This document shows, piece after piece, positions 1-64,000 of a stretch of 64,000 nucleotides of DNA. This DNA is from Taibaiella sp. KBW10. Its GTDB lineage: Bacteria; Bacteroidota; Bacteroidia; Chitinophagales; Chitinophagaceae. The translations under genes were made by a program, and so were the position numbers. Where the stretch lies: the NCBI RefSeq assembly GCF_003852495.1, contig NZ_QAJI01000001.1, positions 318,786 to 382,785 on the forward strand, given 5' to 3'. Each line of letters starts with the position of its first letter. Position 1 is the stretch's first letter. The notes under the pieces were generated by a model. That model searched no databases, was not told the origin of the DNA, and saw nothing but the letters and a program-made list of their open reading frames with translations.

Positions 1-1
1 G

Positions 2-673
2 GGGCTTTTTGACATCACCTTCGCCTCTATTGATAAAGTATGGTTCTTTGACAAGCCGATGAATGCTTTGCCCACTAAAGAGGCGGTAGCGGCTTCCGTC
101 CGGCATATCGACTATCGTTTTATCGAACTCAACGAAGCGGACAAAACGATTTTTATCCGAAACAAGGGTACGAAAATAGAATTGGGCGCTATCGGGAAAG
201 GTTTTATCGCCAATAAGATGAAAAGCAGATTACAAGCGCTGGGGATACACAATGGCATGGTTAATGCCGGGGGCGACCTGACGGCCTGGGGGAAAAGTGA
301 ATCGGGAGAGACCTGGCGCATTTCGATTGCGGACCCGGAGCAAAAAAGAGATTTTATTGCCTGGCTACCCATACAAGATTCGGGTATTGCCACTTCAGGA
401 AGCTATGAAAGATACGCTTTGATTGAGGGCAAAAAATATTCGCATATCATTCACCCAAAAACGGGCATGCCGGTAAAAGGCCTGCTCAGCGTTACGGTTA
501 TCAGTCCCGATATTGAACTGTGCGACGCCCTGGCAACTGCCCTCTTTTTATTAGGTATTGAAGAAGGCCTGGCTTTTATAAACCAATTCAACGACCTGCA
601 ATGCTTTATTGTCGATGAGCAACAGGTATATCATTATTCAGACAATCTCAAACAAGTTTATTTCAACGCATAA
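2..673 (+). CDS. apbE: FAD:protein FMN transferase (ApbE), 5'-truncated by the window edge
   Basis: ApbE-family enzymes move FMN from FAD onto Ser/Thr of exported proteins and act in the periplasm, usually as lipoproteins. The reading frame is already open at base 2, in frame with the first ATG at 59, and the residues before that ATG (ending FASIDKVWFFDKP) look like normal ApbE sequence, so the true start and the signal peptide lie upstream of the window. Family motifs seen: ELGAIGKGFIAN, NAGGDL, the SGIATSGSYERY segment, HIIHPKTG and the C-terminal CDALATALFLLG. The gene stops 10 nt before a DUF4266 lipoprotein gene and is clearly in an operon with it and with a DUF3570 gene. Which protein it flavinylates is not visible; neither neighbour shows an obvious flavinylation motif. 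Confidence 0.93.
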   Translation, partial: GLFDITFASIDKVWFFDKPMNALPTKEAVAASVRHIDYRFIELNEADKTIFIRNKGTKIELGAIGKGFIANKMKSRLQALGIHNGMVNAGGDLTAWGKSESGETWRISIADPEQKRDFIAWLPIQDSGIATSGSYERYALIEGKKYSHIIHPKTGMPVKGLLSVTVISPDIELCDALATALFLLGIEEGLAFINQFNDLQCFIVDEQQVYHYSDNLKQVYFNA

Positions 674-683
674 AATCACTTTC

Positions 684-917
684 ATGCATCACCATATTCC
701 CCTTTGGATCAAAGGGATATTATTACTCACTGCTTTTGCTTTATGCAACAGCGCCTGCAGTAGCGTAAAACCATACCAGCAACAGCATTTAAAAGACCAC
801 TATATGCAATCTAATGCCCTCCCGATCGAAAAAATGGAAAGTGAAGCCGATGGCTACAGAGAAGGCATGACGGGGGGCACGGACGGAAAATCCGGTGGCG
901 GCTGCGGTTGCAATTAA
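684..917 (+). CDS. DUF4266-type small lipoprotein with C-terminal GGGCGCN tail
   Basis: A 77-residue lipoprotein. I start it at ATG 684 rather than the upstream in-frame start at 609, because 684 lies just after the apbE stop and gives a clean signal peptide (hydrophobic IKGILLLTAFAL) with probable lipidated Cys25 (CNSAC). The mature part is short and polar and ends in a Gly-rich segment, GGTDGKSGGGCGCN, with two cysteines at the very C-terminus. This architecture, and the position between apbE and a DUF3570 gene, match the DUF4266 family, whose function is unknown to me. The tail could bind a metal, carry a modification, or form a redox pair; none is shown by the sequence. RBS-like sequence is weak, as usual in Bacteroidota. 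Confidence 0.82.
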   Translation: MHHHIPLWIKGILLLTAFALCNSACSSVKPYQQQHLKDHYMQSNALPIEKMESEADGYREGMTGGTDGKSGGGCGCN

Positions 918-958
918 ATTTCATTCACTAAACATCAGGCTCTTTTATAAAAATATTT

Positions 959-2407
959 ATGGGAATTATTATTACATTTTTACTCTTATGTTGCGTCTTT
1001 TTTACCGTTGGACAATCGTCTGCACTTGCTGCAGCCCAACCGGAAGAGGAAGATAAAAACAGGCCAACGGTAAGTTTGCTCACCAACTATTACGATCAGG
1101 ACGGAGATCATGGTGCGGTAAATGGTGGTATCGGGTCTCAAAAATTAGAAAGTTTTACACAGGAGGCACATATATACCTTCCGGCGCAGGACCGTCCGGC
1201 AAGCTTAAAACTCAGTGCCGGCATCGATCATTTCACCTCTGCCTCTTTACGATTAATCGATAAGTATAAAACATCGGCCAGTGCTGCACTCGGAGATGTA
1301 AGCGGTAAAGAAACCCGCGTGTTCGGCAGCCTGGGTTATGAATATGAAAACAAAAAAGCAAAAACAATTTCCTCTTTAGGCTTTGGGTATTCCCAGGAAT
1401 ACGACGTACGCTCACTTAGCCTGAACCTGGGTTGGAGTAAGGAAATGCCGGCTGCTAACTTATTATACCAATTTGGACTCAGTGCATTAGCTGATCGCTG
1501 GCTGGTGATCTATCCGGGAGAATTCAGAAATCAAACAATGGGCTATGCTAATAGTAATGGCGGAAGCAATGGAAGTGGCGGAAGCGGTAACGGCAGTGGT
1601 GGCGGAAGTGGAAGTGGCGGCAGCGGAGGGAGTAATGGTAGTGGGGGCGGAAGCCATGGGCAAAGCGGTGCCAGCGTAGATACAACTCAGGTTCCCGTCG
1701 GCTATGCGACGCCTATTGACATAGCCAATAGTCCTACTGCTACAAAAAACGGGAAAACATATCCCATCGACTGGCGTTATTCCGTCAATATGACCCATAA
1801 ACTTAACTATGTACTTCATCCCAGAGTAAATGGTGCCGTAGGCCTGGATTTTACTTTTCAATCAGGTTTACTCTCTACCCCATTTTACCGGGTTTATTTT
1901 AATGACGGGGTGCTCAATGAACTGGATAAAGAAGTCCGTATTGAGCGGCTTCCTCGTGTACGATACCGGGCGGCGATATACAACCGGTTAAATTATCAAC
2001 TAACAGATGTGGTTGGCATCCGCACTATGCTGCGGTATTATAGGGACAATTGGGGTATCCAGGGCTATACTGCTAATATCGAGCTACCGATTAAGATCGG
2101 AACCGCCTTTTCGATCAATCCCTTTTATCGGATATCCGTTCAAAAAGGCAGCCGTTATTTTGCTGCTTATGGCGCGCAGGTATATCGTCCAGGCAGTTAT
2201 TATACCAGCGATTATGACCTCTCTTCATTTACATTTCATAAAATAGGTGCTGCAATAAGAGTCGCTCCTTTAAATGGCATTTTTGGCACCAGCAACCGGG
2301 AATATTTCACCGGAATTGCGTCCATTGGCTTGCGCTATGCCTATTCCAGCAGAACAGATGGCTTTAAAGCGCATTCTGTTTCGATAGAACTGAATATCAA
2401 ACTATAA
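959..2407 (+). CDS. DUF3570 outer-membrane protein with Gly/Ser-rich loop
   Basis: A 482-residue exported protein: signal peptide at residues 1-26 (hydrophobic core FLLLCCVFFTVG), then alternating aromatic/polar beta-strand segments to a C-terminal strand (SVSIELNIKL) typical of an outer-membrane beta-barrel. It matches DUF3570, which in Bacteroidota co-occurs with DUF4266 and apbE as here. Residues 198-239 are an almost pure Gly/Ser/Asn stretch with one His (GGGSHGQSG), predicted to be an exposed or periplasmic flexible loop. Starts 41 nt after the DUF4266 gene, so the three genes are one transcription unit, closed by a strong terminator. Function unknown; export or display of the small Cys-tailed lipoprotein is one guess. 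Confidence 0.85.
   Translation: MGIIITFLLLCCVFFTVGQSSALAAAQPEEEDKNRPTVSLLTNYYDQDGDHGAVNGGIGSQKLESFTQEAHIYLPAQDRPASLKLSAGIDHFTSASLRLIDKYKTSASAALGDVSGKETRVFGSLGYEYENKKAKTISSLGFGYSQEYDVRSLSLNLGWSKEMPAANLLYQFGLSALADRWLVIYPGEFRNQTMGYANSNGGSNGSGGSGNGSGGGSGSGGSGGSNGSGGGSHGQSGASVDTTQVPVGYATPIDIANSPTATKNGKTYPIDWRYSVNMTHKLNYVLHPRVNGAVGLDFTFQSGLLSTPFYRVYFNDGVLNELDKEVRIERLPRVRYRAAIYNRLNYQLTDVVGIRTMLRYYRDNWGIQGYTANIELPIKIGTAFSINPFYRISVQKGSRYFAAYGAQVYRPGSYYTSDYDLSSFTFHKIGAAIRVAPLNGIFGTSNREYFTGIASIGLRYAYSSRTDGFKAHSVSIELNIKL
1550..1675 (+). repeat. Low-complexity Gly/Ser codon tract inside the DUF3570 gene
   Basis: Degenerate GGN/AGY codon run (units such as ggaagtggc, ggcagtggt) coding the Gly/Ser loop. 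It is translated in frame and has no conserved spacers, so it is a protein low-complexity tract and a likely slippage site, not a regulatory repeat. Confidence 0.8.
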
Positions 2408-2425
2408 ACGGAACAAAACGACGCG

Positions 2426-2468
2426 AAAGGGTGCTTTTCCTATCACCAATCAGGAAAAGCACCCTTTT
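2426..2468 (+). terminator. Rho-independent terminator after DUF3570 gene
   Basis: Inverted repeat aagggtgcttttcct / aggaaaagcaccctt with a 10-nt loop followed by TTTTGTT, 20 nt past the stop codon. Confidence 0.88.
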
Positions 2469-2519
2469 GTTATTAGGAAATTATTATGAAAATAGAGGTC
2501 ATTTCCGCACCTATTTGTA

Positions 2520-2549
2520 TTGATGTTGTCGATTGATGTTGTAGATTTG
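2520..2549 (+). promoter_or_regulatory. Bacteroidota-type promoter for the barrel gene at 2571
   Basis: TTG at 2520-2522, 19 nt, then TAGATTTG at 2542-2549, matching the TTG-N19-TAnnTTTG consensus. The predicted RNA start is about 15 nt before ATG 2571, which excludes the upstream in-frame start at 2520. Confidence 0.6.
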
Positions 2550-2570
2550 CAGCGAATAAACATCATAATT

Positions 2571-3137
2571 ATGAAAAGAATAGTTTTATCAATGACAGCC
2601 TTAGCGCTTGTATTAAGCGGATCGGTAAATGCTAACGCACAAAAAAAAGGCGGTTTCTATAGCCAGCCGTACAAAACCAGGAATAGTGGATCTTTCAACA
2701 AAAGTACCAGCTTGCTATCTATTGGTATCGGAGTACCCGATAATTATGGCAATTACAAGGTCTCCTTACCTCCTGTTTATGTAAAATATGAACATGGCAT
2801 TACGGATGAAATCGGTATCGGCCTTTTAGGTGGCTTAGGCATGAGCAACTACAAATCTGGCGGAAACAGGTATAACTACTTAGAAACCACAATAGGTGCT
2901 TTAGGTTATTATCACTTTAATAAATTAATCCCGGTTTCTAAATTGGATGTATATCTGGGTGCGGGTATTGGTCTGAACATCAGAGATGATAATTATAGCA
3001 ACTACAATAATACTAGTGTTATTGGCTTAGGTAAAGCTGGTGCAAGATATTATTTCAATCCTAAGTTCTCTGTTTATGCAGAAGCGGGATATGACAATTT
3101 AAGCGTATTGAATGCCGGTATTACCTTAAGATTCTAA
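2571..3137 (+). CDS. Small outer-membrane beta-barrel protein
   Basis: A 188-residue protein with signal peptide MKRIVLSMTALALVLSGSVNANAQ and a body of short amphipathic strands ending in LNAGITLRF, a typical C-terminal barrel strand with terminal Phe. It resembles the general outer-membrane beta-barrel (OmpW/porin-family-like) proteins common in Bacteroidota. Start chosen at 2571 because the promoter element ends at 2549 and the signal peptide begins exactly here. It is monocistronic: own promoter, and a bidirectional terminator after it. Substrate or role not readable from sequence. Confidence 0.8.
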   Translation: MKRIVLSMTALALVLSGSVNANAQKKGGFYSQPYKTRNSGSFNKSTSLLSIGIGVPDNYGNYKVSLPPVYVKYEHGITDEIGIGLLGGLGMSNYKSGGNRYNYLETTIGALGYYHFNKLIPVSKLDVYLGAGIGLNIRDDNYSNYNNTSVIGLGKAGARYYFNPKFSVYAEAGYDNLSVLNAGITLRF

Positions 3138-3161
3138 GAAAATCTCCTTATACAGGTTAAT

Positions 3162-3201
3162 AAAAAAGACAATGCCCGCATCAGCGGGCATTGTCTTTTT
3201 T
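3162..3201. terminator. Bidirectional terminator between convergent genes
   Basis: Perfect stem aaaaaagacaatgcccgc / gcgggcattgtctttttt with an ATCA loop and A/T tracts on both sides. It serves both the barrel gene (+) and the lytic transglycosylase (-). Confidence 0.93.
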
Positions 3202-3220
3202 ATGCTTTATTTACAACAGG

Positions 3221-4408
3221 CTAGAAAGTATTCAAATCTACTTTTTGTCTTTCTATATAGTCTTTTTTCTCTAAGAAGACATCCAGTTTATCTTTCGGGA
3301 TTCTCAAGTTAAAATTCACTTTTTCACCGGCATTAAAATCATCTACAAAACTGTAGAAGTCATAATTCCATCTGCCCAACAATCTTCTGTCTACCTGCAA
3401 TACAGAGGCCAATACATCCATATCAATAGGTTTTTTGATTTCTACGATAGACATCGTTTTCAACTCAGCTTCCGAAAAGCGCAAGAGCAATGGATTCTTA
3501 GGTTTTTCAGGAACGGCTTCTACTGCTCCTCCCGGTTTGTCTGTACCGACATTAAGCCATTTCCAGTTAAAGTTATCCGGAAGGCTACCACCGATATAAT
3601 TATCCATACGTTCCATAACCGTTGCTGTAGCAATAAATGCCATAACATGGTTTTGTGTCTCTGCAGGTAAGTATTTTTTAATCGCAAAAAAATCGGATTT
3701 ACCTGTTTTTTTGATTGCATTGATAACGGGTCTGGGACCGCTGTTATAAGCCGCAACCACCAACAACCAATCCTGCAACTGATCATAAAGATAGTTTACA
3801 TATTTGGCAGCGGCATTGGTTGATTTGCCCCAATCCCTGCGTTCATCTACTTTGCCATTCACCACCAGTCCCATAAACTGACCGGTTGTGGGCATAAACT
3901 GCCATGGGCCTACGGCACCTACAGGAGATTCGGCATTATTATTAAAGGCCGATTCAATCACACACAGGTATTTAAGTTCCAGCGGTACTTCCCTGCGGTC
4001 AAATGTTCTGTCAATAATTTTAAAGTAACGATTACTCCTTTGTTTAATCGTATTAAAGTGTTTGATATTGGATTGATAATAATTCTTTACATAATTCAGT
4101 ACGTACTCGTTATTCTTTCCAAAATAGGCCATCTCACCGGCGATCGGAACATATTGATCTCCTTTCTCTTTACGGCTGCGCTCTGTTAGTTTATGAGCGG
4201 TAGCCGCAACCGGCGTTGTTGTGATTTTTGCACCAGAGGGGGTAACTGTTGCAGGTAAAGCCGTTTTCTCCAATGGTTTTGGAGCGGCAGTCTTCATGGG
4301 TATTGCATTTTCAGCAATGGGTTTATTGTCTTCTTTTACCTTTTTCTGTGCAAAAGTTACACTTGGCACGTACATCATCACCGCACAAAAAATCTTTTTC
4401 CAAGGCAT
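3221..4408 (-). CDS. Membrane-exported lytic murein transglycosylase (SLT domain)
   Basis: Cleaves the MurNAc-GlcNAc bond of peptidoglycan with formation of 1,6-anhydroMurNAc. The 395-residue protein has a signal peptide (cut near TFAQ, residue 20), a Pro/Ala/Thr-rich linker to about residue 75, and a goose-type SLT domain at about 135-270: catalytic Glu152 in the ESAFNNN motif, then GPWQFMP, and AAYNSGP near residue 219. The region after residue 325 has a short LysM-like or related C-terminal segment, but I do not see canonical LysM repeats as in MltD. It stands alone with 247 nt of AT-rich upstream sequence and shares a bidirectional terminator with the gene on its right. Confidence 0.9.
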   Translation of the reverse strand: MPWKKIFCAVMMYVPSVTFAQKKVKEDNKPIAENAIPMKTAAPKPLEKTALPATVTPSGAKITTTPVAATAHKLTERSRKEKGDQYVPIAGEMAYFGKNNEYVLNYVKNYYQSNIKHFNTIKQRSNRYFKIIDRTFDRREVPLELKYLCVIESAFNNNAESPVGAVGPWQFMPTTGQFMGLVVNGKVDERRDWGKSTNAAAKYVNYLYDQLQDWLLVVAAYNSGPRPVINAIKKTGKSDFFAIKKYLPAETQNHVMAFIATATVMERMDNYIGGSLPDNFNWKWLNVGTDKPGGAVEAVPEKPKNPLLLRFSEAELKTMSIVEIKKPIDMDVLASVLQVDRRLLGRWNYDFYSFVDDFNAGEKVNFNLRIPKDKLDVFLEKKDYIERQKVDLNTF

Positions 4409-4655
4409 TTTACTGTTTTTTGAGGTTAAAAAATTACAATTTCAGTAAGTCTATTGTTCTCTAGTATAAACCAACCTAAAATGTGAACCATAATTAGAAT
4501 GGAAACTGCGGCTTTTGTTTAATGCAGTCCTCCAAACGCTAATACAATAATAGCAAATATTTTGTGAAAAAAGTAATAAAAACTTAAAATCGAATAAACC
4601 TTTCCTTAACAGAAGATCTATTCGATTCCAGTAAAATAATGTTTTGCGAAGTACC

Positions 4656-4883
4656 TTATTTGGTTTGATTGCTATTCGGCGTTTCGTTAATACCGCTTTC
4701 AATCTCTTTCTTCACTCCTTCTTTAGCGTCATTGAATTCTCTAATCCCTTTACCAATGCCTTTGGCCAACTCAGGGATTTTTTTGCCACCGAACAATATT
4801 ACGACAACCAATACAATCCACAACCATTCTCCACCACTTGGCATAGATATTAATAAGGCCGGATTAAATGAAGATATTACCAT
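4656..4883 (-). CDS. tatA: Twin-arginine translocase subunit TatA/E
   Basis: 75 residues: short N-terminal periplasmic segment, one transmembrane helix ([15 protein letters not shown]), hinge [20 protein letters not shown] and an acidic/polar tail, the complete TatA pattern. TatA oligomers form the pore that carries folded proteins across the inner membrane. An internal start at MPSGGEW (residue 15) would give the more usual length. tatBC is not nearby; in Bacteroidota tatA and tatC are often unlinked or linked elsewhere. Lies 95 nt downstream of queA on the same strand. Confidence 0.93.
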
Positions 4884-4978
4884 CTCGCTTGAATTTTAAT
4901 ATGAATTAATACGGCAAAATTAAGTGATAAATTATTCAAAAAAGCAAACTTTAACAAAAAATGTATATGCCGCTTTGC

Positions 4979-6205
4979 CTAGCTTGTTTTCCACAACAAA
5001 CTACTGTCCCCATAGCTCAAAAACCTAAAATCATGATCCAAGGCATGGTCGTATACCTTCTGCCAATCGCCGCCGATTAAAGCAGAAACGAGTAACAATA
5101 AGGTACTTTCCGGCTGATGAAAATTGGTAACCAAGGCATCTACGAGCTTAAATTGATAGCCCGGCGCAATAATAATCTGTGTCTTGGTCACCAGGCGATC
5201 CAATCCCTGATCTGATAAGTATTGCATTAATATGTGCAAGGCTTCTGTCGCACTAAGGCTAGTATTGGTTTCATAAGGCACCCATTGAGACACGGCAATA
5301 TCCTGTCCCAATACAGGGCGGCCTTCCTGAAGCTGCACCCCTATCCAATAGAGGCTTTCCAGCGTTCTGCAGGAGGTTGTCCCTACGGCAACCAAGGGCT
5401 TGCCGGTTTGTATTTGTAGTATTAATCCTTTTATAAAAGCAAGGGAAACATCAATCCATTCGGCATGCATTTCATGCCCCTCCATGGTGTCGCTTTTTAC
5501 CGGTTTAAACGTACCGGCACCCACATGTAAGGTCACAAAACCTGTGGCGATACTCTTTGCTGCTAATTGATCCAAAATTGCTTCTGTAAAATGGAGTGCG
5601 GCTGTCGGCGCGGCCACGCTGCCTTCTTCTTTAGCAAAAATCGTTTGATAGCTGGTTTCATCTTCCTGTTCTGCTTCCCTGTTCAGGTAAGGTGGCAAGG
5701 GCACTTTTCCGGCCAAATGTAATATCTCTGCAAAACTGAGTTCCGGCATATTCCAAAAAATCCGAAGGGTGTAAGAACCCGTATTTTTATGGATGAGTGC
5801 CGCATGAACGGTAAGGGTCTCATTAACTTCTAATAATAAAATCTGCCCCTCTTTCCACTTTCCGGCACCTCCTAAAAAACAGGTCCAGTAGACTTCCCCT
5901 TTTTCAGTCATTGCGGTCTGCACATCCGCATAGCGGCCGTCCGGTTCCAGGCAAAAGACCTCAATCTTACCTCCCGTAGGCTTTTGAAATGGCAAGCGTG
6001 CATGGACAACTTTGGTCTGGTTAAAAACCATCATGCTCTGCGCCGGAAGGTGTTCTGCCAACCGGCCAAAATGATCTTCCGTAATGGTATGGTCTTTATA
6101 AATAAGGAGCTTTGAGGTATCTCTTTGTGCCAAAGGATATTTGGCGATTCGGGCATCGGGCAGATTGTAACGATAAGCCGCGATGCTAAGCGCTTTAGGA
6201 TGCAT
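4979..6205 (-). CDS. queA: tRNA preQ1(34) S-adenosylmethionine ribosyltransferase-isomerase
   Basis: QueA transfers and rearranges the ribose of SAM onto preQ1 at wobble position 34 of tRNAs for Asn, Asp, His and Tyr, giving epoxyqueuosine. The 408-residue protein shows the N-terminal YNLPDARIAKYPLAQRDTSK signature (residues 12-31), HVGAGTFKPV near the centre, and the C-terminal LVTNFHQPESTLLLLVSAL block. It is longer than the E. coli enzyme (about 356), as in other Bacteroidota. Start ATG 6205 lies 3 nt after the lutC stop, so both are probably co-transcribed although their functions are unrelated. Confidence 0.96.
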   Translation of the reverse strand: MHPKALSIAAYRYNLPDARIAKYPLAQRDTSKLLIYKDHTITEDHFGRLAEHLPAQSMMVFNQTKVVHARLPFQKPTGGKIEVFCLEPDGRYADVQTAMTEKGEVYWTCFLGGAGKWKEGQILLLEVNETLTVHAALIHKNTGSYTLRIFWNMPELSFAEILHLAGKVPLPPYLNREAEQEDETSYQTIFAKEEGSVAAPTAALHFTEAILDQLAAKSIATGFVTLHVGAGTFKPVKSDTMEGHEMHAEWIDVSLAFIKGLILQIQTGKPLVAVGTTSCRTLESLYWIGVQLQEGRPVLGQDIAVSQWVPYETNTSLSATEALHILMQYLSDQGLDRLVTKTQIIIAPGYQFKLVDALVTNFHQPESTLLLLVSALIGGDWQKVYDHALDHDFRFLSYGDSSLLWKTS

Positions 6206-6208
6206 GCA

Positions 6209-6874
6209 TTATTGATTGATGAAAAAACAATATACTTCTTTAGGGCCATGGACTCCGGTGACTAGTGTTTTTTCGATATCTGCGGTACGGCTCGGGCCGG
6301 TATTTAAATTGATCATGGAAGGCATATTATGCACCCCATATTTATTCTGCATCATTTTCAATGCAATGTCCACATCATCTACAATATTATGAGCATAAAC
6401 AATAGCAATATGCACCGGGAAATAAATGGGGGCCGTTCTGCCGAAATGCTGCTTACTACTGAATAATAAGCTGCCCGTACGGGCAATGGCCGCTTCACAT
6501 TCGGTGATACAGGCATCTGCCTGTCCATTTCTAAGGTTAAAATCCCTGATAAAATTCAACTGTTTATGTACCAATAAGGTAAAAATATGTGCCGGGGCGC
6601 AAACAACTTCTTTCCATTGTTTGGCCAAAGCCAATTCCTGCAATTGTACACTGAAATCATCCTCATCATTACAGAAAATAAAGTTTCCACCCGATTTAGA
6701 AAACTCGTAAGCAAAATTTTCTTCTGCAGTCGCCTGCTCCATCGGAACATACACATTAACCGGGGCTACCTGATCCAATTCCGGGAAAGGTTTACGCACA
6801 CTTTCTTCCTGTAAGGCAGCGCGTACCCTTTTCAGGATATTTTCCTTTGCCTTTGATGTTTTAAATACCGCCAT
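6209..6874 (-). CDS. lutC: LutC/YkgG-family LUD-domain protein
   Basis: 221 residues of the LUD (lactate utilization) family. LutC works with LutA and LutB (Fe-S proteins) in NAD-independent L-lactate oxidation. Visible marks are the N-terminal SKAKENILKRVRAAL helix, SGGNFIFC, and the diagnostic GPSRTADIEKTLVTGVHGPKE motif near the C-terminus (residues about 190-212). lutA and lutB are not in this window, so it is an orphan here, tightly coupled to queA. A TAATTTTG promoter element lies upstream at 6925-6932. Confidence 0.85.
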   Translation of the reverse strand: MAVFKTSKAKENILKRVRAALQEESVRKPFPELDQVAPVNVYVPMEQATAEENFAYEFSKSGGNFIFCNDEDDFSVQLQELALAKQWKEVVCAPAHIFTLLVHKQLNFIRDFNLRNGQADACITECEAAIARTGSLLFSSKQHFGRTAPIYFPVHIAIVYAHNIVDDVDIALKMMQNKYGVHNMPSMINLNTGPSRTADIEKTLVTGVHGPKEVYCFFINQ

Positions 6875-6924
6875 GAATGTTACTAATTTGTATAATCTGT
6901 ACTTCCCAAAAGGGAATAAGAGGA

Positions 6925-6932
6925 CAAAATTA
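6925..6932 (-). promoter_or_regulatory. -7 element for lutC-queA
   Basis: On the minus strand TAATTTTG fits TAnnTTTG and lies about 50 nt before the lutC ATG. I see no clear TTG at the -33 spacing, so this is tentative. Confidence 0.4.
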
Positions 6933-6960
6933 CTATTTAATCCTTTTATGAACTTTGATT

Positions 6961-7860
6961 TTAGAACCTGGGATGAAATTTTTGCAAGGTTTGTTGTAAA
7001 AAATTCCGGTCCAGATGGGTATAGATCTCAGTGGTCGTAATGCTTTCATGCCCCAACATTTCCTGCACCGCCCTTAGGTCGGCGCCGTTTTCCACAAGAT
7101 GGGTCGCAAAACTATGCCGGAGTGTATGTGGATAAATATTTTTAGCGATCCCTGCCGCAAGGGCTATCTTTTTAATGATCAGATAGATCATAACCCTGCT
7201 TAGGCCTTTGCCCTGCTTATTCAGAAACAATATATCTTCCTGGCCCTTTATAATTTTTCCTTGCTGACGAATGGTCTCTTTATAAATAAGTATATATTTG
7301 GCAGCCTCATCCCCGATCGGAATCAGGCGTTCTTTATTTCCCTTTCCGATCACCCTGATAAAGCCAACATCGAGATATAGATCAGAGATCTTCACCGCTA
7401 TCAATTCAGACACCCTTAGTCCACAGCTATACATCGTTTCGAGGATTGCACGATTGCGTTGCCCGTCAAAGGTACTATGGTCAATATGCGAGAACAAGAG
7501 ATTGATTTCTTCCAGACTGAGCACATCCGGTAATTTTCGTTGGATCTTTGGTGTTTCTAAAAAAGTAGTTGGATTTTGGCTGATGACTTGCTCCAGCACT
7601 AAATAATTAAAGAAGGATTTGAGTCCGGATACAATCCTTGCTTGTGAAGAAGCCGCCATCTCTACCTCATTGATCGACTCCAGGAAAGAAATAAAGTGAT
7701 GCAGTTCTATAGCCTCAAACCTTATACCCGCATACTGTTGGTCTAAAAAAAGCAAGAACATGTTGCTATCATGCAGATAAGCTTCTACAGAATTTTCTGA
7801 CAAAGATTTCTCCAGTTGCAGATATGATTTGTATCCTTTTACATAGTCTCCGCTTGGCAT
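6961..7860 (-). CDS. xerD: Site-specific tyrosine recombinase XerD-like
   Basis: Resolves chromosome dimers at dif together with XerC, under FtsK control. The 299-residue protein has an N-terminal SAM-like core-binding domain (about 1-95) and a catalytic domain with all expected residues: Arg149 (SCGLRVSE), Lys173 (GKGNKER), His245 and Arg248 (PHTLRHS), His271 (LGHESI) and nucleophile Tyr280 (TEIYTHL). Size, lack of an att site or integration debris, and the household neighbours indicate the chromosomal recombinase rather than a phage or transposon integrase. Its ATG directly follows the stop of the marR gene with no spacer, indicating translational coupling. Confidence 0.92.
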   Translation of the reverse strand: MPSGDYVKGYKSYLQLEKSLSENSVEAYLHDSNMFLLFLDQQYAGIRFEAIELHHFISFLESINEVEMAASSQARIVSGLKSFFNYLVLEQVISQNPTTFLETPKIQRKLPDVLSLEEINLLFSHIDHSTFDGQRNRAILETMYSCGLRVSELIAVKISDLYLDVGFIRVIGKGNKERLIPIGDEAAKYILIYKETIRQQGKIIKGQEDILFLNKQGKGLSRVMIYLIIKKIALAAGIAKNIYPHTLRHSFATHLVENGADLRAVQEMLGHESITTTEIYTHLDRNFLQQTLQKFHPRF

Positions 7861-8313
7861 TTAGGTTCTCATTTTATCCATTAGGTCAGATAGCATCTCC
7901 GCTTCCTGCTCGGTCAGGTTTTTAGACATCATCTCCCGCTCTTTTTCCAACACTTTTGGTGTCATCGCGGCAAGTAAGGCCTTCCCTTTTTCCGAAATGG
8001 TAATGTAGATCACCCTTTTGTCGGTACTGCTTATTTTTTTATCAATATAATGCTTATCCAGCAACTTGTCAATAATACGCGTCACGTTAGATGCTTTAAA
8101 AAGCATCCGCTGCTGTACAGCCGCAACCGTCAATGCATTGGCGCTGCCATTCAAAATCCTGAGTACATTATACTGAGCACTTGTTACCCCATGTGCTTTA
8201 AACACCGGGGTAATCATTTTTTCTACCCAAATACCCGAAAATATTGTATTCAGGCAGACCTTATGATAATTATCCTTTATTTTTTGTGTCTTTAACACAT
8301 CCTCTAGCCTCAT
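7861..8313 (-). CDS. MarR-family transcriptional regulator
   Basis: 150 residues with a winged-helix domain: helices around TPVFKAHGVTSAQYNVLRIL, then recognition region QRMLFKASNVTRIIDKLLDKHYI and wing STDKRVIYITISEKGKALL. I start it at ATG 8313 (MRLEDVLKTQKIKDN) because the longer frame back to 8493 overlaps the divergent brkB-like gene and is not MarR-like. It probably represses or senses a phenolic or stress ligand; the target may be itself, the linked xerD, or the divergent gene at 8405, with which it shares a 91-nt control region. Confidence 0.88.
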   Translation of the reverse strand: MRLEDVLKTQKIKDNYHKVCLNTIFSGIWVEKMITPVFKAHGVTSAQYNVLRILNGSANALTVAAVQQRMLFKASNVTRIIDKLLDKHYIDKKISSTDKRVIYITISEKGKALLAAMTPKVLEKEREMMSKNLTEQEAEMLSDLMDKMRT

Positions 8314-8360
8314 AGTTTTGGCGGCTGGCCATATTTTAATAAACATTAAGATATACCCGG

Positions 8361-8368
8361 CAAAATTA
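8361..8368 (-). promoter_or_regulatory. -7 element for marR-xerD
   Basis: Minus-strand TAATTTTG (TAnnTTTG) 48 nt before the marR ATG, inside the 91-nt divergent spacer shared with the brkB-like gene. No good -33 TTG was found. Confidence 0.35.
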
Positions 8369-8404
8369 TTACATTTTGGCATTAATAACATAATTTTACT
8401 TTTA

Positions 8405-9346
8405 ATGAGCAGAAAAGCTACAGCTACCCTGAAAAAATATTGGCGTATACTCCTCAATGCAGGCATTGGCTTTGCTGATGACCGGGCCAGCAAACTTAGT
8501 GCAGCCTTAGCCTACAATACCATTTTCTCATTACCGCCTATGCTCTTGCTGATCATTATCATCGGGGGTACATTTTACGGGCAACAGGCATTGGAAGGCA
8601 AGCTTTTTGCCGAATTGCAACATTATATCGGCTCTTCGACTGCTTTTCAGATACAGGAAGTGATGTCTAAAATTAACTTTCAGAAAAACAGCGGCATCGC
8701 CACCGTCATCAGTATTATTGTACTGTTAATCGGCGCTACCGGTATTTTTGTGGAAATCCAAGACTCGCTCAACCTGATATGGGGCGTGCGGGCCAAAGCA
8801 AAAAAGGGATTTATCAAATTATTAATCAGCCGGGCGGTTTCCTTTACCATGATTATTGGCCTTGGGTTTCTCTTACTGGTCTCTCTGGTCCTTAATGCCG
8901 TGCTTTTAGGATTTAGCCATTTCATCATAACCAAATTACCCTTTATTCCTGTAGAGCTGGTCAGCTCTGTTAATACGACATTTGTATTCCTCATCCTGAC
9001 CTTTCTGTTTATGGTGATCTTTAAAATGTTACCGGATGTGAAGATCCGATGGCTGCAGGTATTACCGGGCGCGATTGTGACCACGCTATTGTTCTTTTTA
9101 GGAAAATATTTAATCGGATTATATATCAGCAGCAGTACTGTAGCCAGTCTTTATGGTGCCGCAGGCTCAATTATTATCTTACTTTTATGGATCTATTATT
9201 CTGCTTTAATCCTTTATTTCGGAGCCGAGTTTACCCGCGCCTTTGTGGAAGAAGGCGGAGAAAAGATCAAACCTACGGCCTATGCAGAGTATAGCGACCG
9301 TTTACTGCTAAAAGCACACTTGGAAGAAGAACGCAAGGAAGCATAA
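8405..9346 (+). CDS. YihY/BrkB-family inner-membrane protein
   Basis: A 313-residue polytopic protein with about six hydrophobic segments (for example SLPPMLLLIIIIGG, ATVISIIVLLIGATGIF, FTMIIGLGFLLLVSLVL, TTFVFLILTFLFMVIF, GSIIILLLWIYYSALILYFG). The DRASKLSAALAYNTIFSLPP start and ILYFGAEFTR end are signatures of the YihY/virulence-factor BrkB family (once called RNase BN), probable transporters of unknown substrate. The ATG at 8405 is chosen over 8318 because the upstream extension overlaps the marR promoter region. First gene of a plus-strand run ending with the ketosynthase. Confidence 0.9.
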   Translation: MSRKATATLKKYWRILLNAGIGFADDRASKLSAALAYNTIFSLPPMLLLIIIIGGTFYGQQALEGKLFAELQHYIGSSTAFQIQEVMSKINFQKNSGIATVISIIVLLIGATGIFVEIQDSLNLIWGVRAKAKKGFIKLLISRAVSFTMIIGLGFLLLVSLVLNAVLLGFSHFIITKLPFIPVELVSSVNTTFVFLILTFLFMVIFKMLPDVKIRWLQVLPGAIVTTLLFFLGKYLIGLYISSSTVASLYGAAGSIIILLLWIYYSALILYFGAEFTRAFVEEGGEKIKPTAYAEYSDRLLLKAHLEEERKEA

Positions 9347-9380
9347 AGAGACCATCTACTATTAATTTCAATCGATTATC

Positions 9381-10361
9381 ATGAATAGTTTCAATACTAT
9401 TTTCAACATACAGATTTTTGGTGCCTCTCACGGGCCGGTGGTAGGCATTACGCTTGACCATGTTCCTGCAGGCATTCCTTTAGAGACCGCAGATTTCTTA
9501 CCAGACCTGGAACGGCGTAAGGGAGGCCAAAAAGGAGGCACGCCAAGGGTGGAAGCCGATATACCCCAAATTGTTTCCGGTCATTTTAACGGATATACAA
9601 CGGGGGCACCACTGACCATCCTGTTTGAAAACCAGAACATCCGTTCCGAAGATTATCAAAAACAAAGGGCTTTTTTCCGTCCGGGACATGCCGATTTTGT
9701 CGCTCAGGAAAAATTTAAAGGATTTGAAGATTTTAGAGGAGGAGGGCATTTCAGCGCACGCCTGACTACAGGCATTGTCGCGGCGGGAGTCATCGCAAAA
9801 AAAATATTACCGCAGATTACGATTGAGGCGTTGGTAACGGAAGTAGGTGGAGAAAAGGATATTGAAAAAGGGTTACAAAAAGCAATTACGGCCAAAGACA
9901 GTGCCGGCGGCCTGATCTCCTGCACGATTCAACATGTGCCGATTGGCTGGGGGGAACCGTTCTGGGATAGTGTCGAAAGCAGAATGGCCCAGGCCATGTT
10001 TTCCATTCCGGCGGTAAAAGGCGTGGAATTCGGTGCCGGCTTTGCCGCAGCCAGGATGTTTGGTACGGAACATAATGATGTATATATCGGCGCGCAGGGT
10101 CGCACGGCCACTAATCATGCCGGTGGTGTGATCGGCGGCATTACCAATGGTAATGATATTGTCTTTCGCATTGCGCTCAAACCAACGGCCTCCACCCCAA
10201 AAGAACAACAATCGTACAACCGGGAGACCGGACAAGTAGCTCCTTACTCCGTTAAAGGAAGACATGACCTTTGCGTAGCGCTAAGGGCTCCGGTTATTGT
10301 AGAAGCCATGGCTGCATTGGTACTAGTAGATTTAATGATGTTACATAAAGCAAGAAATTAA
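9381..10361 (+). CDS. aroC: Chorismate synthase
   Basis: Converts 5-enolpyruvylshikimate-3-phosphate to chorismate using reduced FMN, the last common step to aromatic amino acids, folate and menaquinone. 326 residues, a little shorter than the common 350-390. Motifs: FGASHGPVVGITLDHVPAGI with His17, RRKGGQKGGTPRVEAD, RPGHADF, the FRGGGHFSAR block and the C-terminal GRHDLCVALRAPVIVEAMAALVLVD. Placed 34 nt after the brkB-like gene and 5 nt before the UbiA-like gene, which fits shared use of chorismate-derived quinone chemistry, although the UbiA type is not certain. Confidence 0.96.
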   Translation: MNSFNTIFNIQIFGASHGPVVGITLDHVPAGIPLETADFLPDLERRKGGQKGGTPRVEADIPQIVSGHFNGYTTGAPLTILFENQNIRSEDYQKQRAFFRPGHADFVAQEKFKGFEDFRGGGHFSARLTTGIVAAGVIAKKILPQITIEALVTEVGGEKDIEKGLQKAITAKDSAGGLISCTIQHVPIGWGEPFWDSVESRMAQAMFSIPAVKGVEFGAGFAAARMFGTEHNDVYIGAQGRTATNHAGGVIGGITNGNDIVFRIALKPTASTPKEQQSYNRETGQVAPYSVKGRHDLCVALRAPVIVEAMAALVLVDLMMLHKARN

Positions 10362-10366
10362 GTATA

Positions 10367-11332
10367 ATGACCTTTTCAGAGCTATCCAAACTTGTTCGCC
10401 TTTCTAACCTGACCATCGTATTTGCCACACAAATGCTCATTTGGTTTTGCCTGATCAGGCCCCTACCCCAATTGACAGAAGGCACTCTTTTTTTAGACTG
10501 GCCCAATGCCTTGCTGCTGAGCTTGTCTACCGTCCTCATTGCCGCAGGGGGATATATTATCAATGATTATTTTGATGTAAAGATTGATGCCATTAACCGA
10601 CCGGAAAAGTCACTGATCGGCAAAGATATCAACCCTAAGTTTGCGATTTTATTGCACAATTTCTGCAATGTAGCAGGCTTGATTATTGCCGCGATTCTGG
10701 CCTATCAGTTAAAGAGTATTGTGGCCTTCTCCATTCCCTTTATATCGACCATACTCTTATGGTTTTATTCCACCCATTTCAAAAGGCAATATATAAGCGG
10801 AAATGTGGTCGTGGCCTTGCTCACAGCTATGTCTATCGGCATTTTTATTCCTTATGAGCCCCTAAGTCAGCAATACCTCAGCCATCCATTCCTTTATAAC
10901 AGCAATCAGGAAACGGTGGTTAATCCGGTATGGATTTTATTTGTCTATTGCTTTTTTGCCTTTAGCCTTACCTGGATCAGGGAAATCATCAAAGACCTGG
11001 AAGATTTTAAAGGAGATGCGGAAGATGGCTGTGTCACGATGCCTATTAAAATCGGCCTGCGCAAGACCATCCGTTTTATTAAATTACTAACCATCGTATC
11101 GGTCATCCTACTGGCACTTGCCGCGGGCTACCTGATGTCGCATCACTGGAGGATACTGGGCATATATATTATTGTGGCGCTCATCATTCCGATCGGGTAT
11201 CTTTTTATCAAGATTGGTCAGTCTATGACCCAAACCCATTTTGCCCGATACAGCAAATACCTGAAAGTATTGATGCTCTTAGGGATCTCCACCTTAATCT
11301 TATTTTATTTTTTACAATTTTACTGTTCATAA
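10367..11332 (+). CDS. UbiA-family prenyltransferase
   Basis: 321-residue membrane protein with about nine helices. The first Asp-rich motif NDYFDVKIDAINRPEKS (Asp67, Asp70, Asp74) binds the prenyl diphosphate through Mg2+; a second acidic motif is REIIKDLEDFKGDAEDG. In Bacteroidota this subfamily is usually annotated as geranylgeranylglycerol-phosphate geranylgeranyltransferase-like; menaquinone (MenA) and heme A (CyoE) members have different motifs around this site. The true substrate is unresolved. The stop codon abuts the ATG of maf with no spacer, so the two are coupled. Confidence 0.87.
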   Translation: MTFSELSKLVRLSNLTIVFATQMLIWFCLIRPLPQLTEGTLFLDWPNALLLSLSTVLIAAGGYIINDYFDVKIDAINRPEKSLIGKDINPKFAILLHNFCNVAGLIIAAILAYQLKSIVAFSIPFISTILLWFYSTHFKRQYISGNVVVALLTAMSIGIFIPYEPLSQQYLSHPFLYNSNQETVVNPVWILFVYCFFAFSLTWIREIIKDLEDFKGDAEDGCVTMPIKIGLRKTIRFIKLLTIVSVILLALAAGYLMSHHWRILGIYIIVALIIPIGYLFIKIGQSMTQTHFARYSKYLKVLMLLGISTLILFYFLQFYCS

Positions 11333-11908
11333 ATGTCTATCATCCTTGCTTCGGCCTCTCCCAGAAGAAAACAATTATTAGAAGATGCCCGTCTTAGCTT
11401 CGACATTATCGTAGCCGATACGAAGGAGCTCTATCCTGAAGATTTGGCAATAGCACAGGTGCCGGAGTATATTGCCAGGGAAAAAGCACTGGCAGTATGG
11501 GCGCAATTATCTGCTGCGCAAAAAAAGGAAGAACCTATTATTATTGCCGCAGATACCGTTGTTGTGTTAGACCAGGAAATTATTGGCAAACCGAAAGATG
11601 CAGCAGATGCCCAACATATTTTACAGAAATTATCAGGCAGAACACATCAGGTCATTACGGGCGTATACCTGATCAAAGGTACCGCATACAAAAGTTTTTC
11701 CAGTACTACAGAGGTTACCTTCAATCCCCTGAATTCTGCACAAATTGATTATTATATCAAGCATTATAAGCCTTTTGACAAGGCAGGAGCTTATGCCATA
11801 CAGGAATGGATCGGCCTGGTCGGTGTCGCTCATATTTCTGGCGACATTTACAATGTGATTGGCCTCCCGGTCAATAAAGTGTTACAAGCACTGGAAGTCT
11901 GGGAATAA
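11333..11908 (+). CDS. maf: Maf-family nucleoside triphosphate pyrophosphatase
   Basis: 191 residues. Hydrolyses non-canonical or dTTP/UTP nucleotides to monophosphates and is linked to septum control. Motifs: ILASASPRRKQLL (residues 3-15), AADTVVVLD with the catalytic Asp, GKPKDAADA, LSGRTHQVITGV, and DKAGAYAIQEW. Begins immediately after the ubiA-like stop and is followed after 61 nt by the ketosynthase gene. Confidence 0.94.
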   Translation: MSIILASASPRRKQLLEDARLSFDIIVADTKELYPEDLAIAQVPEYIAREKALAVWAQLSAAQKKEEPIIIAADTVVVLDQEIIGKPKDAADAQHILQKLSGRTHQVITGVYLIKGTAYKSFSSTTEVTFNPLNSAQIDYYIKHYKPFDKAGAYAIQEWIGLVGVAHISGDIYNVIGLPVNKVLQALEVWE

Positions 11909-11969
11909 AATCACTTTCACCTTTGCTATTTTACTTATTTTTGCTCCCTTGTCGGCAATTGATTACATT

Positions 11970-13166
11970 ATGGAAAAGAGTTCACCTGCATATATTACCG
12001 GATTAGGGATTATTAGTGCCATCGGCGCCAATGTATCCGAAAACCGTGCTGCTTTGGAACAAGGACAGGCTGGTATTGGTCCGGCTACTCATCTTAAAAG
12101 CATCCACCCCTTTCCCGTGGGAGAAATTAAATATTCCAATAAGGAGCTGGCGGAAATGATCGGTTGCCTGGACACTTTTCCCAGAACAGCTTTATTGAGT
12201 ATAAAAGCAGCAAAAGAAGCGTTTGCCCCTTTTATGGGCAAAACAGAAGGCTTAAATATCGGCCTCATCTCTGCCAACACGGTAGGCGGCATGGATCTTT
12301 CTGAGACTTTATTCGAAGCGGTGGCGGAGCGAGGTACTTTTGATAAAAGAAAATTATGGTACCACGAATGTGGCTCTATTACGGACCTAACGGCACATGC
12401 CTTAGGCCTGGAAGATTGCTGGTCTACTTCTATCAGTACGGCCTGCTCTTCTTCTGCCAATACCATTATGCTCGGCGCACAATTGATAGAACAGGGCAAA
12501 ATGGATATTGTGATTGCCGGCGGAGCTGATAGTCTTTCTAAATTTACCTTAAACGGTTTTAACTCTCTAATGATTTTAGATAAGGAGTTATGCCGGCCTT
12601 TTGATGAAAACCGGCAAGGACTCAACCTCGGTGAGGCTGCAGCCTATGTCGTTTTAATGAGTGAGAAAGCCGTGACACAAACGAATGCCGCAAAATTAGC
12701 AATCCTGTCGGGTTATGCCAATGCTAATGATGCTCATCACCAAACCGCTTCCTCTCCGGACGGAACCGGCAATCAGTTGGCGATGCTTACTGCCATCAAG
12801 CAATCCGGCATTGCCCTGGAAGCAATTGATTACATAAATCTTCATGGTACGGGTACGGCCAATAATGATTCTTCGGAAGGCATTGCCATAGAAAAGATTT
12901 TTTCCGGCATCCCGGTTCCAGATGCCAGTTCTACCAAAGCGTATACGGGGCATACCCTTGGTGCTGCCGGATCGGTAGAAGCCGTATTTTCTGTATTGGC
13001 GATTATGGGCAGCAAAACATGGCCTCATTTGAGGATGAAAACGCCTATATCCGGTCTTAATTGGCAACCGAATACACAAAGCGTGGCTAAGGAAATCAGA
13101 AATGTACTCTCTAATTCCTTTGGTTTTGGTGGAAACTGTTCTGCCTTGGTGATCTCAAAAGTATAA
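11970..13166 (+). CDS. Beta-ketoacyl-[ACP] synthase (FabF-like)
   Basis: A 398-residue condensing enzyme with the full Cys-His-His triad: Cys159 (STACSSS), His292 (NLHGTGTANND) and His328 (STKAYTGHTLGAAGS), plus the GFGGNCSALVIS C-terminus. Decarboxylative Claisen condensation on acyl-carrier protein is the family reaction. ATG 11970 gives MEKSSPAYITGLGIISAIG, the normal N-terminus; the longer frame from 11859 overlaps maf. No ACP, ketoreductase or chain-length-factor gene is adjacent, so a role in primary fatty-acid synthesis or in a remote pigment (flexirubin/aryl-polyene) pathway cannot be separated. Convergent with the small gene at 13169, 2 nt away. Confidence 0.92.
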   Translation: MEKSSPAYITGLGIISAIGANVSENRAALEQGQAGIGPATHLKSIHPFPVGEIKYSNKELAEMIGCLDTFPRTALLSIKAAKEAFAPFMGKTEGLNIGLISANTVGGMDLSETLFEAVAERGTFDKRKLWYHECGSITDLTAHALGLEDCWSTSISTACSSSANTIMLGAQLIEQGKMDIVIAGGADSLSKFTLNGFNSLMILDKELCRPFDENRQGLNLGEAAAYVVLMSEKAVTQTNAAKLAILSGYANANDAHHQTASSPDGTGNQLAMLTAIKQSGIALEAIDYINLHGTGTANNDSSEGIAIEKIFSGIPVPDASSTKAYTGHTLGAAGSVEAVFSVLAIMGSKTWPHLRMKTPISGLNWQPNTQSVAKEIRNVLSNSFGFGGNCSALVISKV

Positions 13167-13168
13167 AG

Positions 13169-13369
13169 CTATTTCAAGTCTTTACTCACTTTCCTGATTT
13201 TTTCCATCAGATCGTGAACCGATTCCAAACTCGGTTCATAATTGATTTTATGCAGTATATTCAGTTCTCTGGAATATTGCTCATATAAATCCAAATCGGC
13301 AATCAGCTCGATCGTCGTATGGGGCGTATGGGCATTATTAGAAGTGGTGTGATGTAAAAGTAATCCCAT
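13169..13369 (-). CDS. Small conserved-looking hypothetical protein
   Basis: 66 residues, not recognised. N-terminal MGLLLHHTTSNNAHTPHTT is His/Thr-rich, followed by an amphipathic helical part with alternating charge (IADLDLYEQYSRELNIL, LESVHDLMEKIRKVSKDLK), so a small helical cytosolic protein is likely. It occupies the space between the ketosynthase (stop 2 nt away, convergent) and the DivIC gene with no competing frame. No signal peptide or metal motif beyond the histidines. Confidence 0.5.
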   Translation of the reverse strand: MGLLLHHTTSNNAHTPHTTIELIADLDLYEQYSRELNILHKINYEPSLESVHDLMEKIRKVSKDLK

Positions 13370-13548
13370 TTAATATTTTTAGTGTGTTCCCCTTAATAAC
13401 GAACCAAAAGGAGCTTATATTGTGTGCAGTATAAGGAAGAGTTCAGGTATTTTGTTAAGCTTAACGTTTTTAACAAAAAAGCATACGCCACATTGCGTAC
13501 AATGGGTTACTACATCATCAATGCTATAAGCAGGCCTGCCTTTCTGAT

Positions 13549-13833
13549 CTACTTGGTGATCACATAAACATCTTCCCCTTCTTTTTTATGATGGTAATTT
13601 TCGCGGGCATATTGCTCTAGTGCCTGAGGGTCGGCCTTGATATGCTGTAAGGAGGCATCCATACTATCTGACTGGGTATTGAGATACTCGATCTTGTTAT
13701 CCAGATCATCCAATTCCCGCTGACTGTCGCGGATGGTAAAGAGGTCATACGGGCTAAAAAACAACATCAACAATGCAAAGACGACAATAGCCAGGACATA
13801 TTTGTTGGTAATGATTTTTAAAACCGTTTTCAT
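13549..13833 (-). CDS. Septum formation initiator family protein (DivIC/FtsB-like)
   Basis: 94 residues: short cytoplasmic start, one transmembrane helix (YVLAIVVFALLMLFF, residues 12-26), then a periplasmic coiled coil (RDSQRELDDLDNKIEYLNTQSD) and the conserved ALEQYARENYHHKKEGEDVYVI end. FtsB/DivIC bridges FtsL and FtsQ in the divisome. It stands alone; a 179-nt AT-rich spacer separates it from the gene at 13169, and it is divergent from the transketolase subunit. Confidence 0.87.
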   Translation of the reverse strand: MKTVLKIITNKYVLAIVVFALLMLFFSPYDLFTIRDSQRELDDLDNKIEYLNTQSDSMDASLQHIKADPQALEQYARENYHHKKEGEDVYVITK

Positions 13834-13932
13834 ATTTTTTGTTTGATACTCTGCGCAAATTTCTATAAAAAATCAATATCTCCTTTGAAATATGTGTTTT
13901 TGTGGAAAAGTATTTTTATCCCAAAAATGCTT

Positions 13933-13963
13933 TTTGAAAGCTTCCCAAATAATAATACTTTTG
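13933..13963 (+). promoter_or_regulatory. Consensus promoter for the transketolase subunit
   Basis: TTTG at 13933-13936, exactly 19 nt, then TACTTTTG at 13956-13963: an ideal Bacteroidota sigma-A promoter. Predicted start of transcription near 13970, giving a leader of about 40 nt. Confidence 0.75.
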
Positions 13964-14008
13964 CAATCGTATTATTAACATTTCTCAAGCATTTCAATAA
14001 ACATCATT

Positions 14009-14974
14009 ATGTTGCAGGATTATACCGCATCAAACGAAAAAGAAACCCGTGCAGGTTTCGGAGACGGCATTTACGAACTGGGCAAAACAAACCCTAATGT
14101 TGTGGCCTTAACTGCCGACCTTGCCGGTTCTTTAAAACTTAACAATTTCATTAAGGATTTTCCGGAAAGATTTGTACAATGTGGTATCGCTGAAGCAAAT
14201 ATGATTGGGGTTGCCGCAGGTTTGGCAACAGCTGGTAAAATTCCATACACAACAACTTTTGCCAACTTTTCTACTTCCCGTGTCTATGACCAGATCCGTC
14301 AGTCTGTAGCATATAGCCATAAAAATGTAAAGATATGTGCTTCCCATGCAGGACTTACCTTAGGTGAAGATGGTGCTACACACCAGATACTGGAAGATAT
14401 CGGGATGATGAAGATGCTACCCGGGATGACGGTGATTGTACCTTGTGATTATAACCAGACCAAAGCGGCTACCATTGCCATTAGTCAGATTGAATCGCCG
14501 GTATATTTACGATTCGGAAGGGTAAAATGGGCTAATTTCACAAAAGAAGATGGTTCTGATTTTGTGATTGGCAAGGCGCAGGTACTGAATGAAGGTACAG
14601 ATGTAACCATTATCGCCTGTGGCCACCTGGTATGGACGGCTTTAGAGGCGGCAAGAGCCCTTGAAGCAAAAGGACACAGTGTGGAAGTCATCAATATGCA
14701 TACCATTAAACCACTGGATGAAGCAGCTGTAATTAAATCACTGACCAAAACCGGTTGTGTCGTGACTGCAGAAGAGCATCAGATCAATGGCGGTTTAGGA
14801 GACAGCATTGCCAATGTAGCCGCGCGTAACTGCCCGGTGCCTCACGAATATGTAGCGGTAAACGATACCTTCGGAGAAAGTGGTAAACCATTACAACTTT
14901 TGGAAAAGTATGGTCTTGGCCAGTCTAATATTATCGAAGCGGTAGAAAAAGTCTTAGCGCGTAAGCAGAAATGA
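14009..14974 (+). CDS. Transketolase, C-terminal subunit (split type)
   Basis: 321 residues that cover only the pyrimidine-binding and C-terminal domains of transketolase (GFGDGIYELGKTNPNVVALTADL, VQCGIAEANMIGVAAGLATAG with the cofactor-activating Glu, SHAGLTLGEDGATHQ, and the C-terminal TAEEHQINGGLGDSIANV). The thiamine-diphosphate binding N-terminal half is a separate gene in split transketolases, normally directly upstream. Here the upstream neighbour is a divergent DivIC gene and a perfect promoter sits in front, so the partner must be encoded outside this window. Role: non-oxidative pentose phosphate pathway. Closed by a strong terminator. Confidence 0.92.
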   Translation: MLQDYTASNEKETRAGFGDGIYELGKTNPNVVALTADLAGSLKLNNFIKDFPERFVQCGIAEANMIGVAAGLATAGKIPYTTTFANFSTSRVYDQIRQSVAYSHKNVKICASHAGLTLGEDGATHQILEDIGMMKMLPGMTVIVPCDYNQTKAATIAISQIESPVYLRFGRVKWANFTKEDGSDFVIGKAQVLNEGTDVTIIACGHLVWTALEAARALEAKGHSVEVINMHTIKPLDEAAVIKSLTKTGCVVTAEEHQINGGLGDSIANVAARNCPVPHEYVAVNDTFGESGKPLQLLEKYGLGQSNIIEAVEKVLARKQK

Positions 14975-14994
14975 GCTACCAACAATATATAAAT

Positions 14995-15033
14995 AACACA
15001 TGAACGCGCCTTATGGCGCGTTCATGTGTTTTA
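14995..15033 (+). terminator. Terminator after transketolase subunit
   Basis: Stem aacacatgaacgcgcc / ggcgcgttcatgtgtt, TTAT loop, then T residues. An ORF start at 15000 inside this stem is not a real start. Confidence 0.9.
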
Positions 15034-15050
15034 AACCCCATTATAAGTAT

Positions 15051-15941
15051 ATGAGTATACAAAGCAAAGCCTGGATCTCCCTCATCTTTATTTGTATCGC
15101 CTGGGGTACTACTTACCTCGGCATCAAAATGGGGCTGGAAGCCCTGCCGCCATTTCTAATGGCCGGCTTCAGGCAGGCATCAGCCGGTATCATCATCGGT
15201 CTGATCGCATTCAGTAATAAAAAAGCAAATGACTGGTCCTGGGGGAATATCCGCCGTCAGGCTTTAATCGGCTTCCTGTTGATCACCTTGGGCAATGGAT
15301 TAGTCAGCTGGGCTGAGGCTTATATTCCCAGCGGTGTGGCCGCATTAGTTTGCGCGACCATGCCTTTGGTCTCTGTACTGATCAATGTGATGATCCATAA
15401 AAGCGAAAAGATAAACACGCTTATTGTGGTAGGAATGTTCCTGGGATTTGCCGGTGTCGCACTCAATTTTAAAGACAGCTTCAATGATTTATCTAATACG
15501 AGCTACCTGATGGGGATTGGTGCCACCCTGATCGCCACTACCAGCTGGGCTTATGGCAGCATCATGGGCAAGAAAAATAAGAGTACAGGAAACCCGGTAT
15601 TTAATAGTGCCCTGCAGGTGTTTAGCGGTGGAGTATTCTTATTATTATTCAGTCCTTTGGTAGATGATTATCATAAAATCAATTTACAAAACACGCAAGC
15701 ATTACTGGCAATTGTGTACCTTATTATTGTTGGTTCAGTATTGGCCTATACCGCCTACATGTATGCCTTAAAACATTTACCGGTAGGTATCGTTATGGTG
15801 TATGCCTATATCAACCCGCTGGTCGCGGTATTGTTGGGCTGGCAGCTCGCCAATGAACCTTTAAATATATATACTTTGTTATCCTTTATCAGCATTGCTT
15901 TGGGTGTGTATTTAGTGAATAGAGGATATCGAAAGCAGTAA
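15051..15941 (+). CDS. DMT-superfamily (EamA) transporter
   Basis: 296 residues with ten hydrophobic helices arranged as two EamA repeats (first repeat begins WISLIFICIAWGTTYLGIKMGLEALPPF; second begins TSWAYGSIMGKKNKS). Family members export amino acids, metabolites or nucleotide sugars; the substrate is not predictable. ATG 15051 follows the transketolase terminator directly and gives the canonical short cytoplasmic N-terminus. No linked enzyme suggests a substrate. Confidence 0.9.
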   Translation: MSIQSKAWISLIFICIAWGTTYLGIKMGLEALPPFLMAGFRQASAGIIIGLIAFSNKKANDWSWGNIRRQALIGFLLITLGNGLVSWAEAYIPSGVAALVCATMPLVSVLINVMIHKSEKINTLIVVGMFLGFAGVALNFKDSFNDLSNTSYLMGIGATLIATTSWAYGSIMGKKNKSTGNPVFNSALQVFSGGVFLLLFSPLVDDYHKINLQNTQALLAIVYLIIVGSVLAYTAYMYALKHLPVGIVMVYAYINPLVAVLLGWQLANEPLNIYTLLSFISIALGVYLVNRGYRKQ

Positions 15942-15961
15942 ATCATTGTTGGGATTTTACT

Positions 15962-15993
15962 TTTGATGTTTACAGTTAATATGGCTATTTTTG
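15962..15993 (+). promoter_or_regulatory. Promoter of the ECF sigma operon
   Basis: TTTG 15962-15965, 20 nt, TATTTTTG 15986-15993. It matches the housekeeping consensus, so basal expression of the sigma factor does not obviously need autoregulation. Confidence 0.6.
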
Positions 15994-16024
15994 TTCGTTA
16001 CAAACCTATTTTTCACGAACAGAT

Positions 16025-16585
16025 ATGGCTGAGCACATTCCTCAAGAAGATGACAAAGAACTATTAGCGGCATTTAGAGAAGATGCTACGCGGGAGCGTG
16101 CTTATACCAAGATCGTAAAAAAATATCAGGAACGCTTGTACTGGCATGTCCGAAGAATGGTAATCAACCATGAGGATGCCAACGATGTCTTACAGAATGT
16201 ATTCATTAAAGTATGGACGTACCTGGAAAATTTCAGAGAAGAATCCAATCTGTATACCTGGATGTACCGGATCGCTACAAACGAGACCTTAACCTTCTTG
16301 GAAAAAGAAAAGAAACGCGCTTCCCTATCCTTTAGCGATCATGAGAGCGGCCTATCCAATAAATTACATGCTGAAAAAGGCTTTGATGCCAATAAATTAG
16401 AATGGCGCCTGCAACAGGCGATCCAATCCCTTCCTACAAAACAGAAAGCTGTTTTCCTTTTACGCTATTATGAAGAAATGCCTTACGAGGAAATGTCAAA
16501 AGTGCTCGAAACCTCTACGGGTGCCCTGAAGGCTTCTTACCATCATGCAGTTAAAAAGGTAGAAGAATTTTTAAAGCAAGATTAA
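16025..16585 (+). CDS. ECF-type RNA polymerase sigma factor
   Basis: 186 residues with sigma-70 region 2 (YWHVRRMVINHEDANDVLQNVFIKVWTYL, residues about 38-70, including the core-binding DANDVLQ block) and region 4 (LPTKQKAVFLLRYYEEMPYEEMSKVLETSTGALKASYHHAVKKVE, about 138-182). Directs RNA polymerase to envelope-stress promoters in this group. First gene of a three-gene unit with an anti-sigma-like membrane protein and a Spy-like periplasmic protein. Confidence 0.94.
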   Translation: MAEHIPQEDDKELLAAFREDATRERAYTKIVKKYQERLYWHVRRMVINHEDANDVLQNVFIKVWTYLENFREESNLYTWMYRIATNETLTFLEKEKKRASLSFSDHESGLSNKLHAEKGFDANKLEWRLQQAIQSLPTKQKAVFLLRYYEEMPYEEMSKVLETSTGALKASYHHAVKKVEEFLKQD

Positions 16586-16619
16586 ACTTTAAGTATCACT
16601 ACAGGTCTATAAGGGTATT

Positions 16620-17483
16620 ATGAAAAGGAATATTGACATACAAAAAGAGTGGGAAGCTATCGGCGCAAGGTTCGATAGTGATATTGCCTTGCCATCTTTC
16701 AAGATTCCAGACAATTATTTTGACAATTTCCCTAATGAAATGTGCTCTATCGTCTTATTGAAAGAAGACCAACCATTAGCAGCATCGAAGGAGAATCCAT
16801 TTTCTATCCCTCCCGATTATTTTAATGATTTGAGTACAGGCCTCCTCTTAAAGGTGCAGGAATTTGAACAGCTTATACATACTACTTCCATCGCCGGATT
16901 ATCCCAGGCAAACCCCTTTATACTACCGGATCACTATTTTGATCAGTTCCCGGAAACGGTTTGGAACAAAATAAATGAGGAAACCAATATTGATGAGGAG
17001 CTCAACGCGACTCCCCTATTGTCTTCTTTGAAAAAAAGCAATCCGTTTAGCACTCCGGAGATTGTCCTTACGATGCCTGTAACCGCGCCGAAGGTAATTG
17101 CAGATGTAACACCGGCAAAAGTTGCCCCGGTTGTTCCGATGACGGTAAAAAAACGCTTACAATGGGCACAATGGTCTGCCGCAGCTTCTATCGCTATCTT
17201 TTTTATATTAGGAGCTACCTGGTTGCAAGTAGATAAGATGGACAATACATCGCCCAATACTTTATCGGCTACCAATGCGAACACAAATACCATGAAATTG
17301 CTGGCGAGCATTCCGGAACGGGATATAGCAAGCTATGTAGAGCAGCATTCAGATGAGTTTGATGAGTTTACTTTAGAAGCGAACCTGGCCAATGTACCTG
17401 CTGCAACACAAACGAAGAACCTTGAATCGTCTTTACAAAATATTTCAGACGAAGACATTGAAGCATATTTGAACACTTACTAG
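16620..17483 (+). CDS. Single-pass membrane anti-sigma-like protein with repeated PxxYFD motifs
   Basis: 287 residues. The cytoplasmic part (1-181) has a short motif repeated four times: FKIPDNYFDNFP (27-38), NPFSIPPDYFNDL (59-71), NPFILPDHYFDQFP (98-111) and the partial NPFSTPE (141-147). One transmembrane helix follows at about 183-201 (WSAAASIAIFFILGATWL), then a Thr/Asn-rich periplasmic part with two related C-terminal helices (ERDIASYVEQH and DEDIEAYLNTY). The position 34 nt after an ECF sigma gene and the topology point to an anti-sigma factor; it lacks the usual zinc-binding HxxxCxxC signature, so binding to sigma is inferred from context. Confidence 0.75.
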   Translation: MKRNIDIQKEWEAIGARFDSDIALPSFKIPDNYFDNFPNEMCSIVLLKEDQPLAASKENPFSIPPDYFNDLSTGLLLKVQEFEQLIHTTSIAGLSQANPFILPDHYFDQFPETVWNKINEETNIDEELNATPLLSSLKKSNPFSTPEIVLTMPVTAPKVIADVTPAKVAPVVPMTVKKRLQWAQWSAAASIAIFFILGATWLQVDKMDNTSPNTLSATNANTNTMKLLASIPERDIASYVEQHSDEFDEFTLEANLANVPAATQTKNLESSLQNISDEDIEAYLNTY

Positions 17484-17534
17484 ATTCATGATGATTATAA
17501 TGAACAATAATTATTATGCCTTAAATTTGATATT

Positions 17535-17933
17535 ATGAAACCTTATTTGATTCTTCTTGGACTGTTATTCCTCAGCTTTGGCAGCTATGCCCAGAATACA
17601 AGTGACGCGAAGATCCGTGCCATAAAGATTTCCCTCATCACTGATAAGATGAAATTAAATGCCGATCAGGCCACTAAATTCTGGCCGGTATACAACCAGT
17701 ATGAAAGCGAAATGCGCGTTATCTGGAAGGCTAAAGGCGCTTTAAAAAACGAAAGAGGTATGACGGCAGAAGAGATTATTGATGAAAGACAAAAATTAGA
17801 CGAGCGTACCGTCAGTATTAAGGCAAAATATAAAAATGAATTTTTAAATATCATTTCTGCGGCACAACTGAACAGCTTGTATCTGGCTGAGTCTGAATTT
17901 AAAAATATCCTGATCAATCAGTTAAAGAAATAA
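17535..17933 (+). CDS. Exported Spy/CpxP-like helical protein
   Basis: 132 residues: signal peptide (LILLGLLFLSFGSYAQ, cut near residue 19) and a wholly helical body rich in Lys/Glu, with IRAIKISLITDKMKLNADQATKFWPVYNQYE resembling the LTxxQ-type helices of Spy/CpxP family chaperones, although the exact LTxxQ motifs are replaced (KLNADQ). Third gene of the sigma/anti-sigma operon and ended by a strong terminator. A periplasmic sensor or chaperone feeding back on the anti-sigma factor is inferred, not shown. Confidence 0.75.
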   Translation: MKPYLILLGLLFLSFGSYAQNTSDAKIRAIKISLITDKMKLNADQATKFWPVYNQYESEMRVIWKAKGALKNERGMTAEEIIDERQKLDERTVSIKAKYKNEFLNIISAAQLNSLYLAESEFKNILINQLKK

Positions 17934-17951
17934 AGTCCCACTATACATAGC

Positions 17952-17990
17952 ATAAAAGCCGCGAACGTTGTACGTTCGCGGCTTTTATCA
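17952..17990 (+). terminator. Terminator of the ECF sigma operon
   Basis: Stem ataaaagccgcgaacg / cgttcgcggcttttat with TTGTA loop. Confidence 0.9.
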
Positions 17991-18091
17991 TGATATCAAG
18001 ATTCCTGACAAGCTGATTGATTACGGGCTGTATAAAAAAAGTCTCCTAGTGACCCATTTCAAGTGCAACGCCATAGATCATAAACACACAA

Positions 18092-18120
18092 AAAACTATT
18101 CCCCTAAAGAGAATAGTTTT
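18092..18120 (-). terminator. Terminator of rpsO
   Basis: Stem aaaactattc / gaatagtttt; read on the minus strand it lies 31 nt past the rpsO stop and ends in a T tract (ttttttg). Confidence 0.75.
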
Positions 18121-18151
18121 CAATATGCTAAAAGCAGGTGTTTTGCTTAAA

Positions 18152-18430
18152 TTATTTACGTAAGCCTAATTTCGCGATCAACTCACGATAGCCATTCAGG
18201 TTAGTACGGCTCATGTATTGCAATAAGCGTTTACGTTGCCCTACCATTTTGATTAAGCTCAGGTTGCTGGAATGGTCTTTTTTATTACCACCTTTAATAT
18301 GAGCAGAAATGTGATTGATACGCTCTGTCAATAAAGCTACTTGAGCTTCTGCAGAACCAGTGTTCGTTTCAGAACCACCGTAAGTTTTAAAAATGTTTGC
18401 TTTTTTAGCGTCAATAGTTGCGTTAGCCAT
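18152..18430 (-). CDS. rpsO: 30S ribosomal protein S15
   Basis: 92 residues, the standard size. Binds the central domain of 16S rRNA and forms the B4 bridge. Conserved blocks: [46 protein letters not shown] and [12 protein letters not shown] at the end. Monocistronic, with its own ideal promoter 42 nt upstream and a terminator behind. pnp, a common partner in Proteobacteria, is absent here. Confidence 0.98.
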
Positions 18431-18471
18431 TTTATACTAATTATTTATAATTTTTTTTACAAATTGGTTTG

Positions 18472-18501
18472 CAAAGGTAGCATATTTATTTTAAATAACA
18501 A
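18472..18501 (-). promoter_or_regulatory. Consensus promoter of rpsO
   Basis: On the minus strand TTG (18501-18499), exactly 19 nt, TACCTTTG (18479-18472). The leader of about 35 nt to ATG 18430 is U/A-rich, ending in ATTATAAATAATTAGTATAAA. Confidence 0.8.
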
Positions 18502-18523
18502 TAATATTTATCCCTTGCTTATT

Positions 18524-19897
18524 TTACCCTTTAGACAAGGCGTTCAGTACATCATATTGGGTGATAATATGATAATTGCCGCTCTCATCTTTTGCCAATA
18601 CGGCGTTGTTTTCCTTATTGATATAGCCCGTCAGGCGCTCCAATGGTGTCGTCATGGCCACCAATGGAATGGCAGGCTCTTGTACGGAAGCAATAGGCTG
18701 ATCCTTAACGTTAATATCCGTCATAAGCTTTTTAAATAAGCCACTTTGAGAAACAGAAGCTACAATCTCATTGTTTTGTGTGACCGGAATCTGCTCAATG
18801 TCATATTTCTGCATCAATTCCATTGCCTTTTGAACGGGTTCTTCTGCTTTGATACTTACTAATTTACGGGTACCCAAGCCTCCGATTAAATCCTGAACAG
18901 TATTCACATCCAGAAAACCTCTGTCCAGCATCCATTCATCATTGTACACCTTACCTACGTAACGGCTACCATGATCATGGAAGATGACCACAACAAGGTC
19001 GCCTTTCTTTAATTTCGCTTTGTTTTGTTTTAAACCCGCCACTGCTGAACCTGCAGAATAGCCTACAAAAATACCTTCTTCTTTTGCAATACGACGGGCC
19101 ATTACTGCACCGTCTTTATCCGTTACCTGTTCGAAATGGTCAATGTTTTCTCTCTGGTAGTTTTCCGGCAGAAAATCTTCTCCGATACCCTCTGTAATGT
19201 AAGGATGCACCTGATCCATATCCAGCTCGCCGGTATTAAACCATTTAGTGAGCAGAGAGCCATAGCTATCGATTGCCCAAACCTGAATATCAGGATTCAT
19301 TTCTTTTAAATACTTACCCGTTCCGGAAATAGTGCCTCCGGTACCGGTCGCTACGACCAAATGGGTAATTTTACCTTCGGTTTGCGCCCAGATCTCCGGT
19401 CCGGTTTGCTCGTAATGCGCCAGGCGATTCGCCAAATTATCATATTGGTTTACATACCAACTGTTCGGCACTTCGGTCGCTAATCTTTTGGATACAGAAT
19501 AATACGATTGCGGATCTTCCGGTTCTACGTTGGTAGGACAAATAATCACTTCGGCGCCCAGGGCTTTAAGAATATCGGCCTTTTCTTTAGATTGTTTATC
19601 CGTTGTCGTAAAAATACAACGATAACCCTTCTGAATAGCTGCCAGAGCCAAACCCATACCCGTATTACCGCTAGTCCCTTCAATAATCGTTCCGCCCGGT
19701 TTGATCTTACCTTCCTGCTCGGCCACTTCCAGCATTTTTAAGGCCATTCTATCCTTAATACTGTTGCCGGGATTAAAGAATTCTACCTTGGCATATACTT
19801 CACAAGGCAGGTCTGCTACTGTTTTGTGCAATTTCACCAAAGGAGTATTTCCAATGGTCTCTAATATATTGTCATATACTCTTTTAGATGCGTTCAT
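18524..19897 (-). CDS. Cystathionine beta-synthase (PLP domain plus CBS pair)
   Basis: 457 residues. N-terminal fold-type II PLP domain: Lys48 (NPGNSIKDRMALKM) forms the Schiff base, EGTSGNTGMGLALAA binds the substrate carboxylate, and VATGTGGTISGTGKYLKE binds the phosphate. C-terminal residues about 335-455 form two CBS motifs (VQKAMELMQKYDIEQIPVTQNN and ERLTGYINKENNAVLAK). This architecture is cystathionine beta-synthase (serine + homocysteine) rather than plain cysteine synthase, and the CBS pair suggests control by an adenosyl ligand. Divergent from pdxA, which makes its cofactor, a sensible but possibly accidental pairing. Confidence 0.93.
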   Translation of the reverse strand: MNASKRVYDNILETIGNTPLVKLHKTVADLPCEVYAKVEFFNPGNSIKDRMALKMLEVAEQEGKIKPGGTIIEGTSGNTGMGLALAAIQKGYRCIFTTTDKQSKEKADILKALGAEVIICPTNVEPEDPQSYYSVSKRLATEVPNSWYVNQYDNLANRLAHYEQTGPEIWAQTEGKITHLVVATGTGGTISGTGKYLKEMNPDIQVWAIDSYGSLLTKWFNTGELDMDQVHPYITEGIGEDFLPENYQRENIDHFEQVTDKDGAVMARRIAKEEGIFVGYSAGSAVAGLKQNKAKLKKGDLVVVIFHDHGSRYVGKVYNDEWMLDRGFLDVNTVQDLIGGLGTRKLVSIKAEEPVQKAMELMQKYDIEQIPVTQNNEIVASVSQSGLFKKLMTDINVKDQPIASVQEPAIPLVAMTTPLERLTGYINKENNAVLAKDESGNYHIITQYDVLNALSKG

Positions 19898-19940
19898 TGT
19901 ATGCTTATTTTTTTAATACACTGATGAGAACATAAGTCCG

Positions 19941-19948
19941 CAAAGGTA
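19941..19948 (-). promoter_or_regulatory. -7 element for cystathionine beta-synthase
   Basis: Minus-strand TACCTTTG, identical to the rpsO -7 element, about 44 nt before the start codon; no TTG at the ideal -33 spacing. Confidence 0.5.
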
Positions 19949-20024
19949 ATGTTTAATTGCTTATCCTTATTAATCCAAAATCATTTATTAACTTGCAACA
20001 TTATTGAAAACATAAGTTTATAAA

Positions 20025-21074
20025 ATGGAAAAACCCATTATTGGTATTACCACAGGAGATTTGAATGGTGTGGGATTAGAGACGATCATAAAAGTACTTT
20101 CGGATAACAGAATGCTGGAATTCTGTACCCCGGTTGTATTCGGTTCCAATAAGGCCATAAATTTTTATAGAAAATTGCTTCCGGATCATGAATTGAAATT
20201 CGCGAGCATTAAAAGCTTTGAGGCAATCAATCCAAAGCTGGTCAATATATTTAATTGCTGGGAAGAAGAAGTGGCCATTAATCCCGGTGAACTGACTGAT
20301 CTTGCAGGCAAGTATGCCGTACGTTCGCTCCAGGTAGCGACACAGTGTTTGAAGGAAGGATTGATACAAGGTATTGTTACGGCGCCGATACATAAAAAGA
20401 ATACCCAATCTGCAGATTTTAATTTCACCGGCCATACACCTTTCTTCAAAGAGACCTTTGAGGCAAAAGATGTGGTGATGATGTTGTATGCAGAAGACTT
20501 TAGGGTTGCTTTGATTACGGAGCATCTCCCTATTGCAGAAGTCAGTAAGCAGTTGACACAAGAGCTGATTGTCAGCAGAATTAATATTATTAAAGAGTCT
20601 TTACAAAAGGATTTTGGTATTGATATCCCGAAAATAGCCGTACTGGGCCTCAATCCGCATGCAGGAGACAATGGACTGATCGGCAAGGAAGAGGAACAAA
20701 TCATCAAACCGGCCATGGATCGTTTGCAGCAAAAAGGCGTTCATGTCTTTGGCCCTTATAGTGCTGATGGCTTCTTTGCCCATGCACAGCAGCAAAAGTT
20801 TGATGTGGTGGTGGCCATGTATCATGACCAGGGTCTGATTCCATTCAAATCCCTGGCAGGCAGCGAAGGTGTCAATTATACCTGCGGTCTTCCGATCGTA
20901 CGCACCTCGCCCGACCATGGTACTGCATTTGATATTGCAGGCAAGGGCATCGCCAGTCCTGATAGTTTGAGAGAAGCGATATACCAGGCCATCAGTATCT
21001 TGCAACAAAGAGAAGCGTATGCGGCCTATACCGCCAATCCGCTAAAAAGAAATCATATTGCAAAAGAACGCTAA
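20025..21074 (+). CDS. pdxA: 4-hydroxythreonine-4-phosphate dehydrogenase
   Basis: 349 residues. NAD-dependent oxidation and decarboxylation in the deoxyxylulose-5-phosphate route to pyridoxal phosphate. Motifs: GITTGDLNGVGLETIIK (N-terminus), TAPIHKKN, FTGHTPFFKE with a metal-binding His, VLGLNPHAGDNGLIGKEE, PYSADGFFA, AMYHDQGLIPFK, and RTSPDHGTAFDIAGKG. First gene of a plus-strand run pdxA-engB-two TonB proteins-dapD with gaps of 7-33 nt. Confidence 0.95.
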   Translation: MEKPIIGITTGDLNGVGLETIIKVLSDNRMLEFCTPVVFGSNKAINFYRKLLPDHELKFASIKSFEAINPKLVNIFNCWEEEVAINPGELTDLAGKYAVRSLQVATQCLKEGLIQGIVTAPIHKKNTQSADFNFTGHTPFFKETFEAKDVVMMLYAEDFRVALITEHLPIAEVSKQLTQELIVSRINIIKESLQKDFGIDIPKIAVLGLNPHAGDNGLIGKEEEQIIKPAMDRLQQKGVHVFGPYSADGFFAHAQQQKFDVVVAMYHDQGLIPFKSLAGSEGVNYTCGLPIVRTSPDHGTAFDIAGKGIASPDSLREAIYQAISILQQREAYAAYTANPLKRNHIAKER

Positions 21075-21089
21075 AAAGCATTTTAAATT

Positions 21090-21734
21090 TTGGAAGTAAA
21101 TAAAGCAAAATATATAATCAGTAGTCCGAGCATTTCGAAATGCCCGGCACCTGATCGCCCGGAGTACGCCTTTATCGGCCGCTCTAATGTAGGCAAATCA
21201 TCATTGATCAACCTATTGACCAATCAGAATAGTCTGGCAAAAGTATCTTCCAGTCCCGGAAAGACGGTAATGATCAATCACTTCCTCATCAATGGCAATG
21301 CACATGATGAAGGTGGTTGGTACCTGGTCGATCTACCCGGATATGGCTATGCCAAACGTTCCAAAGCACAAAGGGAACAATGGAAGAAAGTAATGACCGA
21401 TTATTTCGAAAAACGTGAAAATCTGGTGACGATTTTTGTGTTGGTGGATAGTCGTTTGTCTCCTCAGGCAATTGATCTGGAGTTTTTGGGTCACTTGGGT
21501 GAAATCGGGGTGCCGTTTAATATCGTCTTTACCAAAGCAGATAAGAACAGCCAGGCCGATACTTCAAAAAATACCAAAACCTTCATTGGTAAGATGAGGG
21601 AAGATTGGGAGTATATTCCTAAAACCTTTGTGACTTCTACCGTAAAACGCAGTGGCAGAAAAGAAATTCTGGCCTATGTAGAAGAACTAAATCAACAATA
21701 TAAATCACAAGGCAATCAACTTTTAGAGCACTAA
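21090..21734 (+). CDS. engB: Ribosome biogenesis GTP-binding protein YihA/EngB
   Basis: 214 residues. Essential GTPase acting late in 50S subunit assembly. G1 GRSNVGKSS (30-38), G3 DLPGYGYA, G4 TKAD, and a G5-like TSTVKRSG are intact. The start is TTG at 21090: the encoded EVNKAKYIISSPSISKCP aligns with the usual family N-terminus and there is no ATG or GTG nearby in frame. Starts 15 nt after the pdxA stop and ends 7 nt before the first TonB-domain gene. Confidence 0.94.
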   Translation: MEVNKAKYIISSPSISKCPAPDRPEYAFIGRSNVGKSSLINLLTNQNSLAKVSSSPGKTVMINHFLINGNAHDEGGWYLVDLPGYGYAKRSKAQREQWKKVMTDYFEKRENLVTIFVLVDSRLSPQAIDLEFLGHLGEIGVPFNIVFTKADKNSQADTSKNTKTFIGKMREDWEYIPKTFVTSTVKRSGRKEILAYVEELNQQYKSQGNQLLEH

Positions 21735-21741
21735 ATCCGAA

Positions 21742-22740
21742 ATGAAAAAATTAATCCCTGCTTTATACTTGCTTTTTACCGGTAGTATTGTGGCCTCCTC
21801 ACAGGAAACAAGCGTTGTTTTCTTTGATCAGCACAACGAAAGAACTGTTTCAAAAAATACGGCAAACTCCTATAAAGTTTTTGTAGAAGATGCGACTGAT
21901 CCTAACCTGGTATCGGTGAAAGAGATCAATCTATATACAAAAGAGTATAATACCGGTATGGTTACGAAGAAAGACAGTCTGAATCAGGGTGTCTTTAAAT
22001 ATTACAATAGCGAGAAGCAACTTGTGAAAGAAATTACTTTTGTAAATGGTATCCGTGAGGGTATGGCAAGCGAGTACACGAACGATCATAAAACGGCTAC
22101 TTATCCTTTTTCTGAGCAGTTCATTAAAGGAACGGTAGAGGAATTTTATGTATCTGGCAAATTGAAGGCAAAAAAGAATTATTTATCGAATACGGATCAG
22201 ATCATCAGGGTTATTAATCAGGATACTGCTGCGGTCAATTATTTGCTACAGAATGGCAGGAGTGACACCTTATCTTTAAAAGAAAAGATGTATAAAATAG
22301 AGGGCATTTATGATGGTGCCTGTACCTATTATTATGAATCGGGCACGGTAGCCAGCGAAGAGACCTTTCAACAGGGAAAGCTGATCAAAGCCTTATTTTA
22401 CGATACGCTGGGCAGTTTGGTAAAGACAGAAAAAAACCCATGGAACCTGGACAAAATGCCAAGCTATAAAGGCAATTACATTAACTACTTAAGCAATAAC
22501 ATACGTTATCCGAATAAGGCGCTGGAAGAAAGAATCACAGGTACTGTGGTGATCGGCTTCAATATAGCACAAGATGGCAAAATGACGGATGTCTGGATCT
22601 TAAAATCGGTGCATCCATTGCTGGATAATGAGGCCTTGAGGGTGATAAAAAGCACTTACAAAAAATGGAGCCCCGGCAAGTACCATAATATTCCGATGAC
22701 TAAACCCTTTATTGCACCCATCATATTTAATTTGCAATAG
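21742..22740 (+). CDS. MORN-repeat protein with C-terminal TonB domain (copy 1)
   Basis: 332 residues: signal peptide (IPALYLLFTGSIVASSQ), a middle with MORN-like units (GVFKYYNSEKQLVKEI, KGTVEEFYVSGKLKAK, EGIYDGACTYYYESGTVASEE), and a C-terminal TonB domain at about 250-332 (NNIRYPNKALEERITGTVVIGFNIAQDGKMTDV, then HPLLDNEALRVIKSTYKKWSPGK). There is a cleaved signal peptide instead of the N-terminal ExbB/D-binding anchor of classical TonB, so energy transduction is doubtful; a periplasmic scaffold role is possible. It has a close paralogue next to it. Confidence 0.85.
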   Translation: MKKLIPALYLLFTGSIVASSQETSVVFFDQHNERTVSKNTANSYKVFVEDATDPNLVSVKEINLYTKEYNTGMVTKKDSLNQGVFKYYNSEKQLVKEITFVNGIREGMASEYTNDHKTATYPFSEQFIKGTVEEFYVSGKLKAKKNYLSNTDQIIRVINQDTAAVNYLLQNGRSDTLSLKEKMYKIEGIYDGACTYYYESGTVASEETFQQGKLIKALFYDTLGSLVKTEKNPWNLDKMPSYKGNYINYLSNNIRYPNKALEERITGTVVIGFNIAQDGKMTDVWILKSVHPLLDNEALRVIKSTYKKWSPGKYHNIPMTKPFIAPIIFNLQ

Positions 22741-22773
22741 CCATCTGAAAAAACATAAAACAGTATACTGATC

Positions 22774-23730
22774 ATGATAAAAACAATATGGGCTTTTTGT
22801 AGCATATTCTTTTTGTGTGTATCCGCTTCCCTGCAAGCGCAAGACAATCATGCCATTTACTTTAATCAAAAGTGGGCCGTTATCCCTCAGAAGGATACGG
22901 CATCCTTTTATAGAATCTATACCCCCAAAACGAACCTCATTGAAGTAAACGACTTTTACATCAACGATACGCTGCAAATGACGGGCCAAATCACACTCAA
23001 GGATAGCCTAAAAACCGGTATATATAAATATTACGATGAACAAGGAAGGCTTTCCAGCGAGATGCCTTATATCAAAGGCAAAAGGCAAGGAAAAAACCTG
23101 GATTACTATCCCAATGGTACGATTGCTTATGAAGTAAGCTATAATGAAAATTTCCAGACAGGATACCGAAATTCCTATGACACTTTAGGTGTACTACTAT
23201 CCAAGGAAAGATTCCTGGATGACCCTGATGCTGTGCGTACCATTTTTGCCAGTGATACCAGTTGGCAAAAATTAGCGGAAAATGACTGCCATGGTTTTCT
23301 GGATGGTAAAAGTTATTATTATTACCCCAATGGAAAAACGGCTTCAGAGGAGCTGTATGAAAAAGGGCATTTTGTATCGGCAAACTTCTTTGACCCTTCC
23401 GGGCAAGTCGTTTATTATGACCATGAAAAAGAATCTACGGCAGCCATGCCTTCTTTTCAGGGAAATTATACGTCATACTTATCTAAAGCCATTAAATATC
23501 CCAAAGAGGCCAGAAGGAAGAAAATAGAAGGACGGGTAATCGTGGCCTTTGTAGTTGAAAAAGACGGTTCAGTCGGGCAACTTAAGGTTATCAATTCGGT
23601 ACATCCCTTATTAGATGAAGAAGCCTTAAGGGTGGTAGCAGCTACGAGCAGCCTATGGAAACCCGGAAGGATACACAATCTTCCGATAAGGGTATATTTT
23701 AGCGCACCCATTAAATTTACATTGAAATAA
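22774..23730 (+). CDS. MORN-repeat protein with C-terminal TonB domain (copy 2)
   Basis: 318 residues, same layout as its left neighbour: signal peptide (AFCSIFFLCVSASLQAQ), MORN-like units (GIYKYYDEQGRLSSEM, GKNLDYYPNGTIAYEV, DGKSYYYYPNGKTASEE) and TonB domain with YPKEARRKKIEGRVIVAFVVEKDGSVGQL and HPLLDEEALRVVAATSSLWKPGR. Domain order and flanking sequence show a tandem duplication followed by strong divergence. 33-nt spacing, followed by dapD after 12 nt, so it is in the same operon. Confidence 0.85.
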   Translation: MIKTIWAFCSIFFLCVSASLQAQDNHAIYFNQKWAVIPQKDTASFYRIYTPKTNLIEVNDFYINDTLQMTGQITLKDSLKTGIYKYYDEQGRLSSEMPYIKGKRQGKNLDYYPNGTIAYEVSYNENFQTGYRNSYDTLGVLLSKERFLDDPDAVRTIFASDTSWQKLAENDCHGFLDGKSYYYYPNGKTASEELYEKGHFVSANFFDPSGQVVYYDHEKESTAAMPSFQGNYTSYLSKAIKYPKEARRKKIEGRVIVAFVVEKDGSVGQLKVINSVHPLLDEEALRVVAATSSLWKPGRIHNLPIRVYFSAPIKFTLK

Positions 23731-23742
23731 ACAATATAAAAC

Positions 23743-24549
23743 ATGCAACAATTAATAGAACAGGCTTTTGCAGACCGGACTTTATTACAACAAGCAGTAT
23801 ATGAACAAGCCGTTAGAACGGTTATCGAATCGGTAGATAAAGGAACACTGCGTGTAGCAGAACCAAGTGCAGACGGATGGAAAGTAAACGAATGGGTAAA
23901 GCAGGCAATACTGATGTATTTTGGCATTCAGAAAATGAAAACCTGGACGCTGGAACCCTTTGAGTTTTATGACAAAATGGAATTAAAGAAAGGCTATGAA
24001 GCCTTAGGAGTACGTGCCGTGCCACATGCAGTAGCGCGTTATGGTGCCTATATTGCCAAAAATGTCGTGCTGATGCCTAGCTATGTAAACATAGGTGCTT
24101 ATGTAGATGAAGGAACAATGGTCGATACCTGGGCGACTGTAGGTAGCTGTGCCCAGATCGGCAAAGGCGTACACCTTTCCGGCGGAGTTGGTATTGGCGG
24201 GGTGTTAGAGCCCTTACAAGCTTCTCCGGTAATCATTGAAGATGGTTGCTTTATCGGATCACGTTGTATTGTGGTAGAAGGCGTACATGTAGAAAAAGAA
24301 GCCGTACTCGGAGCGAACGTTGTGTTGACCAAGAGTACAAAAATAATTGATGTAAGCGGTGCTGAGCCGATTGAATATAAAGGTCGTGTGCCCGCCCGTA
24401 GCGTGGTGATTCCGGGGAGCTATACCAAATCGTTTCCTGCAGGGGACTATCAGGTAAGCTGTGCCTTAATTATTGGTCAACGCAAAGAAAGTACCGATCT
24501 TAAGACTTCTTTAAACGATGCCTTGAGAGATTTCAACGTAGCCGTATAA
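23743..24549 (+). CDS. dapD: Tetrahydrodipicolinate N-succinyltransferase
   Basis: 268 residues. Transfers succinyl from succinyl-CoA to tetrahydrodipicolinate in lysine and diaminopimelate synthesis. N-terminal helical domain, then a left-handed beta-helix of hexapeptide repeats (KNVVLMPSYVNIGAYVDEGT, VDTWATVGSCAQIGKGVHLS, GGVGIGGVLEPLQASPVIIED) and GSRCIVVEGVHVEKEAVLGA. The succinyl-type DAP route is therefore present. Last gene of the pdxA operon. Confidence 0.96.
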   Translation: MQQLIEQAFADRTLLQQAVYEQAVRTVIESVDKGTLRVAEPSADGWKVNEWVKQAILMYFGIQKMKTWTLEPFEFYDKMELKKGYEALGVRAVPHAVARYGAYIAKNVVLMPSYVNIGAYVDEGTMVDTWATVGSCAQIGKGVHLSGGVGIGGVLEPLQASPVIIEDGCFIGSRCIVVEGVHVEKEAVLGANVVLTKSTKIIDVSGAEPIEYKGRVPARSVVIPGSYTKSFPAGDYQVSCALIIGQRKESTDLKTSLNDALRDFNVAV

Positions 24550-24571
24550 TTTTTGTTTAACTATAAAATGG

Positions 24572-24624
24572 GCCTTAGGCAATACATAGGTGTTTTCACC
24601 CTCATTATTTCCTAAGGCTTTTTT
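24572..24624 (+). terminator. Probable terminator after dapD
   Basis: Stem gccttagg / cctaaggc followed by TTTTTT, but with a 31-nt loop that can itself fold as aggtg-tttt-caccct. Weaker than the others. Confidence 0.5.
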
Positions 24625-24630
24625 ATCATA

Positions 24631-25332
24631 ATGCTCAAATACGTTTTAAGTGTTCTTATCCTGGTGACATTTGCGACAGCGGTGTTTGCCCAGGATTTCA
24701 AAGTAACCTGTCCTAAAAATTATGTCGTTGCCACTACCGAGAACCTGATCCAGGTAAGGGTAGACAATGTTGCCTGTGGTAATATACAGGTACGGTCCGA
24801 CAATGGAAAACTGAAAAAAATCGGCGAGTGTACCTATATACTTATTCCATTGAGGATCGGCGAATGTAATATTTCTGTAAGCAGGATGATGGGTAATGAG
24901 CTTGTAGAGATCGGCGTAAAGACCTTTAAATCGGTATCGGAAAAATCGGGTGGAAATCACCAGAATGGCGCAACGGCCTCGCGCAAAAAGGAAGTTGAAG
25001 TACCGGTTGTAAAACCCAAAATTTTATTTGCAGATAAAAACGGGGGCGATCTCCGAAAAATGCTTGTGCTCCGGCAAAATAGCCTGGTGCTCGAGAAAAC
25101 AGAAGGCGTTGCTGCAGGTAAAGTAAAACTCGTTTCTTTTCAGGTAATGGTTCTGGATAAGGAAGAAAGCATTTTTACCCGTAAAATAAACGGAACCGTA
25201 TTCGATGAGGACGTAATGGCCGCATTGAAACAACTCAGACAGGGCCAGATGCTCTTATTCACCGATATCAAATGTTCCTTTGAGGGCAAAATCATTAGTC
25301 TTAATGACCTTATCTTTGATATCAAAAATTAA
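24631..25332 (+). CDS. Exported protein with GldM-C-like domain
   Basis: 233 residues: signal peptide (LSVLILVTFATAVFAQ), a small beta domain (about 22-95, with paired cysteines CPKN, CGNI, CTYI and CNIS), a Lys/Gly linker, and a C-terminal domain from about residue 128 that follows the pattern of the last domain of GldM: KPKILFADKNGGDLRK, KLVSFQVMVLDKEE, LRQGQMLLFTDIKCSFEGKIISLNDLIFDIK. GldM itself is a T9SS/gliding inner-membrane motor protein of about 520 residues; this protein lacks the GldM membrane helix and is far shorter. Likely a secreted stand-alone relative. Its stop is 3 nt before the MscS start. Confidence 0.6.
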   Translation: MLKYVLSVLILVTFATAVFAQDFKVTCPKNYVVATTENLIQVRVDNVACGNIQVRSDNGKLKKIGECTYILIPLRIGECNISVSRMMGNELVEIGVKTFKSVSEKSGGNHQNGATASRKKEVEVPVVKPKILFADKNGGDLRKMLVLRQNSLVLEKTEGVAAGKVKLVSFQVMVLDKEESIFTRKINGTVFDEDVMAALKQLRQGQMLLFTDIKCSFEGKIISLNDLIFDIKN

Positions 25333-25335
25333 ACG

Positions 25336-26511
25336 ATGATGGAGCTATTAGCACAAACATTCTTAGGACTTCCTTTATTTGCTTACCTCAGATTCGGGAT
25401 CATTATATTGTTTGCATGGTTACTCAAAGGTTTTTTGTCCAAAATCATTTCCAGGCTTGCCTATCGCCTGTTCAAAAAAAATGATGGCGATATTTATTAT
25501 GATCGCTTTGTAGATCACATCAATAAACCATTTGGGAACCTGATCTTTGCTATTTTTGCCTACATTAGCATCAATCAGATTGCGCCATTACTGGAACGGA
25601 TTTGGCTGTTCAAAAGAGGTAGTAGTAATGCACTTGCCGCCGATACTAAAAATATCATCGCTGTTAAGGCTTTTACCTTGATGGATCTTACCGATAGGAT
25701 TTTCTTCTTCATCATCATCATTACCGCAACCAGTCTTATTGTCAAAATCGTAAGATTCTTGTTCCGTGTATTGATCGATAAAGCTATAAAAAACGGGGAT
25801 AAAGAAAGACAGCAATTATTGCCCCTCCTACGTGATGTACTCCGTGTAGTGATATGGGGATTTATGTTTTTCGTGATCCTGGGCGTGGTTTTCAATGTCA
25901 ATGTAGTAACCCTGATTGCCGGTTTGGGCATGGGTGGAATTGCCGTAGCCTTTGCCTTAAAGGACAGTTTAGAAAACCTGCTTTCCTCTTTTATGATCAT
26001 GCTGGATAAACCATTTATCATCGGAGACCTCATCAAGATTGACGGTGTAGAAGGAAATGTAGAAAAGATAGGCTTCCGGAGCACGCATATCAGAACCGCA
26101 GAAAAAACATTAGTGTCGCTGCCCAACCGTAACCTGATCAGTAATAGCCTGGAGAACTTCTCCGAACGGGGCGCAAGAAGGGTAAAAATGGTGGTTGGTG
26201 CAACGTACGGATTGTCTAAACAGCAATTGCAAACCATACTGGAACAAATAGCAAGCCATATCAGGCAACACCCGGAGACGGTAGACAATCCAAACGTATT
26301 TCTGGATAGTTTTGGTGATTCCGCACTTAATATTAATGTATCTTATTTTGTAAAAGTCCATACCGAAACACCCTTTGATAAAATCAAAGAAGCCATTAAT
26401 TTTGACATTTACGAGATCATGTATCAATACGGTGCCGGCTTCCCCTACCCCACCCAGGCCACTATTGAAACGACAGAAATAAATAATGTAACGCCCGGTA
26501 CCAACCCATAA
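25336..26511 (+). CDS. MscS-family mechanosensitive ion channel
   Basis: 391 residues. Four to five transmembrane helices, the last being the pore-lining TM3 with Gly/Ala packing (VNVVTLIAGLGMGGIAVAFALKDSLENLLSSFMIMLDKPF, about residues 193-232), then the beta domain (IIGDLIKIDGVEGNVEKIGFRSTHIRTAEKTLVSLPN) and the alpha/beta C-terminal cage. Releases solutes on hypo-osmotic shock. Tightly coupled to the GldM-C-like gene. Confidence 0.94.
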   Translation: MMELLAQTFLGLPLFAYLRFGIIILFAWLLKGFLSKIISRLAYRLFKKNDGDIYYDRFVDHINKPFGNLIFAIFAYISINQIAPLLERIWLFKRGSSNALAADTKNIIAVKAFTLMDLTDRIFFFIIIITATSLIVKIVRFLFRVLIDKAIKNGDKERQQLLPLLRDVLRVVIWGFMFFVILGVVFNVNVVTLIAGLGMGGIAVAFALKDSLENLLSSFMIMLDKPFIIGDLIKIDGVEGNVEKIGFRSTHIRTAEKTLVSLPNRNLISNSLENFSERGARRVKMVVGATYGLSKQQLQTILEQIASHIRQHPETVDNPNVFLDSFGDSALNINVSYFVKVHTETPFDKIKEAINFDIYEIMYQYGAGFPYPTQATIETTEINNVTPGTNP

Positions 26512-26680
26512 GGGAAAGAGGAGCAATACCCCTTTCCGCGCAAAATAAGCATAGGATACCAGTACGATTGTTTATTTTTGTGGGCGTATCCAACACAACC
26601 CATATCCACAAAACAGGCTCAAGTGCATGCTTTAAGCAGCTCCTGGTCTGTTTTAAATATTGATTTTTGATTTAGACAAT

Positions 26681-28804
26681 ATGTTACAGTTTTATCCAGA
26701 GCAGGCTTTAGAGCGATTGGAATTTGAGAAAATAAGACAACTATTATTATCCAAATGCAGGACTACCTATGCAAAAAATACGGTACAGCATTTGAAATTT
26801 CATACAAAAAAAGAATACCTTGAATTAGCCTTATTACAGGTACACGAATACAAACAAACCCTGGGCGGGAATGATTATTTCCCCAACGATTTTACCAAGG
26901 ACATCAGCAGTGAATTAAAATTGCTGCGCATTCCCGGCGCCGTATTAAATGGCGACGATATCCTCGCTTTAAATCAGCTTACGATTACGATAAGGGATAT
27001 TTTGTTATGGCTCAAACGCCAAAACAACCTTTATCCAAGCCTGGAAACAATCGCAATCTCCGTGGTGTATCAAAAAGAGATCCCGAAAATCATCAATGAA
27101 ATGATTGATGATGCGGGCGTGGTAAGGGATACCGCCTCTACGGAACTGATGCAGATACGGTCTGATATTGAAAAGAAGCGGCAACAATTACGTAAAGCAT
27201 TTGAAGGCATCTTGAGAAAACTGAATAAACAAGGTTATCTGGCAGATATTTCAGAAAGTTTTATGAATGGCCGCAGAACGGTTGCCGTGGTTGCCGAACA
27301 AAAACGCATCGTAAAAGGAATCATGCATGGCGAAAGCGAATCGGGTAAAACTGTTTTTATAGAACCCGAAGAAACGATTGAGCTGAATAATGACCTCAAC
27401 AGCCTGGAAAGAGAAGAAGGCCGGGAAGTATACCGCATTTTAAAAGAGCTGACCGCACAGCTCAGTGTATACCATCCGCATTTCGAGTCTTATTTTAAAT
27501 TGTGCGGGGTATATGACTTTATCCGTGCCAAAGCCATCCTGGCTAAGGACCTGAACGCCTTTATGCCAAGGATCAGTCCCCATCCCGGCACACACCTGAT
27601 CAAAGCATACCACCCTTTATTATTATTACACAATAAAGAAGCGGGCAAGATCACGCATCCCCTAACCATTTCTATAGATAAGGACAACCGCATTTTAATG
27701 ATCAGCGGCCCGAATGCCGGAGGGAAGACCGTTTCGATGAAAACAATCGGCTTATTACAAGCCATGTGTCAGGCCGGAATGCTTATTCCCGCAGATGACA
27801 CTTCTGAAGTGGGCATTTTTAAACAAATCATGATTCATATCGGCGATACCCAAAGTATCGAGAATGAACTGAGTACCTATAGTGCACACTTAAGGGATAT
27901 GAAATATTTCCTGGAACATGCCAATAGCAAAACCTTATTTTTTGTAGATGAATTGGGTAGCGGATCTGACCCTAATCTTGGCGGTGCTTTTGCTGAAGCT
28001 ATTGTAGAGCAACTGTCCAATAAAAAGGCCATGGGTATCATTACTACCCACTACCTTAACCTGAAAGTAATGGCCGGAAAAGTACCCGGTATCTTTAACG
28101 GTGCCATGGCCTTTGATGAAGAAAATTTATTGCCTTTATACCAGTTAGTACTCGGAAAACCGGGAAGTTCTTATACCTTCTCTATTGCACAAAGAAGTGG
28201 CCTGCCCGAACCTGTCATTAACCGCGCCCGGCAAATCACAGATAAGGGGCATTTTAAACTGGATAAAATGCTGCATCAGACCGAGCAGCAATCCGTAAGG
28301 CTTACCGGTAAGGAAAGAAGCCTGGACCAACTGATTAAGGAAAATGAAAAGTTGAAGTCTAAGTATGAAGAGTTGATTGACAAAGAGCGTTTAGAACAAC
28401 ATTACCAGACCCTGAAGCTCCAAAACAAAATTAAGAAAGAAGAACTTGATTATTTAAGAGATACCGAACGCAAATTCAAGCAAATTGTTTTTGACTGGAA
28501 GCGTGCGGAGAATAAACAGGAAGTTATAGAAGCTGCCGAGAAAATCCTGTTCAAGAAAAAACATATTATCCAAAATCAGGTTGCGGCGACCAAGGCCGAT
28601 AAAAATTATATCATCACTGCTAAAGAACCGCAGATCGGTGATTTGATGCGCAACAAAGACAACCACCAGATCGGAAGGCTGATGGAAGTCAAAGGCAAAA
28701 AAGCCGTAATCCGTATAGGACATATGCCTTTTAGTGTCACTCTGGAAGAATGGATTACCGTAGAGGCTAAGAAACCGCAGCCCCGGAAGAAGAAAGTAGA
28801 TTAA
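26681..28804 (+). CDS. MutS2-family ATPase lacking the Smr domain
   Basis: 707 residues from ATG 26681 (a TTG at 26660 is also in frame). Core/lever region with a coiled coil (MQIRSDIEKKRQQLRKAFEGIL), then the MutS ATPase: Walker A GPNAGGKT (343-350), Walker B FFVDELGSGSDPNLGGAFAEAIVE, and the TTHYLNLK switch. A second coiled coil (about 520-600) follows, then a small beta domain QIGDLMRNKDNHQIGRLMEVKGKKAVIRI (KOW-like). The chain ends in KPQPRKKKVD; the Smr nuclease domain found after this point in canonical MutS2 (about 780 residues) is missing. No mismatch-recognition domain I, so not MutS. MutS2 acts in recombination control and in rescue of collided ribosomes. Confidence 0.88.
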   Translation: MLQFYPEQALERLEFEKIRQLLLSKCRTTYAKNTVQHLKFHTKKEYLELALLQVHEYKQTLGGNDYFPNDFTKDISSELKLLRIPGAVLNGDDILALNQLTITIRDILLWLKRQNNLYPSLETIAISVVYQKEIPKIINEMIDDAGVVRDTASTELMQIRSDIEKKRQQLRKAFEGILRKLNKQGYLADISESFMNGRRTVAVVAEQKRIVKGIMHGESESGKTVFIEPEETIELNNDLNSLEREEGREVYRILKELTAQLSVYHPHFESYFKLCGVYDFIRAKAILAKDLNAFMPRISPHPGTHLIKAYHPLLLLHNKEAGKITHPLTISIDKDNRILMISGPNAGGKTVSMKTIGLLQAMCQAGMLIPADDTSEVGIFKQIMIHIGDTQSIENELSTYSAHLRDMKYFLEHANSKTLFFVDELGSGSDPNLGGAFAEAIVEQLSNKKAMGIITTHYLNLKVMAGKVPGIFNGAMAFDEENLLPLYQLVLGKPGSSYTFSIAQRSGLPEPVINRARQITDKGHFKLDKMLHQTEQQSVRLTGKERSLDQLIKENEKLKSKYEELIDKERLEQHYQTLKLQNKIKKEELDYLRDTERKFKQIVFDWKRAENKQEVIEAAEKILFKKKHIIQNQVAATKADKNYIITAKEPQIGDLMRNKDNHQIGRLMEVKGKKAVIRIGHMPFSVTLEEWITVEAKKPQPRKKKVD

Positions 28805-28852
28805 GGCTTCCTGTTTAAAGGAATAATACACCAGAATCCTTTAAATAAACCA

Positions 28853-28860
28853 TACTTTTG
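28853..28860 (+). promoter_or_regulatory. -7 element of rnpB
   Basis: TACTTTTG ends 6 nt before the first base of the P1 helix of RNase P RNA, the spacing expected for transcription starting exactly at the mature 5' end. Confidence 0.6.
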
Positions 28861-28866
28861 CAAAGA

Positions 28867-29225
28867 CTACAAATCCGCGCTACCGCTGGAGCTCAGGCTC
28901 GGGAGGAAAGTCCGGACAGCACAGTGCAACGCACCACCTAACGGGTGGGTATGCGGCAACGCATAACAGCCAGTGCCACAGAAAATAACCGCTTCTGCTT
29001 GCAGATAGTAAGGGTGAAAATGTGCGGTAAAAGCGCACGATAGTATCAGGCAACTAATATTATGGGTAAACCTTGCGTGCTGAAATGCCCAATAGGCAAG
29101 CGCTTAGGACTGCACGTCCAATGCTTGCGGGTAGGCAGATACAGTCTTGCAGCGATGTAAGGCGTAGATAAATGGTAGCGGCTTCTCTTCGGAGAAGTAC
29201 AAAATCCGGCTTACAGGATTTGTAG
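28867..29225 (+). ncRNA. rnpB: RNase P RNA, bacterial type A
   Basis: The catalytic RNA that trims tRNA 5' ends. P1 is formed by ctacaaatcc (28867-28876) with ggatttgtag at the 3' end (29216-29225). Universally conserved segments are present in order: gaggaaagtccggac (CR-I), acagaaaataaccgc, agtaagggtgaaaatgtg (CR-II/III), ggtaaaagcgcac, gggtaaacc (CR-IV), and agataaatggt followed by acaaaatccggcttac (CR-V). A run of seven T residues after the P1 strand gives the terminator. Confidence 0.96.
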
Positions 29226-29405
29226 TTTTTTTTAAATATTTTTTTATTTCTATATTATTTCCCTATCTTAGTCTTGTCTTTTGGCCAAATTGACCACCCC
29301 AAATCCCAGAAAAGAGCCCCAACAACAGAACCACACACAGCTAAATCATTTTTAGCATTTATTGTTGTGTAAATAGTATTTTTTAACGGCAAATAAAATA
29401 CGTTT

Positions 29406-32240
29406 ATGAAAAAAAATCTCATCCTTACGGGAATTGTATTCGCATCGGGTATCCTCACCACTTATGCGCAAACGGCACAAGAACGTGCCCAAATTATCAA
29501 AAACTATGACAAAGGCTTGCTCACCGAAATGGCGAGACAAAGCGAGATCAAAGCGAAAGCTGAAAAGGCCGCAGCTATTACCTACGCCAAAAAAAATAAC
29601 ATCCCCGTTATCATCAAGCATAAAGATGGTTCTACTTCAGAATTGATGCGTATTGATGAACATAACGTACCCATCTACTATACCAATAATAATGTAAATG
29701 CGGCCCGGTCTACGCGGGTCAATCACCTGAATACAGGAGGCTCTCTGGGCCTGAACCTTGACGGACAAAATATGATCGTCGGCGTTTGGGACGGTGGCGG
29801 TGTTCGAACGACCCACCAGGAACTTAACGGGCGCGTAACCGTAAAAGACAATGCGACTACCACCGGCGATCCTCATGCAACGCATGTGGGCGGAACAATT
29901 GCCGCCAGTGGTGTCACAGCCAGCGCAAAGGGAATGGCCAGCGCTGCAAAAATATATTCTTATCAATGGGACTCAGACGTGTCTGAGATGACCACAGAGG
30001 CCGCCGCAGGTCTTTTGGTCTCAAACCACTCTTACGGCTACAGATCCGATCAACTTCCCGCTTGGTATTTCGGCGCTTATATCTCAGAATCTAAAGCATG
30101 GGATGACCTTTTATTTAATGCGCCTTATTATACCATTTGTAAAGCAGCCGGCAATGACGGGACCTTTACCAATTCAAGTCCTTTGGGAGGAAGTTCAAGT
30201 GCTTATGACAAGCTTTCCGGTGCGGCAACTTCTAAAAATGTAATTGTAGTCGCCAATGCACAGGATGCCTCGGTCAGTAATAATGGCGACCTGAACAGTG
30301 TACTGATTAATTCCAGCAGTAGCCAGGGGCCTACTGATGACCTGCGCATCAAGCCGGATATCGCGGGCAACGGAACAACGCTTTATTCGTCTGTTTCTTC
30401 TTCCAATACTGCTTATGGTACCATGACCGGTACCTCTATGGCCTCGCCAAATGTAGCCGGCAGTATCACGCTGGTACAGCAACACTTTAAAAATGTAACG
30501 GGCGCTTATATGCGGGGTGCCGCTTTAAGAGGGCTCGCACTGCATACTGCAGATGATGCCGGTGCCAATGGTCCTGATGTAAACTTCGGATGGGGCTTGC
30601 TTAATGCCAAGAGAATGGCAGAAGTGATCAATACAAGGAATACGACTTCCCTGATCTCGGACAAAACCCTGAACAATAATGCAACAGATAATGTAACGGT
30701 CAATGCTGATGGTGTAAGCCCTTTAACGGTCTCTATCTCCTGGTATGACCGCGGAGGAACAACGCAAACCTCTTCTCAACTTAATAATACGACCACTAAA
30801 AGATTGGTAAACGACCTGGATCTAAGGGTTAGTGCCGTTAGCACCAACACCACCAGTATGCCTTGGGTACTGACGTCCCGATCAACTAATGCCAAACAGG
30901 ATAATAATACGGACAATTTTGAAAGAGTAGACCTTGGCATCGTACCGGCCGGCCAATATACAATTGCTGTAAGCCATAAAGGATCCCTTACCGGTGGTAG
31001 CCAAAACTATACCCTTATCGTTACCGGCAGAAGCAATAATGTAGCGGCATGTAATGCACCGAATAATTTAAGTACGGCAGATATCACGACTGGCAGTGCC
31101 ACTTTAAACTGGGTAGCTTCTGCTTCTGCCAATACCGGTTATACCGTAGAATACAAAGCAGCGGCGGCAACGCAATGGATTGTTGTCTACACGGGTACAA
31201 ATACCAGTACTCCCTTGACCGGGCTTGCAACAGCTACCAATTACAACTGGAGGGTCAAAACAAATTGTTCTGCAACAGAAAGTAGTGCGTATGCCGATGC
31301 CAGCTTCACCACAACAGGAGGAGCAGCTTGTAATGCACCTACTAACCTCGCAAGCAGCAATATTACTTCGAGTGGCGCCACAATATCCTGGACGGCCTCT
31401 ACTACTGCCAATACAGGTTATACCGTAGAATATAAAGCAGCAACTGCCACACAATGGATTAGTGCAGGAACGACTACCGCAACAAACATTTCCTTATCTA
31501 GCCTGAGTGCTGCTACAGCCTACAATTACAGAGTGCGTACCAATTGTAGCGCCAGCTCCACCAGCAGTGATGCAACCGGTAACCTGACGACGGCAGCAGC
31601 ACCGACTACTTCTTGTGCCCAGGCCTTTGAGCCCAATGCAACGATAGCCGCTGCCTATGACATTACGCTTAATACGGATTACCAGGCGGCAATCGCAACC
31701 AGCGGAGATGTAGACTATTATAAAATCACCGTTCCTACCAACAGTATAAATACGGTGAGCCTGACTAATCTGACGCATGATGTAGATTTAGCCATACAAA
31801 GCAGCGCCGGTCAGAATCTGGCGGTTTCGGAAAATGGCGGCAGTGCAAGTGAGCAGATCTCAGCTACTTTTTCCGGCGGTATCTATTATATCAAAGTATA
31901 CCCATATTCAGGCTTTAATGCGAATAATTGCTACACGCTTAGGGTTTCCAGCGGCTCCGCTACAGCCGGCATGGCAGATGCAATGTCCTCTATTGACAAT
32001 GCTAACCCAATTAGCGCTTATCCAAATCCGGCCAGTAACCTGCTCACAATAAAAATCAGCGCTAAAATGGCTAAAGATGCCCTGATCAAAGTGTATGATG
32101 TACTGGGTAAGGAACAAATGAGCCTGAAAGCAAAAGATACAGAGAGCCAGCTGGATATTTCCAGCTTACCTGCAGGTATTTACCATATTACCGTTAGCAA
32201 CGAGCGCAATCAATATCATCTTAAATTTACCAAAAAATAA
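29406..32240 (+). CDS. Secreted S8 subtilisin-like protease with FN3 domains and T9SS tail
   Basis: 944 residues. Signal peptide 1-21; propeptide-like region to about 115; S8 catalytic domain about 120-405 with Asp129 (GVWDGGG), His160 (DPHATHVGG), oxyanion Asn250 (AAGNDG) and Ser344 (GTSMASP). Then a C-terminal beta domain with GQYTIAVSHKG (to about 543), two FN3 repeats (549-635 and 642-729, near-identical cores NTGYTVEYKAA), a pre-peptidase C-terminal domain (738-848) and a type A T9SS sorting domain (AYPNPASNLLTIKI, then LDISSLPAGIYHITV). Exported by the T9SS to the cell surface or medium and probably a scavenging protease. Own unit: 180-nt leader after rnpB, strong terminator behind. Confidence 0.95.
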   Translation: MKKNLILTGIVFASGILTTYAQTAQERAQIIKNYDKGLLTEMARQSEIKAKAEKAAAITYAKKNNIPVIIKHKDGSTSELMRIDEHNVPIYYTNNNVNAARSTRVNHLNTGGSLGLNLDGQNMIVGVWDGGGVRTTHQELNGRVTVKDNATTTGDPHATHVGGTIAASGVTASAKGMASAAKIYSYQWDSDVSEMTTEAAAGLLVSNHSYGYRSDQLPAWYFGAYISESKAWDDLLFNAPYYTICKAAGNDGTFTNSSPLGGSSSAYDKLSGAATSKNVIVVANAQDASVSNNGDLNSVLINSSSSQGPTDDLRIKPDIAGNGTTLYSSVSSSNTAYGTMTGTSMASPNVAGSITLVQQHFKNVTGAYMRGAALRGLALHTADDAGANGPDVNFGWGLLNAKRMAEVINTRNTTSLISDKTLNNNATDNVTVNADGVSPLTVSISWYDRGGTTQTSSQLNNTTTKRLVNDLDLRVSAVSTNTTSMPWVLTSRSTNAKQDNNTDNFERVDLGIVPAGQYTIAVSHKGSLTGGSQNYTLIVTGRSNNVAACNAPNNLSTADITTGSATLNWVASASANTGYTVEYKAAAATQWIVVYTGTNTSTPLTGLATATNYNWRVKTNCSATESSAYADASFTTTGGAACNAPTNLASSNITSSGATISWTASTTANTGYTVEYKAATATQWISAGTTTATNISLSSLSAATAYNYRVRTNCSASSTSSDATGNLTTAAAPTTSCAQAFEPNATIAAAYDITLNTDYQAAIATSGDVDYYKITVPTNSINTVSLTNLTHDVDLAIQSSAGQNLAVSENGGSASEQISATFSGGIYYIKVYPYSGFNANNCYTLRVSSGSATAGMADAMSSIDNANPISAYPNPASNLLTIKISAKMAKDALIKVYDVLGKEQMSLKAKDTESQLDISSLPAGIYHITVSNERNQYHLKFTKK

Positions 32241-32267
32241 AGTTCATTTTTTGAATTGAATGATTGT

Positions 32268-32308
32268 AAATGGTCGGTCTGCTTCCCGCAGACCGGCCAT
32301 TTTTATTT
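32268..32308 (+). terminator. Terminator of the S8 protease gene
   Basis: Stem atggtcggtctgc / gcagaccggccat (one G-T pair), TTCCC loop, then TTTTTATTTTA. Confidence 0.9.
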
Positions 32309-32601
32309 TATTGAGTATTGCTTTCAGGAAACAGAGGCCTACTTTCTTCTTCTTGTTTCAATTTATCGGTATTGCTACCATTTGCCTTGATGCAAAAAGT
32401 ACCGCCAAAAAATAAAGGCTATATCAATCCTTGGCTAAAAATCAATGCACGGAACGTACCAAAATTGCGATGCACCGCAATCGCCTATATATGCTTATAA
32501 AAAACGGTTAATCAATCAAATAAACCTGGCGACAAGCCCCTAAAATTATTTTTCTGATTTAACCTTTAATTTTTTTACAAAAATTGTACTTTAGCGTAGA
32601 C
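32309..32601. other. Gene-free spacer between S8 protease and DUF3810 gene
   Basis: AT-rich 290 nt. Short open frames here have no coding character. The segment 32383-32420 (tgccttgatgcaaaaagtacc ... aaaaaataaaggc) is an imperfect inverted repeat. Near the end, TACTTTAG at about 32587 resembles a -7 element for the next gene. Confidence 0.5.
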
Positions 32602-33669
32602 ATGGCAAAACGCAACAAAAAAACAGTACAATATAGCCTTATCGTACTGCTGTCATTATACCTGATCAGTGCCTTATGGCTGCAATCGGCCAAGGGAATC
32701 CAGTTTTACATTCCTTATGTCTATCTGCCCTTACAAAGAATCAGAAATACGCTGTTTCATATGTTCCGTTTCAGTATCGGGGATATCGTTTATATCATCT
32801 TGCTGGCCTGGCTGCTATACACCTTATTTAAACTGATACAATTTTTATTTACCTGGCGCAAAAACAAAAAGAACCTCCTCCTGAAGTTTGGCAGGATTAG
32901 TATGACCTTGGTTTTCTTATATGCCAGTTTCATTATCCTGTGGGGGGCCAATTACAATCGGCCCAAACTCATCTCAGATCACGATACAGAATCTTTAGAT
33001 AAAAATGCATTGATTGCCCTGAATGACAGCCTGGTACACAAACTCAATACCCTAAACCCGCATGAGCAGCCTTTGGTATTATCTGAGCTGAATAAACAAC
33101 TCTCAAAAGACTATAGCCTTTTGTTTGGCCCCAAAGTACCGGAACTGATGGTCAAACCGACTGTGTTCGGCAATATGCTGCACTATTTTGGCATTCAAGG
33201 TTATTATAACCCTTTGAGTGGTGAGGGACAATTTGCGGCGTCACTCCCTCAATTTATGTGGGGTTTTGTGATCGCTCATGAAATGGCCCATCAGGCAGGT
33301 ATCGCCTCTGAAGGGGAAGCCAATTTTCTGGCCTATGTGGTTTGTGTTCAGGATAGTTTGGCGCCTACGCAATACTCCGGTTATTTCAATTTATTTTTAT
33401 ATGCAAACCGAGAGTTGGCCGAAACCGATTCGGCATTGGCTTTGGCCAAATATGAGGCTCTAAATCCTTCAACCCGGGCCGATATCCAAACCCTCAAAAA
33501 TATGCGGCAACAATATAGAAGTATCTTTCGGGGTCTCTCGCTTGATTTCTACAACTGGTATTTACAAAACAGGGGTTTGAAACAAGGTATCCGCAGTTAC
33601 CGCCAGATCGCCAGAAATGTATATGACTGGGAGCAAAAGGGCAAACCGGCGATTGCTTTGTATCCATAA
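32602..33669 (+). CDS. DUF3810 membrane protein with HExxH motif
   Basis: 355 residues. Three N-terminal hydrophobic segments (SLIVLLSLYLISALWL, FSIGDIVYIILLAWLLYTLF, ISMTLVFLYASFIILWGANY) and a large extracytoplasmic domain. His226-Glu-Met-Ala-His230 (VIAHEMAHQAG) followed by Glu237/Glu239 (SEGEANFLAY) is a gluzincin-like zinc site, so it is probably a membrane-bound metallopeptidase. The family (DUF3810) has no established substrate that I know of. ATG 32602 is preferred to the TTG at 32584. Confidence 0.87.
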   Translation: MAKRNKKTVQYSLIVLLSLYLISALWLQSAKGIQFYIPYVYLPLQRIRNTLFHMFRFSIGDIVYIILLAWLLYTLFKLIQFLFTWRKNKKNLLLKFGRISMTLVFLYASFIILWGANYNRPKLISDHDTESLDKNALIALNDSLVHKLNTLNPHEQPLVLSELNKQLSKDYSLLFGPKVPELMVKPTVFGNMLHYFGIQGYYNPLSGEGQFAASLPQFMWGFVIAHEMAHQAGIASEGEANFLAYVVCVQDSLAPTQYSGYFNLFLYANRELAETDSALALAKYEALNPSTRADIQTLKNMRQQYRSIFRGLSLDFYNWYLQNRGLKQGIRSYRQIARNVYDWEQKGKPAIALYP

Positions 33670-33704
33670 AAAAAACGGTTGTGCATTTTGCACAACCGTT
33701 TTTT
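33669..33704. terminator. Bidirectional terminator
   Basis: Stem aaaaaacggttgtgca / tgcacaaccgtttttt around a TTT loop, between the convergent DUF3810 gene and the small lipoprotein gene. Confidence 0.92.
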
Positions 33705-33724
33705 CATGTACGCTATTTTGGTAT

Positions 33725-33952
33725 TTAGAAGACTGTAATATTACATTTATAGTCTATCCCAAATGCACTACCCGATTTATTACACTCGGCTTTGGCTTCT
33801 TTGTACGTTTTGTCCCTTATGATAGAGGTGTTTTTATTCCCATTCACCGTACACTCACAATTCCAATCTTTTGGTTTATTACACGAGGTGGCAAAGGCTA
33901 AGGCGCTTCCAAATACAGCAAGGGCGACGGTTACTGATGCTAATCTCTTCAT
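33725..33952 (-). CDS. Small Cys-rich lipoprotein, hypothetical
   Basis: 75 residues. Signal peptide MKRLASVTVALAVFGSALAFATSC with lipidation Cys24; mature part NKPKDWNCECTVNGNK... with four further cysteines (two in CEC, one in AECNKSG, one in YKCNITVF) that could form two disulfides. The start at 33952 is chosen because the 8-residue upstream extension spoils the signal peptide. Similar short CECTVNG lipoproteins occur in Bacteroidota but I know no function. Monocistronic. Confidence 0.7.
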   Translation of the reverse strand: MKRLASVTVALAVFGSALAFATSCNKPKDWNCECTVNGNKNTSIIRDKTYKEAKAECNKSGSAFGIDYKCNITVF

Positions 33953-34113
33953 AATTATTTGTTTTTGTTCACCCAATATTAGTCAAATAATGCCAGCTAT
34001 CCATCAATACAATGTTAATAATATAGATGTATGTACAACGAAACAAGGGTTCTTTGGCCAAAAGCAAATAGAATGTTCCCCTATAAATGTGCCTTAAAAA
34101 GAATATTTTCAAT

Positions 34114-34121
34114 TACCTTTG
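34114..34121 (+). promoter_or_regulatory. -7 element for the TPR protein gene
   Basis: TACCTTTG, about 22 nt before ATG 34144; rules out the in-frame start at 34087. Confidence 0.5.
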
Positions 34122-34143
34122 CCCCCTAAATTTGATAGGAAAA

Positions 34144-34797
34144 ATGTTTGCATTACGTAGATTTTTAGTAATGAATAGATTGCTTGTTGCAGTTCTATTA
34201 ATCGCCTTAGGTATCTTTTTGGGTATAAAAGTAACCTGGTGGCTGGGCTGGCTGCCTATTTTAATCGGTCTGTTAACCGTGGTCGCGCATTTTTTAATCG
34301 GCCCTATGACCATTCTGCCCCGCTATATTGAAAACGGCGATGTAGATGAGGCACAAAAATTGATTAATTCTGTAAAAAAACCGGAATGGTTGTTTAGCCA
34401 GGTACGCAGTGGTTTTTATATGCTGAAAGCCAACCTGTCTACAATGAACAATGACCTGGATGCTGCAGAAGCAGAACTCAGAAAAGGACTGGCTTCCGGC
34501 AAAAACGATAAAGATGCGGAAGGAATGGCCTTACTACAACTGGGCTTTATTTCGGCACAAAAAGGAAATTTAAAAGATTCATATGAGCAGTTAAGAAAAG
34601 CGGTGCAATTAGGATTGCCTGATGGTGATACCTCTGCCAGGGCATATATGCAACTCTCTTCAATCTGCGCGCAACGCCGCGATTACAGAGGTTGTAAATT
34701 TTATTTTGCTAAAGCCAAAGCGGCCAAACCTAAAAATGCAGAGATACTGGAACAATTAAAAGAAATGAACAAGCAAATTGCCCGCATTCCCGGTTAA
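34144..34797 (+). CDS. Membrane-anchored TPR-repeat protein
   Basis: 217 residues. Two adjacent N-terminal transmembrane helices (MNRLLVAVLLIALGIFLGI and WLGWLPILIGLLTVVAHFLIG), then about three tetratricopeptide repeats facing the cytoplasm or periplasm (DVDEAQKLINSVKKPEW, NDLDAAEAELRKGLASG, GNLKDSYEQLRKAVQLG, RDYRGCKFYFAKAKAAKPKN). A protein-interaction scaffold; partner unknown. Start 34144 (MFALRRFLV) or 34171 (MNRLLV) both keep the membrane helices. Confidence 0.75.
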   Translation: MFALRRFLVMNRLLVAVLLIALGIFLGIKVTWWLGWLPILIGLLTVVAHFLIGPMTILPRYIENGDVDEAQKLINSVKKPEWLFSQVRSGFYMLKANLSTMNNDLDAAEAELRKGLASGKNDKDAEGMALLQLGFISAQKGNLKDSYEQLRKAVQLGLPDGDTSARAYMQLSSICAQRRDYRGCKFYFAKAKAAKPKNAEILEQLKEMNKQIARIPG

Positions 34798-34856
34798 GAC
34801 CCGAAGGATTACACCCAATTTCAATTTCTTAATTGCCCCCTCAAAATCATCAGTAC

Positions 34857-34886
34857 AAAGCAGCCTTTGACAGGCTGCTTTTTTTG
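34857..34886 (+). terminator. Terminator of the TPR protein gene
   Basis: Stem aaagcagcct / aggctgcttt, TTGAC loop, followed by TTTTT. Confidence 0.88.
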
Positions 34887-34897
34887 TGCTTATTAAA

Positions 34898-34928
34898 TTG
34901 GTGTCTTTATAAGTAATGCCTACTTTTG
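34898..34928 (+). promoter_or_regulatory. Promoter of lspA
   Basis: TTG 34898-34900, 20 nt, TACTTTTG 34921-34928. Leader of about 58 nt to ATG 34993. Confidence 0.65.
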
Positions 34929-34992
34929 TTTCGATTTTTTAAACCGATTTTTCAGCCGTTCCCTGCTTTAGGGGTACCACATCTTAAATTCA

Positions 34993-35670
34993 ATGAAGTA
35001 TAAACATATTCTGTTCCTTGTATTTCTTATCATACTCATAGATCAGTTGATCAAAATATATGTAAAACTTAATTTTCATTACGGTGACAGCATCAACGTA
35101 ATGGGATTAAAATGGTTCCAACTCTATTTCATCGAGAATTCGGGCATGGCCTTTGGCATGAAGATCATGGACTCTACAATGGGTAAAGTGATTCTTACCC
35201 TGTTCCGTTTATTTGCAGTTGGTTTTGGTTTTTATTGGGTCAAAAACCTGGTGAAACGCGGCGTAAGTAATGGTGTAAAAATATGTGCTGCCATGATTCT
35301 CGCAGGTGCTGCCGGCAATCTGATCGACAGTATGTTTTACGGACTGATCTTTGATAAAGGTTTGGCTTATGATCCCGCTATAAAAGATTACGTAAGTTAT
35401 CTGGGACAGGCACAGTTTGGCAAGGGCTATTCCGGCTTATTACACGGTAGCGTTGTCGATATGTTTTATTTCCCCGTCATTGATACACAATGGCCTCAAT
35501 GGATACCTGGTCTGGGCGGCAAGCGATTCACGTTTTTTGACCCGATCTTCAACTTTGCAGATGCCTCTATTTCCTTAGGCGTAATCATCCTGCTGTTATT
35601 TCAGCAAAAATCCCAGAAAGGCGAACTGAACAAGAAAACGGAAACCCCTACCCTGAGCGATCCTGCTTAA
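34993..35670 (+). CDS. lspA: Lipoprotein signal peptidase (signal peptidase II)
   Basis: 225 residues. Cleaves signal peptides of diacylglyceryl-modified prolipoproteins in the inner membrane, needed for the several lipoproteins seen in this window. Helix 1 FLVFLIILIDQLIKIYV, then YFIENSGMAFGM (NxGxAF motif), GAAGNLIDSMFYG, VVDMFYFP with catalytic Asp156, and FNFADASIS with catalytic Asp190. Between GNLID and VVDM there are about 40 residues instead of the usual 8-10 (FDKGLAYDPAIKDYVSYLGQ...), a periplasmic insertion. Confidence 0.95.
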   Translation: MKYKHILFLVFLIILIDQLIKIYVKLNFHYGDSINVMGLKWFQLYFIENSGMAFGMKIMDSTMGKVILTLFRLFAVGFGFYWVKNLVKRGVSNGVKICAAMILAGAAGNLIDSMFYGLIFDKGLAYDPAIKDYVSYLGQAQFGKGYSGLLHGSVVDMFYFPVIDTQWPQWIPGLGGKRFTFFDPIFNFADASISLGVIILLLFQQKSQKGELNKKTETPTLSDPA

Positions 35671-35719
35671 GCGTAACCCTTCCCGTACAATATTGATTTA
35701 TCATACTGAATTTATACTA

Positions 35720-36988
35720 ATGTCTTATACATTTGAGAACAACTTAGAATACGCATTATCTCTGGACGATATGGATATTTTACATTCCTACAGAGAACGC
35801 TTTCACTTTCCGCAGCATGAAGGAGAAGATGTCCTTTATTTTTGTGGCAACTCTCTGGGCCTGCAACCCAGAAGTGCTTCCTGGCTTTTCCAAAAGGAAC
35901 TGGCCGATTGGGCAAAATATGGCGTGGAAGGGCATTTTCAGGCCGAAAACCCATGGATGTACTATCACAGCCAGTTCAGCGAATCTTTAGCCCGAATCGT
36001 AGGGGCAGATGTATCTGAGGTGGTTGCGATGAACACGCTTACGGTAAACTTACATTTATTAATGATCTCTTTTTACCGTCCTACTGCAACACGTTATAAA
36101 ATCATTATGGAGGCCGGTGCCTTCCCTTCTGATCAGTACGCAATAGAAACACAGGTGGTTATGCATGGCTTCAATCCCAATGAGGCTATTATAGAATTGA
36201 CTCCAAGAGCCGGGGAACATTGTCTCAGGGATGAAGATATCCTGCAGGCGATTGCAGATGCCGGAGACAGCCTGGCCTGTGTGATGATGGGTGCGGTGAA
36301 TTATTATACCGGGCAATGGTTTAATATGCCGGAGATTACCAAAGCAGCACATGCAGTAGGTGCCTTATGTGGTTTTGACCTGGCGCATGCGATGGGTAAT
36401 GTGCCTATGCATTTACATGACTGGGACGTAGACTTTGCCTGCTGGTGTTCTTATAAATATTTGAATTCAGGCCCGGGTGGCGTGGCCGGTATCTTTGTGC
36501 ACCAGAAGCATGGAGACAATCCGGAAACCTTTCGCCTGGCCGGTTGGTGGGGTAATGAAGAAACGACCCGCTTTAAGATGAAGAAAGGATTTGTACCTGC
36601 CAAGGGAGCGGCCAGCTGGCAGATGAGTAATGCACCGGTCTTCAATATGATCGCCCACAAATCATCCCTGGATATTTTTGACAAGACCTCGATAGATACT
36701 TTAAGAGAAAAAAGTCTATTGCTTACCGCCTATACAGAATACCTCCTTAAAGAAGTAAAAAATCTTGATTTTGAGATCATTACTCCTGAAGAACCACAGC
36801 GCAGAGGGGCACAATTGTCTTTATTGTTTAAAGACAAAGGAAGAGTTGTTTTTGATTACCTTACAGAAAACGGTGTGGTAGCAGACTGGCGCGAACCAAA
36901 TGTAATCCGCATTGCTCCGGTACCAATGTATAACAGCTTTGAAGACGTATACCGTTTTGTAAGTTTGTTCAACACCTTTCCCGGATAG
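35720..36988 (+). CDS. kynU: Kynureninase
   Basis: 422 residues, PLP-dependent. Hydrolyses L-kynurenine to anthranilate and alanine in tryptophan catabolism (3-hydroxykynurenine to 3-hydroxyanthranilate in de novo NAD synthesis). Motifs: YFCGNSLGLQP (40-50), GFDLAHAMGN (PLP-binding Asp220), and CWCSYKYLNSGPGG with Schiff-base Lys246. ATG 35720 replaces an upstream in-frame start at 35693 that lacks family resemblance. Other kynurenine genes (kmo, tdo) are not in the window. Confidence 0.95.
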   Translation: MSYTFENNLEYALSLDDMDILHSYRERFHFPQHEGEDVLYFCGNSLGLQPRSASWLFQKELADWAKYGVEGHFQAENPWMYYHSQFSESLARIVGADVSEVVAMNTLTVNLHLLMISFYRPTATRYKIIMEAGAFPSDQYAIETQVVMHGFNPNEAIIELTPRAGEHCLRDEDILQAIADAGDSLACVMMGAVNYYTGQWFNMPEITKAAHAVGALCGFDLAHAMGNVPMHLHDWDVDFACWCSYKYLNSGPGGVAGIFVHQKHGDNPETFRLAGWWGNEETTRFKMKKGFVPAKGAASWQMSNAPVFNMIAHKSSLDIFDKTSIDTLREKSLLLTAYTEYLLKEVKNLDFEIITPEEPQRRGAQLSLLFKDKGRVVFDYLTENGVVADWREPNVIRIAPVPMYNSFEDVYRFVSLFNTFPG

Positions 36989-37013
36989 ACACCTTACTTA
37001 ACACTATTTTTAT

Positions 37014-37056
37014 AGAAAAAGCGCAGCATAAATATTCCCTTATGCTGCGCTTTTTC
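37014..37056. terminator. Terminator after kynU
   Basis: Stem gaaaaagcgcagcata / tatgctgcgctttttc around a 10-nt loop; symmetrical A/T tracts mean it could also act on minus-strand transcripts from the kinase gene. Confidence 0.88.
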
Positions 37057-37184
37057 CATAGGATTGCCGGGAGGATACAAAACCAAGCGAAGCAGGCAAG
37101 GAACAATACCGGCTTAACTCTGCATGTCTTTAAGACCGGCTATCCGCAATTGGCGATTATTTACAAAAGCATGTATCCCTATTT

Positions 37185-38846
37185 TTACTTTCCATTTTGT
37201 GGCAGGGTTAATTCTATTTGTGTTCCGGATAAATGCCCGGATTGCACCAACATTTTTCCGTCCATAAGGTGCACACGGGCATTTATATTTTTCCAGCCAA
37301 TCCCTTTAGCCTTTTCTATCGCACCTTCCTCCAATCCACGACCATTATCTTTAATCGTGATCATCAGGCTTTGTTCTGCTTTTCTGGCCGACAAATGAAT
37401 CTGGCTTGCCTGTGCATGTTTAGTCATATTATGCACGACTTCCTGTACAATACGATAAATCGACAATTCGTTCTGTTTGCTAAAAACGATATTGCGTATC
37501 TCTTCGGGAATGTCCGTATCCATTTTCGTCTCACCCAATGCATTTATTTCATCCGAAAGGCTTTCCAATGCCGGAACAATGCCAAAATGCAGGGCTTCCG
37601 GGATGAGGTTATGCGATACGTTTCTGACTTCTTCAATGGTTTTATCAACCATATCTTGCGTTTTTTGCAGCTGCGGAACATCCAGGCTTATCGTAGATAA
37701 ATTCATCTTTACTAATGAAAGCATCTGCCCCACACCATCATGCAGATCGCGGGCGATGCGGATCCGCTCTTGCTGCTCTCCTTCAAACAGGGCTCTGGAA
37801 GCAATTTCTTGTTGCAGGAATATATCCTGTTGTCTCTTTTGCGCCTGTTTATACCTGATATTGCGATAGAAAAGATAAACTGCGATCACCAATAATACAA
37901 AGGCCAGGCAAGCCATAAGCAACCAAGTGTTTCGCTTTGCAATGGCAAATCCTTGTTGCTGGATGAGTTTTTGTTTTTTCTCCGTTTCATATTTTACATT
38001 CAGCTCAGACAGCTGATTGTTGCGTGTGACATTGATGACCGAATCGCGGTAATTACCGTATCGCTCGTAACTCGTCAATGCCTCTTTTAAATTTCCAGTT
38101 TTAGCATAGTACTGATACCTGGCGTAGTAATAATCTTCGATCTTACTGTTATCTTCAACGAGCGGCAATAAGGCCGCACAGCTGTCCAGATAGGCCTTAG
38201 CCTTATCTGACTGACCGCTGTTGAGATAGGCTCCACTCAGGGTAATATAAGAAGTGAACCAGTTTTTCGTATCACTTTTGGCGCCGATATAACGAATACC
38301 CTGCAACATGTATTGAATCCCTTTTTCGGCATCACCGATTTCAAAATAAATGGCTCCCAGATTTTTATATCCTTTAAAAAGACCGATAGAATCATTGATA
38401 AGCAGCCTGTTTTTGATCGACTCGGTGAAGAAGTGCAGGCAGAGCGAATCGCGCTCTTGCATATAATACACATTCGCCAATGAGTTATAGGCATCAGCAA
38501 GCCCTTTTTTATCCCCCAGATTTTGGAAACTCGTTATCGCTTTTTCTGCGTATACAATCGCCTGCGGATAATTTTCGGTTTCATGATAGGTAGCCGAAAG
38601 GTTATTGTAATTGGTTGCGGCAATGGAAGCATAGCCCCTCCGCTCTGCCACCGCAAGAGAAGCAAAGAAAGATTTGGCCGCCATTTCAAAGTTGCCCGTT
38701 TCAAAATAGCGGTTTCCGGCATGCGATACCTCCTGTGCATAAACAGCAGAATCGATGCCTGTTTTTATGGCCCGGTCTTTTTGTGCAAATAAGCCTTGGC
38801 TTAGGATACAACAAAACAGCACCAGCAGATTGTTTCGTTTTTTCAT
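37185..38846 (-). CDS. TPR-containing sensor histidine kinase (HisKA_3)
   Basis: 553 residues. Signal peptide, periplasmic TPR array of about six repeats (50-275, e.g. GLADAYNSLANVYYMQ, GLFKGYKNLGAIYFEIGDAEKGIQY), coiled segment, one transmembrane helix at about 308-328 (NTWLLMACLAFVLLVIAVYLF), dimerisation/phosphoacceptor domain with His369 (ARDLHDGVGQML), and an ATPase with EVVHNMTKHAQASQI (N box), KDNGRGLEEG (G1) and KGIGWKNINARVHLMDG (G2). This NarL/LuxR-type kinase class pairs with a LuxR-type regulator, but none is adjacent. A 0.7-kb non-coding region lies upstream. Confidence 0.92.
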   Translation of the reverse strand: MKKRNNLLVLFCCILSQGLFAQKDRAIKTGIDSAVYAQEVSHAGNRYFETGNFEMAAKSFFASLAVAERRGYASIAATNYNNLSATYHETENYPQAIVYAEKAITSFQNLGDKKGLADAYNSLANVYYMQERDSLCLHFFTESIKNRLLINDSIGLFKGYKNLGAIYFEIGDAEKGIQYMLQGIRYIGAKSDTKNWFTSYITLSGAYLNSGQSDKAKAYLDSCAALLPLVEDNSKIEDYYYARYQYYAKTGNLKEALTSYERYGNYRDSVINVTRNNQLSELNVKYETEKKQKLIQQQGFAIAKRNTWLLMACLAFVLLVIAVYLFYRNIRYKQAQKRQQDIFLQQEIASRALFEGEQQERIRIARDLHDGVGQMLSLVKMNLSTISLDVPQLQKTQDMVDKTIEEVRNVSHNLIPEALHFGIVPALESLSDEINALGETKMDTDIPEEIRNIVFSKQNELSIYRIVQEVVHNMTKHAQASQIHLSARKAEQSLMITIKDNGRGLEEGAIEKAKGIGWKNINARVHLMDGKMLVQSGHLSGTQIELTLPQNGK

Positions 38847-39567
38847 TTGTGTACGGATCATGATTCTGTGATGTTTATATTCAAAAATACAAGCTCTTTC
38901 TTAATACATTAAAAAAATTATCATCCCGTAGTTATATTTATTAATAAGCACTTACAAGACTTATCAGCAAACGCATTTACAATTTACGGCTTTGACCTAA
39001 TCAGCTATGCCCGACAAATAATAGTAGAAAGGGATTCATTTTTCCTATAATTAGCTATCGCAAATAATAATGGTTTTCTTTTATTCATTTTCCGGCGCAA
39101 CGGTTTCAATAGTTGATGTTCTAGCATTCTTTCCATGCTTTTTTCCGACAGCAAAAAGAATAAAAGGCTAATACATAAGTATAGCTATCGAATGCGGCTT
39201 TCTTCATACTTTATCGTTTTTTATCAATAACAAAATTATAAAGATTCAAAATCCTGACAATAGGGTGATCTCATCAAATATCGTAGGTATATATACCTAT
39301 GTACACCTTCCGAATCCATAAATAGTGTATAAAAAACAGATCAGCAAACACCTTATGTAAAAGAATTAAAGATGAGGCCATAAGGACTGCAAACAAACCC
39401 AAAATGACGCTTCTAACACTTTAACAATAAGCACTCTATATCATTTATAGCCTTTCGAATATTGTGTACATTTAATTAGCAATACTTTAGGAATGGATAC
39501 GCCTCCGGCAGCAAAAAAAATAAAGCAGATGTCGTAATTTAGTAGTTCACTCTTTAAATATGTGATT
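38847..39567. other. Long gene-free region with an operator-like palindrome
   Basis: About 720 nt of AT-rich DNA between the divergent kinase and SDR genes. No frame looks coding on either strand. It contains a perfect 16-bp palindrome, TAGGTATATATACCTA, at 39284-39299. Two related A-rich stretches occur, agcaaaaagaataaaaggc (about 39150) and agcaaaaaaaataaagc (about 39510). Confidence 0.6.
39284..39299. promoter_or_regulatory. 16-bp perfect palindrome, putative operator
   Basis: TAGGTATA/TATACCTA, perfectly symmetrical, 284 nt before the SDR start and 438 nt before the kinase start. The form suits a dimeric regulator, but no cognate protein is known from this window. Confidence 0.35.
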
Positions 39568-40317
39568 ATGAAAATATTAGAGCATAAAGTAGCCTTAGTA
39601 ACCGGAGCCGGTTCCGGCATAGGGCTTGCCGTAGCGCTGGCTTATGCAAAAGAAGGTGCAAAAGTGATGATATCTGATATTAATGAATCGGCGGGGCAGG
39701 AAGCGGTGAACCAAATTGAAGCTGCAGGTGGTACCGCCGCTTTCTTTAAAGCGGACAGTGCGCTTCCGGAAGATAATGAAGCCCTGGTTCAGGCAACGGT
39801 TGCACAATTTGGCCGCTTAGATATTGCTTGTAATAATGCCGGAATCGGTGGAGAAGCTGCGCTGAGCGGGGACTATAGCCTTGATGGTTGGAAAAAGGTA
39901 ATTGATATTAATTTTAACGGAGTCTTCTACGGATGCAAATATCAATTGCTGGCCATGGAAAAAAACGGAGGAGGTGCTATTGTAAATATGGCTTCGATAC
40001 ACGGTATGGTAGCAGCCCCTATGTCTCCGGCTTATACCTCTTCTAAACATGCAGTGGTTGGGCTCACTAGAAATATTGGGGCAGAATATGGCGCAAAAAA
40101 CATTCGTTGTAATGCCGTTGGTCCGGGTTATATTGACACGCCACTACTGGCTAAACTCAGTCCAGACCACATACAGGCTTTGATCAGCAAGCACCCTATG
40201 GGCAGGCTGGGCAAAGCAGAAGAGGTGGCGGAACTGGTCGTATTCCTTAGTTCGGAGAAGTCTTCGTTCATGACCGGAGGATATTATCTGATTGATGGCG
40301 GTTATACGGCAGTATAA
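39568..40317 (+). CDS. Short-chain dehydrogenase/reductase
   Basis: 249 residues, classical SDR. NAD(P)-binding TGAGSGIGLAVALAYA (10-25) with D42-N type second strand (MISDIN), NNAGIGG, catalytic Ser (NMASIHGM) and YTSSK (Tyr-x-x-x-Lys), and the C-terminal GGYYLIDGGYTAV. The acidic Asp after beta-2 favours NAD over NADP. Similar to glucose or 3-oxoacyl type SDRs; substrate unknown. ATG 39568 is used in preference to the GTG two codons upstream. Monocistronic. Confidence 0.92.
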   Translation: MKILEHKVALVTGAGSGIGLAVALAYAKEGAKVMISDINESAGQEAVNQIEAAGGTAAFFKADSALPEDNEALVQATVAQFGRLDIACNNAGIGGEAALSGDYSLDGWKKVIDINFNGVFYGCKYQLLAMEKNGGGAIVNMASIHGMVAAPMSPAYTSSKHAVVGLTRNIGAEYGAKNIRCNAVGPGYIDTPLLAKLSPDHIQALISKHPMGRLGKAEEVAELVVFLSSEKSSFMTGGYYLIDGGYTAV

Positions 40318-40329
40318 TCGTTGAACCGA

Positions 40330-40378
40330 CATAAAAACACCCTAAGAATTCTTATTGACTCCTTAGGGTGTTTTTATG
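40330..40378. terminator. Bidirectional terminator SDR / repeat protein
   Basis: Stem cataaaaacaccctaag / cttagggtgtttttatg with A/T tracts at both ends, between the SDR gene (+) and the octapeptide-repeat gene (-). Confidence 0.9.
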
Positions 40379-40423
40379 TGTTGCATTACCTAATGTTCCG
40401 CAAGGCTTAAAAGCTTATAAGGG

Positions 40424-41032
40424 CTACTTCACGTATATCTTTTTCCAATCCGCATTTGCATCAAACCAATTGAAGCCCTGTTCTGAATCTGAACAGAGAT
40501 ATTCCCCACTCCAGTTTCCATCTATCGAGAAGAAGTTGAAATTATCATTTGCCTTTACGAAGTATCCGATCCACTCCCGCTTCATAGAAAAATACAGGTA
40601 TACCATATCATTGGCACTAATCAGAAAACCTATTGCATCTTCGTTCTTGTCAAATACATACTTCCCGGCCCAAGCATCTTTGCCGGTATTCGCGGCACCT
40701 CCATAGTTCGGATTAATCCGCCAGTTGTATTTAGGATTCAGGTCAGCATTGTATTTGGGATTGATGTCGGAGTTATATTTTGGATTAATCGCCGAGGTAT
40801 AGGTCGGATTGATCGCTGCATTAAATTTCGGATTAAGCGTTGACGTATAAGTCGGATTAATTCGCGTATTATATTTCGGATTGATACTGGAGGTATAATC
40901 CGGATTCAACTTTGCATTATACTTCGGATTGATTTTAGTATTGTATTTAGGATTTAAATCTGTAGGGATATATTGCCCGCGGGCATGCGCCAGGGAGCAA
41001 AGCATACTTATAAGCAATATAATGTATTTCAT
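40424..41032 (-). CDS. Secreted octapeptide-repeat protein, unknown function
   Basis: 202 residues. Signal peptide 1-19 (IILLISMLCSLAHARGQ), then ten full and one partial copies of an eight-residue unit with consensus [IL]NPKYNxx or [IL]NPTYTSx (residues 26-112), and an aromatic C-terminal domain (113-202) with GKYVFDKNEDAIGFLISANDM, GYFVKANDNFNFFSID and GEYLCSDSEQGFNWF, probably three copies of a short beta-hairpin motif around W/F residues. The strictly spaced Asn-Pro and Tyr/Phe suggest an extended or solenoid structure. I recognise no family. No T9SS tail or lipobox, so periplasmic or outer-membrane associated. Upstream 280 nt are AT-rich. Confidence 0.78.
   Translation of the reverse strand: MKYIILLISMLCSLAHARGQYIPTDLNPKYNTKINPKYNAKLNPDYTSSINPKYNTRINPTYTSTLNPKFNAAINPTYTSAINPKYNSDINPKYNADLNPKYNWRINPNYGGAANTGKDAWAGKYVFDKNEDAIGFLISANDMVYLYFSMKREWIGYFVKANDNFNFFSIDGNWSGEYLCSDSEQGFNWFDANADWKKIYVK
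40697..40957 (-). repeat. 24-bp tandem coding repeats (octapeptide units)
   Basis: Ten complete and one partial 24-nt units in frame, differing mostly at third positions and at the two variable residues. No unique spacers, so not CRISPR. Two unit types alternate irregularly (NPKYN and NPTYT). Confidence 0.9.
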
Positions 41033-41313
41033 AATTAGATTTTGAGCATAAAGATTTTGAGGTAATCATATAATACTATAGCATAACGCTATTTCTATAA
41101 GGTGGGATAAAGATATAAAAAAATACTCCTATGAACCAATAAGTCCTTTCTTAAGCCCTATTGGCATTAATTTTCGTCCTTTTGCGTAAGCCTTAAATTG
41201 CCATTTAAAGCCCTTGTATTGAACCCTTTCAATACATTTTCACCAGACCCAATAAACTAAAATGACGTTGCTTTTTTTTACCTATCTTTATTTAACTACA
41301 ATCAAACCTAAGT

Positions 41314-44181
41314 ATCAAAAACATACTGTTCATATCAATTCTTTTGCTGGGTTTATACCCCTGTGCACAAGCCCAATCTTATGTAAAACGAAATACGTTT
41401 ACAACAAATGAAGGTTTGCCCAGCAATCATATTTATGATATTACCGAAGACAATAAAGGTTTTTTATGGATCGCAACTGACAATGGGGTTTCGCGTTTCG
41501 ATGGCAAATACTTTCAGAATTTCTCGGTGAGGGAGGGTCTTCCCTCAAACGAAGTATTACAGGTTTTAAAAGACGGCGATGGTCATATCTGGATCAATTG
41601 TTTTAAACAAGTCCCTGCTTATTTTGATGAAATTAACGGTCGTTTTGTACCCATTAAGAACCACTCCAGCCTGGACATTATTGCTAAATCCTTACTCGTT
41701 GCAACCCATTTAGCGGATGGTTCTGTAAAATTTTACAACTACATCGGTTATGTCACTTTTAAAAACAAGCAAATAACCGATTATCAATTCATGGTACAAG
41801 ATAGAATAATCATTAAAAATGAATCTATAGATCTAAGGTTGAAACATTACAACAACGGAGCTTATTGTAGCTACCTTTATGCAAACAATCAACTACTGGA
41901 TAGTATTGTACTGAAATCAAAAAACTTCTTCATAAAGACACACTTTCACGAAAATGAGATTTTTCAATTCACCAGGAAAAATAAAATCTACAAAATCTAC
42001 AAAATAAATATACGGCCTCTTTCTTATCAATTGGATTCGCTGAATATTCCCGAAAACATTACCTGGTATAAGTTTGTGGCACATAATATGATTATTACGA
42101 GCCTGGGAGGCAATGTATATATCTACAATAAAAATAATTTTTCTTTTATCACCAAATTAGAAGGCGATGTTAAGGCCAATTGCGCTTATGTCGATAAATT
42201 TAAAAAGATTTGGGTCGGTACATTAGATGAGGGACTGGTCTACTACGACAACAATAAAATCAGGACAATTGCGATTCCGCCAAATTATGTCCGGCCAAAT
42301 TTTTTAAGCATCTCCATCAACAATAACAAGGAATTATTTGCAGGAAACTATTACGGACAGGTCTTAAAAGTAAAAGGCGGCCAATTTAGCAGATACGAAA
42401 ATCAATATGAAAATTATCAAACCTGGATCAGAAAATTAATCTGTATCAACAATGATATTGTAACGGTTAATGATAGAGGCTACAACATTAATTTCAATCA
42501 GAACAAACAGATTCTAAATGCACAAAACACTCCCACAGTCTTAAAGGACGCAGTATCGATTAATGATAGTACAATTGTTTTGGGCACGATTTCCGGTTTG
42601 ATCGCCTTGAACTTAAACACCGGTAAAACCAAAAGTTTAGATAGTGATCGGGACCGCGCGCTGAATTTGGTAACCACAGATGGGAATTTGATTTATTATA
42701 TCGGAACGAAAGGATTGTATAGGTATAATATCGCAAAAGATACCTCCATTTTCATTCCGCTGCCCCCTTCATGTATCAATGAAAATTTATCCGTTTTAGC
42801 TGCTGCTGCGGACCATACCTTGTGGGCGAGCTCACGCAGAGGGGATTTATTGATTTTCAAACACGATACGGTATACGCCATCATAAAAGAGAATGCAACC
42901 CTTCCTGAAAACATTACCTGCATGCTCGCGCATCAACAGAAAATATGGATTGGAAGCAAAAAAGGTATTGCCGTTTTAGCATATTACTTTGTGGACAATA
43001 AACTTCACTATACGATAAATACAATTTCGAAGAATGATGGTTTACCCTCTAATACTATTAATGCTCTGGTGGCCCAAAATGACACTGTTTATGCCGCAAC
43101 AGAAAATGGTATTGCGCTCATTCCGGCAAATTATCAAAACCCAAAATTTGAAATTAGACCCGAATTGACGGGCATTAAAATAAATCAGGTTAGTATCCCA
43201 ATCGCACAAAATTACAAGCTGGAAAGTAATCAGAACAACATTACCCTTCAATTTGCCGGCATTGAGCTGAGCGGGCATTTCAAAGCTATTCAGTATCGTT
43301 TGAATGAGGATACAAAATGGGGTACCTTGGATGGAAACACCTTAAACATTCAATTAAACAGCGGGCATCACACGATTTACATCCGGGCAATTGATGCCAA
43401 CAATCAGGTTAGCAAACAGATACTGCAACTCCATTTCTCTATTAAGACCCCATTTTACCAGGCTATATGGTTTTGGATCCTGATCGCAAGTGTTATAACG
43501 GCAAGTGTTTTAAGGTGGTTTAACTGGCGGAGGCTAGAAAAACAGAAGGCTATTTACGAGCAGAAATTAGCTTTAGAATTGCAAAGAAAAAAAATAACTG
43601 CCGATTTACACGATGATATCGGGGCTACCTTAAGCAGTTTGCAACTGAACAGTGCCGTAGCAAACCAATTGATTCATACGGATACCAACCGAACCAAAGA
43701 CATCTTACATAAAATTGAAGATCAATCTCAAAGTCTCGCTGATAAAATTGGTGATATTATCTGGAGCATGAAGCCCGGAAAAGATGAGTTCATGACGATA
43801 GGCAGTCGCATCAAAAACTTTGCCAATGACATTTTAGGTTCCGGTAATATGGATTATAAAATAATCATAGACCCTAATATCAACAAAACAATACAAGACA
43901 TTACGACGCGAAAAAACATCGTACTGATTACAAAGGAAGCCCTCAACAACATCGCAAAATATAGCGATGCTTCCGAAGCATTTGTCTGTATCGAAATCAA
44001 AGGCACGCAAATCGAATTGTTGATCCGGGATAACGGAAATGGATTTGATGTTTGTGACCAAAAAGGAAATGGCCTGGCAAATATGCGGATCAGAACAGAA
44101 GAGCTGAATGGCTTGTTTACTATTGAGTCTGCTCCGAAAAAAGGAACGGTTATTTTGGTGACCATTCCACTTGTCCCTTAA
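41314..44181 (+). CDS. Reg_prop/Y_Y_Y sensor histidine kinase
   Basis: About 955 residues. Signal peptide, a long periplasmic beta-propeller with two-component regulator repeats (GLPSNHIYDITEDNKGFLWIATDNGVSRFDG, then REGLPSNEVLQVLKDGDGHIWINC, and NDGLPSNTINALVAQND), Y_Y_Y domain (about 620-705), transmembrane helix about 719-737 (AIWFWILIASVITASVL), HisKA_3 with His766 (ADLHDDIGATLSSLQ) and ATPase (LITKEALNNIAKYSDASEAF, IRDNGNGFD, GNGLANMRIRTEELNG). Start problem: no ATG or GTG exists between the in-frame stop at 41293 and the mature protein; ATC at 41314 would give MKNILFISILLLG, a perfect signal peptide, while TTG 41344 truncates it. Coupled with the response regulator behind it. Confidence 0.92.
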   Translation: MKNILFISILLLGLYPCAQAQSYVKRNTFTTNEGLPSNHIYDITEDNKGFLWIATDNGVSRFDGKYFQNFSVREGLPSNEVLQVLKDGDGHIWINCFKQVPAYFDEINGRFVPIKNHSSLDIIAKSLLVATHLADGSVKFYNYIGYVTFKNKQITDYQFMVQDRIIIKNESIDLRLKHYNNGAYCSYLYANNQLLDSIVLKSKNFFIKTHFHENEIFQFTRKNKIYKIYKINIRPLSYQLDSLNIPENITWYKFVAHNMIITSLGGNVYIYNKNNFSFITKLEGDVKANCAYVDKFKKIWVGTLDEGLVYYDNNKIRTIAIPPNYVRPNFLSISINNNKELFAGNYYGQVLKVKGGQFSRYENQYENYQTWIRKLICINNDIVTVNDRGYNINFNQNKQILNAQNTPTVLKDAVSINDSTIVLGTISGLIALNLNTGKTKSLDSDRDRALNLVTTDGNLIYYIGTKGLYRYNIAKDTSIFIPLPPSCINENLSVLAAAADHTLWASSRRGDLLIFKHDTVYAIIKENATLPENITCMLAHQQKIWIGSKKGIAVLAYYFVDNKLHYTINTISKNDGLPSNTINALVAQNDTVYAATENGIALIPANYQNPKFEIRPELTGIKINQVSIPIAQNYKLESNQNNITLQFAGIELSGHFKAIQYRLNEDTKWGTLDGNTLNIQLNSGHHTIYIRAIDANNQVSKQILQLHFSIKTPFYQAIWFWILIASVITASVLRWFNWRRLEKQKAIYEQKLALELQRKKITADLHDDIGATLSSLQLNSAVANQLIHTDTNRTKDILHKIEDQSQSLADKIGDIIWSMKPGKDEFMTIGSRIKNFANDILGSGNMDYKIIIDPNINKTIQDITTRKNIVLITKEALNNIAKYSDASEAFVCIEIKGTQIELLIRDNGNGFDVCDQKGNGLANMRIRTEELNGLFTIESAPKKGTVILVTIPLVP

Positions 44182-44224
44182 TTTAAGGACATGGAATTGC
44201 TTATATTATTCCTATATTTATGAA

Positions 44225-44845
44225 ATGAGTATCCGGATCTTTATATATGATGACAGTACTGAACGAAGAGACAGTTTAAAGGCGCTCTTAAGCCTCGATG
44301 AACAGCTTGTCGTTGTCGCAGAAGCGCCTAATTGCATCCATGCAATACAAGATATAGAAAATTATTTTCCTGATGTAGTACTTATGGATATCAACATGCC
44401 CGAAGTGGACGGCCTGGAAGGTCTAAAACGAATCAAAAATAAATTTCCGGAGGTTAAGGTTTTAATGCAGACAGCTTACGATGACAGCGAAAAAATATTT
44501 ACAAGTTTAAAAAATGGCGCGAGCGGTTATATTTTAAAAAATGACAAACCCCAACGTATTCTTCAAGCGATTGATGAGGTTTTTAAAGGAGGAGCCGCTT
44601 TGAATCCTGCCATTGCGCAAAAGGTATTAGATTACTTTAAACCTGCTCAACGTACTACATCATTAAGCCCTAAAGAAAATGAAGTTTTATCTTTACTGGC
44701 TGAGGGTTTAAGCTATAAAATGGTTGCCGACAAACTGGGTGTGAGCTATACAACCATCAATACGCATACCAAACGAATTTACGAAAAACTACATATCTCT
44801 TCAATTGGTGAGGCTATTGCCTATTATTATAAACACCTGCAGTAA
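44225..44845 (+). CDS. LuxR-type response regulator
   Basis: 206 residues. Receiver domain with acidic pair Asp9/Asp10, phospho-acceptor Asp55 (VVLMDINMPEVDG), Thr/Ala switch (LMQTAYDD) and Lys (YILKNDKP); C-terminal LuxR helix-turn-helix (LSPKENEVLSLLAEGLSYKMVADKLGVSYTTINTHTKRIYEKL). ATG 44225 is chosen since the longer frame from 44171 overlaps the kinase stop and lacks similarity. It starts 43 nt after the kinase and is certainly its partner. Confidence 0.94.
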   Translation: MSIRIFIYDDSTERRDSLKALLSLDEQLVVVAEAPNCIHAIQDIENYFPDVVLMDINMPEVDGLEGLKRIKNKFPEVKVLMQTAYDDSEKIFTSLKNGASGYILKNDKPQRILQAIDEVFKGGAALNPAIAQKVLDYFKPAQRTTSLSPKENEVLSLLAEGLSYKMVADKLGVSYTTINTHTKRIYEKLHISSIGEAIAYYYKHLQ

Positions 44846-44967
44846 GCACTGTTTTGAAAGCTGTATATAAAAGCGCTTATAGTCGTATCAATAAAGCCTC
44901 ATAAAAATATGCTGCTCATAAGCAGCAGTGCTTATCTGAACATATTCCCCCACTTTCTCAGATACCC

Positions 44968-44996
44968 GAAATCCCTATTTTTAGGGATTTTTTTTC
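44968..44996 (+). terminator. Terminator of the kinase/regulator operon
   Basis: Stem aaatccct / agggattt followed by TTTTTTT, about 120 nt past the stop. Confidence 0.8.
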
Positions 44997-45050
44997 TGCC
45001 CAATAAGCTCATTTTTGTGGTATTGATAATCCTTAAAACAATAGAAATTT

Positions 45051-45968
45051 ATGAAAAACACAAAATCCAAGGCCACCACTCTATTGGCGATCGCCCTATT
45101 AGGTACAGGCATTATTTCCTGTAAAAAAGCAGCAAGCCCGGTGCCTGCAAAAAGTAAAGACGAGGCATCCAGTACTCAGCTGACACCTGTTTACATGGCA
45201 GGTATCATGTCCTGGCGGTATGTTGCGAGTTCCCAGACGGTGGAGTTCCCTTATTACCAGTTTTACGGTCTTTCCACAGGCATAGGTTTTACGGGTTCGA
45301 CCAGTAGTTATGATGTATCTGCAAGCAGTCCCAAAGCATTTGGTGCTACCAAGAAATATAAAGTTTTTGTTTATCAGAATTCAAACGGCGGATGGTTTAT
45401 AAATCATAGCTTCTGGGGTGAGCACCTGCTTGTAAATGCCGGAACAGGCACGCTATTTAACAGACCAATAGATGAGGTCGAAATAAACCCGGCAACCGGA
45501 GAGACTTATGCCGTAGTCGTCAACTTTTCAAATGTAGAACTATACCATCTTAATCACAATACTGGAGACGCTACCCTAGTGGGCACCTTGTTTAACAGTG
45601 CTTACAAGAATAGGTACAAATCCGGCTCTATTGCTTTTGTGCCTGATGGCAATGGTGGTTACAATATGGCATTTACCCATGAGTCAGGGGTATATACGGC
45701 AAACGGGCTGACGATGTGGGTATATAATATTTCGGGAACAACAATGAGTATTGCAGCCTCTTATATCTTCCCTACTTCAGGCATACCAGGCGCGCAGACC
45801 GGCAACCTGAACACCACTTATGGCAATGGGACTTTTTATATTGCACGCGACGGGGGCAACCTGTATAGCCTTCCGTTTCCATTTGTCAGCAACAGTGTTG
45901 CAAGCTTGGTACTCAACGCATCGGCTTATGAGAATAAATATGATTTTGGTTACTGGGAAAGTCGCTAG
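45051..45968 (+). CDS. Lipoprotein of unknown function
   Basis: 305 residues. Signal peptide ending GTGIISC with lipidated Cys24, then KKAASPVPAKSKDEASS linker. The rest is beta-rich with blade-like units (TGETYAVVVNFSNVELYHLNHNTGDATLVGTL, SIAFVPDGNGGYNMAFTHESG, TTYGNGTFYIARDGGNLYSLPF), suggesting a small beta-propeller or similar fold. I do not recognise a family. Lys directly after the Cys resembles many Bacteroidota lipoproteins but not the acidic surface-export signal. Sits behind the two-component operon with its own terminator. Confidence 0.75.
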   Translation: MKNTKSKATTLLAIALLGTGIISCKKAASPVPAKSKDEASSTQLTPVYMAGIMSWRYVASSQTVEFPYYQFYGLSTGIGFTGSTSSYDVSASSPKAFGATKKYKVFVYQNSNGGWFINHSFWGEHLLVNAGTGTLFNRPIDEVEINPATGETYAVVVNFSNVELYHLNHNTGDATLVGTLFNSAYKNRYKSGSIAFVPDGNGGYNMAFTHESGVYTANGLTMWVYNISGTTMSIAASYIFPTSGIPGAQTGNLNTTYGNGTFYIARDGGNLYSLPFPFVSNSVASLVLNASAYENKYDFGYWESR

Positions 45969-45980
45969 AAACCGGATTGC

Positions 45981-46027
45981 TATACTATTAAAAGAGCCAT
46001 ACGGTGTATGGCTCTTTTAATAGTATA
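45981..46027. terminator. Very long perfect stem-loop between convergent genes
   Basis: 22-bp perfect arms (tatactattaaaagagccatac and its complement) with a GGT loop; A/T tracts on both sides suit both strands. Confidence 0.9.
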
Positions 46028-46166
46028 GGGAAGAAGTATGAGTATCCAATCTGCTAAAAAAGAGCATTCGATACCGCATCGCGAGCAGCTACCGGGCACC
46101 GTTTATAAGACAGAAAATATATCGTAAAACACCAATTCATTTTTTCTTTCCGGCCGATTTACCTTA

Positions 46167-48218
46167 TTATCGAAGCAAGGTAATTTCCCCTTTAAAATTG
46201 TTCACCGTCCCATCCAAAAATAAAATGGATATACTGTAAAAATAAACGCCCTGATCAAGTGGTTTTCCATTTATAACAGAGGTCCCATCCCATCCGCTAT
46301 TCAGATTAGCCGTTGAATGTACAATTTGTCCATACCGGTTATACACCCTGAATTCAGCCGTGTTATAGGCGCGTTCTAATTTCAATTTTGGCACAAACAC
46401 ATCATTCCTGCCATCACCATTCGGCGTAAAGGCATTCGGCATCATCACCTCTTTGCTATAAGCTTTCAACTTAATCGGAATCATCACGCTGTCTGCGCAA
46501 CCTTCTATGGAACGTCCGAAAACTTTAAGGTTTTGCGGCTGTGTGGCCGACAGGTATTGCTGTTTGGCTGTTTGTACCGGAAAAAGGTTTGCCGGGTGCC
46601 AACTCAGCACTTCAAAATTACCGTCAAACTCATCGGATACCGCTATATTAAAACGCTCCATTTCATAAGGGTCTTCTGGATCTACAGTATAAAGCAGATT
46701 AAATCGATTCACCGTAATATTAAATTGTCTATACACGCTGTCGCAGCCGAGCGTATTGTATAAGGTATCTGTTTCAACGGTTGATGTTGTGTATCGTATG
46801 CCATTCAGCCAAACCGCATCACAGCCTGACGTATCTATCTGAACCAGACGCGCATTATTGTGGATGGTAATTCTGATTTCTTTATAAAGGCTATCACAAC
46901 CCCCTACAGCGTACAATGTATCATACAATGTAGTGCTTTGTGTATAAACCCGATTGTTGTACGTAAGCTGTTTACAGGAATCTAAATGCGTTATCGATAT
47001 TTGAGGTGCATTGCGTACAGTTAAGTTTAAGGTGACGATGCTGTCGCAACCGCCGGATCCTGCCAGGGTATCCGTAGCAGTGTAATTGCTTGCGGTGTAC
47101 GTGATCCCGTTAAAAGTATAGGATTGTCCATAACAAACCGTTGCCGTTTGTATTCCTGCCGGCGCAGGATTTATGTGTACCGTCATGGTCTGTGTACCGA
47201 GCGCGCATTGCCCCGCGGCCGGAGTGAAGGTATAGGTAGTCGTCGCTGTATTGTTAATGGCAGGACTCCAGCTACCCGTTATACCGTTATTGGAAGTCGA
47301 GGGTAAAGCCATCATGGTCGCACCACTGCAATAAGGCGCAATTTGGGTGAATAAAGGTGTAGCTATGGGTTGCGGTGAAATGAAAACTTCCTGCATAATA
47401 TTTATGGCACAACAAGGATTTGTAAAGGCACTGATAATCCTTACAGTGGAATCTCCGGTCACATTATTGATATTTATCGTTGCTGTACCGGAACCGTTGG
47501 TCACAACGGTATCAAGCAATAACTGACCCAGTGCACTTTGATTATTAACATTGTACACTACCGAAGTACCGGGCGCTGAAGTTAAAGCAATGACGGCATC
47601 ATCACCCATACAAACAGTAGCTGGAGGATTGATCAAAACGCTTTGAACAGAACACGACGATTTACTACTGCCTAAAATGGAAGTCCCGTTAAGAACCCTA
47701 AACGTACCGCCGGCGTGTGTGGCACCGCCCAATACAAGCCGGAGCACAACACTATCGTTTGCAGGGATACAAAAATCTGTTTGAAAGGTTATCGTCTCAT
47801 TATTGGTGCTGTTAAGATATCCCGTACCAATAAGGCTGTTTACCCCGGTAGCCGGAAACAGAAGATAGGCCTTAAAATAGGTCGGTCCGGTATTACTTCT
47901 ACGGGCGACAAACGAAAACTGGGTAATATTTAAGGAAGTAGTGGCATCTGTTTTGATATAGGAAGATATATATCCAAGTGGATTGCCATTTAGATTCTGA
48001 GAATTGTACCCGTCACTTGCACTTTGATAAGTACTGTTACTATACCTTCTCCACTGAGAAAAAGTAAGCCCTGTACCGGCTGGAAGACTGGCAAAATTTC
48101 CATGCGGTGAGGCATCAACATAACCACTCCAGGTAGTAGCAGACAATGGTGTTTGCGCATAAATGAATGTGCTAAAACCCATAAGAAACAGGCTAAAAAA
48201 AAGTAGTATATACTTCAT
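46167..48218 (-). CDS. T9SS type B cargo protein (gliding-motility-type C-terminus)
   Basis: 683 residues. Signal peptide (YILLFFSLFLMGFSTFIYAQ). N-terminal domain to about residue 190 with TTWSGYVDASPHGNF, then Ig-like segments with cysteines, three related repeats of the C-x5-Y form (ATVCYGQSYTFNGITYTASNY, LDSCKQLTYNNRVYTQS, DTSGCDAVWLNGIRYTTS, each followed by GGCDSIV or GCDSVY-like text). C-terminal type B T9SS domain MPNAFTPNGDGRNDVFVPKL ... LDQGVYFYSISILFLDG. Start at ATG 48218; the longer frame to 48272 adds a non-signal extension. Likely an adhesin on the surface or in matrix. Confidence 0.9.
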   Translation of the reverse strand: MKYILLFFSLFLMGFSTFIYAQTPLSATTWSGYVDASPHGNFASLPAGTGLTFSQWRRYSNSTYQSASDGYNSQNLNGNPLGYISSYIKTDATTSLNITQFSFVARRSNTGPTYFKAYLLFPATGVNSLIGTGYLNSTNNETITFQTDFCIPANDSVVLRLVLGGATHAGGTFRVLNGTSILGSSKSSCSVQSVLINPPATVCMGDDAVIALTSAPGTSVVYNVNNQSALGQLLLDTVVTNGSGTATININNVTGDSTVRIISAFTNPCCAINIMQEVFISPQPIATPLFTQIAPYCSGATMMALPSTSNNGITGSWSPAINNTATTTYTFTPAAGQCALGTQTMTVHINPAPAGIQTATVCYGQSYTFNGITYTASNYTATDTLAGSGGCDSIVTLNLTVRNAPQISITHLDSCKQLTYNNRVYTQSTTLYDTLYAVGGCDSLYKEIRITIHNNARLVQIDTSGCDAVWLNGIRYTTSTVETDTLYNTLGCDSVYRQFNITVNRFNLLYTVDPEDPYEMERFNIAVSDEFDGNFEVLSWHPANLFPVQTAKQQYLSATQPQNLKVFGRSIEGCADSVMIPIKLKAYSKEVMMPNAFTPNGDGRNDVFVPKLKLERAYNTAEFRVYNRYGQIVHSTANLNSGWDGTSVINGKPLDQGVYFYSISILFLDGTVNNFKGEITLLR

Positions 48219-48614
48219 AAAATCGCTATTATAATAATTACAAAATAGTTTGTCGGCTAAGGTAAACGTCAAGCATTACCGGAACATGTCCTTTATATTA
48301 TCTTTTATTAAATCACATGAATAGGTATTGTTACCAAATTCAAATTTTTACACTTCAATCAGACGAAGAAAAATATGCAGCGATTTCCTACATGGAAATT
48401 CGAATTGCTCGCTAAAAAATCGAAACAAACACTACCTCAACAAGTAGTGATGTCATAAAGCAGTCGATAAAACAATATAGCACCCGCTCGACATATGAGT
48501 ATCTAAAGTGGGCAACCATCCCGATAGTGTTGATATTTAATTCATAAAACATTGAGTTAATTTTTTATTCATTTAGGTTTAACAAGCACATAACATATAT
48601 GAACAATATTTGCA
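48219..48614. other. Divergent spacer between two T9SS cargo genes
   Basis: 396 nt, AT-rich, no coding frame. An AATATTTG box (near TAnnTTTG) sits at 48605-48612; if used, transcription would start around 48620 and the right-hand gene would begin at ATG 48636 or 48639 rather than 48615. Confidence 0.45.
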
Positions 48615-51563
48615 ATGCCTAAAACATTTCTCAACATGATGAAATTCCACACGGGATCGATTACAACATCTCCCTCAGTGCCTTCAAAAAGCACTGCCGA
48701 AACTCGAAAGACAAGCTCACGCTTGTCGAAACTGAAAGTTATTGCCGGAGTAGCATTCATGATGCTGACATCGTCTTTAACCGCCTCTGCGACGCTCATT
48801 AACAGTACAGTCACCTGTACACAGACCACCACTGCTACCACATCTTGCGTAAATGGTTTTTATGCAAGCGGCTGGAACTCTAACAACGGAAACTGGACGT
48901 ACGCGCTGAACACTACAGGGTTTACAGGCATCACCATGAATTTTAATACCAGCTCATCTGGTACCGGGCCAACTAAAGGCTATGTTTATTATAACATTGG
49001 TGCAAGTGATGTACTGGTGGATAGCTATTCGGTAAACACAAGCTGTGCACTAAAGACATTTACCCTTCCTACGGCTTGTAATAATAAAGCCAATTTGCAA
49101 ATCAAATTGAAGATGATCAATGCCTCGGCAGCGGGCGGCACCAATCGTGTTCCGTCTAATGGTGTATTTGACGGAACGAATACAAGCGGCTGTTCAGGAA
49201 CCCCTACAAGCGGTACAGTGAGTAGCAACAAAACGGCTATCTGCGGTGCTGATTCTGTATTGTTCACCCTTGGTGGTGCTGCAAGTGGTACAAGTATCAG
49301 TTACCAATGGCAATCATCTCCGAATAATAGCAGCTGGAGCAACATTGCGGGTGCTACTGCACTTACCTACAAAGGTTTTGTATCTGCATCAACTTACTAC
49401 CGTGCGGTAACAACTTGTGCCGGTTCTGGCTTATCTGCCAATTCTAATGCACAACTAGTAACGGTAAATGCACTTCCTTCGGTAAATCCTATCACAGGCG
49501 GCAGCAGCTCACCTTTATTAATTGGCCAAACTGTTAGTCTATCTAACACGACAGCCGGTGGTGTATGGAGCAGCAGCAATACTTCTGTAGCGACTGTTAA
49601 TACATCCGGTTTAGTAACAACAGTAAGCGGCGGTACCGCAGTCATTAAGTACACTGTTGAAGCTTCTGGTTGTGAAAATGCAGCTACAACTAATGTAAAT
49701 GTTGTATGGCCTAATACTTTGGCCTTGTATGCCGGCTACAACGGCAGCAATACCAATGTAATCACTATTGCCGGTGAAACTTCAGGTGCTTTAACCGCAC
49801 ATAATTTTACGGTATTAGACACCCCATCTACACCTTGTGCTTCCGGTGGATTAAGTGGTTTGAATATACTGCCTTCAGTAACGGCTTTCAACAGCGCTAC
49901 AGGACCTTACGTTTCCTATGTATTGACGCCTGATGCCGGTAAAGCATTAAACATTACCCGTATTACTGCTAAAACACGCGAATCTGATTCCTCTGCATTA
50001 AAAGCACGTATTGCTTACCGTGTTAACGGTGGAGCTTGGATAGACGAGAACCGCGATGTGACACAAAGCAGAGGTGGTAACTGTGGTGCTAACTCTAATG
50101 TATGGGATTTCACTTTGAATGGTGCTAACCCTACAGTAAATGGCATTACCGGTACATTGGAAGTTGCTGTATTCCCTTATGCAACCGCTACCAAATATGG
50201 TACTTTCCAATTAAACAACCTTGAGGTATATGGTACGATCACCACTGCCGCTGTTTGTGCAGGTACTCCAGGTGCAGGTGCAGTTACACCTGCTGCAGTG
50301 AACATTTGTGATAGTGGTTCCCGTTGGTTGAACTTTGCAGGAGATGCAGGTTCAGGTATTACGTACCAATGGCAGAAATCTACAGATAATGTAAACTTCA
50401 CGGATATTTCCGGTGCTACTGCCGCTACTTACAATACAGGTAATTTGATTGCAGGTGTTGCACCGGCAATTAACTATTACCGTGTAAAAACAATCTGCTC
50501 AGGTTCTGGTTTATCATCATTCTCTCCTGCTGATACTGTAAATGTAAACACTACAGGAAGCCTGGGTGCCTTTACCGCTCCTGACTATCTGCATATCGGA
50601 ACACCGGTTACCATTACAGCACCCGTTAGCGGTGGTAAATGGAGCAGCAATGATATGAGTGTAGCTACTATTGACAGCCTTAGCGGTGTTGCGACACCAC
50701 ACATCCCTGGTGATGCCGTATTTACCTACAGCAAAACAACTAACGGATGTACTGCGCGCAGCAGAGATACCGTAAATGTGATCTATCCTAATACAATCGC
50801 TGCATACATTGGTAAAAACGGAAAAAGCACTGTCGTAACCACTGCAAGCGGTTATACCGCTACCGCATTGGTAAATGCAGGATTTGATACCACACAGAAA
50901 TGTACCAACGGAGGATTAAGTGGTTTGAAAAAAGATGGTTTGATGACCTATTCTGACTTAGGGCCTCATGTATCTTTCACATTAAATATCGGCAGCAGCA
51001 CACCTATTGACATTACCGGTTTCTACGCTACCCTGCGTCGCTCAAACTCTGGTATAGCTAAAGCACGCCTGGCTTATAATTTAGATGGTAGCTTCTGGTT
51101 TGACGGTGGTGAATTAAATGTATTGGCTGATGATTGTGGTTATAGTTCTGCAGTACTGTCTCATTCAGATTTGTCCTTCCTTACTGGCCTGATCAATTCT
51201 AATCAAGTTGAATTTGCTATTTATGGTTATGGCCCAATTGCTAATGGTGGTACTTTACAAATCAATGCAATTGATATTACAGCCAGTGGTTCTTCGGTAT
51301 ATTTATCTAAGAAAATACCGCTTAGTATCCTGGCAGGTGATGCAGTAACTATTTATCCTAATCCGGCTACTAATGTATTGAACATTACAGCTCAGGAAGC
51401 GGTGAATGTAACCATCTTCAGCATTGAAGGAAAACAATTGATGAATGCAGCGAAGGCGACATCGGTTGATGTAAGCCGCCTGGCAGCCGGAACATATATG
51501 GTTCAGGTACGCAGCGCAGCAACGAATACTTTAATTAAAACTTTAAAATTCTCTAAACAATAA
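48615..51563 (+). CDS. T9SS type A cargo protein with duplicated Ig/BIG2 module
   Basis: 982 residues. The hydrophobic signal core lies at residues 41-59 behind an unusually long Ser/Thr/Lys-rich N-region. After a beta domain (60-190) come two copies of a module of about 350 residues (193-545 and 548-893), each made of an Ig-like unit (SYQWQSSPNNSSWSNIAG / TYQWQKSTDNVNFTDISG), a BIG2-like unit (GGVWSSSNTSVATVNTSGLV / GGKWSSNDMSVATIDSLSGV) and a novel-looking beta module with a CASGGLSGL / CTNGGLSGL motif. C-terminal type A sorting domain IYPNPATNVLNITA ... LAAGTYMVQV. Surface or extracellular, probable adhesin or glycan binder. Confidence 0.9.
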   Translation: MPKTFLNMMKFHTGSITTSPSVPSKSTAETRKTSSRLSKLKVIAGVAFMMLTSSLTASATLINSTVTCTQTTTATTSCVNGFYASGWNSNNGNWTYALNTTGFTGITMNFNTSSSGTGPTKGYVYYNIGASDVLVDSYSVNTSCALKTFTLPTACNNKANLQIKLKMINASAAGGTNRVPSNGVFDGTNTSGCSGTPTSGTVSSNKTAICGADSVLFTLGGAASGTSISYQWQSSPNNSSWSNIAGATALTYKGFVSASTYYRAVTTCAGSGLSANSNAQLVTVNALPSVNPITGGSSSPLLIGQTVSLSNTTAGGVWSSSNTSVATVNTSGLVTTVSGGTAVIKYTVEASGCENAATTNVNVVWPNTLALYAGYNGSNTNVITIAGETSGALTAHNFTVLDTPSTPCASGGLSGLNILPSVTAFNSATGPYVSYVLTPDAGKALNITRITAKTRESDSSALKARIAYRVNGGAWIDENRDVTQSRGGNCGANSNVWDFTLNGANPTVNGITGTLEVAVFPYATATKYGTFQLNNLEVYGTITTAAVCAGTPGAGAVTPAAVNICDSGSRWLNFAGDAGSGITYQWQKSTDNVNFTDISGATAATYNTGNLIAGVAPAINYYRVKTICSGSGLSSFSPADTVNVNTTGSLGAFTAPDYLHIGTPVTITAPVSGGKWSSNDMSVATIDSLSGVATPHIPGDAVFTYSKTTNGCTARSRDTVNVIYPNTIAAYIGKNGKSTVVTTASGYTATALVNAGFDTTQKCTNGGLSGLKKDGLMTYSDLGPHVSFTLNIGSSTPIDITGFYATLRRSNSGIAKARLAYNLDGSFWFDGGELNVLADDCGYSSAVLSHSDLSFLTGLINSNQVEFAIYGYGPIANGGTLQINAIDITASGSSVYLSKKIPLSILAGDAVTIYPNPATNVLNITAQEAVNVTIFSIEGKQLMNAAKATSVDVSRLAAGTYMVQVRSAATNTLIKTLKFSKQ

Positions 51564-51591
51564 GGAACATAAAAACCATATTGTTTTATCT

Positions 51592-51631
51592 GATTACACA
51601 ACCTCTTTCCAGAGGTTGTGTAATCTTTTTA
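51592..51631 (+). terminator. Terminator of the 982-residue cargo gene
   Basis: Perfect stem gattacacaacctct / agaggttgtgtaatc, TTCC loop, TTTTT. Confidence 0.93.
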
Positions 51632-51709
51632 CGTGCATCAATTTTCCTTTCCGTTTTGCTTACCCAAAGAGATAAAATTTAAGTAAAGAGATTTCAAAAT
51701 CATAAAAAA

Positions 51710-54493
51710 ATGATCAAATATTATAAAATTCTATTCTTCCTATTCAGTCTGATACCTTTTCTTGCTCAAGGACAAACAGACACCATTGCCTTCTGGACTT
51801 TCGAAAGCCAGTCAGGGCAGCAATTAATTACACCACCCAATATCTATGGGCCTTTAAGCCCGGAACAAGGTATTGGTACCTTAACAAGCTTGCATCAAAA
51901 TGGTGCCTATGCCGCCACTTTCGCTAATCCCGGAAACGGCACACCCAAGTCTTTAAACATTAACCGGTGGACCACCATTGGCGATTATATTCAATTTAAA
52001 GTAAATACTACCGGCAAATCAACTATTCGCATCGCATTTGAACAAGGAAGTGCCAGCGCAAATGGCCCGAGCGATTTTAAGGTATCCTACAGTACAGACG
52101 GTATCACCTTCACCGATCTGCCCGCAGGCAGTTTTCAACAAACCGCTTCTTTAACCGGCGACTGGACTGCTGCGAATTATGTACAAGGATTTACTAAAAG
52201 TTTTAACCTCCCCGCTGCTTTAAACAATATGGCCAATGCCTATATCAGGCTGTCTACGACTTCGCTGGCAAGCGTGTCACCCGGCGGTTTAGTCGCTCCG
52301 GCAGGTAATTCCCGCTTCGACAACATCCTTATTACCGGCATCTCTACGGTCACTACCTCCCAAATTACCAATGTAGCGACCAATGACTCGTCATTTTGTA
52401 ATGCAGCTGCCAATAGCTTTTCGGTATCTTTCAATACCACCGCCACCATCCCTACTACTTACACCGCTGAGCGCTCCGATGCATCGGGTAGTTTTGCTGC
52501 ACCTGTCGTGATCGGCAGTGGTACGGCATCGCCCATAGCCGCCACAATTCCGGCCGGAACAGCAGCAGGCAGCAATTACCGTATCCGTGTGGTAGCAACG
52601 GGCAGCATCAGTCAAAACACAGCTGGCCCAATAGTGATAGATCCCGCCATATCTATATCCTTGCAGCCCTCCGGCTTTACGGTGTGCGAGGGCGCTATCG
52701 TTAACTTCGAAATGCAAAGTACCAATGCACAAACATTTCAGTGGTTATACAACGGTAGTCCCGTAGCCAACAATTCATGGACAAACTCTTACAACCTATC
52801 TGCGGCTTTGCCAAGCGATGCAGGAAACTACAGCGTAGCGCTGACCAATGGAGCCTGTGCCGATACGACGAACAATGCAGTCATAGTGGTGAACCCTGGT
52901 ACGATACCCAATAACACCACGGTAAGCGGCTTGCGATTTTTGAGCTCCGGGAGTTATTTTCCGGTTATCGCCAACAACGGCAGTTGTGGCAGATTAGCGA
53001 TGATTAAGGCACTCAACAATACTTTGGGTAACACTACGGTTACCGTTACAGCAGGGGCTCCGCAACAAGCAGGAACCAATGGCCCCTGGTATGTGGGGCG
53101 TTATTACAATCTTAACGCCGCTACCCCGCCAACGGGTAATGTAGCCCTAAGCCTTTATTTCAGTCCGCAGGACTGGATCGCCTACAATCAATCTGCCCCG
53201 GTTGCGCAGCAGATAGTGGTCAACCAAACCGCGCAAACATTAGGGAACTTATATTTCTCCAAACTGACCAATGTTAATGATCTGGGAACGGGCAATGGGG
53301 TATTACTCACACCCGATTCGGTACGTTTTCAAAACGGATACTGGAAGGTGAGTCTAACGGTGAATGGCTTTAATAATCTCTCTACTTTCTATGCACATGG
53401 AAATAATTTTGCGCCTTGTGCCACACCAACGATCAGCATTACGGAGAGTATCAACAATATTTGTTCCGGCACAACCGTAAGTTTTTCTGCGGTAGTAACC
53501 AATCAAGGCACGGCTCCGGGCTATCAATGGCAGGTGAATGGCACGAACGTTGCTACGGGCATATCATACAGCTATACGCCTGCAAACGGCGATATTGTAA
53601 GGTGTATCCTGACCAATACAAACTGTTTTAATCCGACCACAGCAACCAGCAATGTTATTACGATGCAGGTAAACGCCACTGTAACGCCAGGTATTGTGAT
53701 CTCGACCAGCAACCCCACTTCCTGTTCGGGTGCACCGGTAAGCTATACAGCTACACCGAGCAATGGCGGTACAAGTCCGGTCTATCAATGGAAGGTAAAT
53801 GGTGCTAATATGGGAAGCAATAGCCCAAGCTTTGATTATACACCCGCTAATGGCGATTTAATCTCCTGCGAATTAACGAGCAATGCCCCTTGTTTGACCA
53901 CCAATATACCTGTGCTCAGTAACACCATCACCGCAAATGTAAGCAGCATTATTACCGCGGCGATCAATGTGACCGCCAATCCTTCAAGCAATGCCGTTCC
54001 CGGTACGCCGATTGTTTATACGGCTAATGTGTCTGGTACAACCGTTTACCGCTTAGAATGGTATGTGAACGGACAACTGATCCAACAACAGCAAAGCCCT
54101 GATCATACTTTTACAAGCACTGCAGCGGCAGTACCCGATACCGTTTATGCTGTATTAAAAGTAAATGGATGTTTTACCGATTCCGTTTATCAATCTAATA
54201 AAGTAGTGGTGTCTTCTGCCACCGGTATTCCTAAGCTTAGTGCTGAGGTAGGATTAAGATTTTATCCAAATCCTGTTTTGAATCAATTGACGGTTGCGGT
54301 GAATCAAGGCGAATTAAAATCCGTGCAATTAATTAATACGATAAGTCAAACCCAGCAGATAGAACAAACCATAACCAATCAAAAGCAGGTAGTGAATTTG
54401 TCCCGTTTTGCATCGGGCATTTACTATGTAAAAGTTCTGGTAAAGTATCAGGGCAAAGATTACATTATTGTGGAGAAAATTATTAAAGATTAG
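51710..54493 (+). CDS. T9SS type A cargo protein with Ig-like repeats
   Basis: 927 residues. Signal peptide 1-22 (ILFFLFSLIPFLAQGQ). Jelly-roll-like domain about 24-210 (DTIAFWTFES ... SRFDNILITGI), FN3/CalX-like stretch 215-312, an Ig-like domain about 315-395 (LQPSGFTVCEGAIVNFEMQ, PSDAGNYSVALTNG), a beta domain 400-568 with GRLAMIKALNNT and GPWYVGRYYNL, two near-identical Ig-like repeats (571-655 and 660-745; SYTPANGDIVRC and DYTPANGDLISC), one further PKD-like unit and the type A sorting domain (FYPNPVLNQLTVAV ... FASGIYYVKV). Own terminator; no enzyme motif seen. Confidence 0.9.
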   Translation: MIKYYKILFFLFSLIPFLAQGQTDTIAFWTFESQSGQQLITPPNIYGPLSPEQGIGTLTSLHQNGAYAATFANPGNGTPKSLNINRWTTIGDYIQFKVNTTGKSTIRIAFEQGSASANGPSDFKVSYSTDGITFTDLPAGSFQQTASLTGDWTAANYVQGFTKSFNLPAALNNMANAYIRLSTTSLASVSPGGLVAPAGNSRFDNILITGISTVTTSQITNVATNDSSFCNAAANSFSVSFNTTATIPTTYTAERSDASGSFAAPVVIGSGTASPIAATIPAGTAAGSNYRIRVVATGSISQNTAGPIVIDPAISISLQPSGFTVCEGAIVNFEMQSTNAQTFQWLYNGSPVANNSWTNSYNLSAALPSDAGNYSVALTNGACADTTNNAVIVVNPGTIPNNTTVSGLRFLSSGSYFPVIANNGSCGRLAMIKALNNTLGNTTVTVTAGAPQQAGTNGPWYVGRYYNLNAATPPTGNVALSLYFSPQDWIAYNQSAPVAQQIVVNQTAQTLGNLYFSKLTNVNDLGTGNGVLLTPDSVRFQNGYWKVSLTVNGFNNLSTFYAHGNNFAPCATPTISITESINNICSGTTVSFSAVVTNQGTAPGYQWQVNGTNVATGISYSYTPANGDIVRCILTNTNCFNPTTATSNVITMQVNATVTPGIVISTSNPTSCSGAPVSYTATPSNGGTSPVYQWKVNGANMGSNSPSFDYTPANGDLISCELTSNAPCLTTNIPVLSNTITANVSSIITAAINVTANPSSNAVPGTPIVYTANVSGTTVYRLEWYVNGQLIQQQQSPDHTFTSTAAAVPDTVYAVLKVNGCFTDSVYQSNKVVVSSATGIPKLSAEVGLRFYPNPVLNQLTVAVNQGELKSVQLINTISQTQQIEQTITNQKQVVNLSRFASGIYYVKVLVKYQGKDYIIVEKIIKD

Positions 54494-54520
54494 AAAAAGA
54501 CATCAATCATAACATCTTAT

Positions 54521-54565
54521 GTAAAAAGAGCAAGCTACTCACTATGGGTAGCTTGCTCTTTTTAC
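54521..54565 (+). terminator. Terminator of the 927-residue cargo gene
   Basis: Stem gtaaaaagagcaagctac / gtagcttgctctttttac, 9-nt loop, A/T tracts on both sides. Confidence 0.93.
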
Positions 54566-55058
54566 ATATATCAAGTGTACCCGATAGTAAGCACCTGTAT
54601 GCTTTCAATATATTTGAAAAGAGGATAAAGAAGCACTCCCCGAAGACAATCCCTCTTCTTCTTTGCTCCTATACAATCAGGCCAAATTTTTGCGGATACA
54701 ACCCTACTCAAGTACCAAAAATCAGTGCATAAAGACTAACAAATTTCTTAGTTATAATAAACATCTTTTTCTTCTTTTTTGCCCGGCAGCTAACTAAAAA
54801 AAATACCTGAAATTTATGCACTACGTCGTATAATGGCGTAAGCTCGTGCTACTTTTACATTATAGAAACGGAGCACAATAATCTGAAATTGCATCTTTCT
54901 TAAACAGGACAAAACACCCTCATCACCATTGTACCTTGTAAGAAAATGCCTTTCTGAATCGCCCTGCCATTGTCGTATTTATTAGACCGGTCGTACAGGC
55001 ACCGGCAGGGCATTGTATTTCCGTTTCCAACCATTATAAACCTTAAAATCCAAACATC
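54566..55058. other. Gene-free region with an inverted repeat near the beta-helix gene
   Basis: About 490 nt. The left part is AT-rich without coding frames. At 54961-55011 gccctgcc pairs with ggcagggc across a 35-nt loop that itself contains the palindrome gaccggtc; this would be part of the 5' untranslated region of the gene at 55059. Confidence 0.5.
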
Positions 55059-57290
55059 ATGTCCGTAATTATTGTAAGCGCATCCGCTACCCTCAACACC
55101 GCTTATTTTGCCGCCGGCAACGTCTATGAATTCCTTAACAACCACGATTTACAAACAGCCGCTATCACGCTGCCCGCCAATGTTACGCTCCGCTTTAAAG
55201 GCGGTAGTCTGGACAACGGTATGCTAATCGGTACCGATACCATTATCGAGGCCCCAAGAGCCCGGATATTTGGCAAGAACCTTGCTATTGAGCCTACAGG
55301 CACCTGGAAAGTTGACCGTGCCTACTCCGATTGGTTCGATTGCTACAAAGACGGGTACTATATCGACCCGGCGACCTTTACTTATAATGCCGGGACGGGC
55401 ACCTATCAATACAAATATGCCGGTACCACTTTTAATGCCGGAGAGCTCTGCGGTGCAACATTTAACAATGATCGCTTTATGCTGCAGCAGCTCCTGAATA
55501 TCGGCGCCTTGCACACTATTATTACCGAAGGGGTATACATGGTGGATAGTCTGGGTGGTACAGGAGAACACGTTGCCAATCAATTAACCTGGTTTGGCAA
55601 GAAAGGCCTCACCTTGGAAATTGAAGGGATACTGAAAATGATCCCCAACAAGCACAACAACTATAATGTGCTGCTGGTAGCCGAATGTGATAACATAACC
55701 CTTTGCGGTTCGGGAAAACTAGTCGGTGATCTGCCGGAACACCAAGGCACTGGCGGAGAAGCAGGCATGTGTCTGCAGGTCAATTCTACAGTAAACATGC
55801 ATCTTGAAGACCTGACTTTCGAGCAGGGCTGGGGCGACGGTATCTATTATTCCTGGAGAAGGTATTACAGCCTTACCGATAAAAACAAACAGGAAAAACA
55901 CACCTGGAATCAGGTCAAATGCTTGTACAACCGCCGCACGGGCTTCGCCGTCGAGAAAGGAGACTACCTGTCCATCAACAACAGCGACTTCAATTATACA
56001 GCCACGTTTAACGGTACCGCAACTTTCTCAGGTGTGGATATCGAACCATTTGGTAGCGACGATACGCCGCAACGTTATTGTAAGGAGATTCATTTCAACC
56101 AATGCCGTGCCAATTACAATAAAGGTACCGGCTTCCGTTTCGAGCGCTTAATGGGCGGCTCTGTCACCAATTCCGAGGCCTCATTCAATGGTGGCGCGGC
56201 GGTTGAAACCTTAGAATGTTACTTCGTTAATGAAGATAAAGTCTGGGGGGTGCATGTAACCGAAACCGACAGACGTTTCTTTAAAAATCACATCATCATA
56301 GATGCGAATACTTTCAAGGATAACTGGATTACGTTTGTCTCATCAAATAGTTCGGCCAATATCACGAACAACTTTATCCAGAATACGAGTATGGTGATGA
56401 ATGGCGCATGGCAAGACTCTATCGTAGCCAACAATAAAGTGTTTAACACGGGTTATGTATTTTTTCTGTCGGGGCACCTGCGCAACCTGCTTTTTGAACA
56501 CAACTACGTAGAGGGTATTGACTGCCCGAACGAAGGTACTGCAGCAGGCGATAGTGCCGCGATGTTTATCATCCGCCAATGGGGCACACCTGCAGACCAT
56601 GTAAGCGACGTAGTTGTTCAAAACAACACCTTTAAATATGCCGGTGGCAAGATCATCTATGGCAGTAACGACAGCCAGCCGATGCCTTATCCTTCTGTAA
56701 AAAATTATCTGTTCTTTGTAGAAAACGGACCGACAGTAGAGAAGATCAAATTCCTGGACAACCACTTTGACGATGAGCTGTGGGCTCCGGAAATAAACAC
56801 CAATGGATACACCTTGTTTGAAACAGCTGCAGATCCAAAAATCATTCAGCGCAGAACCTTCAGTGTAGCAGATCTGCAGAAAACCAAACACCTGATGAAA
56901 GGCGATATTATCGAAGCATATGGTCAGAAAGGTTTGGTAACGAGAGGTGGCTGGCTGGAGACTATTGGTACAACCTTTGCCAACAGTACCGCTTATGAGC
57001 GATACCAGATCATAAACGATGGCATGCAATCCGGTATGTCCCTGGTCGTTGGTGCCGGCACCACTGCAGCAGGCGGCGGATTCCCCTATGGTTACGGAGG
57101 AAGCGGAACTGCTTCAATCCGGCCAATCAATATCGATTACCCGGTAATCGTTTGGCAAAATCTGGGTACCTGCACCACGGGTGATCGTCCGACAGATTTC
57201 AATACACTGGGCAGAACCCTTGTAGAGATAAATCCGGGCGTATCCAGCCAAATGATCCAATGGGACGGATCGGCATGGGTAGTATTGTAA
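55059..57290 (+). CDS. Right-handed beta-helix protein, tail-spike-like, without signal peptide
   Basis: 743 residues. N-terminus MSVIIVSASATLNTAYFAAG has no signal peptide or lipobox. A head-like segment is followed by KGGSLDNGMLIGTDTIIEA, typical of the entry into a parallel beta-helix, and a long helix region (about 190-600) with stacked Asn/hydrophobic strands (NITLCGSGKLVGDL, NMHLEDLTFEQGWGDGIYYSW, KEIHFNQCRANYNKGTGFRFER). The C-terminus GTCTTGDRPTDFNTLGRTLVEINPGVSSQMIQWDGSAWVVL resembles the C-terminal caps of phage tail-fibre/spike and related proteins. No phage genes surround it. Base composition seems more GC-rich than its flanks. It could be a domesticated spike or a cytoplasmic/contractile-system fibre; no catalytic residues are assigned. 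Confidence 0.72.
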   Translation: MSVIIVSASATLNTAYFAAGNVYEFLNNHDLQTAAITLPANVTLRFKGGSLDNGMLIGTDTIIEAPRARIFGKNLAIEPTGTWKVDRAYSDWFDCYKDGYYIDPATFTYNAGTGTYQYKYAGTTFNAGELCGATFNNDRFMLQQLLNIGALHTIITEGVYMVDSLGGTGEHVANQLTWFGKKGLTLEIEGILKMIPNKHNNYNVLLVAECDNITLCGSGKLVGDLPEHQGTGGEAGMCLQVNSTVNMHLEDLTFEQGWGDGIYYSWRRYYSLTDKNKQEKHTWNQVKCLYNRRTGFAVEKGDYLSINNSDFNYTATFNGTATFSGVDIEPFGSDDTPQRYCKEIHFNQCRANYNKGTGFRFERLMGGSVTNSEASFNGGAAVETLECYFVNEDKVWGVHVTETDRRFFKNHIIIDANTFKDNWITFVSSNSSANITNNFIQNTSMVMNGAWQDSIVANNKVFNTGYVFFLSGHLRNLLFEHNYVEGIDCPNEGTAAGDSAAMFIIRQWGTPADHVSDVVVQNNTFKYAGGKIIYGSNDSQPMPYPSVKNYLFFVENGPTVEKIKFLDNHFDDELWAPEINTNGYTLFETAADPKIIQRRTFSVADLQKTKHLMKGDIIEAYGQKGLVTRGGWLETIGTTFANSTAYERYQIINDGMQSGMSLVVGAGTTAAGGGFPYGYGGSGTASIRPINIDYPVIVWQNLGTCTTGDRPTDFNTLGRTLVEINPGVSSQMIQWDGSAWVVL

Positions 57291-57387
57291 AGTGTTCCAA
57301 GTTCGTACACAGGCAGATGACTGTCTAAGCTAATGAAGTATTACAACGGTGTGTATACAGCGGATAATCTTCATCAGATACCCATTA

Positions 57388-57424
57388 AAAACGTGGCTGT
57401 CCGTATTTTCGGACAGCCACGTTT
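57388..57424 (+). terminator. Terminator of the beta-helix gene
   Basis: Stem aaaacgtggctgtccg / cggacagccacgttt around TATTTT, about 97 nt past the stop. T tract is short. Confidence 0.75.
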
Positions 57425-57731
57425 GATGTGCACACACTTGGCGCAGCGTTCTGAGGATTAGCGCACTGGTCGGCTGCATCTTTGCTCCTGAATAAATTTC
57501 CGCGCTGTTTCCTCTTATTAGCCCCAGACAATTTCTACTGTATTGACGCTCAATAACTATGCTATTACCAACAGCCAGACGAATGATTAGCAGCACCTGT
57601 AACAAGGTCTATTGATATCCAAGTGATTAAAAAAATAATCAAATATTACTAATTTATTTAAGACGTTTTTAACATTTTTTAATAATTACATGTAATATCT
57701 TTATATCTCACTAAAATTAAATATAACTTTT
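57425..57731. other. Spacer upstream of the lanthipeptide precursor gene
   Basis: 307 nt with no coding frame. The last 100 nt are extremely AT-rich. TATCTTTA at 57696-57703, 18 nt after TTT at 57675-57677, is a weak Bacteroidota promoter whose predicted start lies about 20 nt before the precursor ATG. Confidence 0.45.
57675..57703 (+). promoter_or_regulatory. Weak candidate promoter of the precursor gene
   Basis: TTT-N18-TATCTTTA; one mismatch (final A for G) in the -7 box. Position relative to ATG 57732 is appropriate. Confidence 0.35.
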
Positions 57732-57860
57732 ATGAAAAAAGCCAATGTAACACCGAAAAAATTAGTGCTGTCTAAAAAAACAATTGCTGTTTTGAACACA
57801 AACACTAAACAAGAAAGTAACAACAACACTAAACCATCTTGTATTCCTGAGTGCTATTAA
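57732..57860 (+). CDS. lanA: Class I lanthipeptide precursor peptide
   Basis: 42 residues, below usual ORF cut-offs. The leader contains KKLVLSKKTIAVLN (residues 9-22), the L-x-L-x-K-x-TIA-x-L pattern typical of Bacteroidota class I lanthipeptide leaders that bind LanB. The C-terminal part is Thr/Ser/Asn-rich (T23, T25, S29, T33, S36) and ends TKPSCIPECY with Cys37 and Cys41, giving material for two (methyl)lanthionine rings. There is no GG or similar cleavage site, so the leader/core border is uncertain (between about 22 and 33). It is followed after 18 nt by a terminator and faces lanC, so it is monocistronic. Alternative: an unrelated small peptide; the motif plus lanBC neighbours make that unlikely. 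Confidence 0.88.
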   Translation: MKKANVTPKKLVLSKKTIAVLNTNTKQESNNNTKPSCIPECY

Positions 57861-57878
57861 AAGATGATAAAATGCTTC

Positions 57879-57909
57879 AAAATCCCCACTATAATGTGGG
57901 GATTTTTTT
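57879..57909. terminator. Bidirectional terminator between lanA and lanC
   Basis: Stem aaaatccccac / gtggggatttt with TATAAT loop and TTTTTTT tail. The T tract reaches into the lanC stop codon, so both convergent units end here. Confidence 0.92.
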
Positions 57910-59068
57910 ATGGCAATAACACCATCTTTCTCCAATCCGAAAGGCTGCTATCGGATTGCTCCATTAAAACCAACCCAATGCCCGGCAGCCCCGTTAAAAT
58001 ACTTTGTTGCCCTTCACTTTCTTTGTTCTTTATATAGTCCAGTTGCTTAAGCGTTTCCTCCAGCCAATAAAAAGCGGTATGCTTATAAATGTCTGCTCCC
58101 GTTTCCGCATATAAAAAAGTAAATACACTAACCAGACCGCTTGTACCATGGCAAAAGAATGGATCGGATATTGCAGTTTCCGCAGACCTTATCCTTTGTG
58201 TAAGCCTACACCCTAATGCTTCGGCTTCATCAATATACCTTTGGTTCTGCAGATATTTACCTGCTACCGTCAATAAAATCAGGTAACCAAGATCCCCATA
58301 ACACCAGCCTAGCCTTCCAGAAGCGCCGGCCTCTAGGCTAACACTGTTTATCAGCGATGGGAATATGGACAGTGTGCCCTCATAACCGGCTTCCTTTCTA
58401 TAGCCCAGCATATAATCTATACTTTTTTCGACAAACCGCTTGGTAGACACCTGATAACCTAATTGCTTTGCCGCATGGATCAGTATCATTAACATGCCGC
58501 ACTGCCCGTGCGCAAAGCTCAGGTTAAAATTGCCGGCAGCCTCGGCAGATTCCATTCGATTGACGATCAAGGGTGGAGAATGATGATAATATCGCGTCCT
58601 TATTTCTTTAAATATTTTTTTTGCATAGCGGTCTTTGCCCGTGACCTCTGCAAAGTACAGCAGTGTATGTAAAATACCAAAACTGCCATGTAAGGGGTCA
58701 TTTAAGCCGCGCGCTATCATATCGAGTGCCTGCTGTAAAAGATGCCCGGCCAGCAGGTCTGCAGCTTCACAATCGGCCGCGCTTATATATTCCCAATCCC
58801 TCAAGACCATCATTACATACAATAATCCACCATAGCCTAAGCTATATGATGCTCCATCCAGTTTAGGCTCGCCTTCATTAAACGCCTGCAACACTTTGTG
58901 CCATCGGTTTAAACAAAGTTGTTTTACTTTCTTATTATTGCGGCTCAAATAAGCGAAATACAATACCAGACCAAGCTGGCCTGCAAAAAGACTATTCTCT
59001 TGCGGTCGCGTGCTTTGTAATACTTTACTGATCTCGCTGAGTGTATTCCTGATCCGTTGTTTCTCCAT
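57908..59068 (-). CDS. lanC: Lanthionine synthetase C-like cyclase (LanC)
   Basis: 386 residues. Adds Cys thiols to dehydrated Ser/Thr to close lanthionine rings. Alpha/alpha-barrel repeats each with a G-x-x-G motif (AGQLGLVLYFAYL, SLGYGGLLYVMMVL, HGSFGILHTLLYF, AHGQCGMLMILIH, RLGWCYGDLGYLIL, CHGTSGLVSVFTFL, TGLPGIGLVLME). Zinc ligands are Cys256 (GWCYGD), Cys306 and His307 (FFCHGTSG); His187 (FAHGQCG) matches the catalytic His of NisC. All key residues are present, so it should be active. ATG 59068 is preferred; a GTG at 59107, 7 nt after the lanB stop, is an alternative that would couple translation. Confidence 0.94.
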   Translation of the reverse strand: MEKQRIRNTLSEISKVLQSTRPQENSLFAGQLGLVLYFAYLSRNNKKVKQLCLNRWHKVLQAFNEGEPKLDGASYSLGYGGLLYVMMVLRDWEYISAADCEAADLLAGHLLQQALDMIARGLNDPLHGSFGILHTLLYFAEVTGKDRYAKKIFKEIRTRYYHHSPPLIVNRMESAEAAGNFNLSFAHGQCGMLMILIHAAKQLGYQVSTKRFVEKSIDYMLGYRKEAGYEGTLSIFPSLINSVSLEAGASGRLGWCYGDLGYLILLTVAGKYLQNQRYIDEAEALGCRLTQRIRSAETAISDPFFCHGTSGLVSVFTFLYAETGADIYKHTAFYWLEETLKQLDYIKNKESEGQQSILTGLPGIGLVLMEQSDSSLSDWRKMVLLP

Positions 59069-59114
59069 TGCACTATTTATTTTAATGTTATAAAGGCGCT
59101 GACACACTGCGTAT

Positions 59115-62100
59115 TTATGATGATGTTTTGCGGTTATCGGACCTTGCGATTTGTCCGCTGTAGTACTGGTAGAGAAAGTCGTACAGCACCAGTTCGTGCT
59201 CCCTTTGCTGTGTGGCTATGAGCCGGTTGACCAGCATATGGATATGGCTTTTAATCAGGTGATTTAAGGGCACATCCAAGATACCCGCATGCTCCATCCT
59301 GATAATTTCACTTACCAGCGGTTTGATCTTTTCGTTCTTAGCCGACAGTATGCAGTGAAGTGTAGCCGCATATTCTGTATCAATATTACTTTCCATTATA
59401 GCGTCGATGTTTTGCTTTTGTTCCCGATACAAAAGGCCAAGCTGTTTCTTGAATGCATGGTCAACCGTGAATTCCCGGGCAAAAGCTTCTTTCAGTTCTG
59501 AGGTGATCTGTTGCTTTTGCCGGATGGTATATCCGCAGGCATTTAAAAAATTGTCAATGGCCGGTATCACCGCCTGCCAGGAAGCTTGCGGATCATCTGC
59601 TGTATCATTGGCCGAGATGATATCAAGCGCCGCTATACTATCATGGTAAAATATCGCCTCAGACAGTGTTATCGCGCTTGTACCATACCTTGAAAGCTCG
59701 GGTTTATAAGTATCTATCTGCACATCCCTTACCAACCCCGATTGGTATACTTCTTTAAAGACATCATTGATATGATTGATAACATCTGAAAGGGATACCT
59801 CATCCTGCAGCTTTAGCCTAAGCCTTATGTGATAATCAGGATCCATATACCTTATGAAGAAAAAACTGCTGATAAGCCGCGTAGAAAGCAGTTTTTGGGT
59901 AAGGGATTTCAGCAGCTGGCTCAATATCCTGTCGCCGGCTTGGGCACTAAGGTATATTTTGTAGTAAAGCCACTGCATGCCCGGTGGATAGCATTGAGGT
60001 ATCGCTGCGTTTAATATTACTTTATAATTTTCCTGTTGATACACCTTATTTGTATTTATAAGAGGCGCTAAAACCTGGCCCTGGTAATAATGTCCATTTT
60101 CGTCGCGGAATTGCGGTGCAAGGTCGAAGCACTCCCGTAGCTCAATATGCTCTTTCTGCCGGATATAGTCTATAAAAACAGCAACAGCCATAGGATCATT
60201 AAAGTCTATGGGCAATTCATTATCGTCCTCAATAAGCAAGACCTTGCCGGGAAGTGTATACTTTTCAATAAACGATTTTAAGGTAGTGGTAATGTCCCCT
60301 TTCCTAAAAAGATCGCTCAGGTCTTCTCTTGTAAAGCGCCAGCGGGCAGCCGACAAAATAATACCGTCGTATTCTACTCTTGGTAAATAAGTATAAAGGT
60401 TTTGTAGGGCACCCCAATTAAAATTTATTGACCGCTTCAAACCCTGAAACTGCAGGTCACATAGAAACTGATAAATGGGCAAAGCATTGTAGGTATAATT
60501 ATGGGCACTGCTCAACCTGGGTATAATATGAGTACCGTTTTTTTTGTCGTACACAATAACCGTGCCGTCCTTTACACATACCATAATATCCTGAAGTGGA
60601 ATTTGCATGGTGCGTGGCCGGGAAGATAGGGAAAGACAAGGAATTTCGTACGCTCGGAAAGCAGGATGGCATAATATATTACCGGCACGGCTATCCCCGA
60701 AATGCGCGATTTCTGCAAAAGTTATATCCGAGTTCAATGATTGTTCCTTTTCAGCGATGTTTTGACAAATGTCATTAATCTCTTTATTTGCAAATGCAAA
60801 CCGGGATAATAGGTTGATAGCACTGGAACCACCGCAACTTTCGATATAAATTTTAGGGATATCCTCATCTGACACCAACCTGAATAAAAGATGCATGGAA
60901 GGAGGTAGCTGCTCCCAATGCGCCACTAAAGCCTGGCAATCGCTATCATACAGTTTTATAACAGCAGCACCATCGACTAAAAGCTGTACCATCTTTTTTT
61001 GCAGTAGTTTTTCAAATGGTTGCAGGACATAGCCAAGTTCTTCTTTTTTGGAAGGAAAAACCAATGCTGCTAAAAGCGGGCTATCTTCGTTCTGACCGCT
61101 ATTTACATAAATAATACCAAACTCTGGATCGAGCACTTCGAGTATAGGCATACTGGTATTATTGCCATAACGTTTTTCAAAAACGGTCGCAAAGTTTTGT
61201 AAGGCCCGCCCCTCTTCTGCCTTTGCACTAAAACAATTCATGATTTTCAAAGTCTGTAACAAACGGGGTTGCAATGAAGCAGGAAATCCTTTTGCTATGG
61301 TGGCTTTAGAAAGGTCGACATGGAACAAGTTGCGCTCATCAAATGCCGGGCCAATAGGCCTCAATAACCGCATAATATCCTCATAAACCGTTTCATCATT
61401 CCCCATTACACGATCTGTTTCCTCCAGTTTCTTGGCCACTAGATACAGCGTGTTCAATATACTTAAAAGGTATTCATCTTTATTGATATCATACACTCTT
61501 TGAAGTGTTTTCAGTATTTGCTGTAAAAATCCATCCCCATGTAAAGCAGGTTCCAGTTCGCTGATAAGCACCTGTGCATTTATAAGTACTTCAATGAAAT
61601 CGTCCGCTTCTTCAGCAGCAATGTCGGGCGAAACAAGGAGTGCTTTTATATCGGGTAATGCAATGCCCTCACTGGCCCTGTTAATGACAAGATCAAGGTA
61701 ATCCGATGCAGCCAGGGCACTTATTTGATGTACGCCATTTTCTTTGCTCTGTTGGCACTCAATGTAGCGCCATTCATCCTGTACTTTGTATAAACTATTG
61801 TTTGCATAAAAAAGAAGATTTGTGAAAATGCAGGGCCGCCTGGAAAGATGTTTGCCCAACTCCCGTAAATAATGGATATCAAGCACTGTATGGCGCGACT
61901 GTCTATTTTTCAGCACATCGATATCTTCATCAGACCACTCACTAACGTGGCAACCGGAAAACAAACCAAAGGGTGTAGCCCTATTCGCGGAACGCCACCA
62001 ATATTTCATCAAAGAACGGCTGATTTTATTTTTCGTTTTTTCATTAACGACAAAACCATTACGGTATTTCATGCATGCGTCATATAATGTGGGCGAGGCA

Positions 62101-62228
62101 AGGTAAACCGACTCCATAAAGGCAGCATCTTCTAACAGATCTTCCCAGTTGTTGATCATATTGCCGGAGTCGTATGGTAGCCTGGGTGTGCGTACCACAA
62201 TTTGGGGATAAAATTGAAATGGTAACAT
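59115..62228 (-). CDS. lanB: Full-length lantibiotic dehydratase (LanB)
   Basis: 1037 residues, the size of a complete class I LanB. N-terminal glutamylation domain (about 1-720) beginning FQFYPQIVVRTPRLPYDSG and including KYWWRSANRATPFGLFSGC (RxTPFGLFxG motif, residues about 73-91) that binds glutamyl-tRNA and the leader; C-terminal SpaB_C elimination domain (about 745-1030) with WLYYKIYLSAQAGDRIL, SFFFIRYMDPDYHIRLRLK and KPELSRYGTSAITLSEAIFYHDS. It uses glutamyl-tRNA to activate Ser/Thr and then eliminates glutamate. First gene of the lanBC operon. Confidence 0.95.
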   Translation of the reverse strand: MLPFQFYPQIVVRTPRLPYDSGNMINNWEDLLEDAAFMESVYLASPTLYDACMKYRNGFVVNEKTKNKISRSLMKYWWRSANRATPFGLFSGCHVSEWSDEDIDVLKNRQSRHTVLDIHYLRELGKHLSRRPCIFTNLLFYANNSLYKVQDEWRYIECQQSKENGVHQISALAASDYLDLVINRASEGIALPDIKALLVSPDIAAEEADDFIEVLINAQVLISELEPALHGDGFLQQILKTLQRVYDINKDEYLLSILNTLYLVAKKLEETDRVMGNDETVYEDIMRLLRPIGPAFDERNLFHVDLSKATIAKGFPASLQPRLLQTLKIMNCFSAKAEEGRALQNFATVFEKRYGNNTSMPILEVLDPEFGIIYVNSGQNEDSPLLAALVFPSKKEELGYVLQPFEKLLQKKMVQLLVDGAAVIKLYDSDCQALVAHWEQLPPSMHLLFRLVSDEDIPKIYIESCGGSSAINLLSRFAFANKEINDICQNIAEKEQSLNSDITFAEIAHFGDSRAGNILCHPAFRAYEIPCLSLSSRPRTMQIPLQDIMVCVKDGTVIVYDKKNGTHIIPRLSSAHNYTYNALPIYQFLCDLQFQGLKRSINFNWGALQNLYTYLPRVEYDGIILSAARWRFTREDLSDLFRKGDITTTLKSFIEKYTLPGKVLLIEDDNELPIDFNDPMAVAVFIDYIRQKEHIELRECFDLAPQFRDENGHYYQGQVLAPLINTNKVYQQENYKVILNAAIPQCYPPGMQWLYYKIYLSAQAGDRILSQLLKSLTQKLLSTRLISSFFFIRYMDPDYHIRLRLKLQDEVSLSDVINHINDVFKEVYQSGLVRDVQIDTYKPELSRYGTSAITLSEAIFYHDSIAALDIISANDTADDPQASWQAVIPAIDNFLNACGYTIRQKQQITSELKEAFAREFTVDHAFKKQLGLLYREQKQNIDAIMESNIDTEYAATLHCILSAKNEKIKPLVSEIIRMEHAGILDVPLNHLIKSHIHMLVNRLIATQQREHELVLYDFLYQYYSGQIARSDNRKTSS

Positions 62229-62614
62229 AGGTTGCAGATTAGGGAATAATATGAGTACTGTAAGTTAGTTAGGAGAAAAATTACAAATCTTATGCGCGTT
62301 GCAGCTATCCCAAATAGATTTTAATTATCTTTTAACATAATTATGGATTATATATATTAAAAGACAAATGTTTTCTGTTTTCAAAACCACAACATACAAA
62401 ACCAAGAATTGTAAAGCCACAAGTGGACTGTACTCCGCCATTTCTCGGCTTATTTGATGCAAAACCTATTGCCATCCAATACAGAATCCCAGGAAAGTGT
62501 TATACTAACCTTTAAGCAATAAAAGAAACAACAAATTCACTTCCAGTTCGTTTTAACGAAATATTATTCCCGTCAGGCTAAATCATTATTACAATTTATT
62601 CCGATTTTTGAATC
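62229..62614. other. Divergent spacer lanB / oxidoreductase
   Basis: 386 nt, AT-rich. Searched on both strands for a second precursor: a 38-codon minus-strand frame from 62440 (MAEYSPLV) has no leader motif or C-terminal cysteines. Otherwise only the candidate lanB promoter. Confidence 0.55.
62284..62314 (-). promoter_or_regulatory. Candidate promoter of lanBC
   Basis: Minus strand TTTG (62314-62311), 18-19 nt, (TA)AGATTTG (62292-62284). Near-consensus; leader of about 50 nt to the lanB ATG. Confidence 0.4.
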
Positions 62615-63550
62615 ATGAAAGCGTATTTACTATATGAAGCCGGAGGAACCGACAAACTGATTCTTGGCGAAGCTGAGCGGCCCACTTTAAAAAGCGGGGA
62701 AGTTTTAATTAAGGTAAAAGCCATCGGTATAAACCCGGCCGATACCATTTATCGTAATTCGCCGACATTTATTACGCATATATTCGGTGAGGAGCGACCC
62801 GTAATAATGGGTTGGGATATAGCCGGGGAGATTGTAGAAAAGGCGGAGCATACCGACGGATTTGAGATAGGTGATGCCGTTTTTGCCCTTTTGCAAAATG
62901 CGCGTGGTTATGCAGCATTCGTTGCGGTAAATGTGGGTTTATTAGCGCACAAACCAAAGCATATCACTTTCGAAGAAGCGGCGGCTTCGCCGATGGCTGG
63001 TTTGACCGCATGGCAACCACTGGTTCACGGAATGAATATCAAAAAAGGGGACAGAATTCTTATTCATGGCGCTGCAGGGGGTGTGGGTCATTATGCGGTA
63101 CAAATAGCCAAGTACCTGGGCGCGGAGGTAATCGCAACTTCTTCTGCTAAAAATCATGATTTTGTGGTGGCACTCGGTGCTGATCAACACATCGATTACC
63201 AAACTGAAAATTTCTGGGAAGTAATTAAAGATGTCGATTTTGTTTTAGACACCGTCGGGGGCGAAACGCTGGAACGTTCTATTGAAATAACGAAACCCGG
63301 TGGTACCATTATCTCCATCGTCGCGCTTACACAGGAGAACCTCATGCCCAAAGCGAAAGAAAAAAACGTACACCTGTCTTTAAGAGCATTGCAATTTAAT
63401 GGCGCAGATCTGAGAGCATTTGCCGATTTACTCTCAACGGGCGCATTAAAGTCATATATAGCCAGGACATATCCCTTTGCATCTATGGCTGAGGCACATC
63501 AACAGGTAGAAACCCGCCGTACCGCCGGGAAAATAGTCCTTAAAATGTAA
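62615..63550 (+). CDS. NADP-dependent medium-chain oxidoreductase (quinone-oxidoreductase type)
   Basis: 311 residues, MDR family without structural zinc. GroES-like N-terminal domain (KVKAIGINPADTIYR, VIMGWDIAGEIVE) and Rossmann domain with GAAGGVGHYAVQIAKYLGAEVIATSS (about 148-173), then VLDTVGGETLERSIEITKPGGTIISI. The lack of zinc-ligand cysteines and this length suit NADPH quinone/enal reductases. Its link to the lanthipeptide locus is only positional: divergent, with 386 nt between. Confidence 0.92.
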   Translation: MKAYLLYEAGGTDKLILGEAERPTLKSGEVLIKVKAIGINPADTIYRNSPTFITHIFGEERPVIMGWDIAGEIVEKAEHTDGFEIGDAVFALLQNARGYAAFVAVNVGLLAHKPKHITFEEAAASPMAGLTAWQPLVHGMNIKKGDRILIHGAAGGVGHYAVQIAKYLGAEVIATSSAKNHDFVVALGADQHIDYQTENFWEVIKDVDFVLDTVGGETLERSIEITKPGGTIISIVALTQENLMPKAKEKNVHLSLRALQFNGADLRAFADLLSTGALKSYIARTYPFASMAEAHQQVETRRTAGKIVLKM

Positions 63551-63746
63551 TGGAATGATCCACCATATAATAGATACATGGTATTCACCCGGATTCTTTA
63601 TGCATGCCCTGCTTGTTCAACAAATCAGGAGCTACGATTTTTTATTATGCCCTAAATGAAGCGCTATTATTATCGGAGGAAGTACAACAAAACAGGAGGA
63701 CACACGCAACTGATTTATAATAAATGGAATGAAAATGTAGAAAAAC
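63551..63746. other. Spacer after the oxidoreductase gene
   Basis: No gene supported. A frame starting at 63656 runs antisense through the tRNA-Pro gene (FEPATPWSQTRCATG), a well-known false-ORF signature. Confidence 0.6.
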
Positions 63747-63775
63747 AAAAGCCCCACTCCAAAGAGCGGGGCTTT
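63747..63775 (-). terminator. Terminator of the tRNA unit
   Basis: Minus-strand stem aaagccccgct / agtggggcttt (one G-T pair) followed by TGTTTTT. Confidence 0.85.
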
Positions 63776-63785
63776 ACTGTTAATG

Positions 63786-63859
63786 TAGGGAAGACAGGGT
63801 TCGAACCTGCGACCCCCTGGTCCCAAACCAGGTGCGCTACCGGACTGCGCTACTTCCCT
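63786..63859 (-). tRNA. tRNA-Pro (anticodon TGG)
   Basis: 74 nt. Acceptor AGGGAAG/CTTCCCT with discriminator A, D arm GCGCAGTCCGGTAGCGC, anticodon arm CCTGG-TTTGGGA-CCAGG, T arm with GGTTCGAACCC. CCA is not encoded. Confidence 0.96.
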
Positions 63860-63875
63860 ATAAAGACTTTAAGTG

Positions 63876-63964
63876 CGGTGAGGGGGGGATTCGAACCCCC
63901 GGTACAGTTTGACCCGTACGTCAGTTTAGCAAACTGGTGATTTCAGCCACTCATCCACCTCACC
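63876..63964 (-). tRNA. tRNA-Ser (anticodon GCT)
   Basis: 89 nt with long variable arm. Acceptor GGTGAGG/CCTCACC, discriminator G, anticodon loop TTGCTAA (GCT), T arm GGTTCGAATCC. CCA is not encoded. 16 nt upstream of tRNA-Pro, so one transcript. Confidence 0.96.
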
Positions 63965-64000
63965 AATACTTTAAGATCTTATCCCTTTTCGTTACCTAAA

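What the first reader, a model, noticed from the sequence alone, without database searches (positions are those of the whole stretch)
57732..62228. Uncharacterised class I lanthipeptide locus with a 42-residue precursor
The sequence shows a tiny gene coding a leader motif (KKLVLSKKTIAVLN) and a tail ending TKPSCIPECY, next to a full-length LanB and a LanC with intact zinc ligands and catalytic His. From knowledge of class I enzymes, this should give a peptide with up to two thioether rings, closing at Cys37 and Cys41, which lie only three residues apart from one another and one residue from the C-terminus. The Asn-rich hinge (TNTKQESNNN) is unlike the classical nisin or pinensin types as I recall them. 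Product and activity are unknown.
Basis: partly seen in the sequence, partly recalled or inferred. Interest (0 to 1): 0.8.

Follow-up and report, generated by a model that had tools for sequence, protein, structure and literature searches.

The report
Small class I lanthipeptide gene trio
A bacterium of the phylum Bacteroidota carries a three-gene kit (a 42-residue peptide plus two enzymes) that very probably makes a small sulphur-bridged peptide of a kind already known from this phylum, but in an unusually stripped-down form with no exporter, protease or regulator beside it.

Summary
The window holds lanA (57732-57860, +, 42 codons) facing a lanB-lanC operon (62228-57908, -). The leader passes NCBI's class I lanthipeptide leader model NF038153 (23.7 bits, cut-off 22), carries the published Bacteroidota motif LxLxKx5L, and is the only such match in the 3.6-Mb genome, 47 bp from its only lanC. 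LanB has both dehydratase domains; LanC keeps catalytic His and all three zinc ligands. A strong terminator hairpin lies between lanA and lanC. So: a real class I lanthipeptide locus of a known type with a new product, not a new class. No Ser/Thr lies between Cys37 and Cys41, so two rings would have to overlap or nest. Unlike most relatives it has no Gly-Gly leader end, C39 transporter, protease or two-component system beside it; export, leader removal and function are unknown. Following the enzymes outward gave more surprising things outside the window: most relatives of this LanB are coupled to a LytTR two-component system; in Hymenobacter the LanC has lost its catalytic residues and the precursors have mostly lost cysteine; another genus has dozens of dispersed class I precursors.

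The parts
57732..57860 (+). lanA: precursor peptide, 42 aa
   Evidence: NF038153 leader match 23.7 bits over cut-off 22; sole match in genome
57732..57806 (+). leader part matched by the L1a model (residues 1-25), motif L11xL13xK15x5L21
   Evidence: motif described in PMC7268733
57828..57857 (+). C-terminal core TKPSCIPECY with Cys37 and Cys41; exact leader/core border unknown
   Evidence: read from sequence
57879..57909 (+). terminator hairpin (11-bp stem, 6-nt loop, T7) between lanA and lanC; A-rich/T-rich on both sides, so possibly shared by both genes
   Evidence: -20.3 kcal/mol for 57855-57925, z -4.1, no shuffle as stable
57908..59068 (-). lanC: lanthionine cyclase, 386 aa from ATG; catalytic His and Zn ligands Cys, Cys-His intact
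59115..62228 (-). lanB: class I (glutamyl-tRNA-dependent type) dehydratase, 1037 aa, both domains complete
   Evidence: only LanB in genome at E<=1e-20

Best explanation
A minimal, probably functional class I lanthipeptide locus of the Bacteroidota LxLxKx5L (NF038153) type. LanB binds the N-terminal leader and dehydrates Ser/Thr of the C-terminal part (candidates Thr23, Thr25, Ser29, Thr33, Ser36) using glutamyl-tRNA; LanC then adds Cys37 and Cys41 to dehydrated residues upstream of them. Because no Ser/Thr lies between the two cysteines or after them, two rings must overlap or nest; the shortest possibility is Thr33-Cys37 plus Ser36-Cys41. Shown here: the three genes, the leader match, complete enzyme domains and catalytic residues, and a hairpin terminator closing the lanA unit. 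Inferred: dehydration, ring formation and ring pattern. Unknown: leader cleavage site, protease, exporter and biological role; they must be supplied from elsewhere in the genome if the peptide leaves the cell.
For: Leader model above curated cut-off and unique in the genome, next to the only LanB and only LanC. Both LanB domains full length; a profile of it matches the solved dehydratases 9g04, MibB-type 5ehk and NisB. LanC aligns with NisC through the catalytic His, Cys and Cys-His motifs and keeps HCCH. Closest relatives (about 33-39% LanB identity) in Chitinophaga, Flavihumibacter, Niastella and Hymenobacter have similar-leader small ORFs beside lanB/lanC. L132/L162 show the closest layout: lanC-lanB plus GG-less, two-Cys precursors with TAGCVTRGC-type cores and no two-component system. 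In the wider LanB clade, Cys-containing precursors go with intact LanC and Cys-poor ones with dead LanC, which fits Cys37/Cys41 being LanC substrates here.
Against: The leader score is only 1.7 bits over cut-off. No exporter or protease lies beside the genes. No relative of LanC exists in the 4 other genomes of the genus and no relative of the peptide in 396 of the family, so purifying selection on the peptide could not be tested. Nothing here shows expression or modification.
Confidence: 0.87

Rival explanations
1. As a statement of role: the locus makes a signalling lanthipeptide, sensed by a LytTR-type two-component system as the gene neighbourhoods of most relatives suggest, here by an unlinked kinase.
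For: Most relatives of this LanB sit beside a His_kinase/LytTR response-regulator pair, in Chitinophagaceae and Hymenobacter alike; same-genus genomes have LanB plus a LytTR pair without LanC. The window genome has five matches to such a kinase at E<=1e-10.
Against: No such pair near the window locus; the own-genome kinases match mostly the kinase core (best 106 bits), which does not mark an orthologue. L132/L162, closest in layout, also lack the pair. Gene linkage could equally mean regulation of a bacteriocin.
Confidence: 0.25
2. As a statement of role: the locus makes an antibacterial or antifungal lantibiotic in the manner of nisin or pinensin.
For: Default role of characterised class I lanthipeptides (established knowledge); pinensins come from the genus Chitinophaga, where the closest LanBs were found.
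Against: No immunity, LanT or LanP genes recognised beside the locus; the core lacks the nisin lipid-II motif SxxxCTP(G/S)C quoted in PMC7268733.
Confidence: 0.35
3. A decaying cluster that has lost its transporter, protease and regulators; the enzymes still look intact but the product no longer matures.
For: Patchy occurrence: LanC absent from 4 other genomes of the genus; accessory genes found in many relatives are missing.
Against: LanB and LanC are uninterrupted with catalytic residues intact; leader and terminator are well preserved; GG-less relatives also lack C39, so its absence is a subtype feature.
Confidence: 0.15
4. The 42-codon ORF is a chance ORF and the real substrate lies elsewhere.
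For: Short peptide; leader only just above cut-off.
Against: Only model match in the genome, and 47 bp from the only lanC; own hairpin terminator; same leader register KKTIAxL as precursors of relatives.
Confidence: 0.03

Closest known systems
Bacteroidota class I lanthipeptides with LxLxKx5L leader (NCBIfam NF038153; Walker et al. 2020, PMC7268733)
   Same: Leader motif and model match; LanB with both domains, LanC intact; phylum.
   Different: No Gly-Gly at the leader end and no C39 transporter; very short (42 aa) precursor; single precursor on the opposite strand.
Chryseobacterium sp. OV715 and Runella limosa LanABC products (PMC9993889)
   Same: Minimal LanA/LanB/LanC set shown to be enough to make thioether rings, with native-type tRNA-Glu/GluRS.
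   Different: Those products have seven dehydrations and three rings; here at most five dehydrations C-terminal of the leader motif and two rings.
PedA15.2 of Pedobacter lusitanus (Bothwell 2021, cited in PMC12328550)
   Same: Characterised Bacteroidota class I lanthipeptide.
   Different: Its leader was removed with LahT150, a protease for GG leaders; its sequence was not compared here.
Pinensins (Chitinophaga pinensis; Mohr 2015, cited in PMC12328550)
   Same: Class I, genus Chitinophaga, where the closest LanBs occur.
   Different: Pinensin cluster is given as 24 kb in PMC8358304; the C. pinensis relative found here (L121) is a LytTR-linked locus and was not shown to be the pinensin cluster.
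Uncultured Chitinophagaceae/Bacteroidetes loci L132 and L162
   Same: lanC-lanB plus GG-less two-Cys precursors, no two-component system, no C39 transporter.
   Different: Two precursors each, 61-64 aa, with Ser/Thr-rich tails beyond the cysteines and a Thr between them; LanB about 35% identical.

Membership tests
Class I lanthipeptide biosynthesis | LanB dehydratase with glutamylation and elimination domains | tested here: met
   PF04738 2-648/649, PF14028 1-255/255; NisB and MibB-type structures matched
Class I lanthipeptide biosynthesis | Separate LanC cyclase with catalytic His and Cys/Cys/His zinc site | tested here: met
Class I lanthipeptide biosynthesis | Precursor with leader and Ser/Thr/Cys core | tested here: met
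Class I lanthipeptide biosynthesis | (Methyl)lanthionine in the product | not testable with these tools
   needs mass spectrometry
Bacteroidota L1a leader family (NF038153) | Score over curated cut-off and LxLxKx5L motif | tested here: met
   23.7 vs 22 bits; L11-L13-K15-L21
GG-leader/C39 subtype of that family | Gly-Gly leader end and C39 ABC transporter in the locus | tested here: not met
   no GG in the peptide; no C39 gene in the neighbourhood; one full C39-ABC on another contig
LytTR-linked LanB loci | His_kinase and LytTR response regulator beside lanB | tested here: not met
   none in window 46001-64000; in the next 20 kb (L064) only a weak regulator-like hit of 26 bits
Pinensin type | Core similar to pinensin | not tested
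   pinensin sequence not fetched

The most novel reading that the evidence does not exclude
The window locus is an outlying member, without its own two-component pair, of a Bacteroidota peptide-signalling family in which LanB-modified small peptides are read by LytTR two-component systems and in which ring closure is optional: LanC intact (Chitinophagaceae), catalytically dead with mostly Cys-less precursors (Hymenobacter), or absent (same genus as the window).
Probability: 0.2. Interest if true: 0.7.

Novelty: new member of a known kind. Interest (0 to 1): 0.35.

Why it matters
By itself it adds one undescribed peptide to a known and growing group of Gram-negative class I lanthipeptides, and is a compact three-gene test case that could be expressed directly. 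Its wider value is as an entry to relatives in which the same kind of dehydratase works with a live, dead or missing cyclase next to a sensor-regulator pair, which makes it testable whether dehydrated but uncyclised peptides serve as signals.

Tried and rejected
A first scan of 84,980 species genomes with the LanB alone found no relative; an alignment of three LanBs then found 46 loci. Search for the 42-aa peptide in 396 family genomes found only itself. Mobility: no long flanking repeats, GC like the surroundings. The stretch upstream of lanB, which encodes a 44-aa Cys-containing ORF (62341-62475, -), is single copy and has no leader motif, so it was not taken as a second precursor. Plasmid search gave only distant LanBs, at most 35% identical. 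An orphan LytTR kinase orthologue in the own genome could not be shown. The sigma-70 scan was uninformative in this AT-rich DNA of an organism with other promoter types.

Full report
Observation. The 42-codon ORF at 57732-57860 (+) and the lanB (59115-62228, -) and lanC (57908-59068 from the ATG, -) genes are present as described. lanB and lanC are on one strand, 46 bp apart, and read as an operon; lanA is on the other strand and converges on lanC. A hairpin with an 11-bp stem followed by seven T lies between lanA and lanC (57879-57909; -20.3 kcal/mol for 57855-57925, z -4.1).

Is it more than chance? The leader scores 23.7 bits with NCBIfam NF038153 (lant_leader_L1a, cut-off 22). In the own genome (3.6 Mb, 12 contigs, 99.8% complete) this is the only match, and it lies 47 bp from the only LanC-like gene, beside the only LanB found at E<=1e-20. 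The motif L11-x-L13-x-K15-x5-L21 is the LxLxKx5L motif reported for Bacteroidetes class I precursors (PMC7268733).

Enzymes. LanB carries complete Lant_dehydr_N and Lant_dehydr_C domains; a five-member profile finds NisB, a MibB-type dehydratase (5ehk) and 9g04 in the PDB (that 5ehk is MibB is from my own knowledge). LanC aligns with NisC over its length, with the AHG, WCYG and CHG motifs in register; in an alignment of the LanC-like proteins from related loci the window's protein has the full His/Cys/Cys/His set.

Relatives. Within the genus (5 genomes) no other genome has this LanC. A tree of 69 LanBs puts the window's protein on a long branch (1.41; best identity 38%) in a supported clade of Chitinophagaceae, Hymenobacter and Flectobacillus-type proteins. 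In that clade three things vary. (a) Leader end and transporter: many loci with Gly-Gly leaders have a C39 ABC transporter (L120, L122, L124, L127, L133, L148, L153), some do not within the stretch held (L119, L121, L123); GG-less precursors (window, L126, L128, L130, L159, L132, L162, Hymenobacter) have no C39 gene of their own directly beside them. (b) Two-component system: most loci have a His_kinase/LytTR pair; the window, L132, L162 and L133 do not. (c) Cyclase: Chitinophagaceae loci keep HCCH, while the Hymenobacter branch and L140 have lost these residues, and 10 of the 13 precursors found there have no Cys, the other three only one. Because (c) concerns one branch of the tree, it is a single evolutionary correlation, not many independent ones.

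Ring pattern. The sequence allows Thr23, Thr25, Ser29, Thr33 and Ser36 as dehydration sites downstream of the leader motif. Since Ile-Pro-Glu lies between the cysteines and only Tyr follows Cys41, separate tandem rings are impossible; two rings would have to overlap (for example Thr33-Cys37 with Ser36-Cys41) or nest. This is inference from sequence under the usual chemistry of class I enzymes. L132/L162 precursors have a comparable core (TAGCVTRGC) but with a Thr between the cysteines.

What is missing. No LanT, LanP, immunity or two-component genes were recognised beside the trio; neighbours are a T9SS-sorted protein, a beta-helix protein, a quinone-oxidoreductase-like gene and two tRNAs. The genome has one full C39 ABC transporter on another contig, but the peptide lacks the Gly-Gly target. 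Lanthipeptide clusters without a clustered protease are well documented (PMC8960859), so this does not argue against function.

Placement. It meets every tested feature of class I lanthipeptide biosynthesis and of the NF038153 leader family, and fails those of the GG/C39 and LytTR-linked subtypes. It is a new member of a known kind. Experimental precedents exist for Chryseobacterium and Runella (PMC9993889) and Pedobacter (cited in PMC12328550).

Limits. The statement that LytTR-linked lanthipeptide loci of Bacteroidota are undescribed rests only on a few searches of one open-access library. Confidences given for the rivals on biological role are not exclusive of the best explanation, which concerns what is made.

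Noticed in passing
L103, L125, L129, L131, L134-L136, L138, L140-L145, L158, L160, L163 (Hymenobacter and one MAG): LanB + LytTR kinase/regulator + LanC-like protein that has lost catalytic His and the zinc site; the small precursors found beside them share a K(F/L)xFxKTxVTxF-type leader and are mostly Cys-free and Ser/Thr-rich. Looks like a cyclase-dead, dehydration-only branch tied to signalling.
   Followed up: partly
L065 12061-12213, L066 6150-6296, L068 12508-12654 (same genus as the window): LanB (920-936 aa) convergent with a LytTR pair, no LanC; short ORFs divergent from the kinase share a Thr-rich tail ending near a single Cys (PTTTTATTQPTISFTCKV and like).
   Followed up: partly
G103, G647, G001 (genus g2 of the family); e.g. 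L002, L012, L019, L030, L004, L020, L031: 25-41 class I leader (NF038153) matches per genome at E<=1e-6, spread over many contigs, with Cys-rich GG-type precursors, while only two LanB loci were seen in G001. Recalls the dispersed prochlorosin precursors of class II, but in class I.
   Followed up: partly
L105 15003-18358: Tandem array of about 18 short, mostly near-identical GG-leader peptides (MKNQNPNKLAFNKAAVAELNDKQMHDVDGGTSPLCIGVIIG...) near a LanB and an ABC transporter.
   Followed up: no
L119 13619-15052, L123 13423-14838: A predicted secreted protein of about 470 aa sits between precursor and kinase in Chitinophaga loci that lack a C39 transporter.
   Followed up: no
window 62341-62475 (-): 44-aa ORF with three Cys just upstream of lanB; single copy in the genome, no leader motif.
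   Followed up: partly
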